From the NCBI GenBank assembly GCA_958496175.1, contig OY292275.1, positions 15,314,001 through 15,378,000 of the forward strand: a DNA stretch of 64,000 nucleotides, written 5' to 3'. The position numbers and the translations under genes are program-made. The notes under the pieces were generated by a model. It searched no databases. It had not been told where the DNA came from and saw only the letters and a list, made by a program, of their open reading frames with translations. Shown here piece by piece: positions 1 through 64,000 of the stretch. Position 1 is the stretch's first letter. The number at the start of each line of letters is the position of its first letter. This DNA is from Sisyra terminalis. Its lineage: Eukaryota; Arthropoda; Insecta; Neuroptera; Sisyridae.

Positions 1-284
1 TTTATCACTTACTGGAAGCGCTGTTACCACTACTAGATATCCACTACTAGACCACTACTAGATCATCAAATCTTACAAATGTATTTTATAAGCAATACAG
101 ATACAAAAAATGATAGGCGTTGTATTCATAATCCGTAAACATAAACAATAAAACGAATCATTGTCCAAAAACTACGGAGGTATCTGAAAATGCAGAAAAT
201 TGTAGTCGATTAAAGTCACATGACACGTCGTTCGGAAAACTGAGATATGTGGAATCAAAATGTCTTCTGCTTGGTATTTTCAAT

Positions 285-494
285 TCAATTTGTAACTTCG
301 ATAAGGTTGCTCATTAATTTTTTCACCGCAAGTCGGGTGTTATGACCCAAACGTGGTTGATCTATATATTCCACAACATAAGGATTACTGATCCAATTTT
401 TAATTGGATTCTGAGGCGGTAACCCGGAGAATTTCAGCGAATTTAAAATTCTATCCATAATTGAAAACATCATCTTTATTAGTAGCGCAATCAA
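285..494 (-). pseudogene. Helitron helicase fragment (C-terminal part), copy A
   Basis: A 69-residue open stretch on the minus strand contains LKFSGLPPQNPIKNWI and, near its end, RLAVKKLMSNLIE. These match the late part of Helitron PIF1-family helicases, where an SGLPPH-like loop is followed by a 'GTRL-VKKL' motif (here NTRLAVKKL). There is no intact ORF around it. The fragment lies downstream, in minus-strand order, of the other minus-strand helicase piece at 1106-1315, so both probably come from one ancestral gene. Its orientation is opposite to that of the element's own termini, which is unusual. The equivalent in copy B (about 4123-4334) has one extra A in the run near 4290, which breaks the frame. 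Confidence 0.75.
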
Positions 495-857
495 CCGAAT
501 TGCAGGTCTCTAATTCGCCAGTTTTCCTATTTTGAATTTGAACTATCTATTTCATTAATATCATTTTCGTTGACAATGTTTTTTGGGGTCAATATAACAC
601 GTTTTCTCAACTAAACATGATTTTTGTAATTTGTAACCAAGTTTGGGAACACTCCCTCGATGAGTTCGGCCTTTGATTTAGTAAAGTGACAAAATTGGCA
701 AAGAATGTAATGTATGCAGGTAATGTGTCAACAGAAATTTTGCCATTAATTACTAATATCGATCAATTGTTCGGAAAACACTTTTCTAAATTAGTTATTC
801 TGCAATTCGAATTACATTTTCGAGTTTAATTTGATTGTTTTTAAATATTTCCATACT

Positions 858-1061
858 GTGGACGACTTCAGACATTAAGGATCGACTGCTGTCGATAAAA
901 TAAATGCTTGCTTTAAATTATCAAATATCTGGTACCATATAAATAAACTTCAGATGGAAGAAAACAAGAAAATTGTATTGCTGAACGATCCTTCTGCTGA
1001 TGATTTCTCCAAGAAATTAATAAATGGCCGTGTTCATTGTTTGAATTTTTATTCAAATTAA
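858..1061 (+). pseudogene. Helitron helicase fragment, plus strand, copy A (stop codon early)
   Basis: This is the plus-strand counterpart of the fragment at 4699-4896. The translation includes IWYHINKLQMEENKKIVLLN and then DPSADDFSKKL, resembling the Helitron helicase segment between the Walker B region and the 'ND..A..FS..LL' motif. In this copy the triplet after ACATT is TAA, a premature stop that copy B does not have (CAG there). No catalytic motif is present; it is a short relic. Confidence 0.6.
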
Positions 1062-1105
1062 GTTTACTATAACATTATTCAGCGGTTTTGTGAAAAAGCT
1101 AGCAA

Positions 1106-1315
1106 TTATGTAAAAATTTTGAATGAGACGAAATCCCAAAAATTCAAAGGAAATGAAATCAATACGCTCGATTCGTTGACAAGAACATAGTTATTACCGA
1201 TATTCAACATTTGCTTGGGAAATTTTTTAGCAGATTGATCATTCCACAACGCATGCCTCATGTCTCCAACTGAAATTTCTTCACATTGTGCCACAGATTT
1301 TATGATTTTAAGCAA
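1106..1315 (-). pseudogene. Helitron helicase fragment, minus strand, copy A
   Basis: The minus-strand translation contains HALWNDQSAKKFPKQMLNIG followed by VNESSVLISFPLNF. This corresponds to the Helitron helicase block 'NDQSAE.FS..LL.IG.G' and the following 'VDES.GLI..P..F'. The upstream residues (KSVAQCEEISVGD) do not match the family, so the fragment starts at a rearrangement breakpoint. The plus-strand piece ending at 1061 contains the same helicase block in the opposite direction only about 50 bp away, so the element has captured or inverted the same domain twice. Confidence 0.7.
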
Positions 1316-2027
1316 GTATTTATTTTATTGGTAGAATTCCATCTTGGAATACTTGGCACTGTTTGGGGGAAATCACCAACAACAAAATCATTGCGCTTTC
1401 AAAACATATTGAGTCAATGCGAAGATAGATCTTTCAATAACTATCGTTATATGCCTTTAAGAAAGAGTTACAGACAATATGAAATTGAAAGCATTGACAT
1501 CAAAGTGTGGGTCACGTGAACTACCAACTACGGAAAATTCCAAGCCTAATTATTTAAAAACTGATTTTATTCAAATTTTTACGTGTATTATTAAGATATG
1601 TTAATAGTTACTCTGCTATTTGGAGCGATGGTGAATTGAACTAATCATTAATCATCAAAATCAGTCCAGTAATTTTTTAGTTAAAAAATGATCTAAATAA
1701 CCTGACTTTATTTAGTATATTTAAGATATTTGATTTGACAAATCGTAAGTCAATGTAATAGCAACGTACTTCAATGAGGAGAATCAATCTGAGGACAATG
1801 CATGCACCAAAATTCATAGCTTCAATAAATTAAATGAATTGTTGACATGCCATTGAATTAACTAATTTTTGTTTTTTATTAATAATTTTTGCTCCCATTG
1901 TATAATATAATATTATTATATAATATTGAACTTCATAATTGTATTCGTATTAGTTTGTTATTAAAATTATAAATTAAGAGTAGCTAAAATATTCGTTCAT
2001 AAAAAACACTACGTTCAATTCCTGTTA

Positions 2028-2045
2028 GGCACTACGAAGTTTGCC
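2028..2045 (+). terminator. Helitron 3' terminal hairpin, copy A
   Basis: GGCACT, an ACGA loop, then AGTTTGCC folds as a 6-bp stem with a two-T bulge. It ends 7 nt before CTAG at 2053-2056. A hairpin just inside the CTRR end is the known termination signal of Helitron rolling-circle transposition. The same hairpin is at 5884-5901. Confidence 0.75.
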
Positions 2046-2773
2046 GGGTCAGCTAGTCTAATATATAAAATTCTCGTGTCACGGGGTGCGTTGCTAAACT
2101 CCTCCGAAACGGCTCGACCGATTTTCATAAAATTTTCTATGTATATTCGGTAGGCATGAGAATCGGACAACATCTATTTTTCATCCCCCTAAATGGTAAG
2201 GGTGGTCCACCCTTAAATTTTTTTTTTTATTTTTTGGATAAAATTTTTTGTTTTTATTTTTTTATGATACATCATACAAAAATACATACAACCCTAAATT
2301 TTCACCCCTCTATGATCAACCCTTATTTTTTTATTAATTAAAAACTTTAATTTTTTTGGCTAGATTTTTATTTTGTCATGACTAAGAATAACAAAAAATC
2401 ATATTACTCTTAATTTTCACCCTTCTACGATCAACCCCTATTTTAACGGAATATTAACGAAAAAAGTAAAAGTAGTAGTAAAAAAAATAATTATATTAAT
2501 AAAGCTTAAAGTAAATACGTTTTAAAAACCGTGCATACATAAAATCGTGTAATTATATATCTCCTCTGCCAGATAAAATTTTAATATTCGGTGTACTCCT
2601 TATAAGAAGTAGGCATGTGAAAATATTTTTTTTTAAAAATTCCTGCCCTAAAAGAGTGAATTGGGGTGATTAAGTTTCTTTGAGAAAATGTAGAGTTAAT
2701 CAACAATCGAAATTTTGAATTTACTAAGTGTAATTAATAAATAAAGAATAAATTAATAATAAGTTTCTGTTTT

Positions 2774-3469
<696 letters not shown>

Positions 3470-3689
3470 CAATGCCCATTGTGTAAGCATAGGGAAACCG
3501 CCCTCACTCTCATTTTCCCCACCGCACTTCTAAACAACCATAAATACAGCTGTGAATATACTGGGTTATGTTGAGCTGGTGGAAAAGTAAAATTGCCACA
3601 ATTGGTCCCATCACCAGATCCGTTACGCTCATTAGATTATAGGCTAGGAAATGATTCTAAAAATTTCTGGACCAAAACTCAAAAATATA

Positions 3690-3763
3690 ACAGTTGATTA
3701 CAAACAACGTCGTTTGGGGCAACGCATATTGTGCTGGAAAAATTCATGTCCCTCTTCAAGGTA
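3690..3763 (+). pseudogene. Relic resembling the Helitron N-terminal Cys/GK region
   Basis: One plus-strand frame reads TNNVVWGNAYCAGKIHVPLQ. The order 'C..GK(I/V)..P' resembles the conserved 'CC..GKV.LP' motif near the N-terminus of Helitron replicase/helicase proteins. It is only about 24 residues and lies between AT-rich sequence, so the assignment rests on this motif and on its position inside a Helitron in the expected orientation. Confidence 0.4.
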
Positions 3764-4122
3764 TAATTCCATAATAATTTTTGGATAACATTTAAATTAA
3801 TTTTTATTTTTCAAATAATTTAAGAAAATCTTAAACAAAAACAGACAAGAACAAATTTATCACTTACTGGAAGCGCTGTTACGTCTACTAGATATCCACT
3901 ACTAGATCATCAAATCTTACAAATGTATTTTATGAGCAATACAGATACAGAAATTGATAGGCGTTGTATTCATAATCCGTAAACATAAACAATAAAACGA
4001 ATCATTGTCCAAAAACTACGGAGGTATCTGAAAATGCAGAAAATTGTAATCGATTAAAGTCACACGACACGTCGTTCGGAAAACTGAGATATGTGGAATC
4101 AAAATGTCTTCTGCTTTGTATT

Positions 4123-4334
4123 TTCAATTCAATTTGTAACTTCGATAAGGTTGCTCATTAATTTTTTCACCGCAAGTCGGGTGTTATGACCAAAACGTGG
4201 TTGATCTATATATTCCACAACATAAGGATTACTGATCCAATTTTTAATTGGATTCTGAGGCGGTAACCCGGAGAATTTCAGCGAATTTAAAAATTCTATC
4301 CATAATTGAAAACATCATCTTTATTAGTAACGCA
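4123..4334 (-). pseudogene. Helitron helicase fragment (C-terminal part), copy B, frameshifted
   Basis: This is the same sequence as 285-494 with an extra A in the A-run near 4290, which shifts the frame inside the SGLPP...RLAVKKL region. Other differences are single-base substitutions. Confidence 0.7.
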
Positions 4335-4698
4335 ATCAACCGAATTGAAGGTCTCCAATTCGCCAGTTTTCTTATTTTGAATCTGAATTATCTATTTCAT
4401 TAATATCATTTTCGTTGACAACGTTTTTTGGGGTCAATATAACACGTTCTCTCAACTAAACATGATTTTTGTAATTTGTAACCAAGTTTGGGAACACCCT
4501 CTCGATGAGTTCGGTCTTTGATTTAGTAAAGTGACAAAATTGGCAAAGAATGTAATGTATGCAGGTGATGTGTCAACAGAAATTTTGCCATTACCAATAT
4601 CGAGAAATTGTTTGGAAAACACTTTTCTAAATTAGTTATTCTGCAATTCGAATTACATTTTCGAGTTTAATTTAATTGTTTTTAAATATTTCCATACA

Positions 4699-4896
4699 GT
4701 GGACGACTTCAGACATTCAGGATCGACTGCTGTCGATAAAATAAATGCTTGCTTTAAATTATCAAATATCTGGTACCATATAAATAAACTTCAGATGGAA
4801 GAAAACAAGAAAATTGTATTGCTGAACGATCCTTCTGCTGATGATTTCTCCAAGAAATTAATAAATGGCCGTGTTCATTGTTTGAATTTTTATTAA
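4699..4896 (+). pseudogene. Helitron helicase fragment, plus strand, copy B
   Basis: A 65-residue open frame carries the helicase-like block with LLNDPSADDFSKKLINGR. In family members this sits after the strand-separation motifs and before the 'GLI.LP' segment. It is much shorter than a Helitron helicase (usually well over 1000 residues), has no Walker motifs and ends in the nearby AT-rich sequence. It differs from copy A by lacking the early stop codon. Confidence 0.6.
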
Positions 4897-4919
4897 AATT
4901 AAGTTTACTAAAACATTAT

Positions 4920-5156
4920 TCAGCGGTTTTGTGAAAAAGCTAGCACTTTTGTAAACATTTTGAATGAGACGAAATCCCAAAAATTCAAAGGAAATGAAAT
5001 CAATACGCTCGATTCGTTGACAGGAACATGGTTATTACCGATATTCAACATTTGCTTGGGAAATTTTTCAGCAGATTGATCATTCCACAACGCATGCCTT
5101 ATGTCTCCAACTGAAATTTCTTCACATTGTGCCACAGATTTTATGATTTTAAGCAA
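4920..5156 (-). pseudogene. Helitron helicase fragment, minus strand, copy B
   Basis: This copy of 1106-1315 reads LWNDQSAEKFPKQMLNIGNN and VNESSVLISFPLNFWDFVSF. It retains SAEKF where copy A has SAKKF, so copy B is closer to the family consensus (NDQSAE.F). The two copies diverged by point changes after duplication. Confidence 0.7.
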
Positions 5157-5883
5157 GTATTTATTTTATTAATAGAATTCCATCTTGGAATACTTGGCAC
5201 TGTTTGGGGGAAATCAGCAACAATAAAATCATTGCGCTTTCAAAACATATTGAGTCAATGCGAAGATAGATCTTTCAATAACTATCGTTATTTGCCTTTA
5301 AGAAAGAGTTACAGACAGTATGAAATTGACAGCATTGACATCAAAGTGTGGGTCACGTGAACTACCAACTACGGAAAATTCCAAGCCTAATTATTTAAAA
5401 CTGATTTTATTCATATTTTTCCGTATATTATTAAGATATATTAATAGTTACTCTGCTATTTGGAGCGATGGTGAATTGACCTAATCATTAATCATCAAAA
5501 TCAGTCCAGTAATTTTTTAGTTAAAAAATGATCTAAATAACCTGACTTTATTTAGTATATTTAAGATATTTGATTTGACAAATCATATGTCAATGTAATG
5601 GCAACGTACTTCAATGAGGAGAATCAATCTGAGGGCAATGCATGCACCAAAATTCATAGCTTCAATAAATTAAATGAATCGTTGACATGCCATTGAATTA
5701 ACTAATTTTTGTTTTTTATTAATAATTTTTACTCCCATTGTATAGTATAATATTATTATATAATATTGTTCTATTTAAATATAGAACTTCATAATTGTAT
5801 TCGTATTACTTTGTTATTAAAATTATAAATTAAGAGTAGCTAAAATATTCGTTCATAAAAAACACTACGTTCAATTCCTGTTA

Positions 5884-5901
5884 GGCACTACGAAGTTTGC
5901 C
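5884..5901 (+). terminator. Helitron 3' terminal hairpin, copy B
   Basis: Same hairpin as 2028-2045 (GGCACT / AGT-tt-GCC with an ACGA loop), 7 nt upstream of the terminal CTAG at 5909-5912. Confidence 0.75.
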
Positions 5902-5964
5902 GGGTCAGCTAGTATATGTATAAAAATGTATATGGCAGAGTAAATGAATGTGTGTATACTAAAA

Positions 5965-6662
5965 AAATACCAAAAAAAAAAATTCCCTGAAAGTTTGAGC
6001 CCTTAATATTAATTTTAAGTCCTCGACCAAGACGTGTAAAGATTTCCCATTGAAAATACACGGAAATTCTGATTTTTTATTTTTAAATTTCTATATCTCA
6101 GCGGCATTCCAGGGATCGCTTTTACCGAAGATGATTTTTACTCAGAATTAAACGCTCTACAAAAGTGCCCATTGCGGCAAAGCTGTAACTCACACCGGTG
6201 AGGTAGTACGGGCCACTGAACCTGATTTTTCCATAAAATTCAAGGCTTAATATCTCGTTTAATATTGATCTTCGCGATTTGGTCTACAGAAACTTTTTTG
6301 TAGGAAATCAAATTCTCTACAAGTTTTTCATTTATAATTTTTCCGTAGCTCTTGTTATTTACGAGATAAATGCAAAAAAAAAACATTTTATGGAAAAATC
6401 AGGTTCAGTGGCCCGTACTACCTCACCGGTGTCAGTTACAACTTTGTCGCAATGGGCACTTTTGTAGAGCGTTTAATTCTGAGAAAAAAACATCTTCGGT
6501 AAAAGCGATCACATCAAATTCCGCTGAGATATAGAAATTTAAAAATAAAAAATCAGAGTTTCCGTGAATTTTCAATGGGAAATCTTTACACGTCTTGGTC
6601 GAGGACTTAAAATTAATATTAAGGGCTCAAACTTTCAGAGAATTTTGTTTTTTGGTATTTCC
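5965..6662. mobile_element. Large inverted-repeat (foldback) element, arms ~280 bp
   Basis: Left arm about 5965-6243 and right arm about 6384-6662 are inverted copies with only scattered mismatches. Examples are AAGTCCTCGACCAAGACGTG near 6021 against its complement near 6594, and CACCGGTGAGGTAGTACGGG near 6191 against its complement near 6412. The spacer of about 140 bp begins with TTAATATCTCGTTTAATATT. There is no coding capacity and no clear target-site duplication. It lies only ~50 bp beyond the end of Helitron B. Superfamily not recognised. Confidence 0.8.
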
Positions 6663-6900
6663 AACAAAACTTCACGATGGGACCAAAAAAAGTCAAAAAA
6701 AGTAAAAAAAAAGTCATCCTAGACTATATAGTAATATATGTTAGAATTTATAATGGTATGAAAGATAAATTATTTGTACGTATAGCATATATGTATTTAT
6801 GGAATAATTTTATAATATAAAATGCTAGATATGGAAAATTTGTAAAATATAATGTATAAAAGTGGCCAAAAGTTGGAAAAACAGGGCCAAATAAAAAAAA

Positions 6901-6975
6901 TCGCGAATTAAAATAAAAACAAAGTCGAAAATGCAACGTTGCCAGATTGTGGGTGTGCTAAAGTACACTTGAGCC
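6901..6975 (+). repeat. Solo arm of the GGCT-type MITE (75 bp)
   Basis: TCGCGAATT through GTACACTTGAGCC matches the right arm of the MITE at 46134-46358, with one or two mismatches per 20 bp. No opposite arm was found nearby, so this is a single terminal fragment. Confidence 0.7.
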
Positions 6976-7824
6976 ACTTTTTAACATAACAACTAAATAA
7001 TAAGAGCAGATATTCGGCAAAGTTAAAATGGTTAGAGAATTATAGTTTCTTGCAAATATATAATGTGTGATTTTTTAGTTTTAGTCTATCAATTTGTAAA
7101 TATAAAGTTTGCTTGATTTATTTTGGTTTCCCAACTTTGTAAACAAAATAAATCTTTTATGTATTCACATACGACAGTTGAATGCTTGTTGTTCAATTAT
7201 TCCCGAAAGACCGGAACTGTTTCCTTAACTTTACAAATGAAAGTTTATTTTCCCTCAAGGAATTAATTATAATTTTGCATAACAAAACAGAAGATTTTGA
7301 GAAATTAACGCCTTTTTGATAAAATCATATAAACAATGGATTATAATTTTCCTCAGTGTAACGCTTTGTCTAACTATACAAGTTTTGAATATAAACACTA
7401 GCAAAGTTGTTACTATAGACGTATTGTGCATTATAAGCTTTTGAGTGCTTTAGAAAAGCTTTGAACCTTCAGAAATTAAACTTCGTTACAAACTCATTAG
7501 TAAAATGCAATCATAACAATCGTTAAACAGCATTCTCTTTTTAATGTTTCATATTTTCTTTAAAGTTAAATGATAATTAAAGTTAATAATTTAATCCGTT
7601 GACCATTATTATTTTCTTGTAAGCGATTAGTTGTATTAAAAAATTGCTAATACAAAGGATAAAAATCAAAGATTTTTTTAAACGTTTAATTTATGCTGTG
7701 TATACAATATATAGAATATATTGCGGTCCAATTTACGTAGTTTAATTTAATATAATATATAAAAATCATACCATAAACATAAATTTGAACAGAAGTTCAA
7801 ACAAAAATATTCGTGACGTATTGC

Positions 7825-7865
7825 CCAGATACGTATTTCGATTGCCAAGCATGCTTCCTCAGTGG
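7825..7865 (-). ncRNA. Hammerhead ribozyme motif, family 1, left arm
   Basis: On the minus strand the order is CCA (stem I), CUGAGGA core, stem II, GAAA core, UACGUAUC, then UGG (stem I'). CCA pairs with UGG. Position 7 of the core may be any base, so CUGAGGA satisfies the consensus CUGANGA. Stem II here is GCATGC-TTG-GCAATC with two internal mismatches, versus an inferred ancestral GATTGC/GCAATC. Stem III would be formed by the palindrome AUACGUAU; predicted cleavage follows AUC. Confidence 0.7.
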
Positions 7866-7944
7866 TCATCAAGTAGTTTGGATCACTCCGTAACTGCTTT
7901 GTGATGATTCACGGAGTTACGGAGTGATCCAAACTGCTTGATAA

Positions 7945-7985
7945 CCACTGAGGAAGATTTATTGGCAATCGAAATACGTATCTGG
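7945..7985 (+). ncRNA. Hammerhead ribozyme motif, family 1, right arm
   Basis: CCA (7945-7947), CUGAGGA (7948-7954), stem II with GATT/AATC paired, GAAA (7971-7974), UACGUAUC (7975-7982), UGG (7983-7985). Stem I pairs CCA with UGG; predicted cleavage is after C7982. All invariant core bases are present. Stem II has lost its two inner pairs, so activity may be weak. Confidence 0.7.
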
Positions 7986-8128
7986 GCAATACGTCACGAA
8001 TATTTTTGTTTAAACTCTTGTTCAAATTTTTGTTTATAGTATGATTTTTATATATTATTATTTATTATATTAAATTATACTACATAAATTGGACCGCAAT
8101 AAATTCCATATATTGTATACACAGTATA

Positions 8129-10814
8129 ACTGTTCAAAGTCAGCGAAAACATCTTGTTTTGGTTTAATTTATGGTTTACATTTAAAGTTTTACATTGAGC
8201 ATTTAATATTTGCTCATAAGAAAGTATAAAATACTTCTTAAACTTGAATTTTATGGTTACACTGAAACATCGAATGTATTAAGTTTACAAAAGCTGTAGC
8301 TCACAAAAAGTTTATGGATACAAAACCTTAATGTAACCCAACAAATATTTTATCAACTTATTATATGAAAAGGCTAAATGAAAATTACTTATGATTTTTC
8401 TCTTTGAAAATCAGTTTCAAAGAGTTCAACAATATACCTAAGATCGAATAAAAAACACCAGATCGAAATCAAAGCTCAATTAATTAGACTAATTGATTTT
8501 ATTAGATCTCTGATTTTCTATTAAAACCTATATATTTGTGTTCATCGTATTATGTCGCATTAATTGATTTGGTCGCAGTATTTATTTTGGCTCATTAGCT
8601 TTCTGCTTTGGCGTAACTGTTAATATTTAATTGGCGCTGTTTATAAAGGAAGAAAGGAAATGATAACATTTTTATGCTCTGATAATGGACGTTTAATCGA
8701 TGGAAAGATCGCCATTAACGTACTTCACATCTATAGTGAAATACATTGATCAATGACGCGAAAGAATACCAACAAAATCAAAGTAGATAAGTTTTACATA
8801 ATAATGTTCCGCAAGATCTGTGAGAACGGTTTATAATCAGCATCCGTTCAGGTTTTCTTCTGTCACCGCATTACAAATAGACGAATCTGTCCTATTCCGG
8901 ATTGCAGGGACAAGGGGGATTTCCCTTGGGTGAGTTAACAGGTCAAATCTTTGATTTTTTAAACTAAGGAAAATCGACCAAAAATTATTCCATTTTTGGT
9001 AGATCTCCCAGAAAATATTCATTTTATTTTACAAATAAATATTTATGATTTTTATAAACAAAGAAATTGGTAAGCAATTAAATAAATCAAAAATTAGAAA
9101 AATTTTGATAAATTCAATATTTTTTTTGAGGTGCCACAATTGCTACCATATAAGCTACCAGTAGTTTAATATCAAATTTCAAACTGATTTCATTAAATAA
9201 CTGACAAGTCATCAAATGAAAATGAAACATGATCACCAAAAGATATTGGGAAAAAATTGTATATACCTACATACTTTGATTAGGATTCATCACAGTATTG
9301 TTAAGAAGAAAAATAATTGGAACTAGAATTTTCATTAAAAATTATTATCATGATCTTGAACAATTTTTTCGATAAAGTGAATAGAAAAATAATAATAAAA
9401 AAACATTTCAATTGCGAAAATTGTTTAAAAAGTTCTTAATGTCTTAAAATTTATCTACCATTTAAAAAAAACACATAAATTTCGTTAGATTGGGTTAAGA
9501 AATTTAAAAAAAAATCAAATATTTTTAAGGAAGTTGTCATAAAAATGTCTTGAAAACCAAAGAAAATAACATTCAGAAGTATACTATAACAAATTTGATT
9601 GTTAATTAAACCTATCTATAAATTACTATAAAATTTAAGAAGTAAATAGGATTTTGGTATTAAAACAAATGGTGTTATTGTTGTATACCCTGAAACAAAT
9701 CCCAACGAACCCGTCAAAATAAATAAATTAATCGTGAAAACGTATCAAAACTATAGTAGGATAATATATCCTAGTACCCACTAATAACCAATAAATAATC
9801 AAAAAAAGTTTACTTAAATTTGGTAATTGTGATCAATTATTATAGATTTGTACAATAGTAGATATACATTAATCATGCTTAAAGACTAAGAAATAAAAAA
9901 AATCTTTGCTAAACACCCGTTTATAATATGAAGGATTACTCAAAAATATATGTATCATCCGCTGATAAATCATCGCACTTCTAAAAATACCACTTGTTAC
10001 ATTTGCCAAATTGCCTCATAGTTGGTTATTTTTAGTACTTGTACCTTTGAGGGTTGAGATCATTATTATTTTTTCTTCCTTGTTTTTTTCCAATCAGGTT
10101 CTTGAAGACTCGAATTTGGTAGGCCTTATTAACCTCCGTCAATGTAAAGAAAAACTAAAAAAATACATTATTGGGACCTTGCATCCCTACAGTATTCAAA
10201 CATCAAAAATCATAGAAGGACTTTGAAATGATCAAAAGATGCCAAAGTAAAATTTGTCAGTCTTTTTTTGGAGCGGAACCTAACCGGATTCAGCGGAACC
10301 TAAGCGTCGAGGATGTCATTCAATTCATTAAGGAGATCCCAATTCGATACGTACAAAAGGTGGAAAAACATCCACAAAAGTTAGTCTTGGGAACACTAAA
10401 GAAACCTTCACACAAGAGACTAAAAATAGGGCTCATTATAGCTTTTTGTAGTTTTATCAATTTTAACTAATTTTGGTCTAGCTGTTGTATGGTTTTGGAT
10501 TTTATGTCTTATTTTTTGTATAAAGTTGTTAAAATTTTGCCATCCTTATTTCCTCGTGACGATGATTAGACGAATGTAAATAATTTGGTATTTTGGAGGA
10601 ACCTGCGCATTCAGTTCTTACCAAACAAAAATAAAATAACAAAAATTAATTAAATAACACCAACTTGACTTCGATCTTTGAAAAAAATCAATATTTCCGA
10701 AGCAGTTCTGCAAAATTGAGTCAACTTTGACCAGATTTTTTCAACAAAATTGATATTTTCTTAATTAAGAGGATACATATCGTTTAATAATCTTTGATCA
10801 AAGTTTGATGTGCC
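8129..10814. other. AT-rich non-coding stretch
   Basis: No supported gene. Two short adjacent open frames at 10011-10226 and 10228-10470 follow a pyrimidine-rich tract ending in CAG (a plausible splice acceptor near 10097), but their translations resemble no family I recognise and they are interrupted by a stop. No further repeats of note were seen. Confidence 0.5.
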
Positions 10815-11265
10815 TAAGGATGCAACATGGCTCATGAAAAATGTCGATATTAAAGCATTGATATTTTCAAGAGTGAAACATCGATGTTCAGAACATCGAC
10901 GTTTATGAACGATATATTTATTTTTTTCGATGGTTTTTAGCACCGTTTAGATATATTATTATAAAATACACCTTAAAAAATAATATATGAACCGTAAAAT
11001 CGTAAAATCCGCCAGTTTATATTCTAACGTCGTTAGATTACAATCTAGCCTACCGTTAGTTTATAAACTGACGTAATTTACAAATCTACGCTTGTGGTTG
11101 AGAGAGATATCTGTTTATGTATATTGCTGTAGACCATGAATCGTTTACAAAACATCGCTCTTGAAAAACGATATATCATCGATATTTTGGGTTTCAATAT
11201 CGACATTAAAATATCGATGTTTATGTACAATGTTTGAAAAAATCGATGTACCGTTTACATCCCTA
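10815..11265. mobile_element. hAT-like MITE, 451 bp, with imperfect 8-bp TSD
   Basis: Terminal inverted repeats are TAAGGATGCAAC at the left and GTTTACATCCCTA at the right, that is TAGGGATGTAAAC-like, a terminus common in hAT elements. Flanking octamers GATGTGCC (10807-10814) and GGTGTGCT (11266-11273) agree at 6 of 8 positions, the TSD length of hAT. The interior is rich in ATCGATGTT-type inverted motifs near both ends (about 10845-10925 and 11150-11250). No transposase. Confidence 0.65.
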
Positions 11266-11273
11266 GGTGTGCT

Positions 11274-13300
11274 ACATTAATTTTGACCAGCTAGAGTCGA
11301 CTTTGTGTAAAAAGTGGACTGGTCGTAGTTTACCAAGTAAATTTAAAAGGTAACCACCTGTATTTTTAAAAATGGTTGAAAAGAAAGTCAAACAAGATCG
11401 AAAAGCTTGTCACAGTTTTCGAAATAGGCGCGATGGAAATTGAAAACTCCAACTTACATCTACAGTGAAAGTGACTTATTGTTTTCCACATGTTCATTAA
11501 TCATTAGACCAATTTGAATCTAAATCGATTGATTTTGACCAAAAATAGCCATTGAACACGTCGCCAGATCAAGTTGCTTGCGTGTATTCATAAAAACAGT
11601 AATAATGAAAAATAAACAAACGCACACAAAAAATAAAAACGCGCCATAAATTTAAAAACAAACAAAAAAAAGTCAATAGTAAAAAACCTCCCACGTTTTG
11701 TCGATATTTTTAAAAATGAAAACTTCAATAAAACTCGATTTCTAAGTTCAAGTTCATGAAAATTTTTCATTCTTCTCGTTCAAGCCTTGCGAAAATGCTT
11801 CACATCAATTTACATCCGTTGGTGAGGCATAAAACAAATTTAAAATGTTGTATATAGCGTCATATTTTATCAAACTTTACGACGCAATTATAAATATTGT
11901 CGTTATCGTAAAATTCGACGATGATGGCGAGGGAAAATAATTACAGTTTCAGTATTGTATGTTTATTTGTCTGTCTGTCGCGTTGTGGTAAATCGACTTT
12001 ATTAGCTTTGATTGAATTTAATATTTTTCAGCTTAGCCACGTCTTAAATTAAATTTCGTGGTTTTTCGAAAAAAACTTATAATGTTTTATGTGATAATAA
12101 TAACTTCCTCTTATCGATCAATGTCACCTGGCATACCGAACTCGTCGCGAGTACGCCACTATACTTTTATCAATAATTTAATTTCGATTTTTATGAACCC
12201 TCATCTCGTTTCAGTTCAATGAAAATGTGACTGACGATAAAATTAACGATCCATATACAAACCCATGTTTGCAATGATCTGAATTCTTCCGAATACAAAA
12301 CAATGGTATATGTTGATTCCTTTAAAATTATTAAATATGAATTTTTGTTATGTCTCCAATATGTGTGGAAGTAATATAAGGCTAGGCATGTTTGGAGGAG
12401 TAGACCCTCTTCCCCGATTGATGCAATTCTGCACACTATTCCTTCCATTCAATATAGCTTTTCAATGAAAACAAGCAAGAGGGCAACTCTTCGGGCTTGG
12501 CCACCTTATGAATGTTTTATTACTTATCGATAGTGCACTTTTCACGAATTACAACGGAATTACTAGGTGGGACAAAGGGGGAACAACAGGAATGCCAGAG
12601 GGGAACGCACGTGTGTTACACTGCACCATAATGCAAGTGTGGGTGTGTGCAATACCTTTTTTAGTATTAAATCATTTTTATTAATTCTGAATAATTAAAG
12701 ACGCGAATTCTAGTGTGAAAAATTTGCTAGCTCATTGAATGGGTGTAGAATTGCATTTTGTTGTACATATACAATTCATATGTGTAACAGTTTCATTGAA
12801 CTTAGTTCAAGGCAATGTTTGCTTGCTTTTATTGATATTATGCATGTTCGTTCGCGCTTAAACTGTGGAAATATTAATGAATATGTTTTGGCTGTGTTGA
12901 AAACATTAATTTCGATAGCTGCAGAAATAATTTTGACTTGTTTTTATTGTTGAAATGCAAGTTTGATCGAATGCAATTTTGTCAAGATTGCAGTTTTCCA
13001 CTGCAAATAAATTGAAAAATAATTTAATCATAATAAGCCAAATTTATGATTACGAACTCTTTTTTTTTGAGTTGAATAAACGATACCAAGTTGTAAAACA
13101 AATGCCAAAAATTATGTGCTACACATTTAAATACTTATAACGGCAAATAATTCCTTGATAAAAGCAATATTTATTACGTTATAAATTCTTTTTGTAGTAA
13201 ATAGTTAAGTAGATATGGATGTTAAGCCAGTATTGGACAAAAACAAAACAGACATTAAAAATATTATTTATAGTTTCGAAGTATTGTGCTGATGATTTAA
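11274..13300. other. AT-rich non-coding stretch
   Basis: No supported genes or repeats. Open frames here are short, lack family resemblance and look random. GC content is slightly higher around 12120-12160 and 12400-12640. Confidence 0.5.
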
Positions 13301-13880
13301 AATAAGTAAGAAGACAATTCAGGTTGTTTCAGATCGGTTTTTTTATTTAATATTTTTATTATTCAATTAGCTACGTTTCGTTACTTATTGTAACTTCATC
13401 AGGCTTCTATAAAAATTAAAATAATTACAAAATATGTCAATCATACATAAATTTCAAAACTATAATAAAATACATATAATATAGTATAAAATATTTGTAA
13501 TTAAATAATTATACTAACTCAAAATTTCAAAATATGACAAATATTTTAAGAGATATTGTTATAAATAATTAAATATATAATAATAAAATTAATTAATAAA
13601 ATACCTTGATTCTCAAAAATAAAATATTTTCAATTTAAATTCAATAAATAAATTAAAATTAAAAAATTACACTCTACCCATACACATTACATGTAAATTC
13701 AGTGCCGCCTAAGGAGCCTAACTAACATCCAACCGCGCGTTATTCAAACATAGGTCTAGCAATTTAAATTTTTTTTTGAATTTATAAAGCAAATTAGAAT
13801 ATATCCCACTTAATTTTTTTGTTTCTGTACAGAAAATTTTAAAACCGATCTTAAACAACTTGAATTGTCTTCTTATTTAA
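13301..13880. mobile_element. Inverted-repeat element with a hammerhead motif (family 2)
   Basis: The outer arms are AAGAAGACAATTCAGGTTGT at 13309 and its near-complement at 13850-13877 (ACAACTTGAATTGTCTTCTT). The left arm continues into GATCGGTTTTT, an AT-rich stretch, CAATTAGCTACGTTTCGTTA and a minus-strand hammerhead. The right end is followed by a tail, AAAGCTGAGGTC...TTTTATCATCTATT, that also follows the family-2 element at 51.4 kb. The middle ~430 bp is AT-rich without an ORF. Confidence 0.65.
13369..13405 (-). ncRNA. Hammerhead ribozyme motif, family 2
   Basis: On the minus strand: AGC (stem I), CUGAUGA core (13402-13396), A, stem II GTTAC-AATAA-GTAAC with five perfect pairs, GAAA core, CGUA, then GCU, which pairs with AGC. 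All invariant core residues are present. Stem III is only the four-base palindrome ACGU without a loop, so a monomer would fold poorly; a dimer could form it. Predicted cleavage is after GUA. Confidence 0.7.
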
Positions 13881-13919
13881 AAAAATAAAAGCTGAGGTCT
13901 AAATTTTATCATCTATTTA

Positions 13920-14908
13920 AAATAAGAATGTCAAAGAGTTCATGATCAAAAAACACTAAATCTAATTTAATGAGTTTTCCAGGAAAAATTGAAAACTAAG
14001 GATATGGTTTTGACGGTAGTAAAATTTTCTAGTTCCATTTCCCATCGTACACAATGAAAACTGACCCTGAAAAATAAAATTTGACCACTAAGAATTTTTC
14101 CGCAAACTCGAACCATTTTTCCTTTACGTAGGTTGGTAGGTAGGTTTTGACACGTGTCCAGGGTTCCGCGATCGATGAAGGTCTGCTTGTTCCTGCTAGA
14201 TCGCCAACCGATAATCAATTTTCATTAACGCTAATCATTAATATGAACACTAAAAGAGTTTATTTATTTTATTTGGATTGCATTATATGTAGGTAATTAG
14301 TTATGTTTTGTAACAGTTGAGAAAATCTAGAATTTTGGCTATCTACTGTTTAAACTTATTTTAACAAAATAGTCATCTATCAAAGTCATAGGAGCCCTAT
14401 TATCCTAATGTCCTAGGACCTTCAATAGGGTAAGGATAACCCTGTCTCTCTCGATTTAATAATAATTTTCTTTTCGTCCTCATTGAAAACATAGCGAAAA
14501 AACGATGCTAGCTATCGAATCGTAGATCTGGCGGAAAAGTGTTTTTCACTCCATCTAGTCTAAGCAAAAGGCTTAAAAAGAGTTGATTTTCTTAATCGCT
14601 TCCTTAATTTAAATCTGATTAACTGAAACAAATGGAAAACCCATCGAAATATTCATTTTTCGACATAATTTGCCAATCTGGGTCATAGGATACCAAAAAC
14701 TACAAATAAAATCTTGAGCATTTTTTCAACCAGTTTTTGCTAAACTATTGTTGTAGAGTTATTAAAAGTTATTTACCAAAAATAAACATAGTGTTATGTA
14801 TGATTTTGGTTTTAATATTAAAGATCGTGCATAAATAATTTCCCGAATATGATTCATTATGTTTAATGATGCTTTATTTATTTTTTATTCTGGATCCATC
14901 ATTTTACA
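13920..14908. other. AT-rich non-coding stretch
   Basis: No gene or repeat recognised. A short minus-strand frame at 13967-14218 is not family-like. Confidence 0.45.
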
Positions 14909-15175
14909 AGAATCACCATTCGTGGAATCTGATCTTTTTTGTTCAAATATTGTGATGAAACATTTCTTCATTTTTAAACCTAAACATAAATCTTTCCTAA
15001 ACTTTTTTAATCGAAGATTGCAACGAAAGAAATATATATATATATATATATATATATTTCTTTCGTTGCAATCTTCGATTAAAAAAGTTTAGGAAAGATT
15101 TATGTTTAGGTTTAAAAATGAAGAAATGTTTCATCACAATATTTGAACAAAAAAGATCAGATTCCACGAATGGTG

Positions 15176-15180
<5 letters not shown>
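14909..15180. repeat. Perfect 272-bp palindrome with (AT)n centre
   Basis: Arms of 136 bp, 14909-15044 and 15045-15180, show no mismatch by base-by-base comparison (for example AGAATCACCATTCGTGGAAT at 14909 against the end at 15180). The centre is a short (AT)n run at about 15031-15056. A second (AT)n run of ~32 bp starts immediately after the right arm. Zero divergence means a very recent inversion event, a hairpin-primed duplication, or an assembly/fold-back artefact. Confidence 0.9.

Positions 15181-15212
<32 letters not shown>
15181..15212. repeat. (TA)n microsatellite
   Basis: Alternating AT run directly abutting the right arm of the perfect palindrome. Confidence 0.9.
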
Positions 15213-15216
<4 letters not shown>

Positions 15217-17239
15217 CATATAGAAATGTAGAAAATGAATAACTGCTAAGACTCCTTCTAAATCCTAATTTGTCTTATAAATCTACTCATAAAACAAAAT
15301 ATCTATGAGATGGTTATATTTTTCTACTTTTATTGGCTGATTTTTTGCAATTTTCATTCAAGGGTGGGTTTTACTAGTTAAACCTCAAGGACTTATGTCT
15401 CTGACTTTGATTTCGATTTTAATATGTATAAGCAGTGAATAACTTTCCTGGCCATAAATTGTTACTATCAAGTATAAATTTGAATTAATTTTTATGGTAT
15501 TAGTGGCATATGAAATACTATTTTTTTTTTTTTTGAAATCCTTATACTTTGTATTGTTGTCAACCGTAGATTCAAGGTTTCCAATGCTCAAGGAAATTTG
15601 GAAAGTTAGGAAATGTCAGAGAATTTTATTGGGCCAGGAAAATCGTCAAAAAAATCAAAGAACTTAACAAAGAAATTCTGGAAATTTTTAATTTCTTCAA
15701 GACTTGATTAGTATTTAGGTTCAAAAAGATGAACATATACACCATCGTAAATATGAGTATTATTATATATGTAAAATCTTTGAACGTTGATTAATAATCC
15801 TAATAGAACATACAATAAAAATTTGTTTGGTTTCTTATGCACAATATTTTCATGCAATTGATCAATCTCTTGTTTTCTACAAATCTCTTATAGCTTTTTA
15901 TAAATAAAATCAGTAAAGAATCGAATTTTGAAAGTTAGAGAATTTTCCTAAAATTTTCCAGTTTAACATGTCTTCAGGCTCCGATTTTCCAACCTTGTTT
16001 CTAACAAAACATTTTTTAAGCTTGAAGTTCTTTTTCCATTAAATTTTTGAAGAAAAGTTTTATATGTAAAAGTTTTTGAAACTTAGTATTAACAAAAACT
16101 CCATTTTTTTAGTATCAATAAGTTAAAGCCGAATATTTTTCTAATGCTCTTATAGTATACAAATGTATCGGTCCATGTAATTGAAAACGCAAAGTACTAA
16201 ACACGATTTTTATAGTTTCTGTGCATTTTTATCATTTGTAATATCTGCCAATATAATTAATCAATTAATCTTAAGAACTTATTAGATCTAATTTCCAAAA
16301 AAAGTCTAGTGGCATAATTACGTATAAAAATAATTTGTATAATATTTTTAAAAGCAAATATCACGAAAATGAAACAAAATAACTTGTTTTTATTTTAAAT
16401 TATATATCACGCTGATTAGCGTATTCTTCAATTCTTTGTATCAAGAATCAATAACGCGCATGATCTACAAAACAATATGCAGAGTTTGGAGCTTTTAAAG
16501 CTTTGAAGACAACACACTGGAAAGATTCAATTATTTTAAAACATTAAATTTCCTTGTTTTTTTCTAAATAACTTTTGATTCCAATTTCCATTTGTAAGTT
16601 GACAGTAATTGAGCTAAAAGTCTTTAAACACATCTCTTAATTAAATTAACTAGCATAATATTAGACATAACTCATTGATTTCAATAGTCGTACTCATTAC
16701 AGAAATTGAATGGTAAATAATTGGTAACTACTTCTTCTTGATTAAGTAGGCTAATTTAATTAACAACTACGTATCAATTTTTAATGATTCCTCTTCAATT
16801 AAATTGGTCAATTGAAGAAGATTTTTCTGAAAAAAAAATCAAGCGATGACCCCTTGAGGAAAACGATTGAACGTTCTGTTACACGCCTCTTACGGTGTAG
16901 TGTTCAACGAGAAAGTTTTCATTTATTTCACACAGATGGAGCGAATGTCTTATGTTCTACGCTGGCCATTGTTGGAAAAGTTTTAAAAATAAGCTCTATC
17001 CGAAAATAGGATTTCGCTTGAACTTGAAATAAGTTAAACTTTTGTGCTTGTTGAAAATGAATGAGGCGAAGAAAATAGAAGATTTTTAGTTATTTTAAGA
17101 ATTATTTTTTGGAATTTCAAAGATGCAATGTTATTTTTTGTTGTTGTATCTTCCAAATGTGGAGCAAATCGTTTACGATTTATGATTTTTTGGTTTTTAA
17201 GACAAATAAATTTTGTAGCAATGTTTATGGGGTTTTAGT
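15213..17239. other. AT-rich non-coding stretch
   Basis: No gene, repeat or structured element recognised. Open frames are short and unconvincing. Confidence 0.45.
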
Positions 17240-17329
17240 CGTAAATGTTGAGTTTTAATGATTGTGTTAACGAGCGATCGATTAATTAATAGTCGTTTTG
17301 ATTTGTATGTTTCGATCATCAACGATTGA

Positions 17330-17920
17330 TTGGATGGTCTGTGCCATATTAGACATATGGCCTTTACAATAACCGGAAATCGACGGCTCACGTCCGGTTC
17401 CCATTTGGTTATCACCCTCGCTACCGCGAAATTATCCCTAGCGTTGTTGTCGTATACTCTTCTTCACCGCGCTTCAGCATTTGAATTCGAATTAAGAAAA
17501 ACGTTAATTGTGTATTCATTTCACGTAGCATTTGTAAATTAATTAATTGCCTTTCCATTGTAATTGCATATAAGGAAAGTTAGATATTTGAAATTGTTTT
17601 AAACAGAAAAAATAGAGGGGTTTGATTTTTGAGGTTGTGACGCCAACATTTAGATTGGAAATATTTTTATTAGTTGATAATTTCGAGAGTCAATGCTTGA
17701 GAGGGTTTAGCTTTCGTTCTAGCATTTTATTCCAGACGGGCAACCCTCTAGTGCTAGTTGTGTAGTTTTCAAACACACCACCGACGTTGGCGTCGCCGTA
17801 TCGTTAACGTCGTCATCGGGCGACGTTGGGAAAATATCGGAAAATCCGAGAACAGTGCGTGAAGGATGACGTGACCGAACGAATGAGCCACACAATCCAC
17901 ATTGTTTTTCCTTTCGAATT
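17330..17920. promoter_or_regulatory. CpG-rich non-coding island, candidate promoter or enhancer
   Basis: Against a strongly AT-rich background, 17380-17480 and 17735-17890 are rich in CpG (for example GGCGTCGCCGTATCGTTAACG near 17789, split by many CGs). No conserved ORF passes through. CpG retention in such a genome suggests selection, so a promoter, 5' UTR or enhancer is possible. Direction cannot be fixed. Confidence 0.3.
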
Positions 17921-20900
17921 TTCCTCAAAATTCATCGTTTGTATTTTCAAAAATAGTGAAAAACCAATAAAAATGTGATAGAATTCACAAAGAAAATTCA
18001 GTGAATAGTAGTTTAGTGAGTGACTAATAAAATCAAAAACGTCAAATTGTTTAAATAATTGCAATTATCCTTTTAACTAAATGTAGGTTAGATTTTTATT
18101 TCGAGCAATTTTCTAGTGTGGTCAATTTGCATTTAAGCCTATTTGGAGTGTGGAATGTCAATTGTTTTTAAATGGGGGATTTTATTTCAATAACGGTGAA
18201 GGTCAAGGAAAAGATTCGATCACGTTTTGTTTTATTTAAGGGAAATGGGGTGAAAATATGTAAAAAAAAATCAAAAGTGTATATGCATGCATTTTAAGTG
18301 CACCATATCGTGATCCATTTGTTACGTTATTGTTGTTGACTCTTTCATGACCAATTTACCTGAAGCTTGGAAAGTCTGACCCCAATTCAAATTGATTTTT
18401 CCTTTGGAACGCATTAAATCGAATTTGCTTAACCCATTTTTTTTCAAATATTTATTCTTTTTTCAAATATTTTTGGTTAGGTCGTAAAAAATTAAAAACC
18501 GCAGGAAGTTGATTTTCTTATCTAATTTTGTTCTATTCTCTTTTTTATCGCTATCTCTGGGAAGCGTAGGATTGGAACATTAATTTTTTTTATTATAAAC
18601 AAAATACAAGCCAGACCTTAATATAGCGTGCAAATAGAACTGTGTTTATGATGTAATCGATCGATTTATTTCAATAACCAATAAATAGATCAATAGTATT
18701 TCGTAGTTCAGCTATGAATTTTTTTTACGAATCAAAGATCAAATAAAATTCGGTTTATTCCTGGTAATCATTGAAGTGGTAACATAAATAGAGGCAATTG
18801 AGAATATTGCAGTCGTCGCAACGATCAAATTGAGGGAATGCAATTTTGTTTGCATAATGCATTTAATTTGCAACTAACTACATCTGTATGCACTTTCGAC
18901 GATGATAGTTTTATTAGCATACAGAATATTCAAAACTTAATTATTTTTCAATTACTTATTCAAAAATTGAAATTTCGGTTGTAAAATAAAATTAAAAGAA
19001 CTAACATTTTACACATTGTTTTCCTTATTCGTTATTCTTTTATATATCTTAAGATAATTTTCTTCACGAACGACAGGATAGTCTAAACTTTAAGGTTAAC
19101 GGCAGGACTATAACACAGCTTGTAAATGGTGGGAGGAACCGAAAAAGGTTGCTACAATTTTCTTTATTTTTCCTTGAATCGAGAGAGGAAGCTCACGACT
19201 AATGTGACATGTTTAACAAAGATGGAGTCATGGGAAAAATAAATAAAACAGCATCGCATCGAGATAATAGGAAAAACGAAAAACGCGAGAGTGTTTTGTT
19301 CTCGTATGTCGCGTTGCTTCTATTTCATTTGTGTTGTTTTTATCAGTAAGTTGGCTAAGAAATTCGTGAAAATATTAACTTTAAAATTAAAATGAAGTCT
19401 CGAGACGTGAGAACAGTAGAGGGAATTTCGAAAATTGGAAAATGATTTGAGACATTGCATGCTTGGGAGCGTGAATTTTGGCATTTGGCCCATTTGAATA
19501 AAATAGAAAGTGAATAATTTTGCATTACAAGAAAATTCATAATTTTTTTTTCGGGGGGATTCAATTTGGATGGTGTCGCATTCAATTTGCGTGGTTTTGT
19601 TATGAAAATAAATACAAAATGAAATTCTTACAGTGTATTTTGCATTACTCATTTGTTTTTAATAGATTTTCACATGTTTGTGTAACAACAATTGCATCAA
19701 TTTTCGTTGTACTGTTTTCGGTTTCCATTTTTGATGAGATTTAAATTTCGTTTTCTTTTTTATTTTTGCTTCCAATCTGGCGATGATTTATTCACCCTTT
19801 TTGTCATAAGGTCCGTTTTAGTTTTAGTGTAAACACGTTTGTCAAATGTCAGGGTGTTCACTGATAAGGAAAATGGGAATTGAAATCAGTTGAAAATTCT
19901 GCAAGCAAATGTTAAAGGAATCTGAAAGGACTGCGGAAAAGGACTAAATCTAATTTAAATATTATGAAAAGGGGTTTTTCATATGAAATTTGACGTTAGC
20001 CAAGGGATGACGCCTTGGAAAACCCCAGAGAAAATTTGACTCAATTGTTTTATTTTTGTATTGTTAACAAATTTTGCTTTTATTAAATGGCTTCAATTTG
20101 ATGGCACATTAGAAAATTTGCTCTAAATGCTTTTTCGAGGTCATAAAAAGCCTGAAATAAAAAAAGCAATAACAAGCATTTTTTCGTCGTTTGAAGGAAA
20201 TAAACACAAACCCTTATTTGTCTATATTACAGTGGTTGGTCTGGCGGTGGCGTCATTTCAGTAGGTTTTATGTGCAATCGAGTTTCATGTTGGGAGCGAA
20301 TGGTTACAGGATGAATGGGGTGAGTTTGAAATGGCTGACAAACTTTCATGGTCGGTTTGGTGGTTGCTGTTTGGAAGGGATGGATTGCGTAAAATAATTA
20401 CATAATCGAATGAAAAACATGCGGTTTAATAGTTATAATCGAAACGTTGCGATGGTTTGGTTGTTACGACGACCACCGATTTAGAAATGCTTAACAGCAA
20501 TTAAAATGCGTTTTTGATTTGTAAACAAACGTATTAAATGGACTAATGCTACCCCAATCTACACAGTTGAAGTTTTGAACGAACGCTTATCTAATCAAAA
20601 TTATTGTGTTTGTGTTCTAATTGGGACATTCAAAAAATTGTACTATTGAACATTAATAATGTGTACGTGAACTTTGATAATATTAGTGAATAAAAATAAA
20701 AATGATTCGTAGAAATCGAAAGGTATGTTTCTTTTTTCTATGTCAACCTTGTTAAATATTTAAATTGGAGCTTTCAAAGCTTTTTGAAGTTTACATAATA
20801 AGTTTACCTTTTCATTTGATTTCAATGAAAACCCAATTAAAAATTAAGCTCATATGTTATGAAAAGTAACGTAAATTTAATTTTTGTAAAATTTATTTAG

Positions 20901-21057
20901 TATATTTTTTAAAAAAATGTTTATCCTAGTTCTCTGAAACTTTATTAAATCTCATCATCAAGGATCTGAAATTTTACCATGATTTATTATTAAAATTTAA
21001 ATTATAAGCTAGTTCTTAATTAGATGGTTCATTTTTATTTAAAAAAAATAATATTTT
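17921..21057. other. Non-coding stretch, moderately AT-rich
   Basis: No supported gene. GC content rises in 19080-19320 and 20230-20370 without a recognisable exon. Several short open frames on both strands overlap one another and show no family signature. Confidence 0.45.
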
Positions 21058-21158
21058 GTTCATTAACGTCGATATTTATAACATCGATGTTAAACTTTTA
21101 AAAATATCGATTATCTACTATCAATATTTTTTATGAGGAATGTTACAACCCTAAGCTA
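21058..21158. repeat. Fragment related to the hAT-like MITE at 10.8 kb
   Basis: GTCGATATTTATAACATCGATGTT and ATATCGATTATC motifs precede GTTACAACCCTA, a decayed version of the GTTTACATCCCTA terminus. No matching left end or TSD was found. Confidence 0.45.
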
Positions 21159-22298
21159 ACGTAATTCACAAGAGACTTAAATATTAATGGTTTTTGCGCA
21201 CTCTAAATTTATATTTATATTTTTTCATCTAAACATCAATGATATGTACTTATTTCTTTATACTGAGACTTTGTATTGTAAGTTTATATAGTGATTAAAT
21301 TTGAATTAATTAAATTCATATTAGAATTCTGATTTTCCATCATCTTTAAATTCTTATAAGATAATGTTTTGAAGAATAAGTGTAACAAGTTTGATCAAGA
21401 TCGGTTGTGAACTATAAGGTTTATCCTGATGACCAGGCCAGTTATATTACATGTATATACATTTTTTTAACCGATGGTATTTTTGGACCTATTCCATTGA
21501 TACATGTGATGGAAAAATAAGCAAAAATTTCACCATGAGGACAAATACAATAGTTTCAGGTTATGGAACAATTTAAAAATTATCCTGTTAAATTTGTAAT
21601 TATCAGAGAATTTTAAAATTATTTCTCATTGGTCACTCTGTAAAAATTTGATTATTATGTTGGGTTCATCTTGGCTTTTTTACACGGAAATGAAAGAAAA
21701 CAAAGTATATTTTAGGGTATAAAATTTTTTGTACTCGGAAAAGTAAAATACTACGTAAACCTACCTATGGCGGAGATGGTATAGCTTAAAGAATTGTGCG
21801 AAAATGCTTGATATGATTCAATGCTGGTAATTTCAATTCTAAGATTAAAAACATCCGGGTGAATCCTAAATGAAGACGATAATTGAAAATATGGCACAGT
21901 GGAACACATTAATAATTCAGAAGAAAAGTAAAAACTTTTGAAATTCTCCATCCGGCAGTATGGTTTCATAAACTGTTTGGATTTAATGAAGAATCATCAT
22001 TAGTAGATTGTTCTTATTTTCAATGCGACTTACTCAAAATGTCACTAGAAGACAACATTTGTTAAGTAAATAATACGCGTAAGAGGAAGGGTATAAATAG
22101 GATCATTTACAATGAAGCTAACTGAAGAAAATCTAGGGATAAGCAGAATCAAGAAGCTTTGACTACCACAAGAATTGATCTTTATTCAAAAAGTTTATTT
22201 TCAATGTTTGGTGGATTATAGAGGAATTTCTCCATTAAGATCTGTTACCAAATCAAAATTCAATACGTTTAGAAAAAACTTTTTTCCTAGTTCCTAGT

Positions 22299-22829
22299 TG
22301 AATGACAAAAAATTGAGTAACTATACAGATATCTCCAGAAATAGTAGAACATCGAATTAAAAACTGCCATGAATTTTCCGGAAAAGCCATTTTTTTATTC
22401 CTTTATCAAATTTGACTTCGAGTAAAATATTTGCATTATTATTGAAAAACTACCCTTTCTTTAAAATTTGATTCCTTCTTAAACGTTTCGTTTCATTAAC
22501 CATAGTCAGTAGTATATTGATGATTTTTTTAATAACTTACTAAATAATACATTTTTGCCATTGATTGAATGGCAAAAAATTGAGTAACAATACAGATGTC
22601 TCCAGAAATAGGAGAACATCGAATAAAAAACTGCTTTGAGTTTTCCGGAAAAGCCATTTTTTTCCCTTTATTAAATTTGACTTCGAGTAAAATGTTCATA
22701 TTATTACAGGGAAATAACCCTTTTTTTATTAATTTTATTCCTTCTTAAACGTTTCGTTTCATTAGCCATAATTAATAGTACATTGACGATTTTTTTTAAT
22801 TACTCTCTAAATAATATTTTTTGCCATTG
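22299..22829. repeat. Diverged tandem duplication, 266-bp period, two units
   Basis: Units 22299-22564 and 22565-22829 begin TTGAATGACAAAAAATTGAG and TTGAATGGCAAAAAATTGAG. Both contain CTCCAGAAATA, TTTTCCGGAAAAGCCATTTT, TTTGACTTCGAGTAAAAT and CTTCTTAAACGTTTCGTTTC. Divergence with small indels shows an old event. No coding frame is shared. Confidence 0.85.
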
Positions 22830-25205
22830 TTGTTTATAAGTGAACGACTAACAAACCCTTAGAGAAAAGGAAACTGTAAACAAAACAAAAATAAATCGTG
22901 TGTATCCCCCTTCTTTATGAACCGTGCATCTCTCTTTCACATGTTTTTTGTTTTCAATCCTAGTTTCCTATCCCCCTGTTCATTCAATAGACAGGTAATG
23001 ATATAATTGAGTCTGGCATAAGGTACATTATCTCTAATTTAACGGCCCCTTAAGCAACCCCTAAATGTACATTCACCGGCCTCTTCCAGAAGTTAATAGG
23101 AAAACATGCAAAAGAATTAGGGAGATCATAACATTCCGACAAGGGTAAAGTTTTCTCTGTACAAAACATTGACGAGTACGGAAAATATGAATTTAAATTA
23201 TAGCACTTCTAATTTCAATTGTACAAAGCTTGATAATTTTTATGGTTTGGTTAAAGTTTTCCTGAAGGGTTTTAAAAGCAGACAGTAAAAAAAACAAAAG
23301 AAAAAGAGTTAATTTGGCCATCAAAGTTAACTTCTTTAAAACGATATTTTCCACCCTAATTTCTTTATCAAGTTGCAAATTAGCCTGAAAGTTTTAAAAA
23401 AGTAAATGATTTAAATGAAGATTGCTCTGAGAGAGACAATGGTGGCTAAGTTTTTAAAATATTTTTTCTTCCCTTATTTTGTTAAAGTAGCATTTGAAGC
23501 GATTTTATTTGAAAGCGATGTTTTAAAGCAGGAGTTTTGTTTGAGGGATTTAAGGAAATGGTAAGTGGCTCGTGTAAAACACGCGACCTCTTCCTCCTCC
23601 CTACGACTTCTTAAATAACCTTGAAAAGGGAGAAGGAATTTGAATGAAACATTAAATAAAGCTTTTAATGACATAAATGGCAGGAAAGCTTGAGTGCAGA
23701 GGTAAAAATATGCTGTTTGTTATGATTTTATATGAGATTGTTCTGAAAAGGGATGTTTGATTGTCTCGGTTTTTTTTTCGTTCGATCGAAAGAACAAACA
23801 AGTAGGAGCCACACCTTTTTTGATAGAGCTTTCGCGTAGCTAATAAAAGCTTCAAGTTGGATGAAATAGACAAAGCGAGCTTGGCTTGTCGTTAGTGAGG
23901 AGAGACTGGAGCATTTTGATATTCCATGAATGAAACTTCAACCAAGATAACAATATTGGTGCAGAAAGGTATCCGGGTGAGACGAAACATGTTATCGATT
24001 TTACTTTACTTTTGAAAAGTTCACAGAGCTTTTCATGACCTTTGTACTTTTAATTTCAGTATTTTGATGCTTGAATGTTGAAGAGATTATCGAATGGGTG
24101 ACGGGTTTTTAATGATAAGGGAAAAAAATTCCTAGTGCAAACAATTGCGGATTAAATGAGAATTAATTTAAATTCTTGCTCATATAAAAATTGTCGTTTG
24201 TGTGGAATGAAAAAGAATTGCTGGGGATTTTAGTTGGAGAATCATTGGGACAAGCAGAAGAGGAGGGAAACATGTTGTGTTGTCAAGGAAATCGGAAGCA
24301 ATTAAAATATTTACTTTTTATTTTCAAATGTATGTATGATTTATTAAATTTTATACAAAGCAGTGATTCTGAAAATGTTACTAGTCTTAAACTTAAACTA
24401 TGGTAATTTATTAGACAAAATCCCTAAAACCTGTCAATACTCGTTAGACAATCGGATAAATTTTAATTGCTTTTTATAAATTTTTTATATTTTCTGGTAA
24501 ATACCTTTTTTCTATGATTAAAATTTTGAGGTACGCTATTTGAGAACCACAAATTTCTTTCCATAAGTGAAACAAGTAAACTTAATTTACATAATTAAAA
24601 CAAAAGGTGCCATGCTTTGGCTCACACGATTCAAAGTGTGAGAACTCATTTTTTTTCTAATGTCGAAGAAAAATCGCGAAAAAATCGGAAGAATAAATCA
24701 AATTTTATTAGGTTATTTTTTTAGAAACATATTGGAAATTAAGATTATATATATGAAAACAGAAAAATGCCAGTTGCTTCGCAAAGCACCATGAAATTTC
24801 CCTTTTTCGTGAAAGTTCATATTGGCTATAGGAAACGCTCAAGTTGATAGGGGGAGTGACAATAGGGGATGCATGACAAGATGTTCTCTCTTTAAATATC
24901 CCTCAGGGAAAAATAATAAAAGAGATGCGTTCCATTGTCATATACTTATTTCCAGATAAATTCAGAAGGAATATATTAAAGACCTTTATAAGAAACTAGT
25001 GGTGCAATAAAATCCCCAAAACGAACTTTTTATTAAGGGTGTGATGTTGTGGTTCCTCGAAAAAAGTTTTCCATAGTTTATGTCCTTGGACAAAAAAATC
25101 AACCTTATCAACAGAAAAACATCTAAAATCGATTTAATTATTACTATTATTATGTATTATTTATGTATTTTAATTCCAGCATACATTCCATAGAGATGCA
25201 ATTCC
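22830..25205. other. AT-rich non-coding stretch
   Basis: No gene or mobile element recognised. Confidence 0.45.
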
Positions 25206-25736
25206 AGCATCATTTTTCATAGTTCTCTATATTTATTTTTAGAGGCACCAAATTTCCTAACCATTTATCGCTATATTGCATTTTTAACTTACAATTACTA
25301 AAGGAATTTGAATTCCAAAAGTTTTGATATACGAGCTTGTAAATAGCTTGAATTGTCACAGGTGTCTTTTTAAACTTAACCCTTATGTAACTACCCGAAA
25401 TTTTTTACTCCTGGCACATCTCGGTACTCATTTCGAAATTTATTCTGTTCTTCTTTTTTGTATTCTAATGATACCCTTAATGTACATACGGACATTTGAA
25501 ATTATTTTATGATCACTCGTAACTTCTTCCGTAAGATATATTAATACGTTGGCGATAGTTTTGTTTCAATTTACCCTCAACTTCAAATATAACAACTGTT
25601 GCCATCTTTTCTAATAAAAAACTAGCCTACATAATTTTTTTTAATTATTAGTTAAAATAATTTCCAACAATGGTATCTCCTAAGATTGTAAACGCTGAAT
25701 TAATTTTTAATTCCACCGTTAAATGTAAAGAAGTAC
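25206..25736 (-). repeat. Dispersed repeat, probable 3' UTR of a non-LTR retrotransposon (copy 1)
   Basis: About 530 bp align directly with 28602-29117, sharing blocks such as CATAGTTCTCTATATTTATT, TTACAATTACTAAAGGAATT, AATACGTTGGCGATAGTTTT and CTTAACCCTTATG. It lies just downstream, in minus-strand sense, of the reverse-transcriptase relic whose stop codon is at 25873-25875. This is therefore most simply the 3' untranslated part of the same retroelement. Confidence 0.65.
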
Positions 25737-25872
25737 CCCTTGTACATAGAACTAGAATATTACATGACAATTGCATATATTTAAAACAGAGTAATAACAT
25801 AATGAATTATAGTTTAAAGCAAAATTGTCAATAAAGTAAATAATATAATTTAATTGAAAATTATGTTAATGA

Positions 25873-26560
25873 CTAACCACTTAAATTATCAGTTGAGCTT
25901 TTTAATATTTTCTTCAATTGTTTTCGTTTAAAATTAAGAGTTTTAAGGTGGTTGGGTAAAATTGTTAAAATATTTTATTGCAACAAGATAACTCCTAAAA
26001 TAAGATTCTTAGTGCTAATAATCTTATTAGTTTTTAGCAGCGTTAGTAAATTAGATCTAGTTTGTGTACACTTATTATTATATTGTTCTTTATACTCACT
26101 ATAGTAGTATGTTAAAGCACTGAAAATAAATGATTCCCTGATACCAAGGGGTATATCAACAATATTACGTGAAGTGAATTAATTAATAAAACGATTTTGG
26201 ATATTAATTAATGGCCTGACACTATTTTTATATGCCCCACCCCATGCAATTATGCCATAGTTGATTATGCTTTCATATAACCCATGATAAATAGTTTTTA
26301 ATACCAAGGGACTTAAGCATTTGATCAATTTAATGAATAAGAATGAAAAGTATCTTATTTTTTTGTTAATTTATAAACATGTGAGTTCCATTTCATGTGC
26401 GCATCGAAAATTAGTCCCAGTTACTTACAATTATCTATTACTTTAAGTTCAATATTATTTATTTTAAGGTGGAAATGATCAGGAATTCTATCAATCTAAC
26501 TACCAAACGTAATATAAGTAGACTTATTTATATTAAGAGAGAACTAATCAAATAAGAATA
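25873..26560 (-). pseudogene. Non-LTR retrotransposon reverse transcriptase, C-terminal fragment
   Basis: The minus-strand translation, across several stops and frame changes, reads LNINKSTYITFG, then KVIDNCK-stop-LGLIFDAHMKWNSH (split over a stop), then GLYESIINYGIIAWGGAYKN, RPLINIQNRFIN and IRESFIFSAL. It ends with NHLKTLNFKRKQLKKILKS and SSTDNLSG before a natural stop at 25873-25875. This order is that of the RT thumb and C-terminal region of CR1/Jockey-type elements: 'KT.F..F', 'KYLGi..D..L.W..H', 'YGI..WG...', 'iQ.R.iR.I', and the basic tail. The catalytic palm with YADD is absent. 5'-truncated and decayed. Confidence 0.78.
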
Positions 26561-26879
26561 TTATTTTCTAAATGCCATAGCGGTGTTACTATATAAGAAG
26601 ATAGTTGTTAAGCTGGGTTAATTACTTGTCCTAAAAATATAATAAAGCTCAATTCCATTCTGAGCTTTTTGATTCAGTTTTTCATTTTGATAAAAAACAA
26701 AGGGCATTAAACTTTCTAGGAGAAGCTTTCAGCAATTTTATGCTACATAGATACAAAAGACATTTTCTATACTCCTTAGCGAATGACGGAGCTTTTCCCT
26801 GATAAAAGCCAGCTATATCGAATGAAATAATTTCAATAAAAAAGAAAATGCAGTCTTGTATCTTCTGCTAGTGGAACGT

Positions 26880-27190
26880 AGTTATTTTCCTACGTTATAA
26901 CCTCCCTTTTGGTACACCAATCGTTGTACAAATAAACGAAACCAAATTTATTCCGGTCGTTGAAAAAAATCGAATGCTGAGAAATTTCGATGGTAATAAA
27001 CTTTGTCGGTCTATCTCGCTTTGACCATTAAAAGCTGTCAGTCTTTCCATTTGAGTTTGATTGAAGGATCGAGAAAATCTCTCGAGGGTCATTTTATTTA
27101 TCTTTTCTAATTTTAACGATCGATCGAAACGAAGCGGCGGGGGCCAATCACACAAAATCTCATTCGATCGATCGTTAAAATAATTCAATA
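26880..27190. promoter_or_regulatory. Candidate regulatory element with a CGATCGATCG inverted pair
   Basis: TTTTAACGATCGATCGAA (about 27112-27129) and its complement (about 27163-27180) flank a GC-rich core, AAGCGGCGGGGGCCAATCAC. An 18-bp stem around a GC-rich loop with a CCAAT box in AT-rich DNA suggests either a structured element or conserved regulatory DNA. Function unknown. Confidence 0.3.
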
Positions 27191-28601
27191 TCATAATAAA
27201 TTGTTTTTATTGTTATTAGTGCTATTATCATTATTAAGATCGATATCGGAAATTTCTAATTGAATTAAGAATTAATAGATTGTTATCAGTGGGATCAATT
27301 TTATTTGATACAGTTCAAGGCAATGACTAAGGCACTCAACAACCCTCCCCGCACTTACTTATCGATTCATTTTCATTTTTAATTTCAATTGTTATTTGAT
27401 CCTTTTGTTTTCATTATAACTTTCATATTTCAAAAAAAAAATCCATAACGTTCTCTTGATAAATTTTAGAAAAACAAAGATGCAACAAAAAACAACTGAA
27501 AAATGAAACTTAAGTAAAGCTTTTTTTCCGATCACGCATGCCTAATTGCGCGTTTGTTTTTCGTAATAGTTCAGTTGTACAGATATTTTTCAGGGCGTAC
27601 TTGATTATATAATGGGTAATAATATAAATAATTTATTATTAGGTAATTATAACGCAGTTATAGGTATAAAAATAGAACGCCCATACGTTTTTCATCGATA
27701 ATTTCGTAATATCCACTGGTCGATTCGATCGAATCGTAAAAGTACCAGCGAGATGTTTCGAACGATCGATTTTTGAACGAGTTTGTCGTTTTTTTCCCTC
27801 CGTACAAACGACTTAATGGCATTGCGTGGATGTTAAATAAAAATATTCTAATTATCATTTATTTATTGATACATACGTTAAATATTAGAAGAGAGATCGA
27901 GCCGATTGAAATCAATACAGTGCGGGGGAGAAAGCTAGATGCATTTTTGTTAGGTGCATGTTTAATGCATCGTATGATGCATTTATAAATTTCAAATTTT
28001 CCAGGCCAATTAACATAATCAGTTTAATTGTCGCGCGATTGCAACAGATGTTGAAAACTTGATATTTCAACTCTTTCTTTCGGTCGAAAATTGTTAAATT
28101 TCAAACAAAAGAAAGGGAAAGGAAGTGAAAAACGCCTTTTCGATGGAATACTTTTAATTAATCAAGTTTTACGGTTATTTAAAAAAAAAAAAATTACTGG
28201 AGACAGTCAAGACGATATTGCTTTTTGATATGAATTGCACAGGGCTTTAATGAAAGCTTACTAGACTGAAGAACAAGAGACATTTTCTCCAAAAGAATTT
28301 TCTTTGTATTACATTTTCTATTCTTGATCCGAACAAATTGTATAGTCTTTGTCTTTTTCAGACAATATAATATAAAAACTAAAACTTTAAAGAAATTTGT
28401 GTTATTAGTGTATAAGTACATATTTCGCAATTGTAGTTTCAATTACAGGTATAAAATCATTCTTTTTAATCTTAAGATTTTATTAAATGAGAGATTTAAA
28501 TTTCTTTTACAAATGAGATAAAATTTTCTTTTCAACTGGCTCTCGTTAATACTTCAATATTTCTAGTTTTAGCCATTAATTTGATTTGCAACGCGTTTTC
28601 C
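27191..28601. other. AT-rich non-coding stretch
   Basis: No gene recognised. A second CGATCG-rich cluster lies at 27718-27780 and short open frames overlap on both strands there. A/T runs dominate from 28100 onward. Confidence 0.45.
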
Positions 28602-29117
28602 AGCAATATTTTGCATAGTTCTCTATATTTATTTTTTGAGGGACCAAATTTCCTATAAATTTACTATATTGCATTTCTAGCTTACAATTACTAAAGGAAT
28701 TTCAGTTCTCAAAATCTTGATATAAAAAGCTTGAATTGTCTCAGATGTCTTTTTATACTTAACCCTTATGCAACTACCCCAATTTTTTTTTGCTATGGTT
28801 ACTTCTGGGATATTTGGGTACCCGCTTCGATTTATTCTGTTCCTTGTTTTTGTTTTCTAATGATACCTTTAAAATACATACGGACGGTTATAATTAACTT
28901 ATGATCACTCGCAACTTCTTCCGCAAGACATATTAATACGTTGGCGATAGTTTTGTTTTAATTTTCCCCCGAATTCAAATAAAACAACTGTTGTCATCTT
29001 TTCCAATAAAAACATGTTATTTTTTAAATTAATTGTTAAAATAATTTCCAATGATATCTCCCACGATTGTAAATACTGAAATATTTTTTAATTCCACTAT
29101 TAAATGTAAAGAAGTGT
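28602..29117 (-). repeat. Dispersed repeat, probable 3' UTR of the same non-LTR retrotransposon (copy 2)
   Basis: Same orientation as 25206-25736, with about 80% identity by eye and small indels. It stops at the same side (CCAGCA then CATAGTTCTCTATATTTATT) but has no attached RT sequence, which fits a shorter 5'-truncated insertion. Confidence 0.65.
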
Positions 29118-29370
29118 TTCATATTTTTCTTCTGTAATATGCAAATTCTAAATATGTCCTCTTTAGTGAGTATACCTATCTATGACTTGCATCTAAAAAT
29201 TAAATTTCATCAAAATTGGTTGTTAAATTCGATGTTCATTGCCAAACTATTGAAAACCCATGTAAATATTCATTGTTCACAATTGACTCACCAAATTCTA
29301 CAAATTCGTCAAATTACATCGTAACGTATTATGTTATACAGAAAAATTAGATTAAAACTTTATTATTAGT

Positions 29371-29457
29371 TTAAATTTTAACATTGTTCATACTTTAACT
29401 GTATATTTATACTACTATTTATGCTACAGTTAAAGTATGAACAATGTTAAAATTTAA
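29371..29457. repeat. Perfect 33-bp stem hairpin with 21-nt loop
   Basis: Arms 29371-29403 and 29425-29457 are exact reverse complements (core AACATTGTTCATACTTTAAC). The size is close to a microRNA precursor, but a perfect stem is more typical of a young inverted duplication or MITE core. Confidence 0.8.
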
Positions 29458-29644
29458 ATTTAAAGAATTGTCGCCTACAAATTTAATTTAAGTAGTTTTA
29501 ATCAAGTCTATAATTGAATTGATCTAAAAGTTATATTTTACGTAAAAAGTAATCATCATTAACATTTTCAGGCAGAAGAGTACGAGTTAAGTATACTTAA
29601 ATTAATAAATAAGTAAATAATAACGAAATTCCCCTGTTTAAACA

Positions 29645-29800
29645 ATATACAAAATATAGTGTGATCTAATTAAATTAATATAATTTACAAAAGTAAACTA
29701 TAAACATACATTTGAACCAAAAGATACGAATTTTGATTGCAAAGCAATCTTCCTCAATGGTGATCAAGTAGTATTGGATCTCTCCATTACTACTATATGA
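29645..29800 (-). mobile_element. Decayed single arm of the family-1 hammerhead element
   Basis: It aligns with the left arm of 7692-8128: ATATACAAAATATAG, TAAACTATAAACATACATTT, GATTGCAAAGCAATCTTCCT and TGATCAAGTAGTATTGGATC. The minus-strand hammerhead at 29720-29762 keeps a perfect stem II (GATTGC-TTT-GCAATC) but its core boxes are mutated (UUGAGGA instead of CUGAGGA, AAAA instead of GAAA), so it should be inactive. There is no opposite arm. Confidence 0.65.
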
Positions 29801-31251
29801 TGACGTAGAAACTGTAGAAATCTAATTTGGTAATTCCACTTATTCAATATATTCAAATATTTTCTCAATTTTGACTAATATTTTAAAATATAGTTACAAT
29901 TTTTTATAAATACTGTCCTAATAATTGTCCACTTGTGAAGCAATAATTAATCACTGTATTATTTTACTATTTTTAAGATTATTTTTTAATAATTTATAAA
30001 AACATATACTCTATTTAATCCTGAATTATTTATTATTGATTGTGTTTTCGGGTTTACTTTTATTTATGTAGTATAAATAATTTTAACTTGAAAAAGCAGT
30101 TATAATCTACGAAACATTGCGCAAAAATAACAAAGCGTAAATTATTTAGAAATAAAAGTTTTTCAAAATCCTCTGAAATATAATAAATTGAAGATATACT
30201 ACATAATCGGAATCAAAAACAAATATAATTTTGATATATTCTCCAAATTATAAGTCGCTTACATATACTGAGTCATACTGAACACTTTAATCTAGTAAAT
30301 GAATATAGTTTATAACCCCTCAACATTCCTACCATCATTTTTTCAATTTGATTGAAAATGATTGAATAACGCGCATTTTTCTTAATAAAATTTTTGGTTT
30401 TGCCATTTTTTCATACGCACCCTTTTCCATGTTTCCCATTAAATTGACTAGTTCGTAGGGAGTAAATTGTCGTATTACATCGCAGAACATTAAGACTTGA
30501 TAGATCACTTTGTTGAAGCAAACGAAATTTGAAAGATCGATGACGATACGAATGTTTTAAGTAATTTTCTTGGCGAATTTCATCAAACAGCAAGAAAAAC
30601 AAGGGGAAACATTCGCAGTGAAAAACGAGGCTGTTGCGAATAGGGAACTTTATGAGTGAGATAAATTGAGTGCATATAATAAAATGCACTTTGTTTTTTT
30701 AAAAAATACTACGACAGGAAATTGCGGAAACTAAGAAATTGTTTCTGACAGGAAAAATATTTAGATTTCTCCTTCTTTTTTATTCTTCGAATGGAATGGC
30801 TATCCTCGACATTTTCTTGCGTTGAGTTTTCAAGCGAATAGGAGAGAATCGATAAAATGCACAAAATCGTAAACTCATACTACGATTCTGATAGACGGGA
30901 AATACATCATGCAAGACGCTGCTGCAAGGGAAAATCAATCGAGGAAGGACCGAATAAATATACAGGGAAAAGAAACGTTGCTCTTCAGTAATGCCGAAAG
31001 ATTGATGATGGTTAGCTGGTCAAGCGTTTGAATGAATGAGAAAGGCCTCAAATTACTAGTTTAATCTTCCAGCTACTAAGCCACTGGCTATTTAACAATT
31101 TTTTTTTTCGAATTGTAAAGATTAGTTGTCCGTTTAACGAAAAAAATTAAAAAAGGATTATGCAAAGCTAATGGCTTTGATGCAAATTTACGAGCTTTCA
31201 ATTTGCAATTTAGATTAATAGAACTGTTCTTGTCAAGTGTTTTTGAGACAT
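29801..31251. other. AT-rich non-coding stretch
   Basis: No gene or repeat recognised. Confidence 0.45.
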
Positions 31252-31961
31252 AAATATTTTATGCCGTAAACAAGTTGACGCCAAATATTATTCTTTTTTT
31301 AAAAACCGAATGCCAAAAAATTGCTCATGAATTGCTCTTTCGAAATACACAATTGCTCCACTGCTATTATTAATCGTAAGTTAATTAATCGTAATTAAAA
31401 AACCAAAATTTAATTCCCGATTATCTCTAATTATATGGACTTATTTTTATTGTAATTGGTACCAAAAAATTGCTCATCCGTTTTTCTATTTTATCCTCTT
31501 TTATTTTACAATTAAGCTAACAATATAAGTTTGTTTACATGGATGTATACACATGTAACCTAATAAGTTACTATGGCTTGTCCTCATAAAAGCGGCAAGC
31601 AAATTGTCGCGCGACGATGACGTCACAATTATTACTCGCAGGCTTAAAGCCGTAAAATAATTATTTATTTTATTAATTAATTAAAAACGATTTTATGAAC
31701 AAAAAATTCATCATTACTATCAGAAAAAAGGATGAGCAATTTTTTGGCACCAATTACAATAAAAATAAGTCCATATAATTAGAGATAATCGGGAATTAAA
31801 TTTTGGTTTTTTAATTACGATTAATTAATTTACGATTAATAATAGCAGTGGAGCAATTGTGTATTTCGAAAGAGCAATTCATGAGCAATTTTTTGGCATT
31901 CGGTTTTTAAAAAAAGAATAATATTTGGCGTCAACTTGTTTACGGTATATTTTATTTTTAT
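31252..31961. mobile_element. Foldback element, arms ~235 bp, related to the one in Helitron B
   Basis: Left arm 31252-31487 and right arm 31720-31961 are nearly perfect inverted copies (for example GCCGTAAACAAGTTGACGCC at 31263 and its complement near 31928). Each arm contains CCAAAAAATTGCTCAT twice and AATTGCTCCACTGCTATTAT once. The spacer (31488-31719) includes GCGCGACGATGACGTCAC. No ORF. Superfamily unknown. Confidence 0.8.
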
Positions 31962-32463
31962 AACTTTCGTTTTGAAGAGGTTAACGCTGTTACAAATAGA
32001 TAGTAGGAAAACTTTTATGTCGCTATGAATTTTTTATTCCAAAGCAGACATTATATTTGTTATTATCTTTGAATAAAGAAACTTATTTCTAATTTAAACT
32101 TTGCGGTCGTTTTATTTAGATGTGATACTTTTGAAGAAAAGTGTTTTTTGTACTTTATTTCACCAAAACGGGTGACGTGTACAATGGTTTCCTTCTTATA
32201 ATGGCGCTTTACTACTTTTATTAATAAAGATTAATAATATAATTTTTTCTGTTTTTCTCTGGTTTTGAGTATTGTAGTTTTAAAGTAACTAGATAAGAAA
32301 TCATAAGTGATTAAAAAACAAAATTTAACAATTCATTAGTTATATCATTTGAACATTAGTTACAATTGATTTAATAAGCAAAAGGGTTTAGAAATATCAG
32401 AATGGGGCATCGACCCAAGAAATATATTTTAATCATAGTTTGCAAGTATATAAGTTTTAATAT

Positions 32464-33025
32464 AGTAGGTACTAAGATCCTGTAAGTTTCAGATTTTGAT
32501 CTCAAAGAGTTTGTATGAAAAATATAATTGGAAAAATATTTTTTTTTTTTTTTAGAATTTACTGAATCGTTTGATCTAAAATTTTATCAAAACTGTGGGG
32601 TTGATAATAACTGTTTCATAAATAACTAACAACTATATAATTTTATAAAATCTATGAAAAAATTATATTTTTCACACAGATCTCAATTGACCATTCAATC
32701 GAAATCAACACTATTGGTATTAATATTTTTAATTTCCAGAATTTAGTAACATTTCACTTACATGAATATAAAAAGTATTATCTTGAATAATTGGGCACTA
32801 TTTAAATTATCCATTAGATCACTTTTTGGCTTTAAATCACATAAAATTAATTAATTAAGAACAATCAAGAATGAATACGTCAAGCAATACACAAATATCA
32901 ATGACAACACACAAACGTCAATACAGGTGACTCTATCAGCCAATAGCATTGCGAGGTTTAATGATGTTCATTTGTTTTGATTGTTGAAATTTTGAAATAT
33001 TAGTAAACCATTCCCTCACAATGCC
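32464..33025. repeat. Dispersed repeat, copy 1 (relative of 57083-58262)
   Basis: It starts GGTACTAAGATCCTG, then TTTGATCTAAAATTTTAT, GGGGTTGATAATAACTG, TTATAAAATCTATGAAAAAA, and continues to GATCACTTTTTGGCTTTAA, AATTAATTAAGAACAATC, AGCCAATAGCATTGCGA and TGTTCATTTGTTTTGATTGT. The same blocks in the same order occur at 57 kb, where the first part is duplicated as an inverted pair. Non-coding and old. Confidence 0.75.
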
Positions 33026-34632
33026 AAAAGCATAGGTATGCGAATATGCGACGTTTAAGCAGCTATGATCGTTTTGTGCACTGACGTCATTCTGGGCTTA
33101 TTGATATATGAATTATAATTGAGACAGCCAATATATAAAATTACGTTTGTGTAATAGGAATAAAATTTTTTTTAAAGTTAAAGATATATGAAATAATTAA
33201 CTGATAATATTTTTACAAATAGGTGTAATAATAAATTAAAAATTGACAAAAATATTATCATAAAGAGTCATGCATTTATCAATTTTCATGTAATAATGTT
33301 TGAGGATATTTGGAAAATATTTTTAAAATCTTACATTGTATCAAATGGATCGTTTATAAAGTTTAACTCCATATATATTCAGGAAGTCCTGTTGTCTGAA
33401 AATCCGGGAATTTCATTTAGTTATGAAAAAAACCAGAAACTTTTTATATTTTTTTCATAATTCAATTAGTATTGTGATTACAGAGAATGTGGTCGTCATG
33501 GCAAATAAGCATATTATATTAAGAATCTGTACGTAAAATTATAAGTTCAATAGAATATATTATGGTATACAAAACATCATAAAATTGATTGGTTTTATTT
33601 TAATATCTTTTTAAGAAAAATTGGTCAATTTCATTGAACACGAAGTGGTTTGTTAATAAGGTTATTTAAAAAAATCTAATTTTATTTTGAGAAATAAAAG
33701 AAAACCAAGGAATTTCTATTTCTGTTGAAAAAAAGAGAAACCCTGATTTCATAAACGGTGTCGTTATGCAATTTATCGTAAAATAGAAAATTCTTATTTT
33801 TTTAATACCAATTCAAGATTAAAAACAAATGTTGCACTAGGGCTGACAACAAGGGTTGCAAATTTCAAGATTATTTTCAGAAGTGGGTTGGAATATTAAG
33901 AAGAATCGATAATTTAAGCTCTGTATACGGCATAAAATTAAAATCTAAAATCCGACCTAATAGTTAATACATATTTAAAAAAAGATGTCAATTACTTTTA
34001 GTTCATACTCTTTGTGGTATGGACATTTTTAGAGTGTTAGTTATTTTATCGAGGAATTTTGGTTTTACCTCATTTTTTGCCATAGTGCTTTATGAAGAGT
34101 ATGGAAAACGTAACTTAAGAATATGAAGAAAAAGGTTCAGAGAGCTTTCAAATATGCTAGAGAAAAAAGAAGTCAAATGAACTTACTAAAATTATAAAAC
34201 TATTAAGAATATTTATAGCAGAAAAACGATCATTTTACTGTATCACTGTGTGGGTCATATTGCCAAAAGAAAAGTACTGACATTGAATGTTAAAGAAAGA
34301 TAATTGGGAGGATCTAAGAAAAATGGGTGAAAAATAAGAACCAAGCATTATTTAACTAAAAATTAAATAAAACTTTAGAAGCTAATCAATTCATTTTAAT
34401 CTATCAATCAGAAGTTGTACATCCTAACTATGGACCAACATTTATTCACCAAAGCTGAAAAATTTCATTGCTAATGAATAGTTTTTTTTTTCTTTTTAAC
34501 AATAATTTATCAGTGTTTGAGAAAAAAGACTTGAATCCTAAAATTTTAAACTAAATAACGAGTGACATTTCAACCGTTTTTCATTTTTGATGATTGTTAA
34601 ACAACAAATGTGATCTTAGATATGGCTCAAAC
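33026..34632. other. AT-rich non-coding stretch
   Basis: No gene or repeat recognised. Confidence 0.45.
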
Positions 34633-34826
34633 CAGACCATTTACGCCCCAACTTGTTGTCCAACTTGTGGTTCGACTTTCGAAGTTGGATCTAAAGTCGG
34701 ACCGCGAATGATGTCGTTGGAAGTTGGATGTCTAGTCGGACTAATCGAATAATTTAGGTGATCAAACTAGAAGAACCAACTAGTAATCCCACAAGTTGGA
34801 CTGCAAGTCGGAGCGTGAATGGCCTG
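34633..34826. mobile_element. Short MITE, 194 bp, with CAGRCC-type ends
   Basis: The left end CAGACCATTTACGCCCCAAC pairs with the right end, whose complement is CAGGCCATTCACGCTCCGAC; the inverted repeat extends about 36 bp to CCAACTTGTGG. The interior has further GTTGGA...AGTCGGA repeats. CAGG-type ends suggest hAT, but the flanking octamers (GCTCAAAC and CTTAAGAC) agree only weakly. Confidence 0.65.
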
Positions 34827-37800
34827 CTTAAGACCAATAGGCCTATAAGCCAATTATTTTTGTGAATTTTCATAAAAAAAAAATATTAGAAAAATCCAAA
34901 TTTTTGTTCAGAAAATGTGAGAAACTTTTTTCGTTAGTACATGGTCAATAAAAATTCATACACTAAGAAAACTTTGCTGTTAGGATATTCAAATCTAGTT
35001 CCTGCCAGTTAGAGCAGCCACCTTGATCACTTGTCAACCAGTAGGCTCATAAAAACCTTTTTTTCTTAATTGTGATGTCTTACGCTTTATTGCAAAAATG
35101 TCGATTAATATCGTTCATTGAAATACATTTGTGTATACTTAAACTTTTTGCTTACTTATTTCTTTTACAAGCTAGTAAAATCTATTTGAAAGGTCAAAGA
35201 ATAGGTGGTAAAGAAAACGTATAGGATTCACAGTGAGCTTTTGAAAGCTCAAAAATGAAATTATTATTAATTAATGAGTAAATTATAAATATGAAATTTA
35301 TTTCATAGTTAGTTGTTAATGACTCGAATCTTTTTTTTTTGAAGTGTCTTTCGAAAAAATCTAGAAAGAGAAAATTAAAATCGATAACTCACTGCTCTCG
35401 TATAATAGAAATAAGTTAACTACCTATAGGAAAACGTGAATGTAAATAACTGCATTTCATGTGCATGTGCATGTGCAACCAGCATATGCATATGTTCGAT
35501 CTGTTGTCGTCTTTCACGTTCCTGAATTAATTAATAAATACATGTCCGTCCTCTTCAACCCGCTTCCTCGCCCATTCGCATTCTCTCATCGTCCACTTCT
35601 CGCCAGTACTTATAAATGCATACCACTGCAATTTATTTAGCATTACACAAAAAAAATTAACAGATAGAATAGTGTTAGAGTAGTGGGTGTGAGCCAATTG
35701 TCTCCTCGTGTTCTTACCTAGATATATGGGATTAGTTGAGCGCTGAGGAAAAGTGCAACAAGAATGCATCCGAAGATATGGACCACAAGCTAATCAGAGG
35801 CAGAGATAAAATGAAAGAAACCGAGAGAATCGCCTTTTTTTTCCCTCTAATCTTTACCAGTTTATAATGCATCTGTTTCAGAAGATCAAACGAGCAAAAA
35901 AAATGCATCAAACAGTTGGCTTTTGTTCGTAGAGGCAACGGAATGAGGGTGGAGAAGAGACGGAAATTTAAAATTTAACAAATCGTGATTTCCCTGAAGG
36001 AAATCAAAAAGAAATTAATTTCAATTAACTTTTTTTCTTTTGGCTTCTGATCATAAAGAAAAAAAAACAATCATTTGCTTCTAATTGTACAGTTAGAAGG
36101 ATTCAACATATGGTATGGCAAAGTTTCAAGACTTATAAATGTAGAAAGAAAACTTTTCATTTATTGAAATCAAAGAAAATAGAAAACTTAGTAATTTTTC
36201 TGATTTTTTGTTTCTATAAGTCTAGTATATTCAAGCTTTTCTTTAGTCATTAGTCGTAGAATATCAGTTGAATTTATTAATTATTGCATTTCGAAAAGAT
36301 TTCTTTTCTTTCAAGAACCGGAATAGATCGAGGAAAAAACTCACAATTTTCTTTGTTTATTTACACAATCGAAATCATTTATAATAAATCGAGCACTCCA
36401 CTCTCCAAAGAAGATCAATAAATCATATCGATTAGAAAAAGAAATTATTACCAAAGCCTCCACTTACTATCATAATTTTTTTTTTCTCTTCTCGAAACCA
36501 AAGCCGTACTAATTGACTTATTAATAAACGAAGCAAATGGATTATTTAATTATTCCATGTGTTCAATGACTTTTCGGGCCGACTGGTGCCCACCTCAGGG
36601 GAAAGAGGTTGTTATAATTTAATGCGAAGGGTTTTACGGAGGTGCAGGGAGAGATTCCAAGGGCCTTATTGATTGAGGGACACCCATTGGCGATGGGATT
36701 TATGGCTTCTCGTGTTCGACCAATTGATACCGAAACAACATAAAAAAACGATACGTGTAAATTATTATTTGGAAATATTAATGATACTAATTTGAGATCA
36801 GGGAGAGAAGAGAAGGTTGAGGCTACAATTGAGATTGAGTTTCTCGACTTTGAAGGCTGAAATCCATATGAAGATTCATTGAAGTATATTCACGGTTTTT
36901 TATTAGGGAGTCATAAATATTTTTTCGAGTGTCCAACTTAATGAACACATTTCTTAAGTGTGCCATTATTATTTTTACTAAAATAAATTAACAAATGCAT
37001 TTATTAGTTTTTTTTTCCATGGTATCCCATTCCACAATAAGACTAAAACTGTAAGTAATGAAAGCTTCTATTGAATGCTCTATGCTTTTTTATATTTAAT
37101 TGCAAGAAGAATTTTTACTCCAAAGAAATTTAATTATTTTACTATACACCAAATTGTCCGAATTTTTATAGCTTATGGATTTCCATAGTTAAAATCCGGA
37201 TCTTGATTATTAGGCAATTATTTATATACTTTAACATCAACTCCCAAGTAATGTATGCACATTTCTCCATTACTTACAATTTTAAACTTATTTGCGTACC
37301 AAAATACTTAATTAATGGCAGATGCGACTAATCAACCGAAAATTTGTGTTTTTTCTACAGAAGTCATTGAACAAATGGCTATAATTTTTATTGATTTTGA
37401 AAAATTTTAAATTATGAAACAACAGAATGATAATAATTTTGTAATGTGTGTGTTGAAAATAAAAATGTTTCTCTGGAATGAGGTCTTCATTCTGGACCAT
37501 CCCTTATCAATGTTGGTACGTGCAAATTTCATGCCCCGAGGTATAAATGATTTTTATATGTCTGCACAAGATAAATAACAAAGCGATTCTCTCCATTTAT
37601 GTAATATACATCTCTAAATGTATGCAATATACTTTATATGTAGATAAAAAATAATATTACTATAGATAACATTTATTAAAAATTAGTTTAATTTTGTACG
37701 AATAAGTCATAAACAGTAGATACATCAAAAGCGAAAAAACGATTCAAGAGAAATTTTGACTACCAAAGTTATTATATTTCCAAAAAGATTTCCATTTTAT

Positions 37801-40180
37801 TATTGTTTTACTTTATATTTCACTTTTTCTCTCCACAGTGTATAGCATTTTACATCCATACAATATATTCTTAAACATTTTACAAGACAACTATAAATTT
37901 CTGTCTACAAAACTTATAATAATAAATTCACTAAAATTATGAACTTTTCTCGGTTTTTCACCCAAATATTAATATCGCTTATGAGGCATTCCATTAAATA
38001 ACTTTGCTTGAATAAAATTAAGCAAGCTCTATGAGTAACCCTAGATTTTGTGAGCCTAGATCTCTATTATTTGAGGGAATATTTCTACACCATGGGGATA
38101 AATCCTGAGCTAAGAGAATGCTAACAAATATGGTGAGAGAGGAAAATTACATTTTTTGTCCTACTTAATTGTCCAGCTCTGACTTTTAGTTTCCTTAGGT
38201 TTCTGGAATTACCTGGCTATGATCTAACAAGCATTCTTTGGGGACCCAATCAACTACCTCGAAAATTCATCTCTAAAGCAATACTATATTGATAATCTTT
38301 CAAAATAAAATTTTTCTGTAGTTTTGAAACGTGGTAAGATAAAAAGAAATAGCCATGATCTTACAAGTATTCTTAGGGACCCAATCTACTACCATTTGAA
38401 ATTCATCTCAAAATTCATCTCATTATCTGCTTGAAAATGCTTATAAAAATTTATATTAAAGCTGTAAATAACTACAATATAATACTACAATAGATAAGTA
38501 TTTCGGTTTTATATTGTGATAATTTCATCAAATATTCGTTGATTTGGAAGTGATTACCAATAAAAGAGGAAATTTAATGCGCTAGATTATGAAGGTTTAT
38601 CATGACGGCATAAGCTTTGCTTGATTGCATAATACGTGTTATGTTATCAGAAATAAGATATGTTTGTGAAGTTTATGATTAATTTTTATAATATTTGGAT
38701 AATTTTATGATTAAATATCACCTAATTTTGGTTGAATTATCGTCCTTCCAGATATTAGGTTCCATTCCTATTTATTCCTATTTTGATTAACACGCCGCGT
38801 TTTCACTATGTTGTGAAGTTTCCCAGATTGATATGGAAAGGGAAATCGCTAACACAATCGATAAAAGTAAACTGTAATATTCAAACCATATTATAGTAGA
38901 AGAGAAGTATTATGGTTAAAAAACCCGAGCGAGTGGTTCGGATTTTCCTCTTAACCAATTTAAAAAAAATAAAAATGCGATAATGATTGCCAACTTTCGA
39001 TTCGTAAGTGACACCTGAAGAAGAAGAAAGTTCACTATTGTTCTGGTTGATAAGAAACTCGTTTGTACTATAGTATAACGATTTCTTCAAATCAATCGAT
39101 AATTTGGCTATCACCATGATTATTTCACAGAATTGAGTACAAAAAGAATATTCGATACATTTATGAAGGGAACAAGTAAGCTAGACTAATTAGACCAAAT
39201 AGACCAAGAAATAGCTACGGGGTGCAATAGTTTCTAGGACACGGGATAGAGAAACTGGTCAAAGTGGCACCCAAAAATAAAAACAGGACATTTGGTTTTC
39301 TAAATTTTGAATTCGATGGTTTCGGGAAACAGTGCAAAACTGAATATTTGTAAATCTAGAACTTTTTAATTTAGTCATATTATAGACCTAGGTCTATTCC
39401 ATTTCATTTTTTGTTGGCAAGTGGTTTATATATTTTGAGGCTAGTTTTTGAGGTAAAAGTTATTTAGAATAATAGTAAGGAACATGTTTATATGATCCTA
39501 CAACGAATCTGTTTCTAAATTAATTTTGTTGCATCATTTTGCGGCATATAGTTTGCGCAGCAACTATTTGCATATACCTGCAACGATAAAATCAAATCAA
39601 CAATAATTAATGGCTCATTTAAATTTAAACGTCATTTTTTCCTCTTTTAATGAATAGTTTGGTTGGTGTAAACTAAATGTTAAATTTTTGATAAAGTCGA
39701 CAAAATGTTGAATATTTAAATGGAAATGTGGCGTGATGTGAGTGTATCATAACACTGTTTTTTAACAACGAAAAAAATAATCTACAGTTTAAAAATCGCT
39801 TGAGAACAATTGACTTTTATTGTCTTCTTCCTAATGAAACAATTTATACTTGTCATTGAATATAAATTGGATTACTAGTAAAAATGTAATAAAATAATTT
39901 CGAAGAAGAGAAACATTTTTTTTTACATTTTATTCGTGTCTCTCACTTAATGATTTTATGATATAACCTACATTACCCGACCCCCCTTGGCTGTATCATT
40001 TAAAACGTTTATATCATTTAAATTTAAAGCAATTATGCAAATGTAAAATTACAGCACAGCACTTAAAAGAATATCTTAATGTTTATTAAATTTCATTCGT
40101 TTGAATTCGAATTGCGTTTTTATCGTCTCTTCATATCGTTGTTCTTGGTGATTTTATCTTAAATCGAAATATTTTTTATC
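34827..40180. other. AT-rich non-coding stretch with small repeats
   Basis: No supported gene. GCATGT/ATGCAT repeats lie at 35460-35495. A relatively GC-rich, exon-less block at 36570-36730 (CGGGCCGACTGGTGCCCACC and on) may be conserved regulatory DNA. A diverged direct duplication of ~60 bp occurs at 38216-38275 and 38351-38410 (GGGACCCAATC, CTACC, ATTCATCTC). Confidence 0.45.
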
Positions 40181-40394
40181 GTCGCAATGATTCACGAAGT
40201 GTTCATCTACTTCATATATTACGTACCATTATCGTCGATATATGAGTTGTTCATCGAAAAAAGCGGGCACGTTAATCGAAAAACTGACAAAACCAAGCGA
40301 TCGAACCAACGTGGCTCGGGAATCGAACGCAATTTGAGGCAACGAGACATTTATCGGAATTTTTTGCCTTTTGTTGGCATCACGTAGGAATTAC

Positions 40395-40450
40395 TATATA
40401 AAAAGGGAGACTTGGATGGTCTCGTAACATAACGCAAACGTAACATAACG
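40395..40450 (+). promoter_or_regulatory. Candidate TATA-box promoter
   Basis: TATATAAAAAGGG at 40395-40407 is a good TATA box. About 20-30 bp downstream are two copies of CGTAACATAACG (about 40423-40434 and 40439-40450). The surrounding 40190-40500 is CpG-rich in an AT-rich background. It points toward the plus-strand exon at 44013, so it could drive that gene, but no linking exon was identified. Confidence 0.4.
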
Positions 40451-41149
40451 TTTTCTATTATATCTTCGCGTGTCTACTCGTCTGTCTTTTGGTTTATGTG
40501 GCGCTTTTGTTGTCAACGCAAACAATAGATGCAATAATAGCCTAGAGGCCTCTTGATATCTTTTTTCCGGGCCTATTATTTTGATAAATGGATTTGTACG
40601 TGCGTGTAGTTCTTATTCACCTGTATATTTTTCGATTTGGAGAGACTTAACGCCCGTTTCTCATAAGACTTAATCGAAGGAAAACGTGTTTGGTATGCTT
40701 CATTCATTAGCTCTAAATGCCTGTCGACGCCTCACCGTACACAATGCTTAACCTGAATCTTTTGATCAAAAAACAGTAGTTTCATTAAACCTCATAAAGT
40801 GGCACTTAAACAAAAATCTATAGACAATATATTAGAAGATATATGTCCTTATTGATTTCTTAAAATCTATATGATTCACACAATAACAATGATATTGTTC
40901 CATGCTTTTCCATGATCTAATTAATCTGAAGCTTTAGAAAAATGAAAAAACATATTGGAGAACTAATAAATAAAAATAGAATGAAAATTTTGATTCCGAA
41001 TTGGTCTTTGGAGAAAAGAGAAACGAATTATACCTATGTAACAGTGACATTTTTTTATTTTTTTTTATTTTGTTTTAGAAACAAAAGCTCATTAAAAATA
41101 TTTTTTCTAGAGAAACTTTTTTTGCCACCCAATTATTTTTCTTCCTATC

Positions 41150-41370
41150 CTAATAATACTTTGTAACTTCCCTTGTAAGCTTTGTTACATAACAAAATTA
41201 TGTGTTTTGACTACTATTTAAAGAATGTTTATTAAATATAATTCATTATATTATTACTCTGTTTAAATATATACATTTGTAATGTATTATTCTGGTTTTA
41301 TGTACAGATGCTTTGCATCTCTATAAAATGTAAACTGGTATTTAAATAAATAATAAAAAAAAATAATGAA
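41150..41370 (+). repeat. Possible 3' tail of a retroelement
   Basis: TGTAAGCTTTGTTACATAAC through GATGCTTTGCATCTCTATAA and AATAAATAATAAAAAAAAAT resembles the 3' UTR and A-rich tail of a non-LTR retrotransposon or an ordinary polyadenylated 3' end, with AATAAA near 41345. No coding part was identified upstream. Confidence 0.3.
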
Positions 41371-42873
41371 ATGAGCTCAACAAATACTTTGGGAATTACA
41401 TGCTTTTGGTTTTTCATTTTCATATAACAAGAGATGAGCAAATGAAAAATGCAGATGAAGCTTTGAAGTTTTTGTAATTACTTTTGAAAAGCGCTACGGT
41501 TAGTATTGGATTCAAAACGAATAAGCGATATGATATATATCGAGAGCTTTTAAAAACAAACAATAGAATTAGCAAAACTAGTTTTTTATCAAAGACTACT
41601 AGGCTCTTTGTATTATATTGTGATGAATGAAAAGGTTCGCTATAGTGGGATTGGTTAAATACATTTTGATCATTATTTCTTTATTATTCCAATAAAATAA
41701 TGAAATTTCAATAAAATTTCAGTTTTATTTATATTTTATTATTCTATTGTTAATTTCAACATGTCGATTTGCTTACATATTTATCTGAAACAAAACTTAC
41801 TAAGAAAGCCACAAACTGATTGAAAGAGCTTTCATTAACGATTTAATCTTTAGCGACTTATGAGTTTTGTAACAACTTTAACCCTTTAAGTAGTTCGCAC
41901 CCCTTTGAATCTGAAAATACGTCTCCGCACCGCACTGATATTTTTTTTTAGTTTTGAATTTATTTTTAAAAATTTCATAATTTATTGTTAGTGACATCTC
42001 CTGGCTTTTCCAAATATACCTTCCCGCACCCAAAGGATGCGAACACCACTGGTTAAGAAACACTGATATAATGGGTACTTATTACCTAAAACAGCACTTC
42101 TAGCATAGGACAAGGAAACATGAAAGAAGATATCGAATCCCAAGGGATGTAAAGACAGTAGAGTTAGATATAATATATATTGTACAAATTGTTTTCTTCA
42201 CTGCAGATTTAATGCACGTTGCATGTTACAGTACCCATCTTTTACGTACCATTTATAGAGTATTTTGTAGGTCCGAGGTTATTTTGGGTAATATCAAACT
42301 TTACGGGAACTAGTTACTACAGTCATCTACTTAGTCTATTGATTGGCTGGATAAAATTTTCTGTTGGGATTTATCTTAGGGAAATAATCTCGTTTTTGCT
42401 AGCTTCCATTAACTATATGACATGTACCTATTGCACGTTCTGCATTGCTCAGGGATTATGTGGCTCTTGCCTTCGTGGATGTGGAAGTAGGCCTTCCTGT
42501 AAGAGCTGACCTATATGCAACATTGTCACACAAATGATACTAATCAAAGGTTCAGCACAGGAAAAAATAATAATTTTTTTTTAAATGCGAGGAGAATATT
42601 TTATAAGTCAATTTTGAAAAATATTTGAAGTCATTACGTACATAAATGAAAAACAACTACTTATTATAATACCTTTTATTTTGTTTATCCCCTTTTTTCA
42701 ACGGGTTCTTTCGTGCCACTCTTTCCTACACACAACTCTATATCTAAAATCTAGATTACTTTTTAAGCTAGCAATAATACGTAAGTCTGGAAACATTCTG
42801 AATTAAACCACTTACTTCCATTTATCTTTTGATTCTTGTTTCAATAATACAAATTCAAAAATTTAGTCATATA

Positions 42874-43368
42874 TTGATTGTCCCATAAGTTCTTTTCTTT
42901 TCTTATATGAAATAAATACACATTATTTACTGTTTAAGGATTATGATTTATTTTGTTATATAAGAACCCTTTTGCTGCATTACCTTCTTTCATCTCTCAG
43001 AAAGCGTCATGGTGTCTTCATTTCAAAATTTTTGTATTTTGGACAACAAATAATCCATGGAGTGCCATTTTATTTTTCTAATGGATTTAAAGAGTTTATA
43101 GAGGTAAAACTTTTTTTAGGATAGAATGAAGTAATAATTAAATGAAGCAAAATTTGGACAGTATATAAAATGCGGAAAAACATCCCAATCAAACTATGCG
43201 AGCTTTTTTTCTACCACTAATGAAATATGTGATCACGCGCTATCATGATGAAAGTTGCATATCCAGGAATAACACGGTTCTTATATACCAAAATAAATCA
43301 TATCGAAAGAATTAATATTGTGTATTCATTTCATATTAGAAAAAGGAAAGAACTTATGGTACTACTAA
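42874..43368. mobile_element. Mariner-type MITE, 495 bp, TA target site
   Basis: The ends TTGATTGTCCCATAAGTTCT and, reversed, TTAGTAGTACCATAAGTTCT are flanked by TA (42872-42873 and 43369-43370). CCATAAGTT-type termini are characteristic of mariner. The inverted similarity continues for about 95 bp on each side (ATATGAAATAAATACACA, TATGATTTATTTTG, TATATAAGAACC). No transposase frame survives inside. Confidence 0.7.
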
Positions 43369-44012
43369 TAAATTTATGTACTTAAGAACTTTGGTTCAGA
43401 TTTCATATTTCACAGGTAATTTTACTTTTAAAGTTCTTAAATCTCTTAAAACTTATGTTTTTAATATAAACACACATAATAAAAATATAATTAAATGAAA
43501 AATAAAAACCTTCTATAAGTGTGATTTTTTTAGTAGTACTGTTACAGAAAAAGTGAAACTTTCAATGATTTTTTTACTCAATATTTCATAATTTATTTAT
43601 AACTTTAATCTATTACGAGTTTCTAATAATTGTAGGTTTCTAAAAATATAAATTTGTTAAAGAAAAAAAAAAATCATTATCAAGTTCAGCGATTTTTCAA
43701 ACAATATTCATTTCCTATTTTATTACTTCACTGCCCCTTTCAATTTTAATCTACGATCTCCTTATACGTTACAAACTTATTGTTTAATTTATAGTCTTTT
43801 AAAACATTTACTCGAACCTTTTATTTATATGTCTTTACGACTATCAATTTAAGCAAAAATATAGCCGAGAGGTTTTAAATTTCGACAATAAATTCCAATA
43901 ATAAATTAAATTACAAATTCGTGATTGTAAAATTAACAATAAAATTGAATGCTTAATCAGATGTCAATTTTTTGCGAATTAGCTTTCTAATTTTGATTGA
44001 TTTTTGTTCTAG

Positions 44013-44762
44013 GTAACTCCAACAGGACGTCATGTGCGGAGTTTTGACGAATCTTCCTGGCGGGTGACGGACGAAACTGCGTTTCACACGATCCAGTCAT
44101 CGGGGTCGGGAAAAGCGGGTAAAGACGAGCCGAAGAACGTGAAAAATGATAAAAACGAGGAGTTTTCTCGCACAAATGAAACGCGCAAAAGTAAAACAAA
44201 ACGTGTGAAAAACTATTTGAAAAAGTGTAAGGATGCTGCATTGGGTACTGCAGTAGCACTTACTGCCAATGTTCAAAGTACTGCCGAATCTTCAAAATCT
44301 GCCGCTAGTTCTAAAGCATCGAATGATGTGGGACGAACTTCGTGGTATGTACAAAATGAGAATAAGACTCTGGAAATCGATTTTACTGACAACTTTGTGA
44401 CGGTTGTGACTATCGATAACGATATTTGGGAAACTGTTGAAGAACTCCAACCGTTAGACACTCTTTCGAGTTTAGTGCAAAACTGTGATGAAAACGCGAT
44501 TGATCTAAGTCCAGTCGATCCACCTCCAAATAATTCCAATACCGATCAGTGTGAGGTCGCTACTGAAGTTTCAGTAACTAATTTAGATAATAGCGATTGT
44601 GAAACGGGCATTGATTTAGTGAACATTGAATTCGGTAATGAAGCTAGTGAAGAATATACGGGACAAAGTGTTTACGATTCAACGCCTGATTTATCGATCA
44701 ACACCAATGTCGAGTCGGGCGGCGAAGACGATCAAATTCCCACATCTGAACTTCCATCAGAG
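44013..44762 (+). CDS. Internal coding exon of an unrecognised insect gene (250 codons)
   Basis: A 750-bp open stretch is bounded by an acceptor (TTTTTGTTCTAG at 44001-44012) and a donor (CAGAG followed by GTATGT at 44763). It begins and ends in phase 0. The translation starts VTPTGRHVRSFDESSWRVTD. Residues ~25-80 are Lys-rich and basic, including KTKRVKNYLKKCKDAALGT. The rest is acidic and Ser/Asn/Asp-rich, including TIDNDIWETVEELQPLDTL and VDPPPNNSNTDQ, and probably disordered. No signal peptide or membrane segment is seen. GC content and codon use are clearly more gene-like than the surroundings. I do not recognise the family. It fits the next plus-strand exon at 60065 in phase. An internal methionine start is absent at the beginning, so an upstream exon is expected. 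Confidence 0.75.
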
Positions 44763-46133
44763 GTATGTCCTTTATTAAAAATTCAACTTATTGTGGTTTC
44801 AGTCCCGAAACTCCATCCATTTCAATACCGTTAGAAATTGAATAGAATTGGAGATAATGAGAAAGAGGGCGGGGGTTATTTATTGATTAAATTCTATTCC
44901 GGGGGTCCAGACTTGTCTTATTTATTTATTTGACCGGATTCTGTGAGGATTTAATAAAAGTCTAACGGGTTTTTCATTTTCAAATAGAGCCTTAATTACG
45001 CCTATGGCTTTTTTCAATTAATTTTAATTTGAGGAACGAATGGGAAATACATGAATTTAATAACTTTTTCGAAAATATATCTAAAGGTAGACAAGCTAAG
45101 AATAAGTCCAGGAAAGTTATATATTTACATATAAAAACTTTGAAAATTACTTCAAAACAAACTAAACTTGTTCTAACGTTTCGAAATTAACATATAAAAG
45201 TTAATTTAAAAAATAATATATAGGTGCTGGTTTATTTATATCAAAATAGGGATCCGATTTTGGATATATGTAATTCCTATATTGGTAACTGATGCAAAGA
45301 TAATTTGTTTTTATAGATAAATAATTGAATTATTAAGACTAAACGAAGAATAATATGTATACTTCCTGGAAAGCAAATGAATCAAACTTTCAATTTTTTC
45401 AGATTATTTAGTGCATAGATTAGATCTTTATTTCATTGGAAAAAATCAAAATTTTCTGGAAGTGAAGAAAATTTTGGAGATTGATTTTTTTCTTTAAAAC
45501 AATTAACTTCTCCAAAAAATAAAGTTGGTGAAGACATAATAGAGTTAAAAAAGTTTTATAGCTCGAAATTTATTGTTTTATTTATTTAATGAAAAAAATT
45601 GTACTCTTAGATGCAAATACATATTTTAGGTTCTTTTACTGGTACGAAATTTCAAATTCCATTTAATTATGCTTGGATTTTATGGATCGTATGGTTCTGC
45701 AATCTCTGGTTATGACTTCCATATAAGAAGTCGTGTTAGTATTCTGGTTTAAGTTTAGTCGAAAAATCAATTATAAATAGGCAAGAAAATGAGAAGCAGA
45801 TATTTCTTACTAACGAGTCCAAATACTGCAACCACTTCCGATTTACGAATATCAAAGTTTTTTAGGCTCTCAAACTTCAGAATCCAGGTATTCTTTTTCC
45901 ATTCTTGATAAGATTTCCTACTAAATAATGTTATTTTTTTTGTTTATGATCGATTTCAGCATTCTCAACATTGGCATTGTTCTCAATAAATGAATTTTAG
46001 TATTGTAGGTTCAGGTATCAAATTTTTTTGAATCAGAATTTGAAATAAATCATTTCTCTGTAGAAAAATGCTTTCTCGAAATGATCATTCTCATAAATTT
46101 AGTTCGAGTAAGATTTTACAAAGTATAAATATT

Positions 46134-46358
46134 GGCTTAAGTGTACTTTAGCACTCCCACAATCTGGCAACGTTGCATTTTCGACTTTGTTTTTAATTTA
46201 ATTCGCGATATTTTTGTTTATTCAATTCTAATATGGTATAATTCTCTCTTTTGTGGCTAAATTTTCATTATGGACCGATTTAATCGCGAATCAAATTAAA
46301 AACAAAGACGAAAATGCAACATTGCCAGATTTTGGGTGTGCTAAAGTACACATGAGCC
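46134..46358. mobile_element. MITE, 225 bp, with perfect 8-bp TSD TAAATATT
   Basis: Inverted arms of ~75 bp run from GGCTTAAGTGTACTTTAGCA at the left to TGTGCTAAAGTACACATGAG-CC at the right. The octamer TAAATATT directly flanks both sides (46126-46133 and 46359-46366). An 8-bp TSD points to hAT, Merlin or P-type transposition; GG ends are compatible with Merlin but do not decide it. A solo arm is at 6901-6975. No coding capacity. Confidence 0.85.
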
Positions 46359-46813
46359 TAAATATTAACATCGTACTACTCTGTATAGCAAAATTTTTAC
46401 GACACCTTAATAGAAAAGCCGCGGCTCCCCAGGGTGCCGTGGCGCACAGTTTGGGAAAGACTGCTTTAGTATATATAATTTCAACTATTTATTAAATTAT
46501 TTTAGTATATACCAAGTTCTATTTTTAGCTTACTTGCCAAGATTGATTCATTACATTTTAAATTTGTCAAAATTCTTCGGGAAAAAAAATTTTTTGGAAA
46601 AATGTTTCTTGGAGGGATAATCCAGAACGATTTACAATACTTTCTCCTTGTTTTACATAGGTTTGAGCTCCTGTTAAAGGGAAAACACATATGAGAGACA
46701 AATTATTAGAAAAATATAATTTTAAATTGTTGCTCATTAAAAGATTGAATTTCTTTGAGAAATTGTCTTAGGTGGATATATTCACATCTAGATAGTGACA
46801 TTAATCTTTCAGC

Positions 46814-47876
46814 CGAATTTTCTTCCAGAAAATTGAGAAAATACGGGTATTTTCATGTAATAACTGGTGATATGTGTAGTATTTTTTTAACAGTAAATAT
46901 TATTTATTAAAAAGCTATTTTAAGGATATGGTCTATCTATACATAAGTGAAAATACCGGCTCTTATAGTACAAACCTGACAATTCTTTAAAACTATGATA
47001 AAGTTAACTTTATTTCATAACACCGGCACACAAAAAAAAAAAGTGCTCTGTACTTTTGACCGGACCTACATAAATCTACGTATTTTGACCCCCTGAACAC
47101 GAATCCGGGGTCGGTTTGACCCGTACACCCTCAAAAATTCGAGAAAACTTTAAAAAACCGAAAGAAATGGTTAAAATCGGCAGTTTTGGTGACATAAAAA
47201 TTTTTTTGAACTAAACCGAACATGATTTTCATGTTTTTCGATCCGCTGAATACAAATTCGAAGTTTATGTAGACCATAAGCCGTTTTTATTGTAAGAAAA
47301 TTGCCTGCTTTGCGAGCCTACCGTCTGTCCCTGGGTTAAAGGCGTATATGCCGTCATGGCAGGCACAAGCGAAAAGTGTTTTACGATGCAGGGATTCGGA
47401 ACCCCAGTGTCGGCGCCTGGCCAGAGTGAGAAAGTAGGCTCGCAAAACAGGCAATTTTCTTACAATAAAAACGGCTTTACAATAAAAAAATTTTTATGTC
47501 ACCAAAACTGCCGATTTTAATCATTTTTTTCGGTTTTTTAAAGTTTTCTCGAATTTTTGAGGGTGTACGGGTCAAACCGACCCCTGATTCGTGTTCAGGG
47601 GGTCAAAATACGTAGATTTATGTAGGTCCGGTCAAAAGTACAGAGCACTTTTTTTTTTGTGTGCCGGTGTTATGAAATAAAGTTAACTTTATCATAGTTT
47701 TAAAGAATTGTCAGGTTTGTACTATAAGAGCCGGTATTTTCACTTAAGTATAGATAGACCATATCCTTAAAATAGCTTTTTAATAAATAATATTTACTGT
47801 TAAAAAAATACTACACATATCACCAGTTATTACATGAAAATACCCGTATTTTCTCAATTTTCTGGAAGAAAATTCG
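46814..47876. mobile_element. 1.06-kb foldback element with GC-rich central core
   Basis: Left arm 46814 to about 47322 and right arm about 47435-47876 are near-perfect inverted copies, apart from a ~70-bp extra piece in the left arm (about 47207-47278). Nested in the arms, CACCGGCACAC with an A-run and GTGCTCTGTACTTTTGACCG (about 47022-47065, complement 47625-47669) looks like a transposon terminus. The unpaired core 47323-47434 is GC-rich (CCCTGGGTTAAAGGCGTATA, GGGATTCGGAACCCC, GTCGGCGCCTGGCC), unlike its surroundings. No ORF. Confidence 0.8.
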
Positions 47877-47881
47877 TCTTT

Positions 47882-47925
47882 CCGGTCAAAAGTACAGAGC
47901 ACTTTTTTTTTGTGTGCCGGTGTAA
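47882..47925 (-). repeat. Third copy of the CCGGTCAAAAG...GTGCCGGTG terminus
   Basis: CCGGTCAAAAGTACAGAGCA, a T-run, then GTGTGCCGGTG repeats the inner terminus of the foldback element, 6 bp beyond its right arm. It suggests a nested insertion or a partial tandem duplication. Confidence 0.75.
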
Positions 47926-48599
47926 TTAATAATGCCGGCACTATTTTTATTCGTTCATAAATTTGCAAAAAAAATCTCCCACAAATATCTGTAATTAATT
48001 TTTTGGGTATCATTTCCCTACACCAATTAAAAATGAAATAGATTTGTAATTCAATTTAATTAACATTGAGCTTATATTTCATATAACCGATTAATTTTCT
48101 TCATGCATTTATTATCGCTTTGTTTTCAAAATACTGGAAAAAATTAGACGTAAGCTATGGTTAATTTTTTTTAATTTAACATTACCACTGAAGTCATAAT
48201 TTTATGTACGATATATTACAAAATGGATATATCCACCTATGTGGTTTTTATTACAATATGTTGGTGTGCAATCGAAACGAATTTTTCTTCATCAAACGAG
48301 AGCAAAGAAGGGAAGTATATACGGTTTGATTTATTCACGAATGCAATCAGTGCACAAATATTTGCATGCCATACTAGCGAGAGATTGCATCGAAATTGTG
48401 CCCATAAATCGTCATAAATTACATTTGAGAAACATTTAAAATTTGAATGAATCCGTGAAGCATAATCTCGAAACTTTGTACGACTCGCAACCTAGGTGGG
48501 TTACGGTGTTAAACCAAATATTATGACGAATACGAAGATCGAGAAACATATTATTTTTTTTATTTTTCATTTTTCGTCTGGTCATTTTGATGATGATCG

Positions 48600-48740
48600 T
48601 TTGAGGTTAAGAAGCTGAGGGCGGTTCGCGTGCTCCATCCATTCCGGGTCGACATATTCACATCTTCTCGATCAGAGACTCCGACATCGAAGACCGGAGC
48701 CGCGCCGTGACGTCCTTAGGCATTCCCGTGACGTTTTTAA
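48600..48740. promoter_or_regulatory. GC/CpG-rich non-coding block, candidate conserved element
   Basis: GGGCGGTTCGCGTGCTCCAT, TTCCGGGTCGACATATTC and CCGGAGCCGCGCCGTGACGT stand out in AT-rich intronic DNA. The best open frame is only about 35 codons, so coding is unlikely. Intronic enhancer is a possibility. Confidence 0.3.
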
Positions 48741-50192
48741 TGTGTATGATTAATATTTTTATCCCTTTTCAATCCACATGGGCAACGGACGGATTTTCTT
48801 TTTTCGTAAAACTTATTCAAATACATGAGAAATGAATGACTCGACTTTTTCATGGTGGCTTTAAAGGGAAAAGAGCCAGGGGATGACTTTGCATCAACCA
48901 AAAAGAACCGAATGAATCGAGCCGAAACGAGTTTGACCTTTTACCGACAGAGGTTATCATTTCGAATTCGGAACATTTGTTATTAACATGTCCGAAATGG
49001 CGTTAAAATGATTTATATAATATCTTCCTTATAAAATATTCAAATCTTCAAGCTATAACATTACATTTAATCGCTTATTATAACAATTTCGATCAAATAA
49101 ACTACACTATCCCAGATTTTCATTTCCCCGTTTCTACTCAAACCATTTTGGCGTTATCTTCACGAAAAAAACTCGTTTAATTAAACTTTATGGAATCATT
49201 TGCCGGTATGAATGTTCAAGTCGGTGATGTTCCAAGGGTGCATTTTGGGGGTGTGTTCAATTCTGATAATAACAGTTATGATTGCCTTTATCTTACCTGA
49301 CTGCTTTTAATCACCATGATATAATCTCAAAACCAGAACTACCCTTATTTAAGTTGGTAAATAAAAAGGGAGGATTTTGAAAAAAAATTAAGGGTTGCTT
49401 CACTAGATGGATGAGTGAATGAATTATGAAGTTCCTAGATAAATTTATCTACGTCAATTTCAAATTTCAACATATGTGTTTTATGTATTAAATATATTAT
49501 TAGACTCCCTCCTGTTTTTTTGTATTGCAAACCAACTATTATCACTTCATCCCTTATTGCCAATTGCCAATCCATCCTTGTAAACAAGACTATTGTACGT
49601 CTGTCAAATCATCATTTGTTCTTGTCATAATAACAATTGTTATGGAAGGCATTGAATAATTGAAATAATCGTTTTATGAAAATGGATGGAAATTATTTGA
49701 AAAGCATTTACGAATGATACGGGAAACCACGAGGAACTAGTTTTAAATACAATAGCTTTTTCTATGTTTATTGCCTAGCTGTGGTAACATTTTCCATATG
49801 AGGAAAAAAAAAAACTTTTCCTTCATTTTTACGATAGCAAAACCACTGTTTTTAAAGTCATGCTTACAATAAACAGTGCAATTTAATTTACTGTTTTAAT
49901 TTACGACTTAACATGAAAGTTGAGTTTGAAATTTTTGTAAATAAAAGAAGGTTGGCACAGGGTATATTGTAAATGGTAAATTATTAAAATTTTCTGAAAA
50001 TCGAACCGCTTTGTTTAGGGATTCGTATTTAAGTAAAAATTATTATAAGTAAAAAAAGAAGTGGGAAGTTATACTTATTTGGCGTAATTGAAAAAATGTT
50101 TTTAATCTACTGCTATAGCCTCATCTAGTAGTGCCTGAAATGACACATCAGTTACAAGTAGTTTGTGAAAACTAAAATATCATATAGTTTAA

Positions 50193-50924
50193 GGGTGGAT
50201 CACCGTCAGAACGTAAAAAAAAATGTTTTTTTTTAAAACTGCTGCCATTTTTTTTAGAGATATTAAAAAACGGTCTTCGGCATATAAATGTTGAAGTTTT
50301 GAACTATTTTTTTTTATTTGCTCCGATATGTCCCTCCCTCCCCCTTTTACAGCGCTTTGAAAAAGGGTCCTCAGAAATGAGGAGGCAAACGGGAGACAAG
50401 CTTTCTCGGAAACCGGAAGTCGGATCATGATTTTCCAAAGAATGTAGGTTTTGGTAATGCGTCTTCTTGGTACCGAACTTGGAAAATTTGAAAAAAGTTG
50501 AAAATTCACAAAATGGCGCGACTTTGAAAAAAAAGTTAAAAACAACGACGTTTTTTTGAACCTTTCCCCCTCTCTCACTTTGAGGGGGAGGAGGTTTGTC
50601 CAATTTCAGAGGTTCAGTACCAAGAAGACGTGTTGAACTATAACACTCTCCAGTTTCAAGTCAATCTGTCGGATAGTTTCTGAGAAATCTTGTCTCCCAG
50701 TTTTAAAAAGTTGATTTCGAGAAAAACGCATTTAAAGTTTCTTTAAGATATTTTTTTATGTTATTATCAATTAATTCAATTTTTATGTATATATATAAAT
50801 ATAGGTCTATAACTCGAAATATTTCGAATATCGACAAATCCTTTTAAGAAGTTATTCTTGAATGTTATAAGAAGACATTTATGGAAAAAAAAAACGATTT
50901 TTTTTTTCTGACGGGGATCCACCC
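50193..50924. mobile_element. TTAA-target MITE, 732 bp (Kolobok- or piggyBac-type)
   Basis: Termini GGGTGGATCACCGTCAGAAC and, reversed, GGGTGGATCCCCGTCAGAAA form ~19-bp TIRs. TTAA lies immediately outside each (50189-50192 and 50925-50928). A TTAA duplication is used by piggyBac and Kolobok; GGG at the tip fits Kolobok better. The interior has A/T runs and CCTCCCTCCCCC. The minus-strand frames across it are low-complexity and not transposase. Confidence 0.75.
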
Positions 50925-51225
50925 TTAATAACTATTTGCGAACAACTTCCTACTGTTGCAATGGCGTTACCTTTTATTTAAAAACCAGTTTAATCATTTT
51001 TCATAACGCCGCTAAAGAAGAATAACTTCAAAAACTGAAAAAAATTCACTGAGGAATTGTAATAAATTATTTGTATGAATCTATGCTTTTTCTTGCTTAC
51101 TAGAACTTAACGTTTCTATAAACTTCACGTTTCATCGTTTATTTAAGTCTTTGAAAACTTTATTTTCCAATTAATTTACATATACTAAAATTTATTTTTA
51201 AATATTCATATAATTTAGAAAAGAC

Positions 51226-51497
51226 AATTCAGGTTATTTAAGATCGATTTTTTTTATTTAATGTTTTTTAATTTTCAAATTAGCTACGTTTCGTTACGTA
51301 TATAATATTTTTATTCATTTTATTGAGTTTACACTATAATGTTTGTGTGATTCAATAAACCTGATGAAGTTTCGATACGTAACGAAACGTAGCTAATTTG
51401 AAAATTAAGAAATAATAAATAAAAAAATCTAATCTAAATAACCTGAACTGTCTCCTTTATTTAATAAAAGCTGAGATCCGAGTTTTATCATCTATTA
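51226..51497. mobile_element. Short inverted-repeat element with hammerhead motif (family 2)
   Basis: The left arm AAGACAATTCAGGTTATTTA (51231) to CAAATTAGCTACGTTTCGTT is the inverse of 51370-51450. The right side continues with AAAGCTGAG...GTTTTATCATCTATT, as in the family-2 element at 13.3-13.9 kb. The left arm keeps the GAAA side of the ribozyme but has lost the CUGAUGA side. No ORF. Confidence 0.65.
51358..51394 (+). ncRNA. Hammerhead ribozyme motif, family 2, degenerate
   Basis: CUGAUGA (51361-51367), A, stem II GTT-TCGATACGT-AAC with an inner CG pair, GAAA (51384-51387), CGUA, GCU. Core boxes are intact. Stem I is weakened (AAC instead of AGC opposite GCU) and stem II has a mismatch, so activity is doubtful. 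Confidence 0.55.
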
Positions 51498-54042
51498 TTC
51501 ATATAACTTAAGGAAAAAAATAAATAAAAGTCTATAAAAGAAGTCATAAATAAATTGCAAAATGTAATTCACTTAATTTTATTTTAACATTGTTTTTTTT
51601 TTTGAAACGTTAACTAATATAAAAATTTAAATATTGAAAAGCTAACAAAAGGTATTGTAGATCGCAGATCGTTTAAAGGTTCACTTAGAATAATTTTCAC
51701 AAGCATTTTTTTTAAACAACTAAATTAATTATTTTTATTGTTCAACTTTATTTCAAATCGTAATAGTAAGCAATGAAATACTCTATTCGCATGAATCAAA
51801 TGATTGCGGAAATTTTTCATTCCTCTTTTATGTATTCACAATTTTATATTAAGAAAAATCAGTCATAAAATTGTGTTTCAAACCGTTGACATGTTATCAT
51901 TAATAATATTAAAACCCATTAAAACATATTGTAAAGAACAAAAATCATCCCTTACCCTTAAAACTGACTCCCTTATCTCTTTCTAGACCAAACATAAAAA
52001 ATATCAGGAAATGTAAGAAATAAAAACGGCCATTTGGTCGAGACAAAATCATAAAAAAATATACTTAAAACGAGGAAATCAATTGATTGAAATTATTCCA
52101 ACCCTCAAGCATCATCTCTATAATTGTCAGTTTTAATGGATTTATTTTATTGTTGTGACTAGGGGATGATTTTCACAGATTTCGTAAATAATTGGTCGAA
52201 CTATTTCCGTGGTGGACTCTTTCGTTTAGTGATGAAAGGATATTGTCAATAAAAAGGGTTCGTGGTTAATTCATTTTGATTCCCATGAAAAAGATGAGTA
52301 AAGGATAAGCGTCGATTGACAAAATTCACACTTAATGAGGATATCCGGATTTATGAGCCATTTGGCTATAAGTGTGTTGGAGCTTTTGTATACCATTCCC
52401 CTTTGAAGCTTGCGAATTTTTTTTCGAATGTTGAATGAAGTCCGTAGAAAAAGCTTTTTTTGAAAGTATAATTTTGTACTTTTTTATGTGGAAGTTAATG
52501 TGAAAATTTAATCATTTGTGAATATAAAAGATAGTAGAAAATTTCTCTTGCAGAACTTCAAAGTGCAAAATAAATTTATTTACGACATTCTACCAGTGTA
52601 ACTGTCGTAAACTTGGCGTAGAATGTTGGAAAATTTATGTCACCCGGCACTAGATGGTATCGTGAAACAAATAAGTCATAACATTCATAAATTTAAAGCG
52701 AAACTTCACCATTAGTGAATAATGCAGATAAATAAAGCTCAATGCACACAACTGAAAAAAAAACATACGCTTTTTTTGTTTCCACTTTCCACGCCCATAT
52801 TATCCGCAAGAAATTTAACTCATTTCTCGATCTAGACAATCACTTATCGGCTATCCAATTTACTGCGATTTGTTACAGTTTTTCGTCAAGCCAATTTACT
52901 GATTTGTGCAGACTATTTAAACAATCCCGATACCATTTTTTTTAGTTTCGCTTCTCTCCTCTAAGTTTAGTTATATCAGTCAACATTATTAATCGTCTCT
53001 ATACTTCTGCTTACTGCGAATACACTACGATCATCAATTGCGTCAATTAGTGCTTTCGTATTCTGTTCACGGTTTGATGAACAGGATTTTACGATTCGTA
53101 AACAAACGAAGATCTAATTACGAACAGCCCAAAGCTCGGGAGGGAGGACAGCGCTGCTTGAGTTATGTGAACATAAGGGAAAACAAGCTGTAAAAAACCT
53201 TGAGAAGTTTTATTGGAAAAAAGATGGAGAGTTGAAAGAATCTCTAGAAGAAAAGAAAATACGTAGTTTTATCAAAGGAGTGCACGAAATGAGGATATTT
53301 TTATTCAATCTAAGTAGTGAACAAAAGACATTACGGTTATATCAGAAATGTTTACCTCAGAGCTTTAAAGCTCTTGACGTTGACTATTTCTTATTTTTTG
53401 TTCAAAACTCAATAATTTATATATCTTATTGCTTTAAAAATGAATATTTTGATTTCTTCTCTTTATTTTCTTTAAAAAATCAGTTTTTAGCTCTAGAGTT
53501 GATAACGTTTCTATACTTGGATAAAATATCCAATGATAAACTGAAAAACGTTAATAAAAGCACCTTTATCTTTCCATTAACCATCTAATAATTTTAAATG
53601 CGATTAAGATAAACTATTTTCTTTGATTTTAAATGAAATTTTATTGCGATAGAAAATAGAAAATCAAAATTTTGCGTTTTATAATGTGAAAAAGAAGGAA
53701 AGCTCTTTCCTCCACTATTAGCTTAATTAAGTATTTCTTGATCTGGAGTGCGGGAATGTATTTTTGGGAGTACAGGAGAAGCTCTTAACATTTATGTTGT
53801 TAAGAAATTTTTGATAATAATTTTGCAAAATTGTATTTTCCTATCATAAAAAAAGGAAACACCAAAAAACAAAACATTATCAATGGGGTGCAGACATTGG
53901 CTTAATTGAATAAGGAGTACAAAATGTAGGATAAAAATTTTCCAATATCTATAGTGGAAAGTCCAAAAAAAAACCTACAATTAAAAAAAGTTGTAATAAT
54001 AATTAACATTATTATTGTAGAGTTTCAGATCCTCGATGATGA

Positions 54043-54090
54043 TAAATTGGTAAAAATATTCCTAGTCCTCTGAATATTTTTACCAATTTA
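54043..54090. repeat. Small perfect hairpin (19-bp stem, 10-nt loop)
   Basis: TAAATTGGTAAAAATATTC and its exact reverse complement surround CTAGTCCTCT. No family recognised. Confidence 0.7.
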
Positions 54091-57082
54091 CATTATGTTT
54101 ATACGTGGAGAAAATTTTCAGTTGAATACAAGACTGGGGAGTTGGCCAAAATTATTTTGGGCTCCGGCTCCTCGATCTGAAGTCAATTATTTTCAGACTC
54201 TTACTTTGGCCCGGTTTCGACCTCAATCTTAAGAGTAGTAATGTATAAGCATAATTTTACGACCTAAGATGGCTCCGACTCCAATTCAAGCTTTACTAAA
54301 TAAAAATTTCAGCTCCGTTGTTCCCAACTCCAACTTTAGCTTTGGTCCTCCAGTCCTGGTTGATAAGTCGACAAATTCATAATCAACCATTTTCCCTTAG
54401 CATTTAAAGTATTTATAGAAAGAAATAAAAAGGAACCGCATAGATTTTTTCTATAATACAAAAGTAGTTTTTAGAAGATTCCCAAACGATATTAGACAAG
54501 GTAATTTTGATTCTTAGGAGTATTATAGCTATTTTCTTTCATTGGCTATCTTATATATAAAAGATACAATATTTGCCTTGTATAATGCAATGTAAACGAT
54601 TCTTTTTTTTTTTTGGAAATGGATTACCGTAATTGTTGACTTAAAACTGTCAACTTTGCTTAATTTATTTACCGAATGATTATTTACTGTTTCTGTTCGT
54701 CCAATTGTTAGACTTTGGAGGATCTGGAGACTTGGAGGGTTCTTGAGTTTCTCATTTAAATGCATTTAATCGTTAAAAAAATGGTAAACATTAAACATAC
54801 TATTCTTTACAAATATTTAATATTAAAGTTCTCTTTAAGAAAAATTAAAAATTTCTTAATATCATTTTGTGGTTTAAGATGAAGTCTTAAAGGTTTGTTT
54901 CACTTTAACTAAGGGGAAATATGCACATTTTCTTTGCTTTACTTATACAATCTAATTATTTTTTATTATAAAGATATACTAAGCTCCTTTTTTAGGGATT
55001 TCAGCAGAATTAAACAAGAATATATTTCGTTTATAACTTAACACTTTTCCAGTTAAATTTTTTCAATAATTAAGTAATACAATACTTACAGAAGACTCAT
55101 TGGAAATATTTTTAAACTAAATGGTTTTATTAAATTAGATTATTGTTCTTTGCCCCGAACGCTACTTAAAAGTGTCACTTTCCAGCCCTCATCCTTCAGC
55201 AAAAATACATTTTCCCAATGAATAAATCGGAAATAACCCCTACAGATAAGTAATAACACCCTTACAAATATTACATTACAAACAGCCCCATCTTTTCATC
55301 TTACATTAAAGGGATGTTTTTAAACATACGACACGTTTTCGAACAAAGCGTCAACTTTATTCTCCATTGCACCCTTGTCTCATGAGAATTATTTAGATAA
55401 AAATAGTTTAATTTTTTTTACTCTCTAATTTACAAAGGGCTTAAATCGCGTTACATGCAAATAAATAAATCATTGCCACCCTTTCTAATGTGAACTATTT
55501 TAATTTTTTTCAATGACTTGCTTTAAATGAAATAACTATAAATCAATGATTTCTTTATTTCTTGAAAAAAAATTTTCATTTTTGTTTGTTTTGTGGTTAT
55601 AAATATCAATAAATGGATAATTGACGCGTGGCCAGGGGTTGTTCGAGGGGTAAATATTGAAATTAATTTGACTTGAATTAAATTATTGCGCCCTTTTATT
55701 ATGTTTTTGAGAGATTTCAACCAACGGTCAAGACTTAAGTGTGTATTTTGCATTGAGCCGCCTACTTATTAAATGAGAAGTTTAATAATCATAGTGTGTC
55801 GTGTATGCGTTTGTCAAAATCATAGTAGGTGGCGGGAATATTCAAAATTCTCTGATTTCCTCTTATCGTATGTCAGTGGAATAAAAAGAAAAAAAATGAT
55901 TAATTTTTTTTAAGAAACTATGGCGTTTCGTGGTGCCGTTTAAGCTGTGTGATTTACGATCGTATTTCGCAATCATTTATAAATAAAATATTTTTATTGT
56001 AGATGTGGATGTACTTGTATACAAATACATTTATAAAAAGCTAATTGATGGCGTTTTTCATGAGCCGAAAATTAATTACCATGCACTTGAGGGCTTGTGA
56101 TTTAATGTGTGAGTAAGGAATTTACATGTCTCAATAAATAAGACGACATACAAGTGTTTGTAGGCGGCTATGGATCATCTTTTTATTTCCTGTTCCGACC
56201 CCTCTTCTCTCCTCTGCACCTTTGACCAACTGCCCTCTAGGTATAGCTCGAAAAAAAGTATTCTTGCAACATTGAACTTAAATAAGGCTCTTATTTTTAT
56301 TTCAACTTTAATCTTTTATCACTTCCAGTCTGAACCTTTTCCTTTTTAAAAACATTTTAACTATAAAACTGTCCATTTATTGATTTGAAAAACTTTTAAC
56401 AAACTTGTTAAACAGTTTAACCAGCATCTAAAGTTTTTGCAAAGAAACTTGTTTAAACAAGTGATAACTTCAAAGTTTGGAAGAACTAGTAACATATATT
56501 TTTTACCAGTATGTAAGTTCAGAACAGGAAAAGCAATTAACTGATAAAAGCTCACTATACTTAACCAATACCATTGGTTCAACTTTGAATGAAAAAAAGT
56601 AATAAAGAAAGTTGCTTCAATAACCTTATTCAGATTTGTGTTTAAAGAGCTTTAGCATTAATTTACAATACGTTCAATGTTGTGATTCATGATCTCATCA
56701 AATTCCCTTTTAGTCTTAAATTTAACAATGAAGTTTTGCATATAAAAATCAGTCTTCCAAATCTTTAAAAAATAAACAAAATTGTTTAATAAACTTCTTT
56801 TAGCTTACCTGGACCCCAATCTACTAAAGACAAGCATATAAAATATGAAGAATGAAGGGTAGTTGGCAAAGGACACTATAAACTATAGAATGTCTTCTTT
56901 TGATAAATTTATTTAAAACTTTAAGGGTACAAATAAAATGTAATGGAAAATTAGGTATTTTCCAAGTTCAAAATATGAAAGGCTAAAGCTTTTTTAACAA
57001 AGACAATTGAACCTAGAGCTATAAGCTAAATAAATCGGCATGAAAATATATTTTATGATACTTAAGAGAGGTTTACAGTTTA

Positions 57083-58262
57083 GGTACTAATGAAATACTA
57101 AGATCCTGGGGCTTAAGGATCTCAATTGGTTTCCGTGAAAAAAAATAAGTGAAAAACAGAAAACTTTTTTTTCATAGAATTGACACAACCGATTGATCTA
57201 AAATGTTATTACAATTTAGGGGTTGAATGTTGATAATGTCCTTTTTATAAAGAATTAACAACTTTAAAGCCTTATAAAATCTATAAAACAATAACTTCTT
57301 TTATGAAAAAAAAAATTGTTACGATGATACATACGTAATAAGTCGTAATAACTTTTAAAAACTTTGCCTACAAAAAAAATAATTTACAGTCACATGAGAG
57401 AATCCTTTTTCATAAATTAAAATTGGAAATTTAACAGGTTTTAAAAATCAATACGAGCCTACTGGTGCTGGTAGGTTCTGGTTTTGAATCTCGTATCAAG
57501 CAAATTTTCGATTTTACTCGAAAACGAATTTTTATTAACCTTAGAGTCGCTAAAGACCTAATTGTAAAGAGATGGTATATTACAATTAAAAAAGAAGTTA
57601 TTACGGCTTATTTTGTATCATTCAGCTTATATTGTTTTATACATTTTATAAAGCTATATAGTTGCTAATTTTTTGTAATAAGGACATTATAAACTTCTGA
57701 ATTGTAATAACAATATAGATCAATCGGTTGTATAAATTATAGGAAAAAATGTTTTCTGTTTTCTACTTCTTATTTTTTTCTCGTAAACTAATTGAGATCC
57801 TTAAGCTTCCAAGATCTTAATATTTGATAAGTACCAATGTCTTTTATTAGTACTCTGTCAATTCACTTTGCTTAAAGTTCTAGGTTCTTTATTTATTTTA
57901 ATTGGAAAAACTAATTTCACTTTAAAATCTCGTTTGGCGATTGAATCAAAATCACTAATAATGGCAAAATGATTTTCCAGAATTAAATAAGTTTTCTCAA
58001 ACTTGATTAAAAAAAATTTTATCTTCATTAATTGATCATTATTGAAATTATCACTTGATTCACTTTTTGACTTTTAATCAAATGATATTAATTAAGAATA
58101 AATAAAGTGTGAATAATTCAAGTAATGCACTAATATCTAATGAAAGCACACACAGTTCAATGCACGTGGCTATTAGCCAATCAGATTGCGAAATTTGAAG
58201 CTGTTCATTTGTTTTGATTGTTGAAATTTTAAAAATTTAACAAAGCTCCTCCCAGATTCAAT
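57083..58262. mobile_element. Inverted-repeat composite, copy 2 of the dispersed repeat
   Basis: 57083-57836 is an imperfect palindrome centred near 57460 (GGTACTAATGAAATACTAAG and its near-complement at 57815-57835; GATACATACGTAATAAGTCG against its partner near 57605). The following 57840-58262 matches 32690-33025 (CACTTTTTGACTTTTAATCA, TTAGCCAATCAGATTGCGA, TGTTCATTTGTTTTGATTGT). Thus the copy at 32.4 kb has one arm plus tail, and this one has two arms plus tail. A 67-residue open frame at 57465 is only arm sequence. Confidence 0.75.
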
Positions 58263-58730
58263 GCTCAATGCATATAATGTATATACTTATTCACCTCAAA
58301 TAGAGCAATTAATATTAATTAAGCGCGAAAGTGCTTTTTATTATTATTTTTTTAACTATGAAGTACTATTTTAAAATCAGAAAAAATCTGAGATTATAGA
58401 GACTACATAAAACTTAAAAAATATATTTTTAATGCGGTACTAATATTGTTTTATGGTTATTTTTTTCCATAAAAAGTATTATTTTGATGTTGATAATTTT
58501 TGATAGATGATAATAACCCTAAATCATATTTAAATTTTACAAAAAGTAGTTGAGTAATCTTCAAGAAAAAAAGGCCAAAATAAATCCTCATTTCATATAC
58601 TCTATAGATCCAAATGACATTGAATTTTTGTCCTTATATATATGCTTAATAATACCCTAATATTAACATAAAATTTTTAATAAAGACAAACTAGATAATA
58701 AATCTTCAATAATTAACTCGCATTATCTCT

Positions 58731-59394
58731 TTCCAGTTAATTTTATTAAATAAATATTAAGTACTGAATGTTGATTGATGAGAGCATTTGATCTAATGTA
58801 TTTTCTTGAACTCATGGAGAACAATATCTTTACTGGAATTTTCAATAAGAAAGAAAATATTGCTCAGAATATTCATAATATTATAAGAATGCTATAAAAA
58901 ATATTATAACTTGAATTATTATTAATTTCATAAATTATTTGATAAAGTTAAAATAAAGAGTTTTCATTAACCCCTTCAGTGTTACTGTTATATAATTTCA
59001 AATTTTACAACAAAATTTGAGCTAAAATTCAATAGAAACGGGTTTATGAAATTGATATATTTTTCCAGTTAATTTTATTAAATAAATATTTAGTATTGAA
59101 TGTTGATTGATAAGAGCATTTGGTTTAATATGTTTTCGTAAGCTCTTGAAGAACAATATTTATAATCGAATTTTCAATAAGAAAAAAAATATTGCTCAGA
59201 ATATTTATAATACTAAAAGAAAAATATTATAAGTATATTATAAAAATGTTATGACTCGGAATATTCATATTGTTGATAATTTCATAAATTATTTCATAAA
59301 GCTAAAATAAGGAGTTTTCATGAACTACTGCGTTGTTATTGTTATATAATTTTTTTCCATACAACAAAATTTGCATAAAAATACGATAGAATTG
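58731..59394. repeat. Diverged tandem duplication, ~332-bp period, two units
   Basis: Units begin at 58731 and 59063 with TTCCAGTTAATTTTATTAAA. Both contain TGTTGATTGAT, AGAGCATTTG, GAATTTTCAATAAGAAA, ATATTGCTCAGAATATT and ATTTCATAAATTATTT. Non-coding. Confidence 0.85.
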
Positions 59395-60064
59395 AAATAC
59401 TATAAAATTGTTTAAAAAATCAAAAGGTAGAGGCAATTACATATAAATATTTTAAAATTGGATTATAACGATTAGTACCACAAATATTGAAGATGGAAAT
59501 GATATTACTTAAGAAATAAAGTGAAAAACAAATTCGCACATATTATGTTCCTGTATCTTTCATTTGTGTAAAAATGGAAGGAATACATATTTATAAGAAA
59601 TTCGTTTAAACTCTAATACTTTTCAAAATGAAAACTATCTCTATTAAGTTCTACTTTCCCCATTTCGCTAAAATATAACACTCTGGCTAAACGGAGACTT
59701 AAAAACTGAGGGTAGTAGATCCCTATACAAAATTGGTCGTAAATCACTTGGTACGTTGAGCATTGTAAAAAGCTCTATAAGGTTTCAATGTTGAAGAATA
59801 ACCAACCTATACTTAATGGATTCTACTGAATAAAAGAAAACCTTATTTAATATGGATTGATTTTGCGACAAATAGTGTATTTCGCAGGGATTCCAATTTG
59901 TTACATACTACCAAAACTTGCGTTTTTATGAATAGCTATAGTTGGCTATAGTTTTGTTATACAAATAAATGATAATTATTGTTTTCCTTTCAAAAACCGA
60001 CATAAACTTTATAAAATTTCTGAGTTTTTTACACGTAATAAATCAGTTTTTCATGTTTTTTCAG

Positions 60065-60271
60065 AGTAAATGCGACGTGGCCAGTTTAGTGGACCGTCTT
60101 CTGGGACCACTTTATCCAAACTTCAAAAACACCCGGCCCGTTTTAGTGCGGCAAGCACGCGATCTTCTCGTTTGCGAATATCTCGGAAACATTGGCCGTT
60201 TCGAAAGCGAATTTTGTCAGCCGGCCGCCGCACTTTTACGCCGCGTGAAGCACGAAGCCCACGGTTACAAG
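60065..60271 (+). CDS. Internal coding exon of an unrecognised gene (69 codons)
   Basis: The open stretch lies between TTTTTTCAG (ending 60064) and a GTAAGA donor at 60272, phase 0 at both ends. The translation starts SKCDVASLVDRLLGPLYPNF and continues KNTRPVLVRQARDLLVCEYL, GNIGRFESEFCQPAAALLRR, VKHEAHGYK. It has the look of a compact, conserved, probably helical segment, with the highest GC content of the window. Same strand and phase as the exon at 44013-44762, so I infer one gene with a 15.3-kb intron; this could be wrong if another exon or gene lies between. I do not recognise the family. The gene continues beyond the window on the 3' side. Confidence 0.8.
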
Positions 60272-62171
60272 GTAAGAAAAGAATTTATTCCACTGCATCT
60301 TATCTTCTTACTTCAAAATATAATTAACGCCTAAGAGACCTCCAAATAGACATTCAAATTTCAAGTCGCCTTTGTATATTTATTCCTCGTGTGAGACCCA
60401 AATTGGTTGCATAATAATTTTTATTATGCTTGGTGTTATAGAAATTTGACCTCAGAGATAATTCTTGGAGATCAAGAAGGGCTATTTTTCGTCTTCGGTT
60501 TAGAAGCAGCAGTAGGTTTTGGATGCGTTGCCGCCTTTGATTAGTTGAGACACCGGGGTGTCTGAAAAAAAATTATCAGGGCTTTAAATTGGAAAAAAAG
60601 TAAAAGTTTTAATTTCTTCATCGACGTTGGGTACTTGATGATCGGTTTTTTGGCTTTGTTAGGTCTCGGATTTGGTCGAGTTTTATTGAATTACCGGAGG
60701 AGGTTTACTTTATTTTGTTGTTGGTAAATCACCCGGATGCAATAATATTATAATAATGTGAAGGCATGAAGCACGATATGCATATAAAACCTGTGTCACA
60801 ATGTCTTTAATAGGGGTCAAACGAGAGCGCGCAATCTGCACTCTGAATTGTTGCACATGCATTTAGGTATATGGGTATGTACCTACATGTACATGCGAGC
60901 GAATGCACGAGCTTCCCGATATCGTAATTATAAACGTTTTATCCTAAATTGATTCGTAACACAACGACAGACCGACGGAACGACGGACAGATCTATATAA
61001 AATACGCGACGGACATGAATATTTCTTGAACGCGACAGGGGAGGGATGAAGAAATGGGGCTTCGTCGTAATCGTTTTTATCAGATTGTGAACAGTTTTGC
61101 ATTTTTCTATGCATTTTTCTTCTAGATGCACTTTTTATTAAATGCATTTTATTTATGTTTCCCACGGTTACCGTCACTCTGAATTTATAACGAATTTTTT
61201 CCAATTCCTTTTGGAAATGACTTTTCCATTTAAATTCAATCCAATGAAAGTTTTTTTTTCTGTTCTCTTCAACACTGCTCGTCTCTGTCCCAACAATTTC
61301 CTCTTTGACATTTAATGCGGTTCAAATTTTCTGCTTTTTCAAAAACGATATTTCATTACCGATTTTTTTTAGTTTGTACAGTTAAATGGAAAGAAGGTGA
61401 CGATGGACGGCATATTTAAATCTTTCAAGATTTCAATATTTTTGAGTCGTTATTGTTATGTGTGATAGTTTTGAGAGAGACGAGGGCTGTGAGTAAAATT
61501 GTGGTGAAATGGAGATGAAATGAGGAAAAAATCTCTCACGATTTCTTCTCGAACGACGTTAAGTGTTCACTTTTTATCGTCGATAAGTTGTGTGGTCAAA
61601 TGCTGCGGGACTATTGTATTATTCTTATTTTGGACGGTGATGGGTCAAACCCTTTCGTTTTCTATTGTGATTCTAAAGAGGAGGTTAAACGAAAATTGGA
61701 TGATAGATCTTTCCATTTTTTCATTCTTGATTATTTTCTCGAACTTTTCCATTCCAACTTTTATGATATTTTTGACATTTGAATTATTTAGATCCAAAAG
61801 AAAAACATTCTTTTGACATCGGAAAATATGTTATTTTCCAAATTGGAAAGTAGCATAAATTCTAGTTAAAATAGTTGAAAAAATAAATCTAGAAAACAAA
61901 AGAAAAAACTAAAATTCCCAATAAAAAAAAAAAACTTTTGTTCGAGCTTTCAGCTATAAAGCTCTTAAGTAAAATTTTCGTTATGGAAGTGAATCTTAGT
62001 GAAATAAGTTGGAATATTCAGCAGTAGGTACGAACGTCTGAATTATAAGCTTTGTTATTCAGTAAAATAGTTAGTTATTGATGACTAGTAATTTCCCGTG
62101 AAATATTCATAGACCAACTATTAAATGGTACAAAATGGTAATTAAATGATATCAAAATAACTGTTGAAACT
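60272..62171. other. Probable intron sequence with a TATA-like CpG block
   Basis: It begins with the GTAAGA donor. TATATAAAA at 60994-61002 sits in a CpG-rich stretch (GACGGAACGACGGACAGATC and ACGCGACGG), a weak candidate for an internal promoter. ATGTACATGC-type repeats occur near 60880. No exon recognised. Confidence 0.35.
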
Positions 62172-62227
62172 ATGGATAATAATATATATATATATATATG
62201 TCTTTGAGATTCAATTAAAAAATTACT

Positions 62228-62276
62228 TTATTACGACGCGTTTCGACAGTTTTTGACTGTCATCATCAGGTAATAT
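62228..62276 (-). ncRNA. Hammerhead ribozyme motif, family 3, left arm
   Basis: On the minus strand: UAUUAC (stem I), CUGAUGA (62269-62263), UGACAGU-CAAAA-ACUGUC (perfect 6-bp stem II), GAAA (62244-62241), CGCGUC, GUAAUA. Stem I has six pairs (UAUUAC with GUAAUA). Stem III nucleotides form the palindrome ACGCGU. Predicted cleavage is after GUC, at 62235/62234. All invariant positions are satisfied. This is the best hammerhead in the window. Confidence 0.82.
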
Positions 62277-62317
62277 TAATAATAATATTTTTATTTAATT
62301 TAACATTATTATTATTA

Positions 62318-62366
62318 TTATTACCTGATGATGACAGTCAAAAACTGTCGAAATGCGTCGTAATAA
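62318..62366 (+). ncRNA. Hammerhead ribozyme motif, family 3, right arm
   Basis: Stem I TTATTAC / GTAATAA (seven pairs), CUGAUGA (62325-62331), stem II GACAGT/ACTGTC, GAAA (62350-62353), UGCGUC (62354-62359), predicted cleavage after C62359. The only defect relative to the left arm is U instead of C just after GAAA, which turns one stem III C-G pair into U-G. Confidence 0.78.
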
Positions 62367-62639
62367 AGTAATTTTTTAATTGAATCTCAAAGACATATAT
62401 ATATTATTATCCATTAATTTATTGTGATTCGGAAGTAAATAAAATACTTATCAATATTGAAACTATAATTGTAATCAGTTAGTTCCAATTTTAGGCAAGA
62501 TTACAATTTACTTAATATGTGCTTAAAACGTTATTAAAGTTACATGAATTGTGCTGAAAACAAAAATGTTTATTATTATCATCTCTTTGTAACTAAAGTT
62601 TAATAGTATCTGGTACTTTCATGGTTGATTTCACCCCTT

Positions 62640-63240
62640 ATTTCAGGTATATTTTCGGATATATAATACAGAATGTTCTGGTGAACATATAGTTCTGATC
62701 AACAACATAAAAATCGTCCTTAAATTTTGAAAATTTCCAAAAAAAATGAACGATGGTTGGAAAATCTTTGCCATCATATCGGCTGAAATAATAATGGCAT
62801 GTCGACAGAAAAATTGGAGGCTATCAAAAATTGATCGCTAAAATTGATCGGTCTAGTATCAAAAAGTTATTGAGCTATATTTTAAGGTCCTCGCCATTGT
62901 CGAAAGTATGGCCTTTCATATGGCTCGATAGGTAGCGGAAAAATAGTAATCCGTTGGTGCCAGGATCGAAGAATACGGTGGATGCTGTAGGAACTCCTAC
63001 TTAAATTCTTGGAATGCAGTTTTAAGGTTTTTTGCAACATGAGACCTGGCTTTGTCGCTAAGGACTATAGTTTAAATTTGTCGATAGGGTCTTTTCATTT
63101 GCCGTATTTTCCGAACCTTGCATCGACGGATTTTCCCGCTTCCTGTAGAAGCATATGGGGGAGAGAGGTACTTTCGACAATGAAGAGGACCTTGTACACT
63201 GGCTCAACTAACATACTCCTTTAATACCAAGCTGGGGTAT
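62640..63240 (-). pseudogene. Mariner-family transposase relic
   Basis: The minus-strand reading gives VLSDKARSHVAKN, then after a stop codon EFLQHPPYSSILAPTDYYF, then with a 1-nt shift RYLSSHMKGHTFDNGEDLK. These correspond to the mariner blocks 'HDNARPHVAK', 'LPHPPYSPDLAPTDYHLF' and 'GK.F....DLK'. The Asp of DKARSH (63054-63056) and the Asp of PTDY (62949-62951) are 34 residues apart, the D34D spacing of mariner. At least one stop and one frameshift lie in this part. The first catalytic Asp region upstream (63060-63240) is barely recognisable. No terminal repeats were found. Confidence 0.8.
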
Positions 63241-64000
63241 TTTTGGCGGAACACAATCAACAAATTGATCTAGAGACAAGAGAAGGCCCGAAACCGCGAT
63301 GGCGATTACAAAATTGATTAATTTATTGTTACAACTATTGACTTTTAAATGAATTTAGTCTTTGATAAAAACCCTACGGATTTATTTCTTAACCTCTTAT
63401 TTAATTCTTAACTCCACGCAAAGGTTAGAGTATAGTAAAAATGATCCCTTGCATTTCTTTTTATCATTATATAACAAATCCTATAGTAAACCGTATTTTT
63501 TTATAAATTAAATTATTGCTGTTTAATCCTTTTCATAAATCAACTAAATTTTATTTTGATTTTACGATAAGTAAAAAATTACCTTGAAAATTGCTTAATT
63601 ATTTAAAACAGGGAAAAAATAGCACGCAATTCAAGAAAATCAAATTTAAATGCAAATTTGTTTTTTTTCCTCTTCATTATCAATGACATGACTGAAAATT
63701 TCTGAAAATATTTCAAAGAAAAACGCGATAGGACAATAACACGTATTGTAAAATTCACTACCTTCCCTTTAGGGGGTAGTAACTCATTCAACATGAAAAT
63801 GAACTTGAAAATTGAACGATATACTAAGCCATTGCCTTGGTTTTTTTATCAGTGTTCCTAGAAATTTCTTGGAAAATCGCTTGGTTCTTTGGTTACAGGA
63901 AATGGAAAATTATCCAAATTAGAATCAATATTGCAATGTGGGAATCGGGGTAAATTGGGGTACTTCTACAACTAGGTTTCGGTACTTGATGTACTAGGTA
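63241..64000. other. AT-rich non-coding stretch to the window end
   Basis: No gene or repeat recognised. Confidence 0.45.

Follow-up and report, generated by a model that had tools for sequence, protein, structure and literature searches.

The segment at positions 62174–62456 of the window (the whole 64,000 nt of Sisyra terminalis contig OY292275.1 analyzed here) very probably represents one insertion of an endonuclease-bearing Penelope-like retrotransposon (estimated probability about 0.93). It appears to consist of two head-to-head, 5'-truncated copies of the 3' region of the element (the pseudo-LTR), each with a minimal hammerhead, and to have been produced by two-ended priming. Insertions of this kind are already known, and the observation of two inverted hammerheads in a palindrome, made in a first-pass annotation, is confirmed. 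The hundreds of arm copies in this one genome are a record of the reaction by which Penelope-like elements insert.

Structure of the insertion

The palindrome extends over positions 62172–62414, as had been annotated. Its arms (62190–62293 and 62301–62404) are 104 nt each and 96% complementary, with four mismatches at arm positions 4, 6, 18 and 54; the outer arms (62172–62191 and 62395–62414) are 100% complementary. The left flank ends in TTGAAACTAT, and a second copy of this sequence is located 42 nt past the right end of the palindrome. Taken alone the duplication is modest evidence, as 157 of 20000 random flank pairs score equally high and its score is matched in 291 of 60000 anchored tests and in 90 of 1000 unanchored shuffles. 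The parts of the insertion are listed in Table 1.

Table 1. Features of the palindromic insertion and of two second-family insertions in the window
Feature	Positions	Strand	Basis
Left target-site duplication TTGAAACTAT	62164–62173		Exact 10-nt match to 62457–62466, abutting the element
Left element copy, tailless, 5'-truncated, beginning at the putative proximal reverse-transcription start	62174–62293	−	96% complementary to right copy; build shared with fetched palindromic copies
Minimal type-I hammerhead	62229–62275	−	No helix III, ACGCGU self-complementary; cut predicted at 62235/62234; covariance model E 3.3e-12 (partly circular); predicted dimer fold is a double hammerhead
Spacer between arms	62294–62300		Centre between the cores differs from those of 39 other palindromes
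Right element copy, up to the putative proximal start	62301–62412	+	Arm complementarity; build shared with fetched palindromic copies
Minimal type-I hammerhead	62319–62365	+	Cut predicted at 62359/62360; helix III palindrome altered by C to T (AUGCGU); covariance model E 1.9e-10 (partly circular); predicted dimer fold is not a double hammerhead
One-sided tail between putative proximal and distal reverse-transcription starts	62413–62456	+	42–44 nt, inner border uncertain by 2 nt; one-sided in 38/40 copies and 20/21 scorable loci
Right target-site duplication TTGAAACTAT	62457–62466		Exact 10-nt match to left copy
Second-family insertion, same build	13307–13914		Minus-strand hammerhead-like core at 13402; left arm long, right arm short and tailed; ATTTAAAATAAG duplicated (12 bp) at 13295–13306 and 13915–13926
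Second-family insertion	51223–51495		Left arm short, right arm long and tailed; duplicated sequence imperfect (51203–51222 / 51496–51517)

There is one hammerhead core per strand, with CTGATGA...GAAA at 62325–62353 (plus) and 62241–62269 (minus). The spaced core pattern, which was composed after the sequence had been seen, occurs twice in the window where 0.14 occurrences are expected. Each core displays CUGAUGA, an extra U, a 6-bp stem II, GAAA, YGC, a GUC cleavage site and a stem I of 7 bp (plus) or 6 bp (minus). Helix III is missing on both strands, where GAAA is followed directly by YGC and GUC, and the motif is a minimal type-I hammerhead, i.e., one with CUGAUGA, stem II, GAAA, an NUH site and stem I. 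The annotation had described these elements and the two cut positions correctly, as read from the sequence, but omitted the U before stem II and the missing helix III. According to passages in PMC7761336 and PMC7229834, Penelope-like elements contain minimal type-I hammerheads that lack helix III; those of Penelope-like elements and Terminons, likewise in pseudo-LTRs, are said in PMC7761336 to act as dimers.

Two insertions of a second family, at 13.3 and 51.2 kb, also have a hammerhead-like core, head-to-head arms and a one-sided tail of ~42 nt; that the tail is common to these insertions indicates that it belongs to the element. The 5' ends of their arms are unequal. The nucleotide between CUGAUGA and stem II is U in family A and A in the second family. 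The duplication at 13.3 kb is exact over 12 bp, and 19 of 20000 random flank pairs score as high. The one at 51.2 kb is imperfect over ~20 bp; none of 20000 random flank pairs score as high, although 22 of 1000 unanchored shuffles are as good and the exact-match test finds just 5 nt.

The build resembles that of Penelope-type elements of Adineta vaga (Pen2a_Av and others), for which the text of PMC3846280, in part, describes head-to-head inverted pseudo-LTRs, a 31-bp tail on one of them and duplications of 8–10 bp. The window copy differs from these in that all coding sequence is lost, leaving a palindrome of ~0.25 kb that has many counterparts in the genome; its tail is ~42 nt rather than 31, and no frame is open through it. 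Inverted pseudo-LTRs and short 3' extensions are mentioned in PMC8969392 as well. Pfam searches gave no match, neither in the six frames of window positions 1–15000 and 49000–64000 (E 0.001) nor for ten longer ORFs (E 0.1).

Copies in the genome and their coding relatives

A search of the 376.6-Mb genome with the 243-bp palindrome, a check that had been proposed with the annotation, finds at least 88 matches (from scoring 40 of 1214 candidates). Genome-wide there are 378 occurrences of a 34-nt arm pattern containing two open letters, and none of its reversed control. Among the 100 places listed out of the 378, there are 10 pairs less than 200 bp apart and 3 pairs at 1.2–2.8 kb (counted by eye), and all 13 of these pairs under 3 kb are inverted, head to head. 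Eighty loci were fetched. Sample 1 comprises 40 palindromic places including the window copy (L137–L176), picked by similarity to the query. Sample 2 comprises 40 arm-seeded loci from one contig (L177–L216), made up of 37 single places and the three long pairs. It excludes one place already in sample 1 and those in six close exact pairs; as a result of leaving out the close pairs it is biased against palindromes.

The tail is found on exactly one side in 38 of the 40 copies of sample 1; it is on both sides in L161 and absent in L165, and an inverted piece of host flank precedes it in L149 and L155. In 24 of 33 testable copies the ends are abutted by a duplication of at least 8 nt, compared with 11 of 1056 cross-locus pairs. 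The untestable copies are L165, which has no tail, and L149, L152, L153, L156, L170 and L175, where the left end was not recognized. In sample 2, 21 loci have two recognizable ends, and of these 20 have one tail, L195 has two and none is tailless. Duplications of 8 nt or more are present in 17 of the 21, all 17 one-tailed, against 24 of 420 cross-locus pairs. Insertions with no duplication of 8 nt number 9/33 in sample 1 and 4/21 in sample 2. Loci L190 and L191, identical in truncation and duplication, seem to represent a single insertion present twice, and the tail given to the second end of L192 sits 0.8 kb away; with these doubts removed the one-tail count in sample 2 is 18/19. The remaining 19 of the 40 loci are unscorable for the tail; L182 and L186 have tail-only stubs on the second side (by eye), and others, e.g., L183, have no second end.

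Together, the two samples comprise 61 scorable insertions, 58 of them with exactly one tailed end. With an independent choice of start at each end, no more than half of the insertions would be one-tailed, and the chance of 58 or more is ~1.6e-14 (binomial, calculated by hand). Penelope-like elements are characterized by short target-site duplications, pseudo-LTRs in direct or inverted orientation and a tail of 30–40 nt on one end. Short duplications and inverted pseudo-LTRs are present here, and the tail of ~42 nt on one end was judged to correspond.

The arms of sample 1 are 96.1% identical within a copy and 92.1–93.3% identical between copies. In 14 of the 40 copies no foreign arm is closer than the copy's own partner, a count kept low by the small number of variable sites. 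Six subfamily alleles agree from arm to arm in 37/40, 27/29, 32/32, 31/31, 27/29 and 33/34 copies, where 20.3, 20.7, 22.2, 22.6, 17.3 and 23.1 are expected, respectively; the allele columns were picked after the arms had been seen, and copies lacking the flanking motif were dropped. The centres of the palindromes are distinct in 40 of 40, with lengths of 39–162 nt and a median of 50 (the longest is L175, which has a third arm). Distinct centres combined with arms alike in their alleles imply that every palindrome arose separately, and from a single kind of RNA.

The arms of L184, L187, L188 and L189 are truncated independently of each other. The 40 palindromes have the truncation zone of the window copy because they were chosen by similarity to it, and the idea that the template RNA begins ~20 nt upstream of the hammerhead was dropped, as in other loci the arms run on across (ATT)n and enter a coding frame. 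Truncation at the ribozyme cut was considered as a sign of activity and no case was found; 12 listed arm matches begin inside the arm, one of them (L188) 2 nt before the cut, and near the cut the matches of L206 and L209 are fortuitous alignments within the AT-rich centre. In three of the 40 palindromic copies (L149, L155 and L161) the host flanks are themselves inverted copies, of 136, 149 and 230 nt. This inverted host DNA may be an assembly artefact.

An intact core is absent from 15 of 80 arms. In 40 copies no variant on the CUGAUGA positions is common to both arms, an observation that is weak owing to the few events, and L175 has a GAAA change common to both arms. Selection on the core, as judged from shared variants, was rejected because the events are too few.

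Loci L177, L178, L179 and L202 have coding sequence upstream of the arm. The four sequences are mutually similar, and in each the frame stops and is followed by (ATT)n and then by the hammerhead. The piece from L178 matches RVT_1 with 20.0 bits and an E value of 6.1e-4, below the Pfam cut-off of 29.6; the 364-aa piece from L178 has no GIY-YIG match in Pfam. The best GIY-YIG match, from L202, is 17.4 bits (E 0.0057), below the cut-off of 22.6, and those of L177 and L179 (E 0.03 and 0.041) are level with unrelated Pfam families. Among 56 homologues, GIY-YIG is found in seven and RVT_1 and GIY-YIG together in three, and a reverse transcriptase and a GIY-YIG domain were judged to be present in one element at Pfam scores below the curated cut-offs. 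The letters GIY...YIG are visible in the frame of the coding relatives, which we take to be the GIY-YIG motif.

In neither of the window's two families does an open frame run from the ATG of the hammerhead to the end of the tail, in contrast to the elements of PMC11167929 and PMC3846280, and stops are present in all frames; the pseudo-LTR thus does not include an ORF start. To our knowledge there is no rule that an ORF start in the pseudo-LTR is universal, although it is reported for two published elements. The ORF start may be spliced. The RT/GIY-YIG-like coding relatives, together with the pseudo-LTRs, the tail and the duplications, identify the family as endonuclease-bearing and Penelope-like, and the link to Penelope-like retroelements suggested in the annotation is upheld. 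It had also proposed a tiny non-autonomous unit. The unit is mobile and has copies in the genome; it is not self-standing, since relatives run from an RT/GIY-YIG-like frame straight into the hammerhead, and it represents a truncated Penelope-like insertion.

RNA folding and hammerhead-like motifs

Secondary structure prediction for the minus-arm segment as a monomer does not give a hammerhead (-11.3 kcal/mol). When two minus-arm molecules are folded without constraints, a canonical double hammerhead is predicted in which ACGCGU pairing serves as helix III (-26.1 kcal/mol, a value without a shuffle control). The plus arm, with AUGCGU, shows no double hammerhead in the dimer prediction; the energy of its segment is -12.2 kcal/mol. 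A transcript that spans the full palindrome is predicted, for either strand, to form one long hairpin with a delta G of -152.5 or -147.1 kcal/mol, and the sense core lies in the 3' arm whichever strand is transcribed. Given the missing helix III, the dimer-only double hammerhead and the single sense core inside a very stable hairpin, hammerhead self-cleavage of RNA from this locus, as had been proposed in the annotation, is unlikely on the predicted energies. Both arms of the window copy run through the hammerhead cut site, which indicates that its templates were uncut there. A stem-loop at the tail, of the kind described for the Poseidon element of Anolis carolinensis (PAc), is not supported (z 1.36, -0.50 and 1.07).

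The Rfam search that had been suggested finds no family at gathering score in the entire window, and its hammerhead models give no match in 62000–62600 at E ≤ 10. This silence is not a refutation, because hammerhead-like motifs that have three stems and the same extra U go unrecognized by Rfam too, and after this three-stem control Rfam was set aside as uninformative as a test of the motif. In a viral collection the pattern CCTGATGATGAC...GTCGAAACG, which represents the core and stem II of the window copy and leaves stem I and the cleavage site outside, occurs 18 times on 14 contigs. Four of these motifs were dropped before testing: L123 and L125 are near-copies of L100, and in L110 and L128 stem I is not visible. 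A 5-bp stem I is present in all 14 remaining motifs, and their three-stem structure shows both-sided changes in 9 of 17 pairs. Rfam does not find a hammerhead at seven of the motif loci in the viral collection (L110 among them), nor around the L084 motif at E ≤ 10.

A covariance model built from the 14 motifs matches both arms of the window copy (Table 1), in a test that is only partly independent since the motifs were gathered with a pattern from the window core and stem II. The second-family cores are not significant with the same model (E 1.5 for the 51-kb locus and E 2 for the 13-kb locus). No arm-like patterns are present in the viral and prokaryote collections, which may omit this genome.

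Among the viral-collection contigs, three-stem hammerhead-like motifs with the extra U after CUGAUGA are found in L011, L027, L084, L087, L100 and L121–L127, and Rfam shows no hammerhead at the six of these loci scanned. L087, L124 and L127 have two or three such motifs per contig, spaced 330–600 nt. L087, which has three, also has an Rfam pistol ribozyme match at positions 1279–1355 (53.8 bits).

Mode of insertion

In the proposed mechanism, the endonuclease of the element would make a staggered break in the target, and each exposed 3' end would prime reverse transcription of the element RNA. One cDNA would begin at the proximal start (...ATTATTATCC) and the other at the distal start, ~42 nt further 3'. 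In the window copy both cDNAs would have stopped in (AUU)n just upstream of the hammerhead, and joining of the cDNA ends would then give the palindrome, the one-sided tail and the target duplication. The order of events, the action of the protein and the joining are presumed; the duplications, one-sided tail, two starts, shared alleles, unique centres, independent truncation and coding relatives are read from the loci.

The PAc system provides a close parallel for the reaction. Sections of PMC11167929, where it is described as the first active in vitro, report that the Penelope-like protein cleaves and extends both strands, that internal starts occur at two sites bounding the tail, and that the hammerhead is dispensable for insertion in vitro. 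Cleavage of the Anolis hammerhead took place there only when its protein was supplied. PAc shares with the present family a hammerhead of stems I and II only, the two starts bounding the tail and the priming of both target strands. It differs in that its ORF starts at stem II (PMC11167929), whereas here the core is located ~8–20 nt past the ORF stop and its ATG soon meets a stop.

A paired asymmetric reaction, in which both target strands prime and the two cDNAs take different starts (proximal and distal) nearly every time, is slightly favored. The near-strict use of one start of each kind suggests an unequal two-subunit complex, or a single RNA on which the first cDNA consumes the distal start. 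Against the proposed mechanism, a passage in PMC11167929 gives the start site as not differing between the strands in vitro. The build of the element and its ribozyme were already known for Penelope elements; the near-strict one-of-each start rule may be new. The titles and abstract openings searched, a scope outside which most of the subscription literature falls, make no link between tail asymmetry and two-ended priming.

Self-priming, in which the 3' end of a single cDNA folds back at (AAT)n/(ATT)n and copies itself into a palindrome, would also give alleles common to both arms of a copy; it is proposed in a part of PMC3846280, for an antisense template. The palindromic host flanks of 136–230 nt in three of the 40 copies fit such fold-back copying, one of them with a tail on both sides as predicted, and some copies may use this other route. 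However, self-priming would copy the tail too, which is at odds with the one-sided tails of nearly all scorable insertions, and it does not fit the unequal arm 5' ends of L184, L187, L188, L189 and the 13.3- and 51.2-kb loci. Self-priming is disfavored for most copies and is improbable as the general explanation.

A non-autonomous retrozyme-like unit with self-cleaving RNA, in which the antisense arm acts as an off-switch, is still less probable. The intact cores, the double hammerhead fold of the minus-arm dimer and the lack of both-arm variants on CUGAUGA positions would agree with it, and animal non-LTR retrozymes are likewise small, retrotransposed and equipped with a type-I hammerhead, as a part of PMC7229834 describes. 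According to that source retrozymes are direct tandem repeats of 150–450 bp, one hammerhead in each repeat, whereas the present pairs are arranged head to head, with coding relatives, and no tandem array was found at 62172–62414. Read-through of the cut site, a hairpin far more stable than the plus hammerhead segment and the arms without an intact core also argue against it. Antisense pairing between the arms, as had been suggested, would occur, in the form of a permanent hairpin; no finding indicates an on/off switch, and the arrangement is explained by the proposed mode of insertion. Ribozymes placed head to head in a palindrome do not necessarily form a regulatory device.

A palindromic DNA transposon (a MITE or foldback element) that acquired a hammerhead and transposes as one unit would account for a palindrome with repeats up to its ends, in a window that has several other inverted repeats, yet it is the most improbable explanation, as the duplications lie beyond the one-sided tail and so do not abut both palindrome ends, every centre is different, and relatives extend into RT/GIY-YIG-like coding sequence.

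The family is useful for telling fold-back copying apart from two-ended priming and gives a sharp, testable start-site rule.

Other repeats are present in the window. At positions 14909–15180 there is a palindrome, perfect over 136 nt, that has no spacer and is centred on (AT)n; a (TA)n run follows it, and no hammerhead was found in it by the core scan. A direct repeat of ~2 kb (positions 52–2060 and 3896–5916, ~3.84 kb apart) is 93–98% identical in segments, and it flanks an inverted repeat that contains (AT)n over 119 nt.
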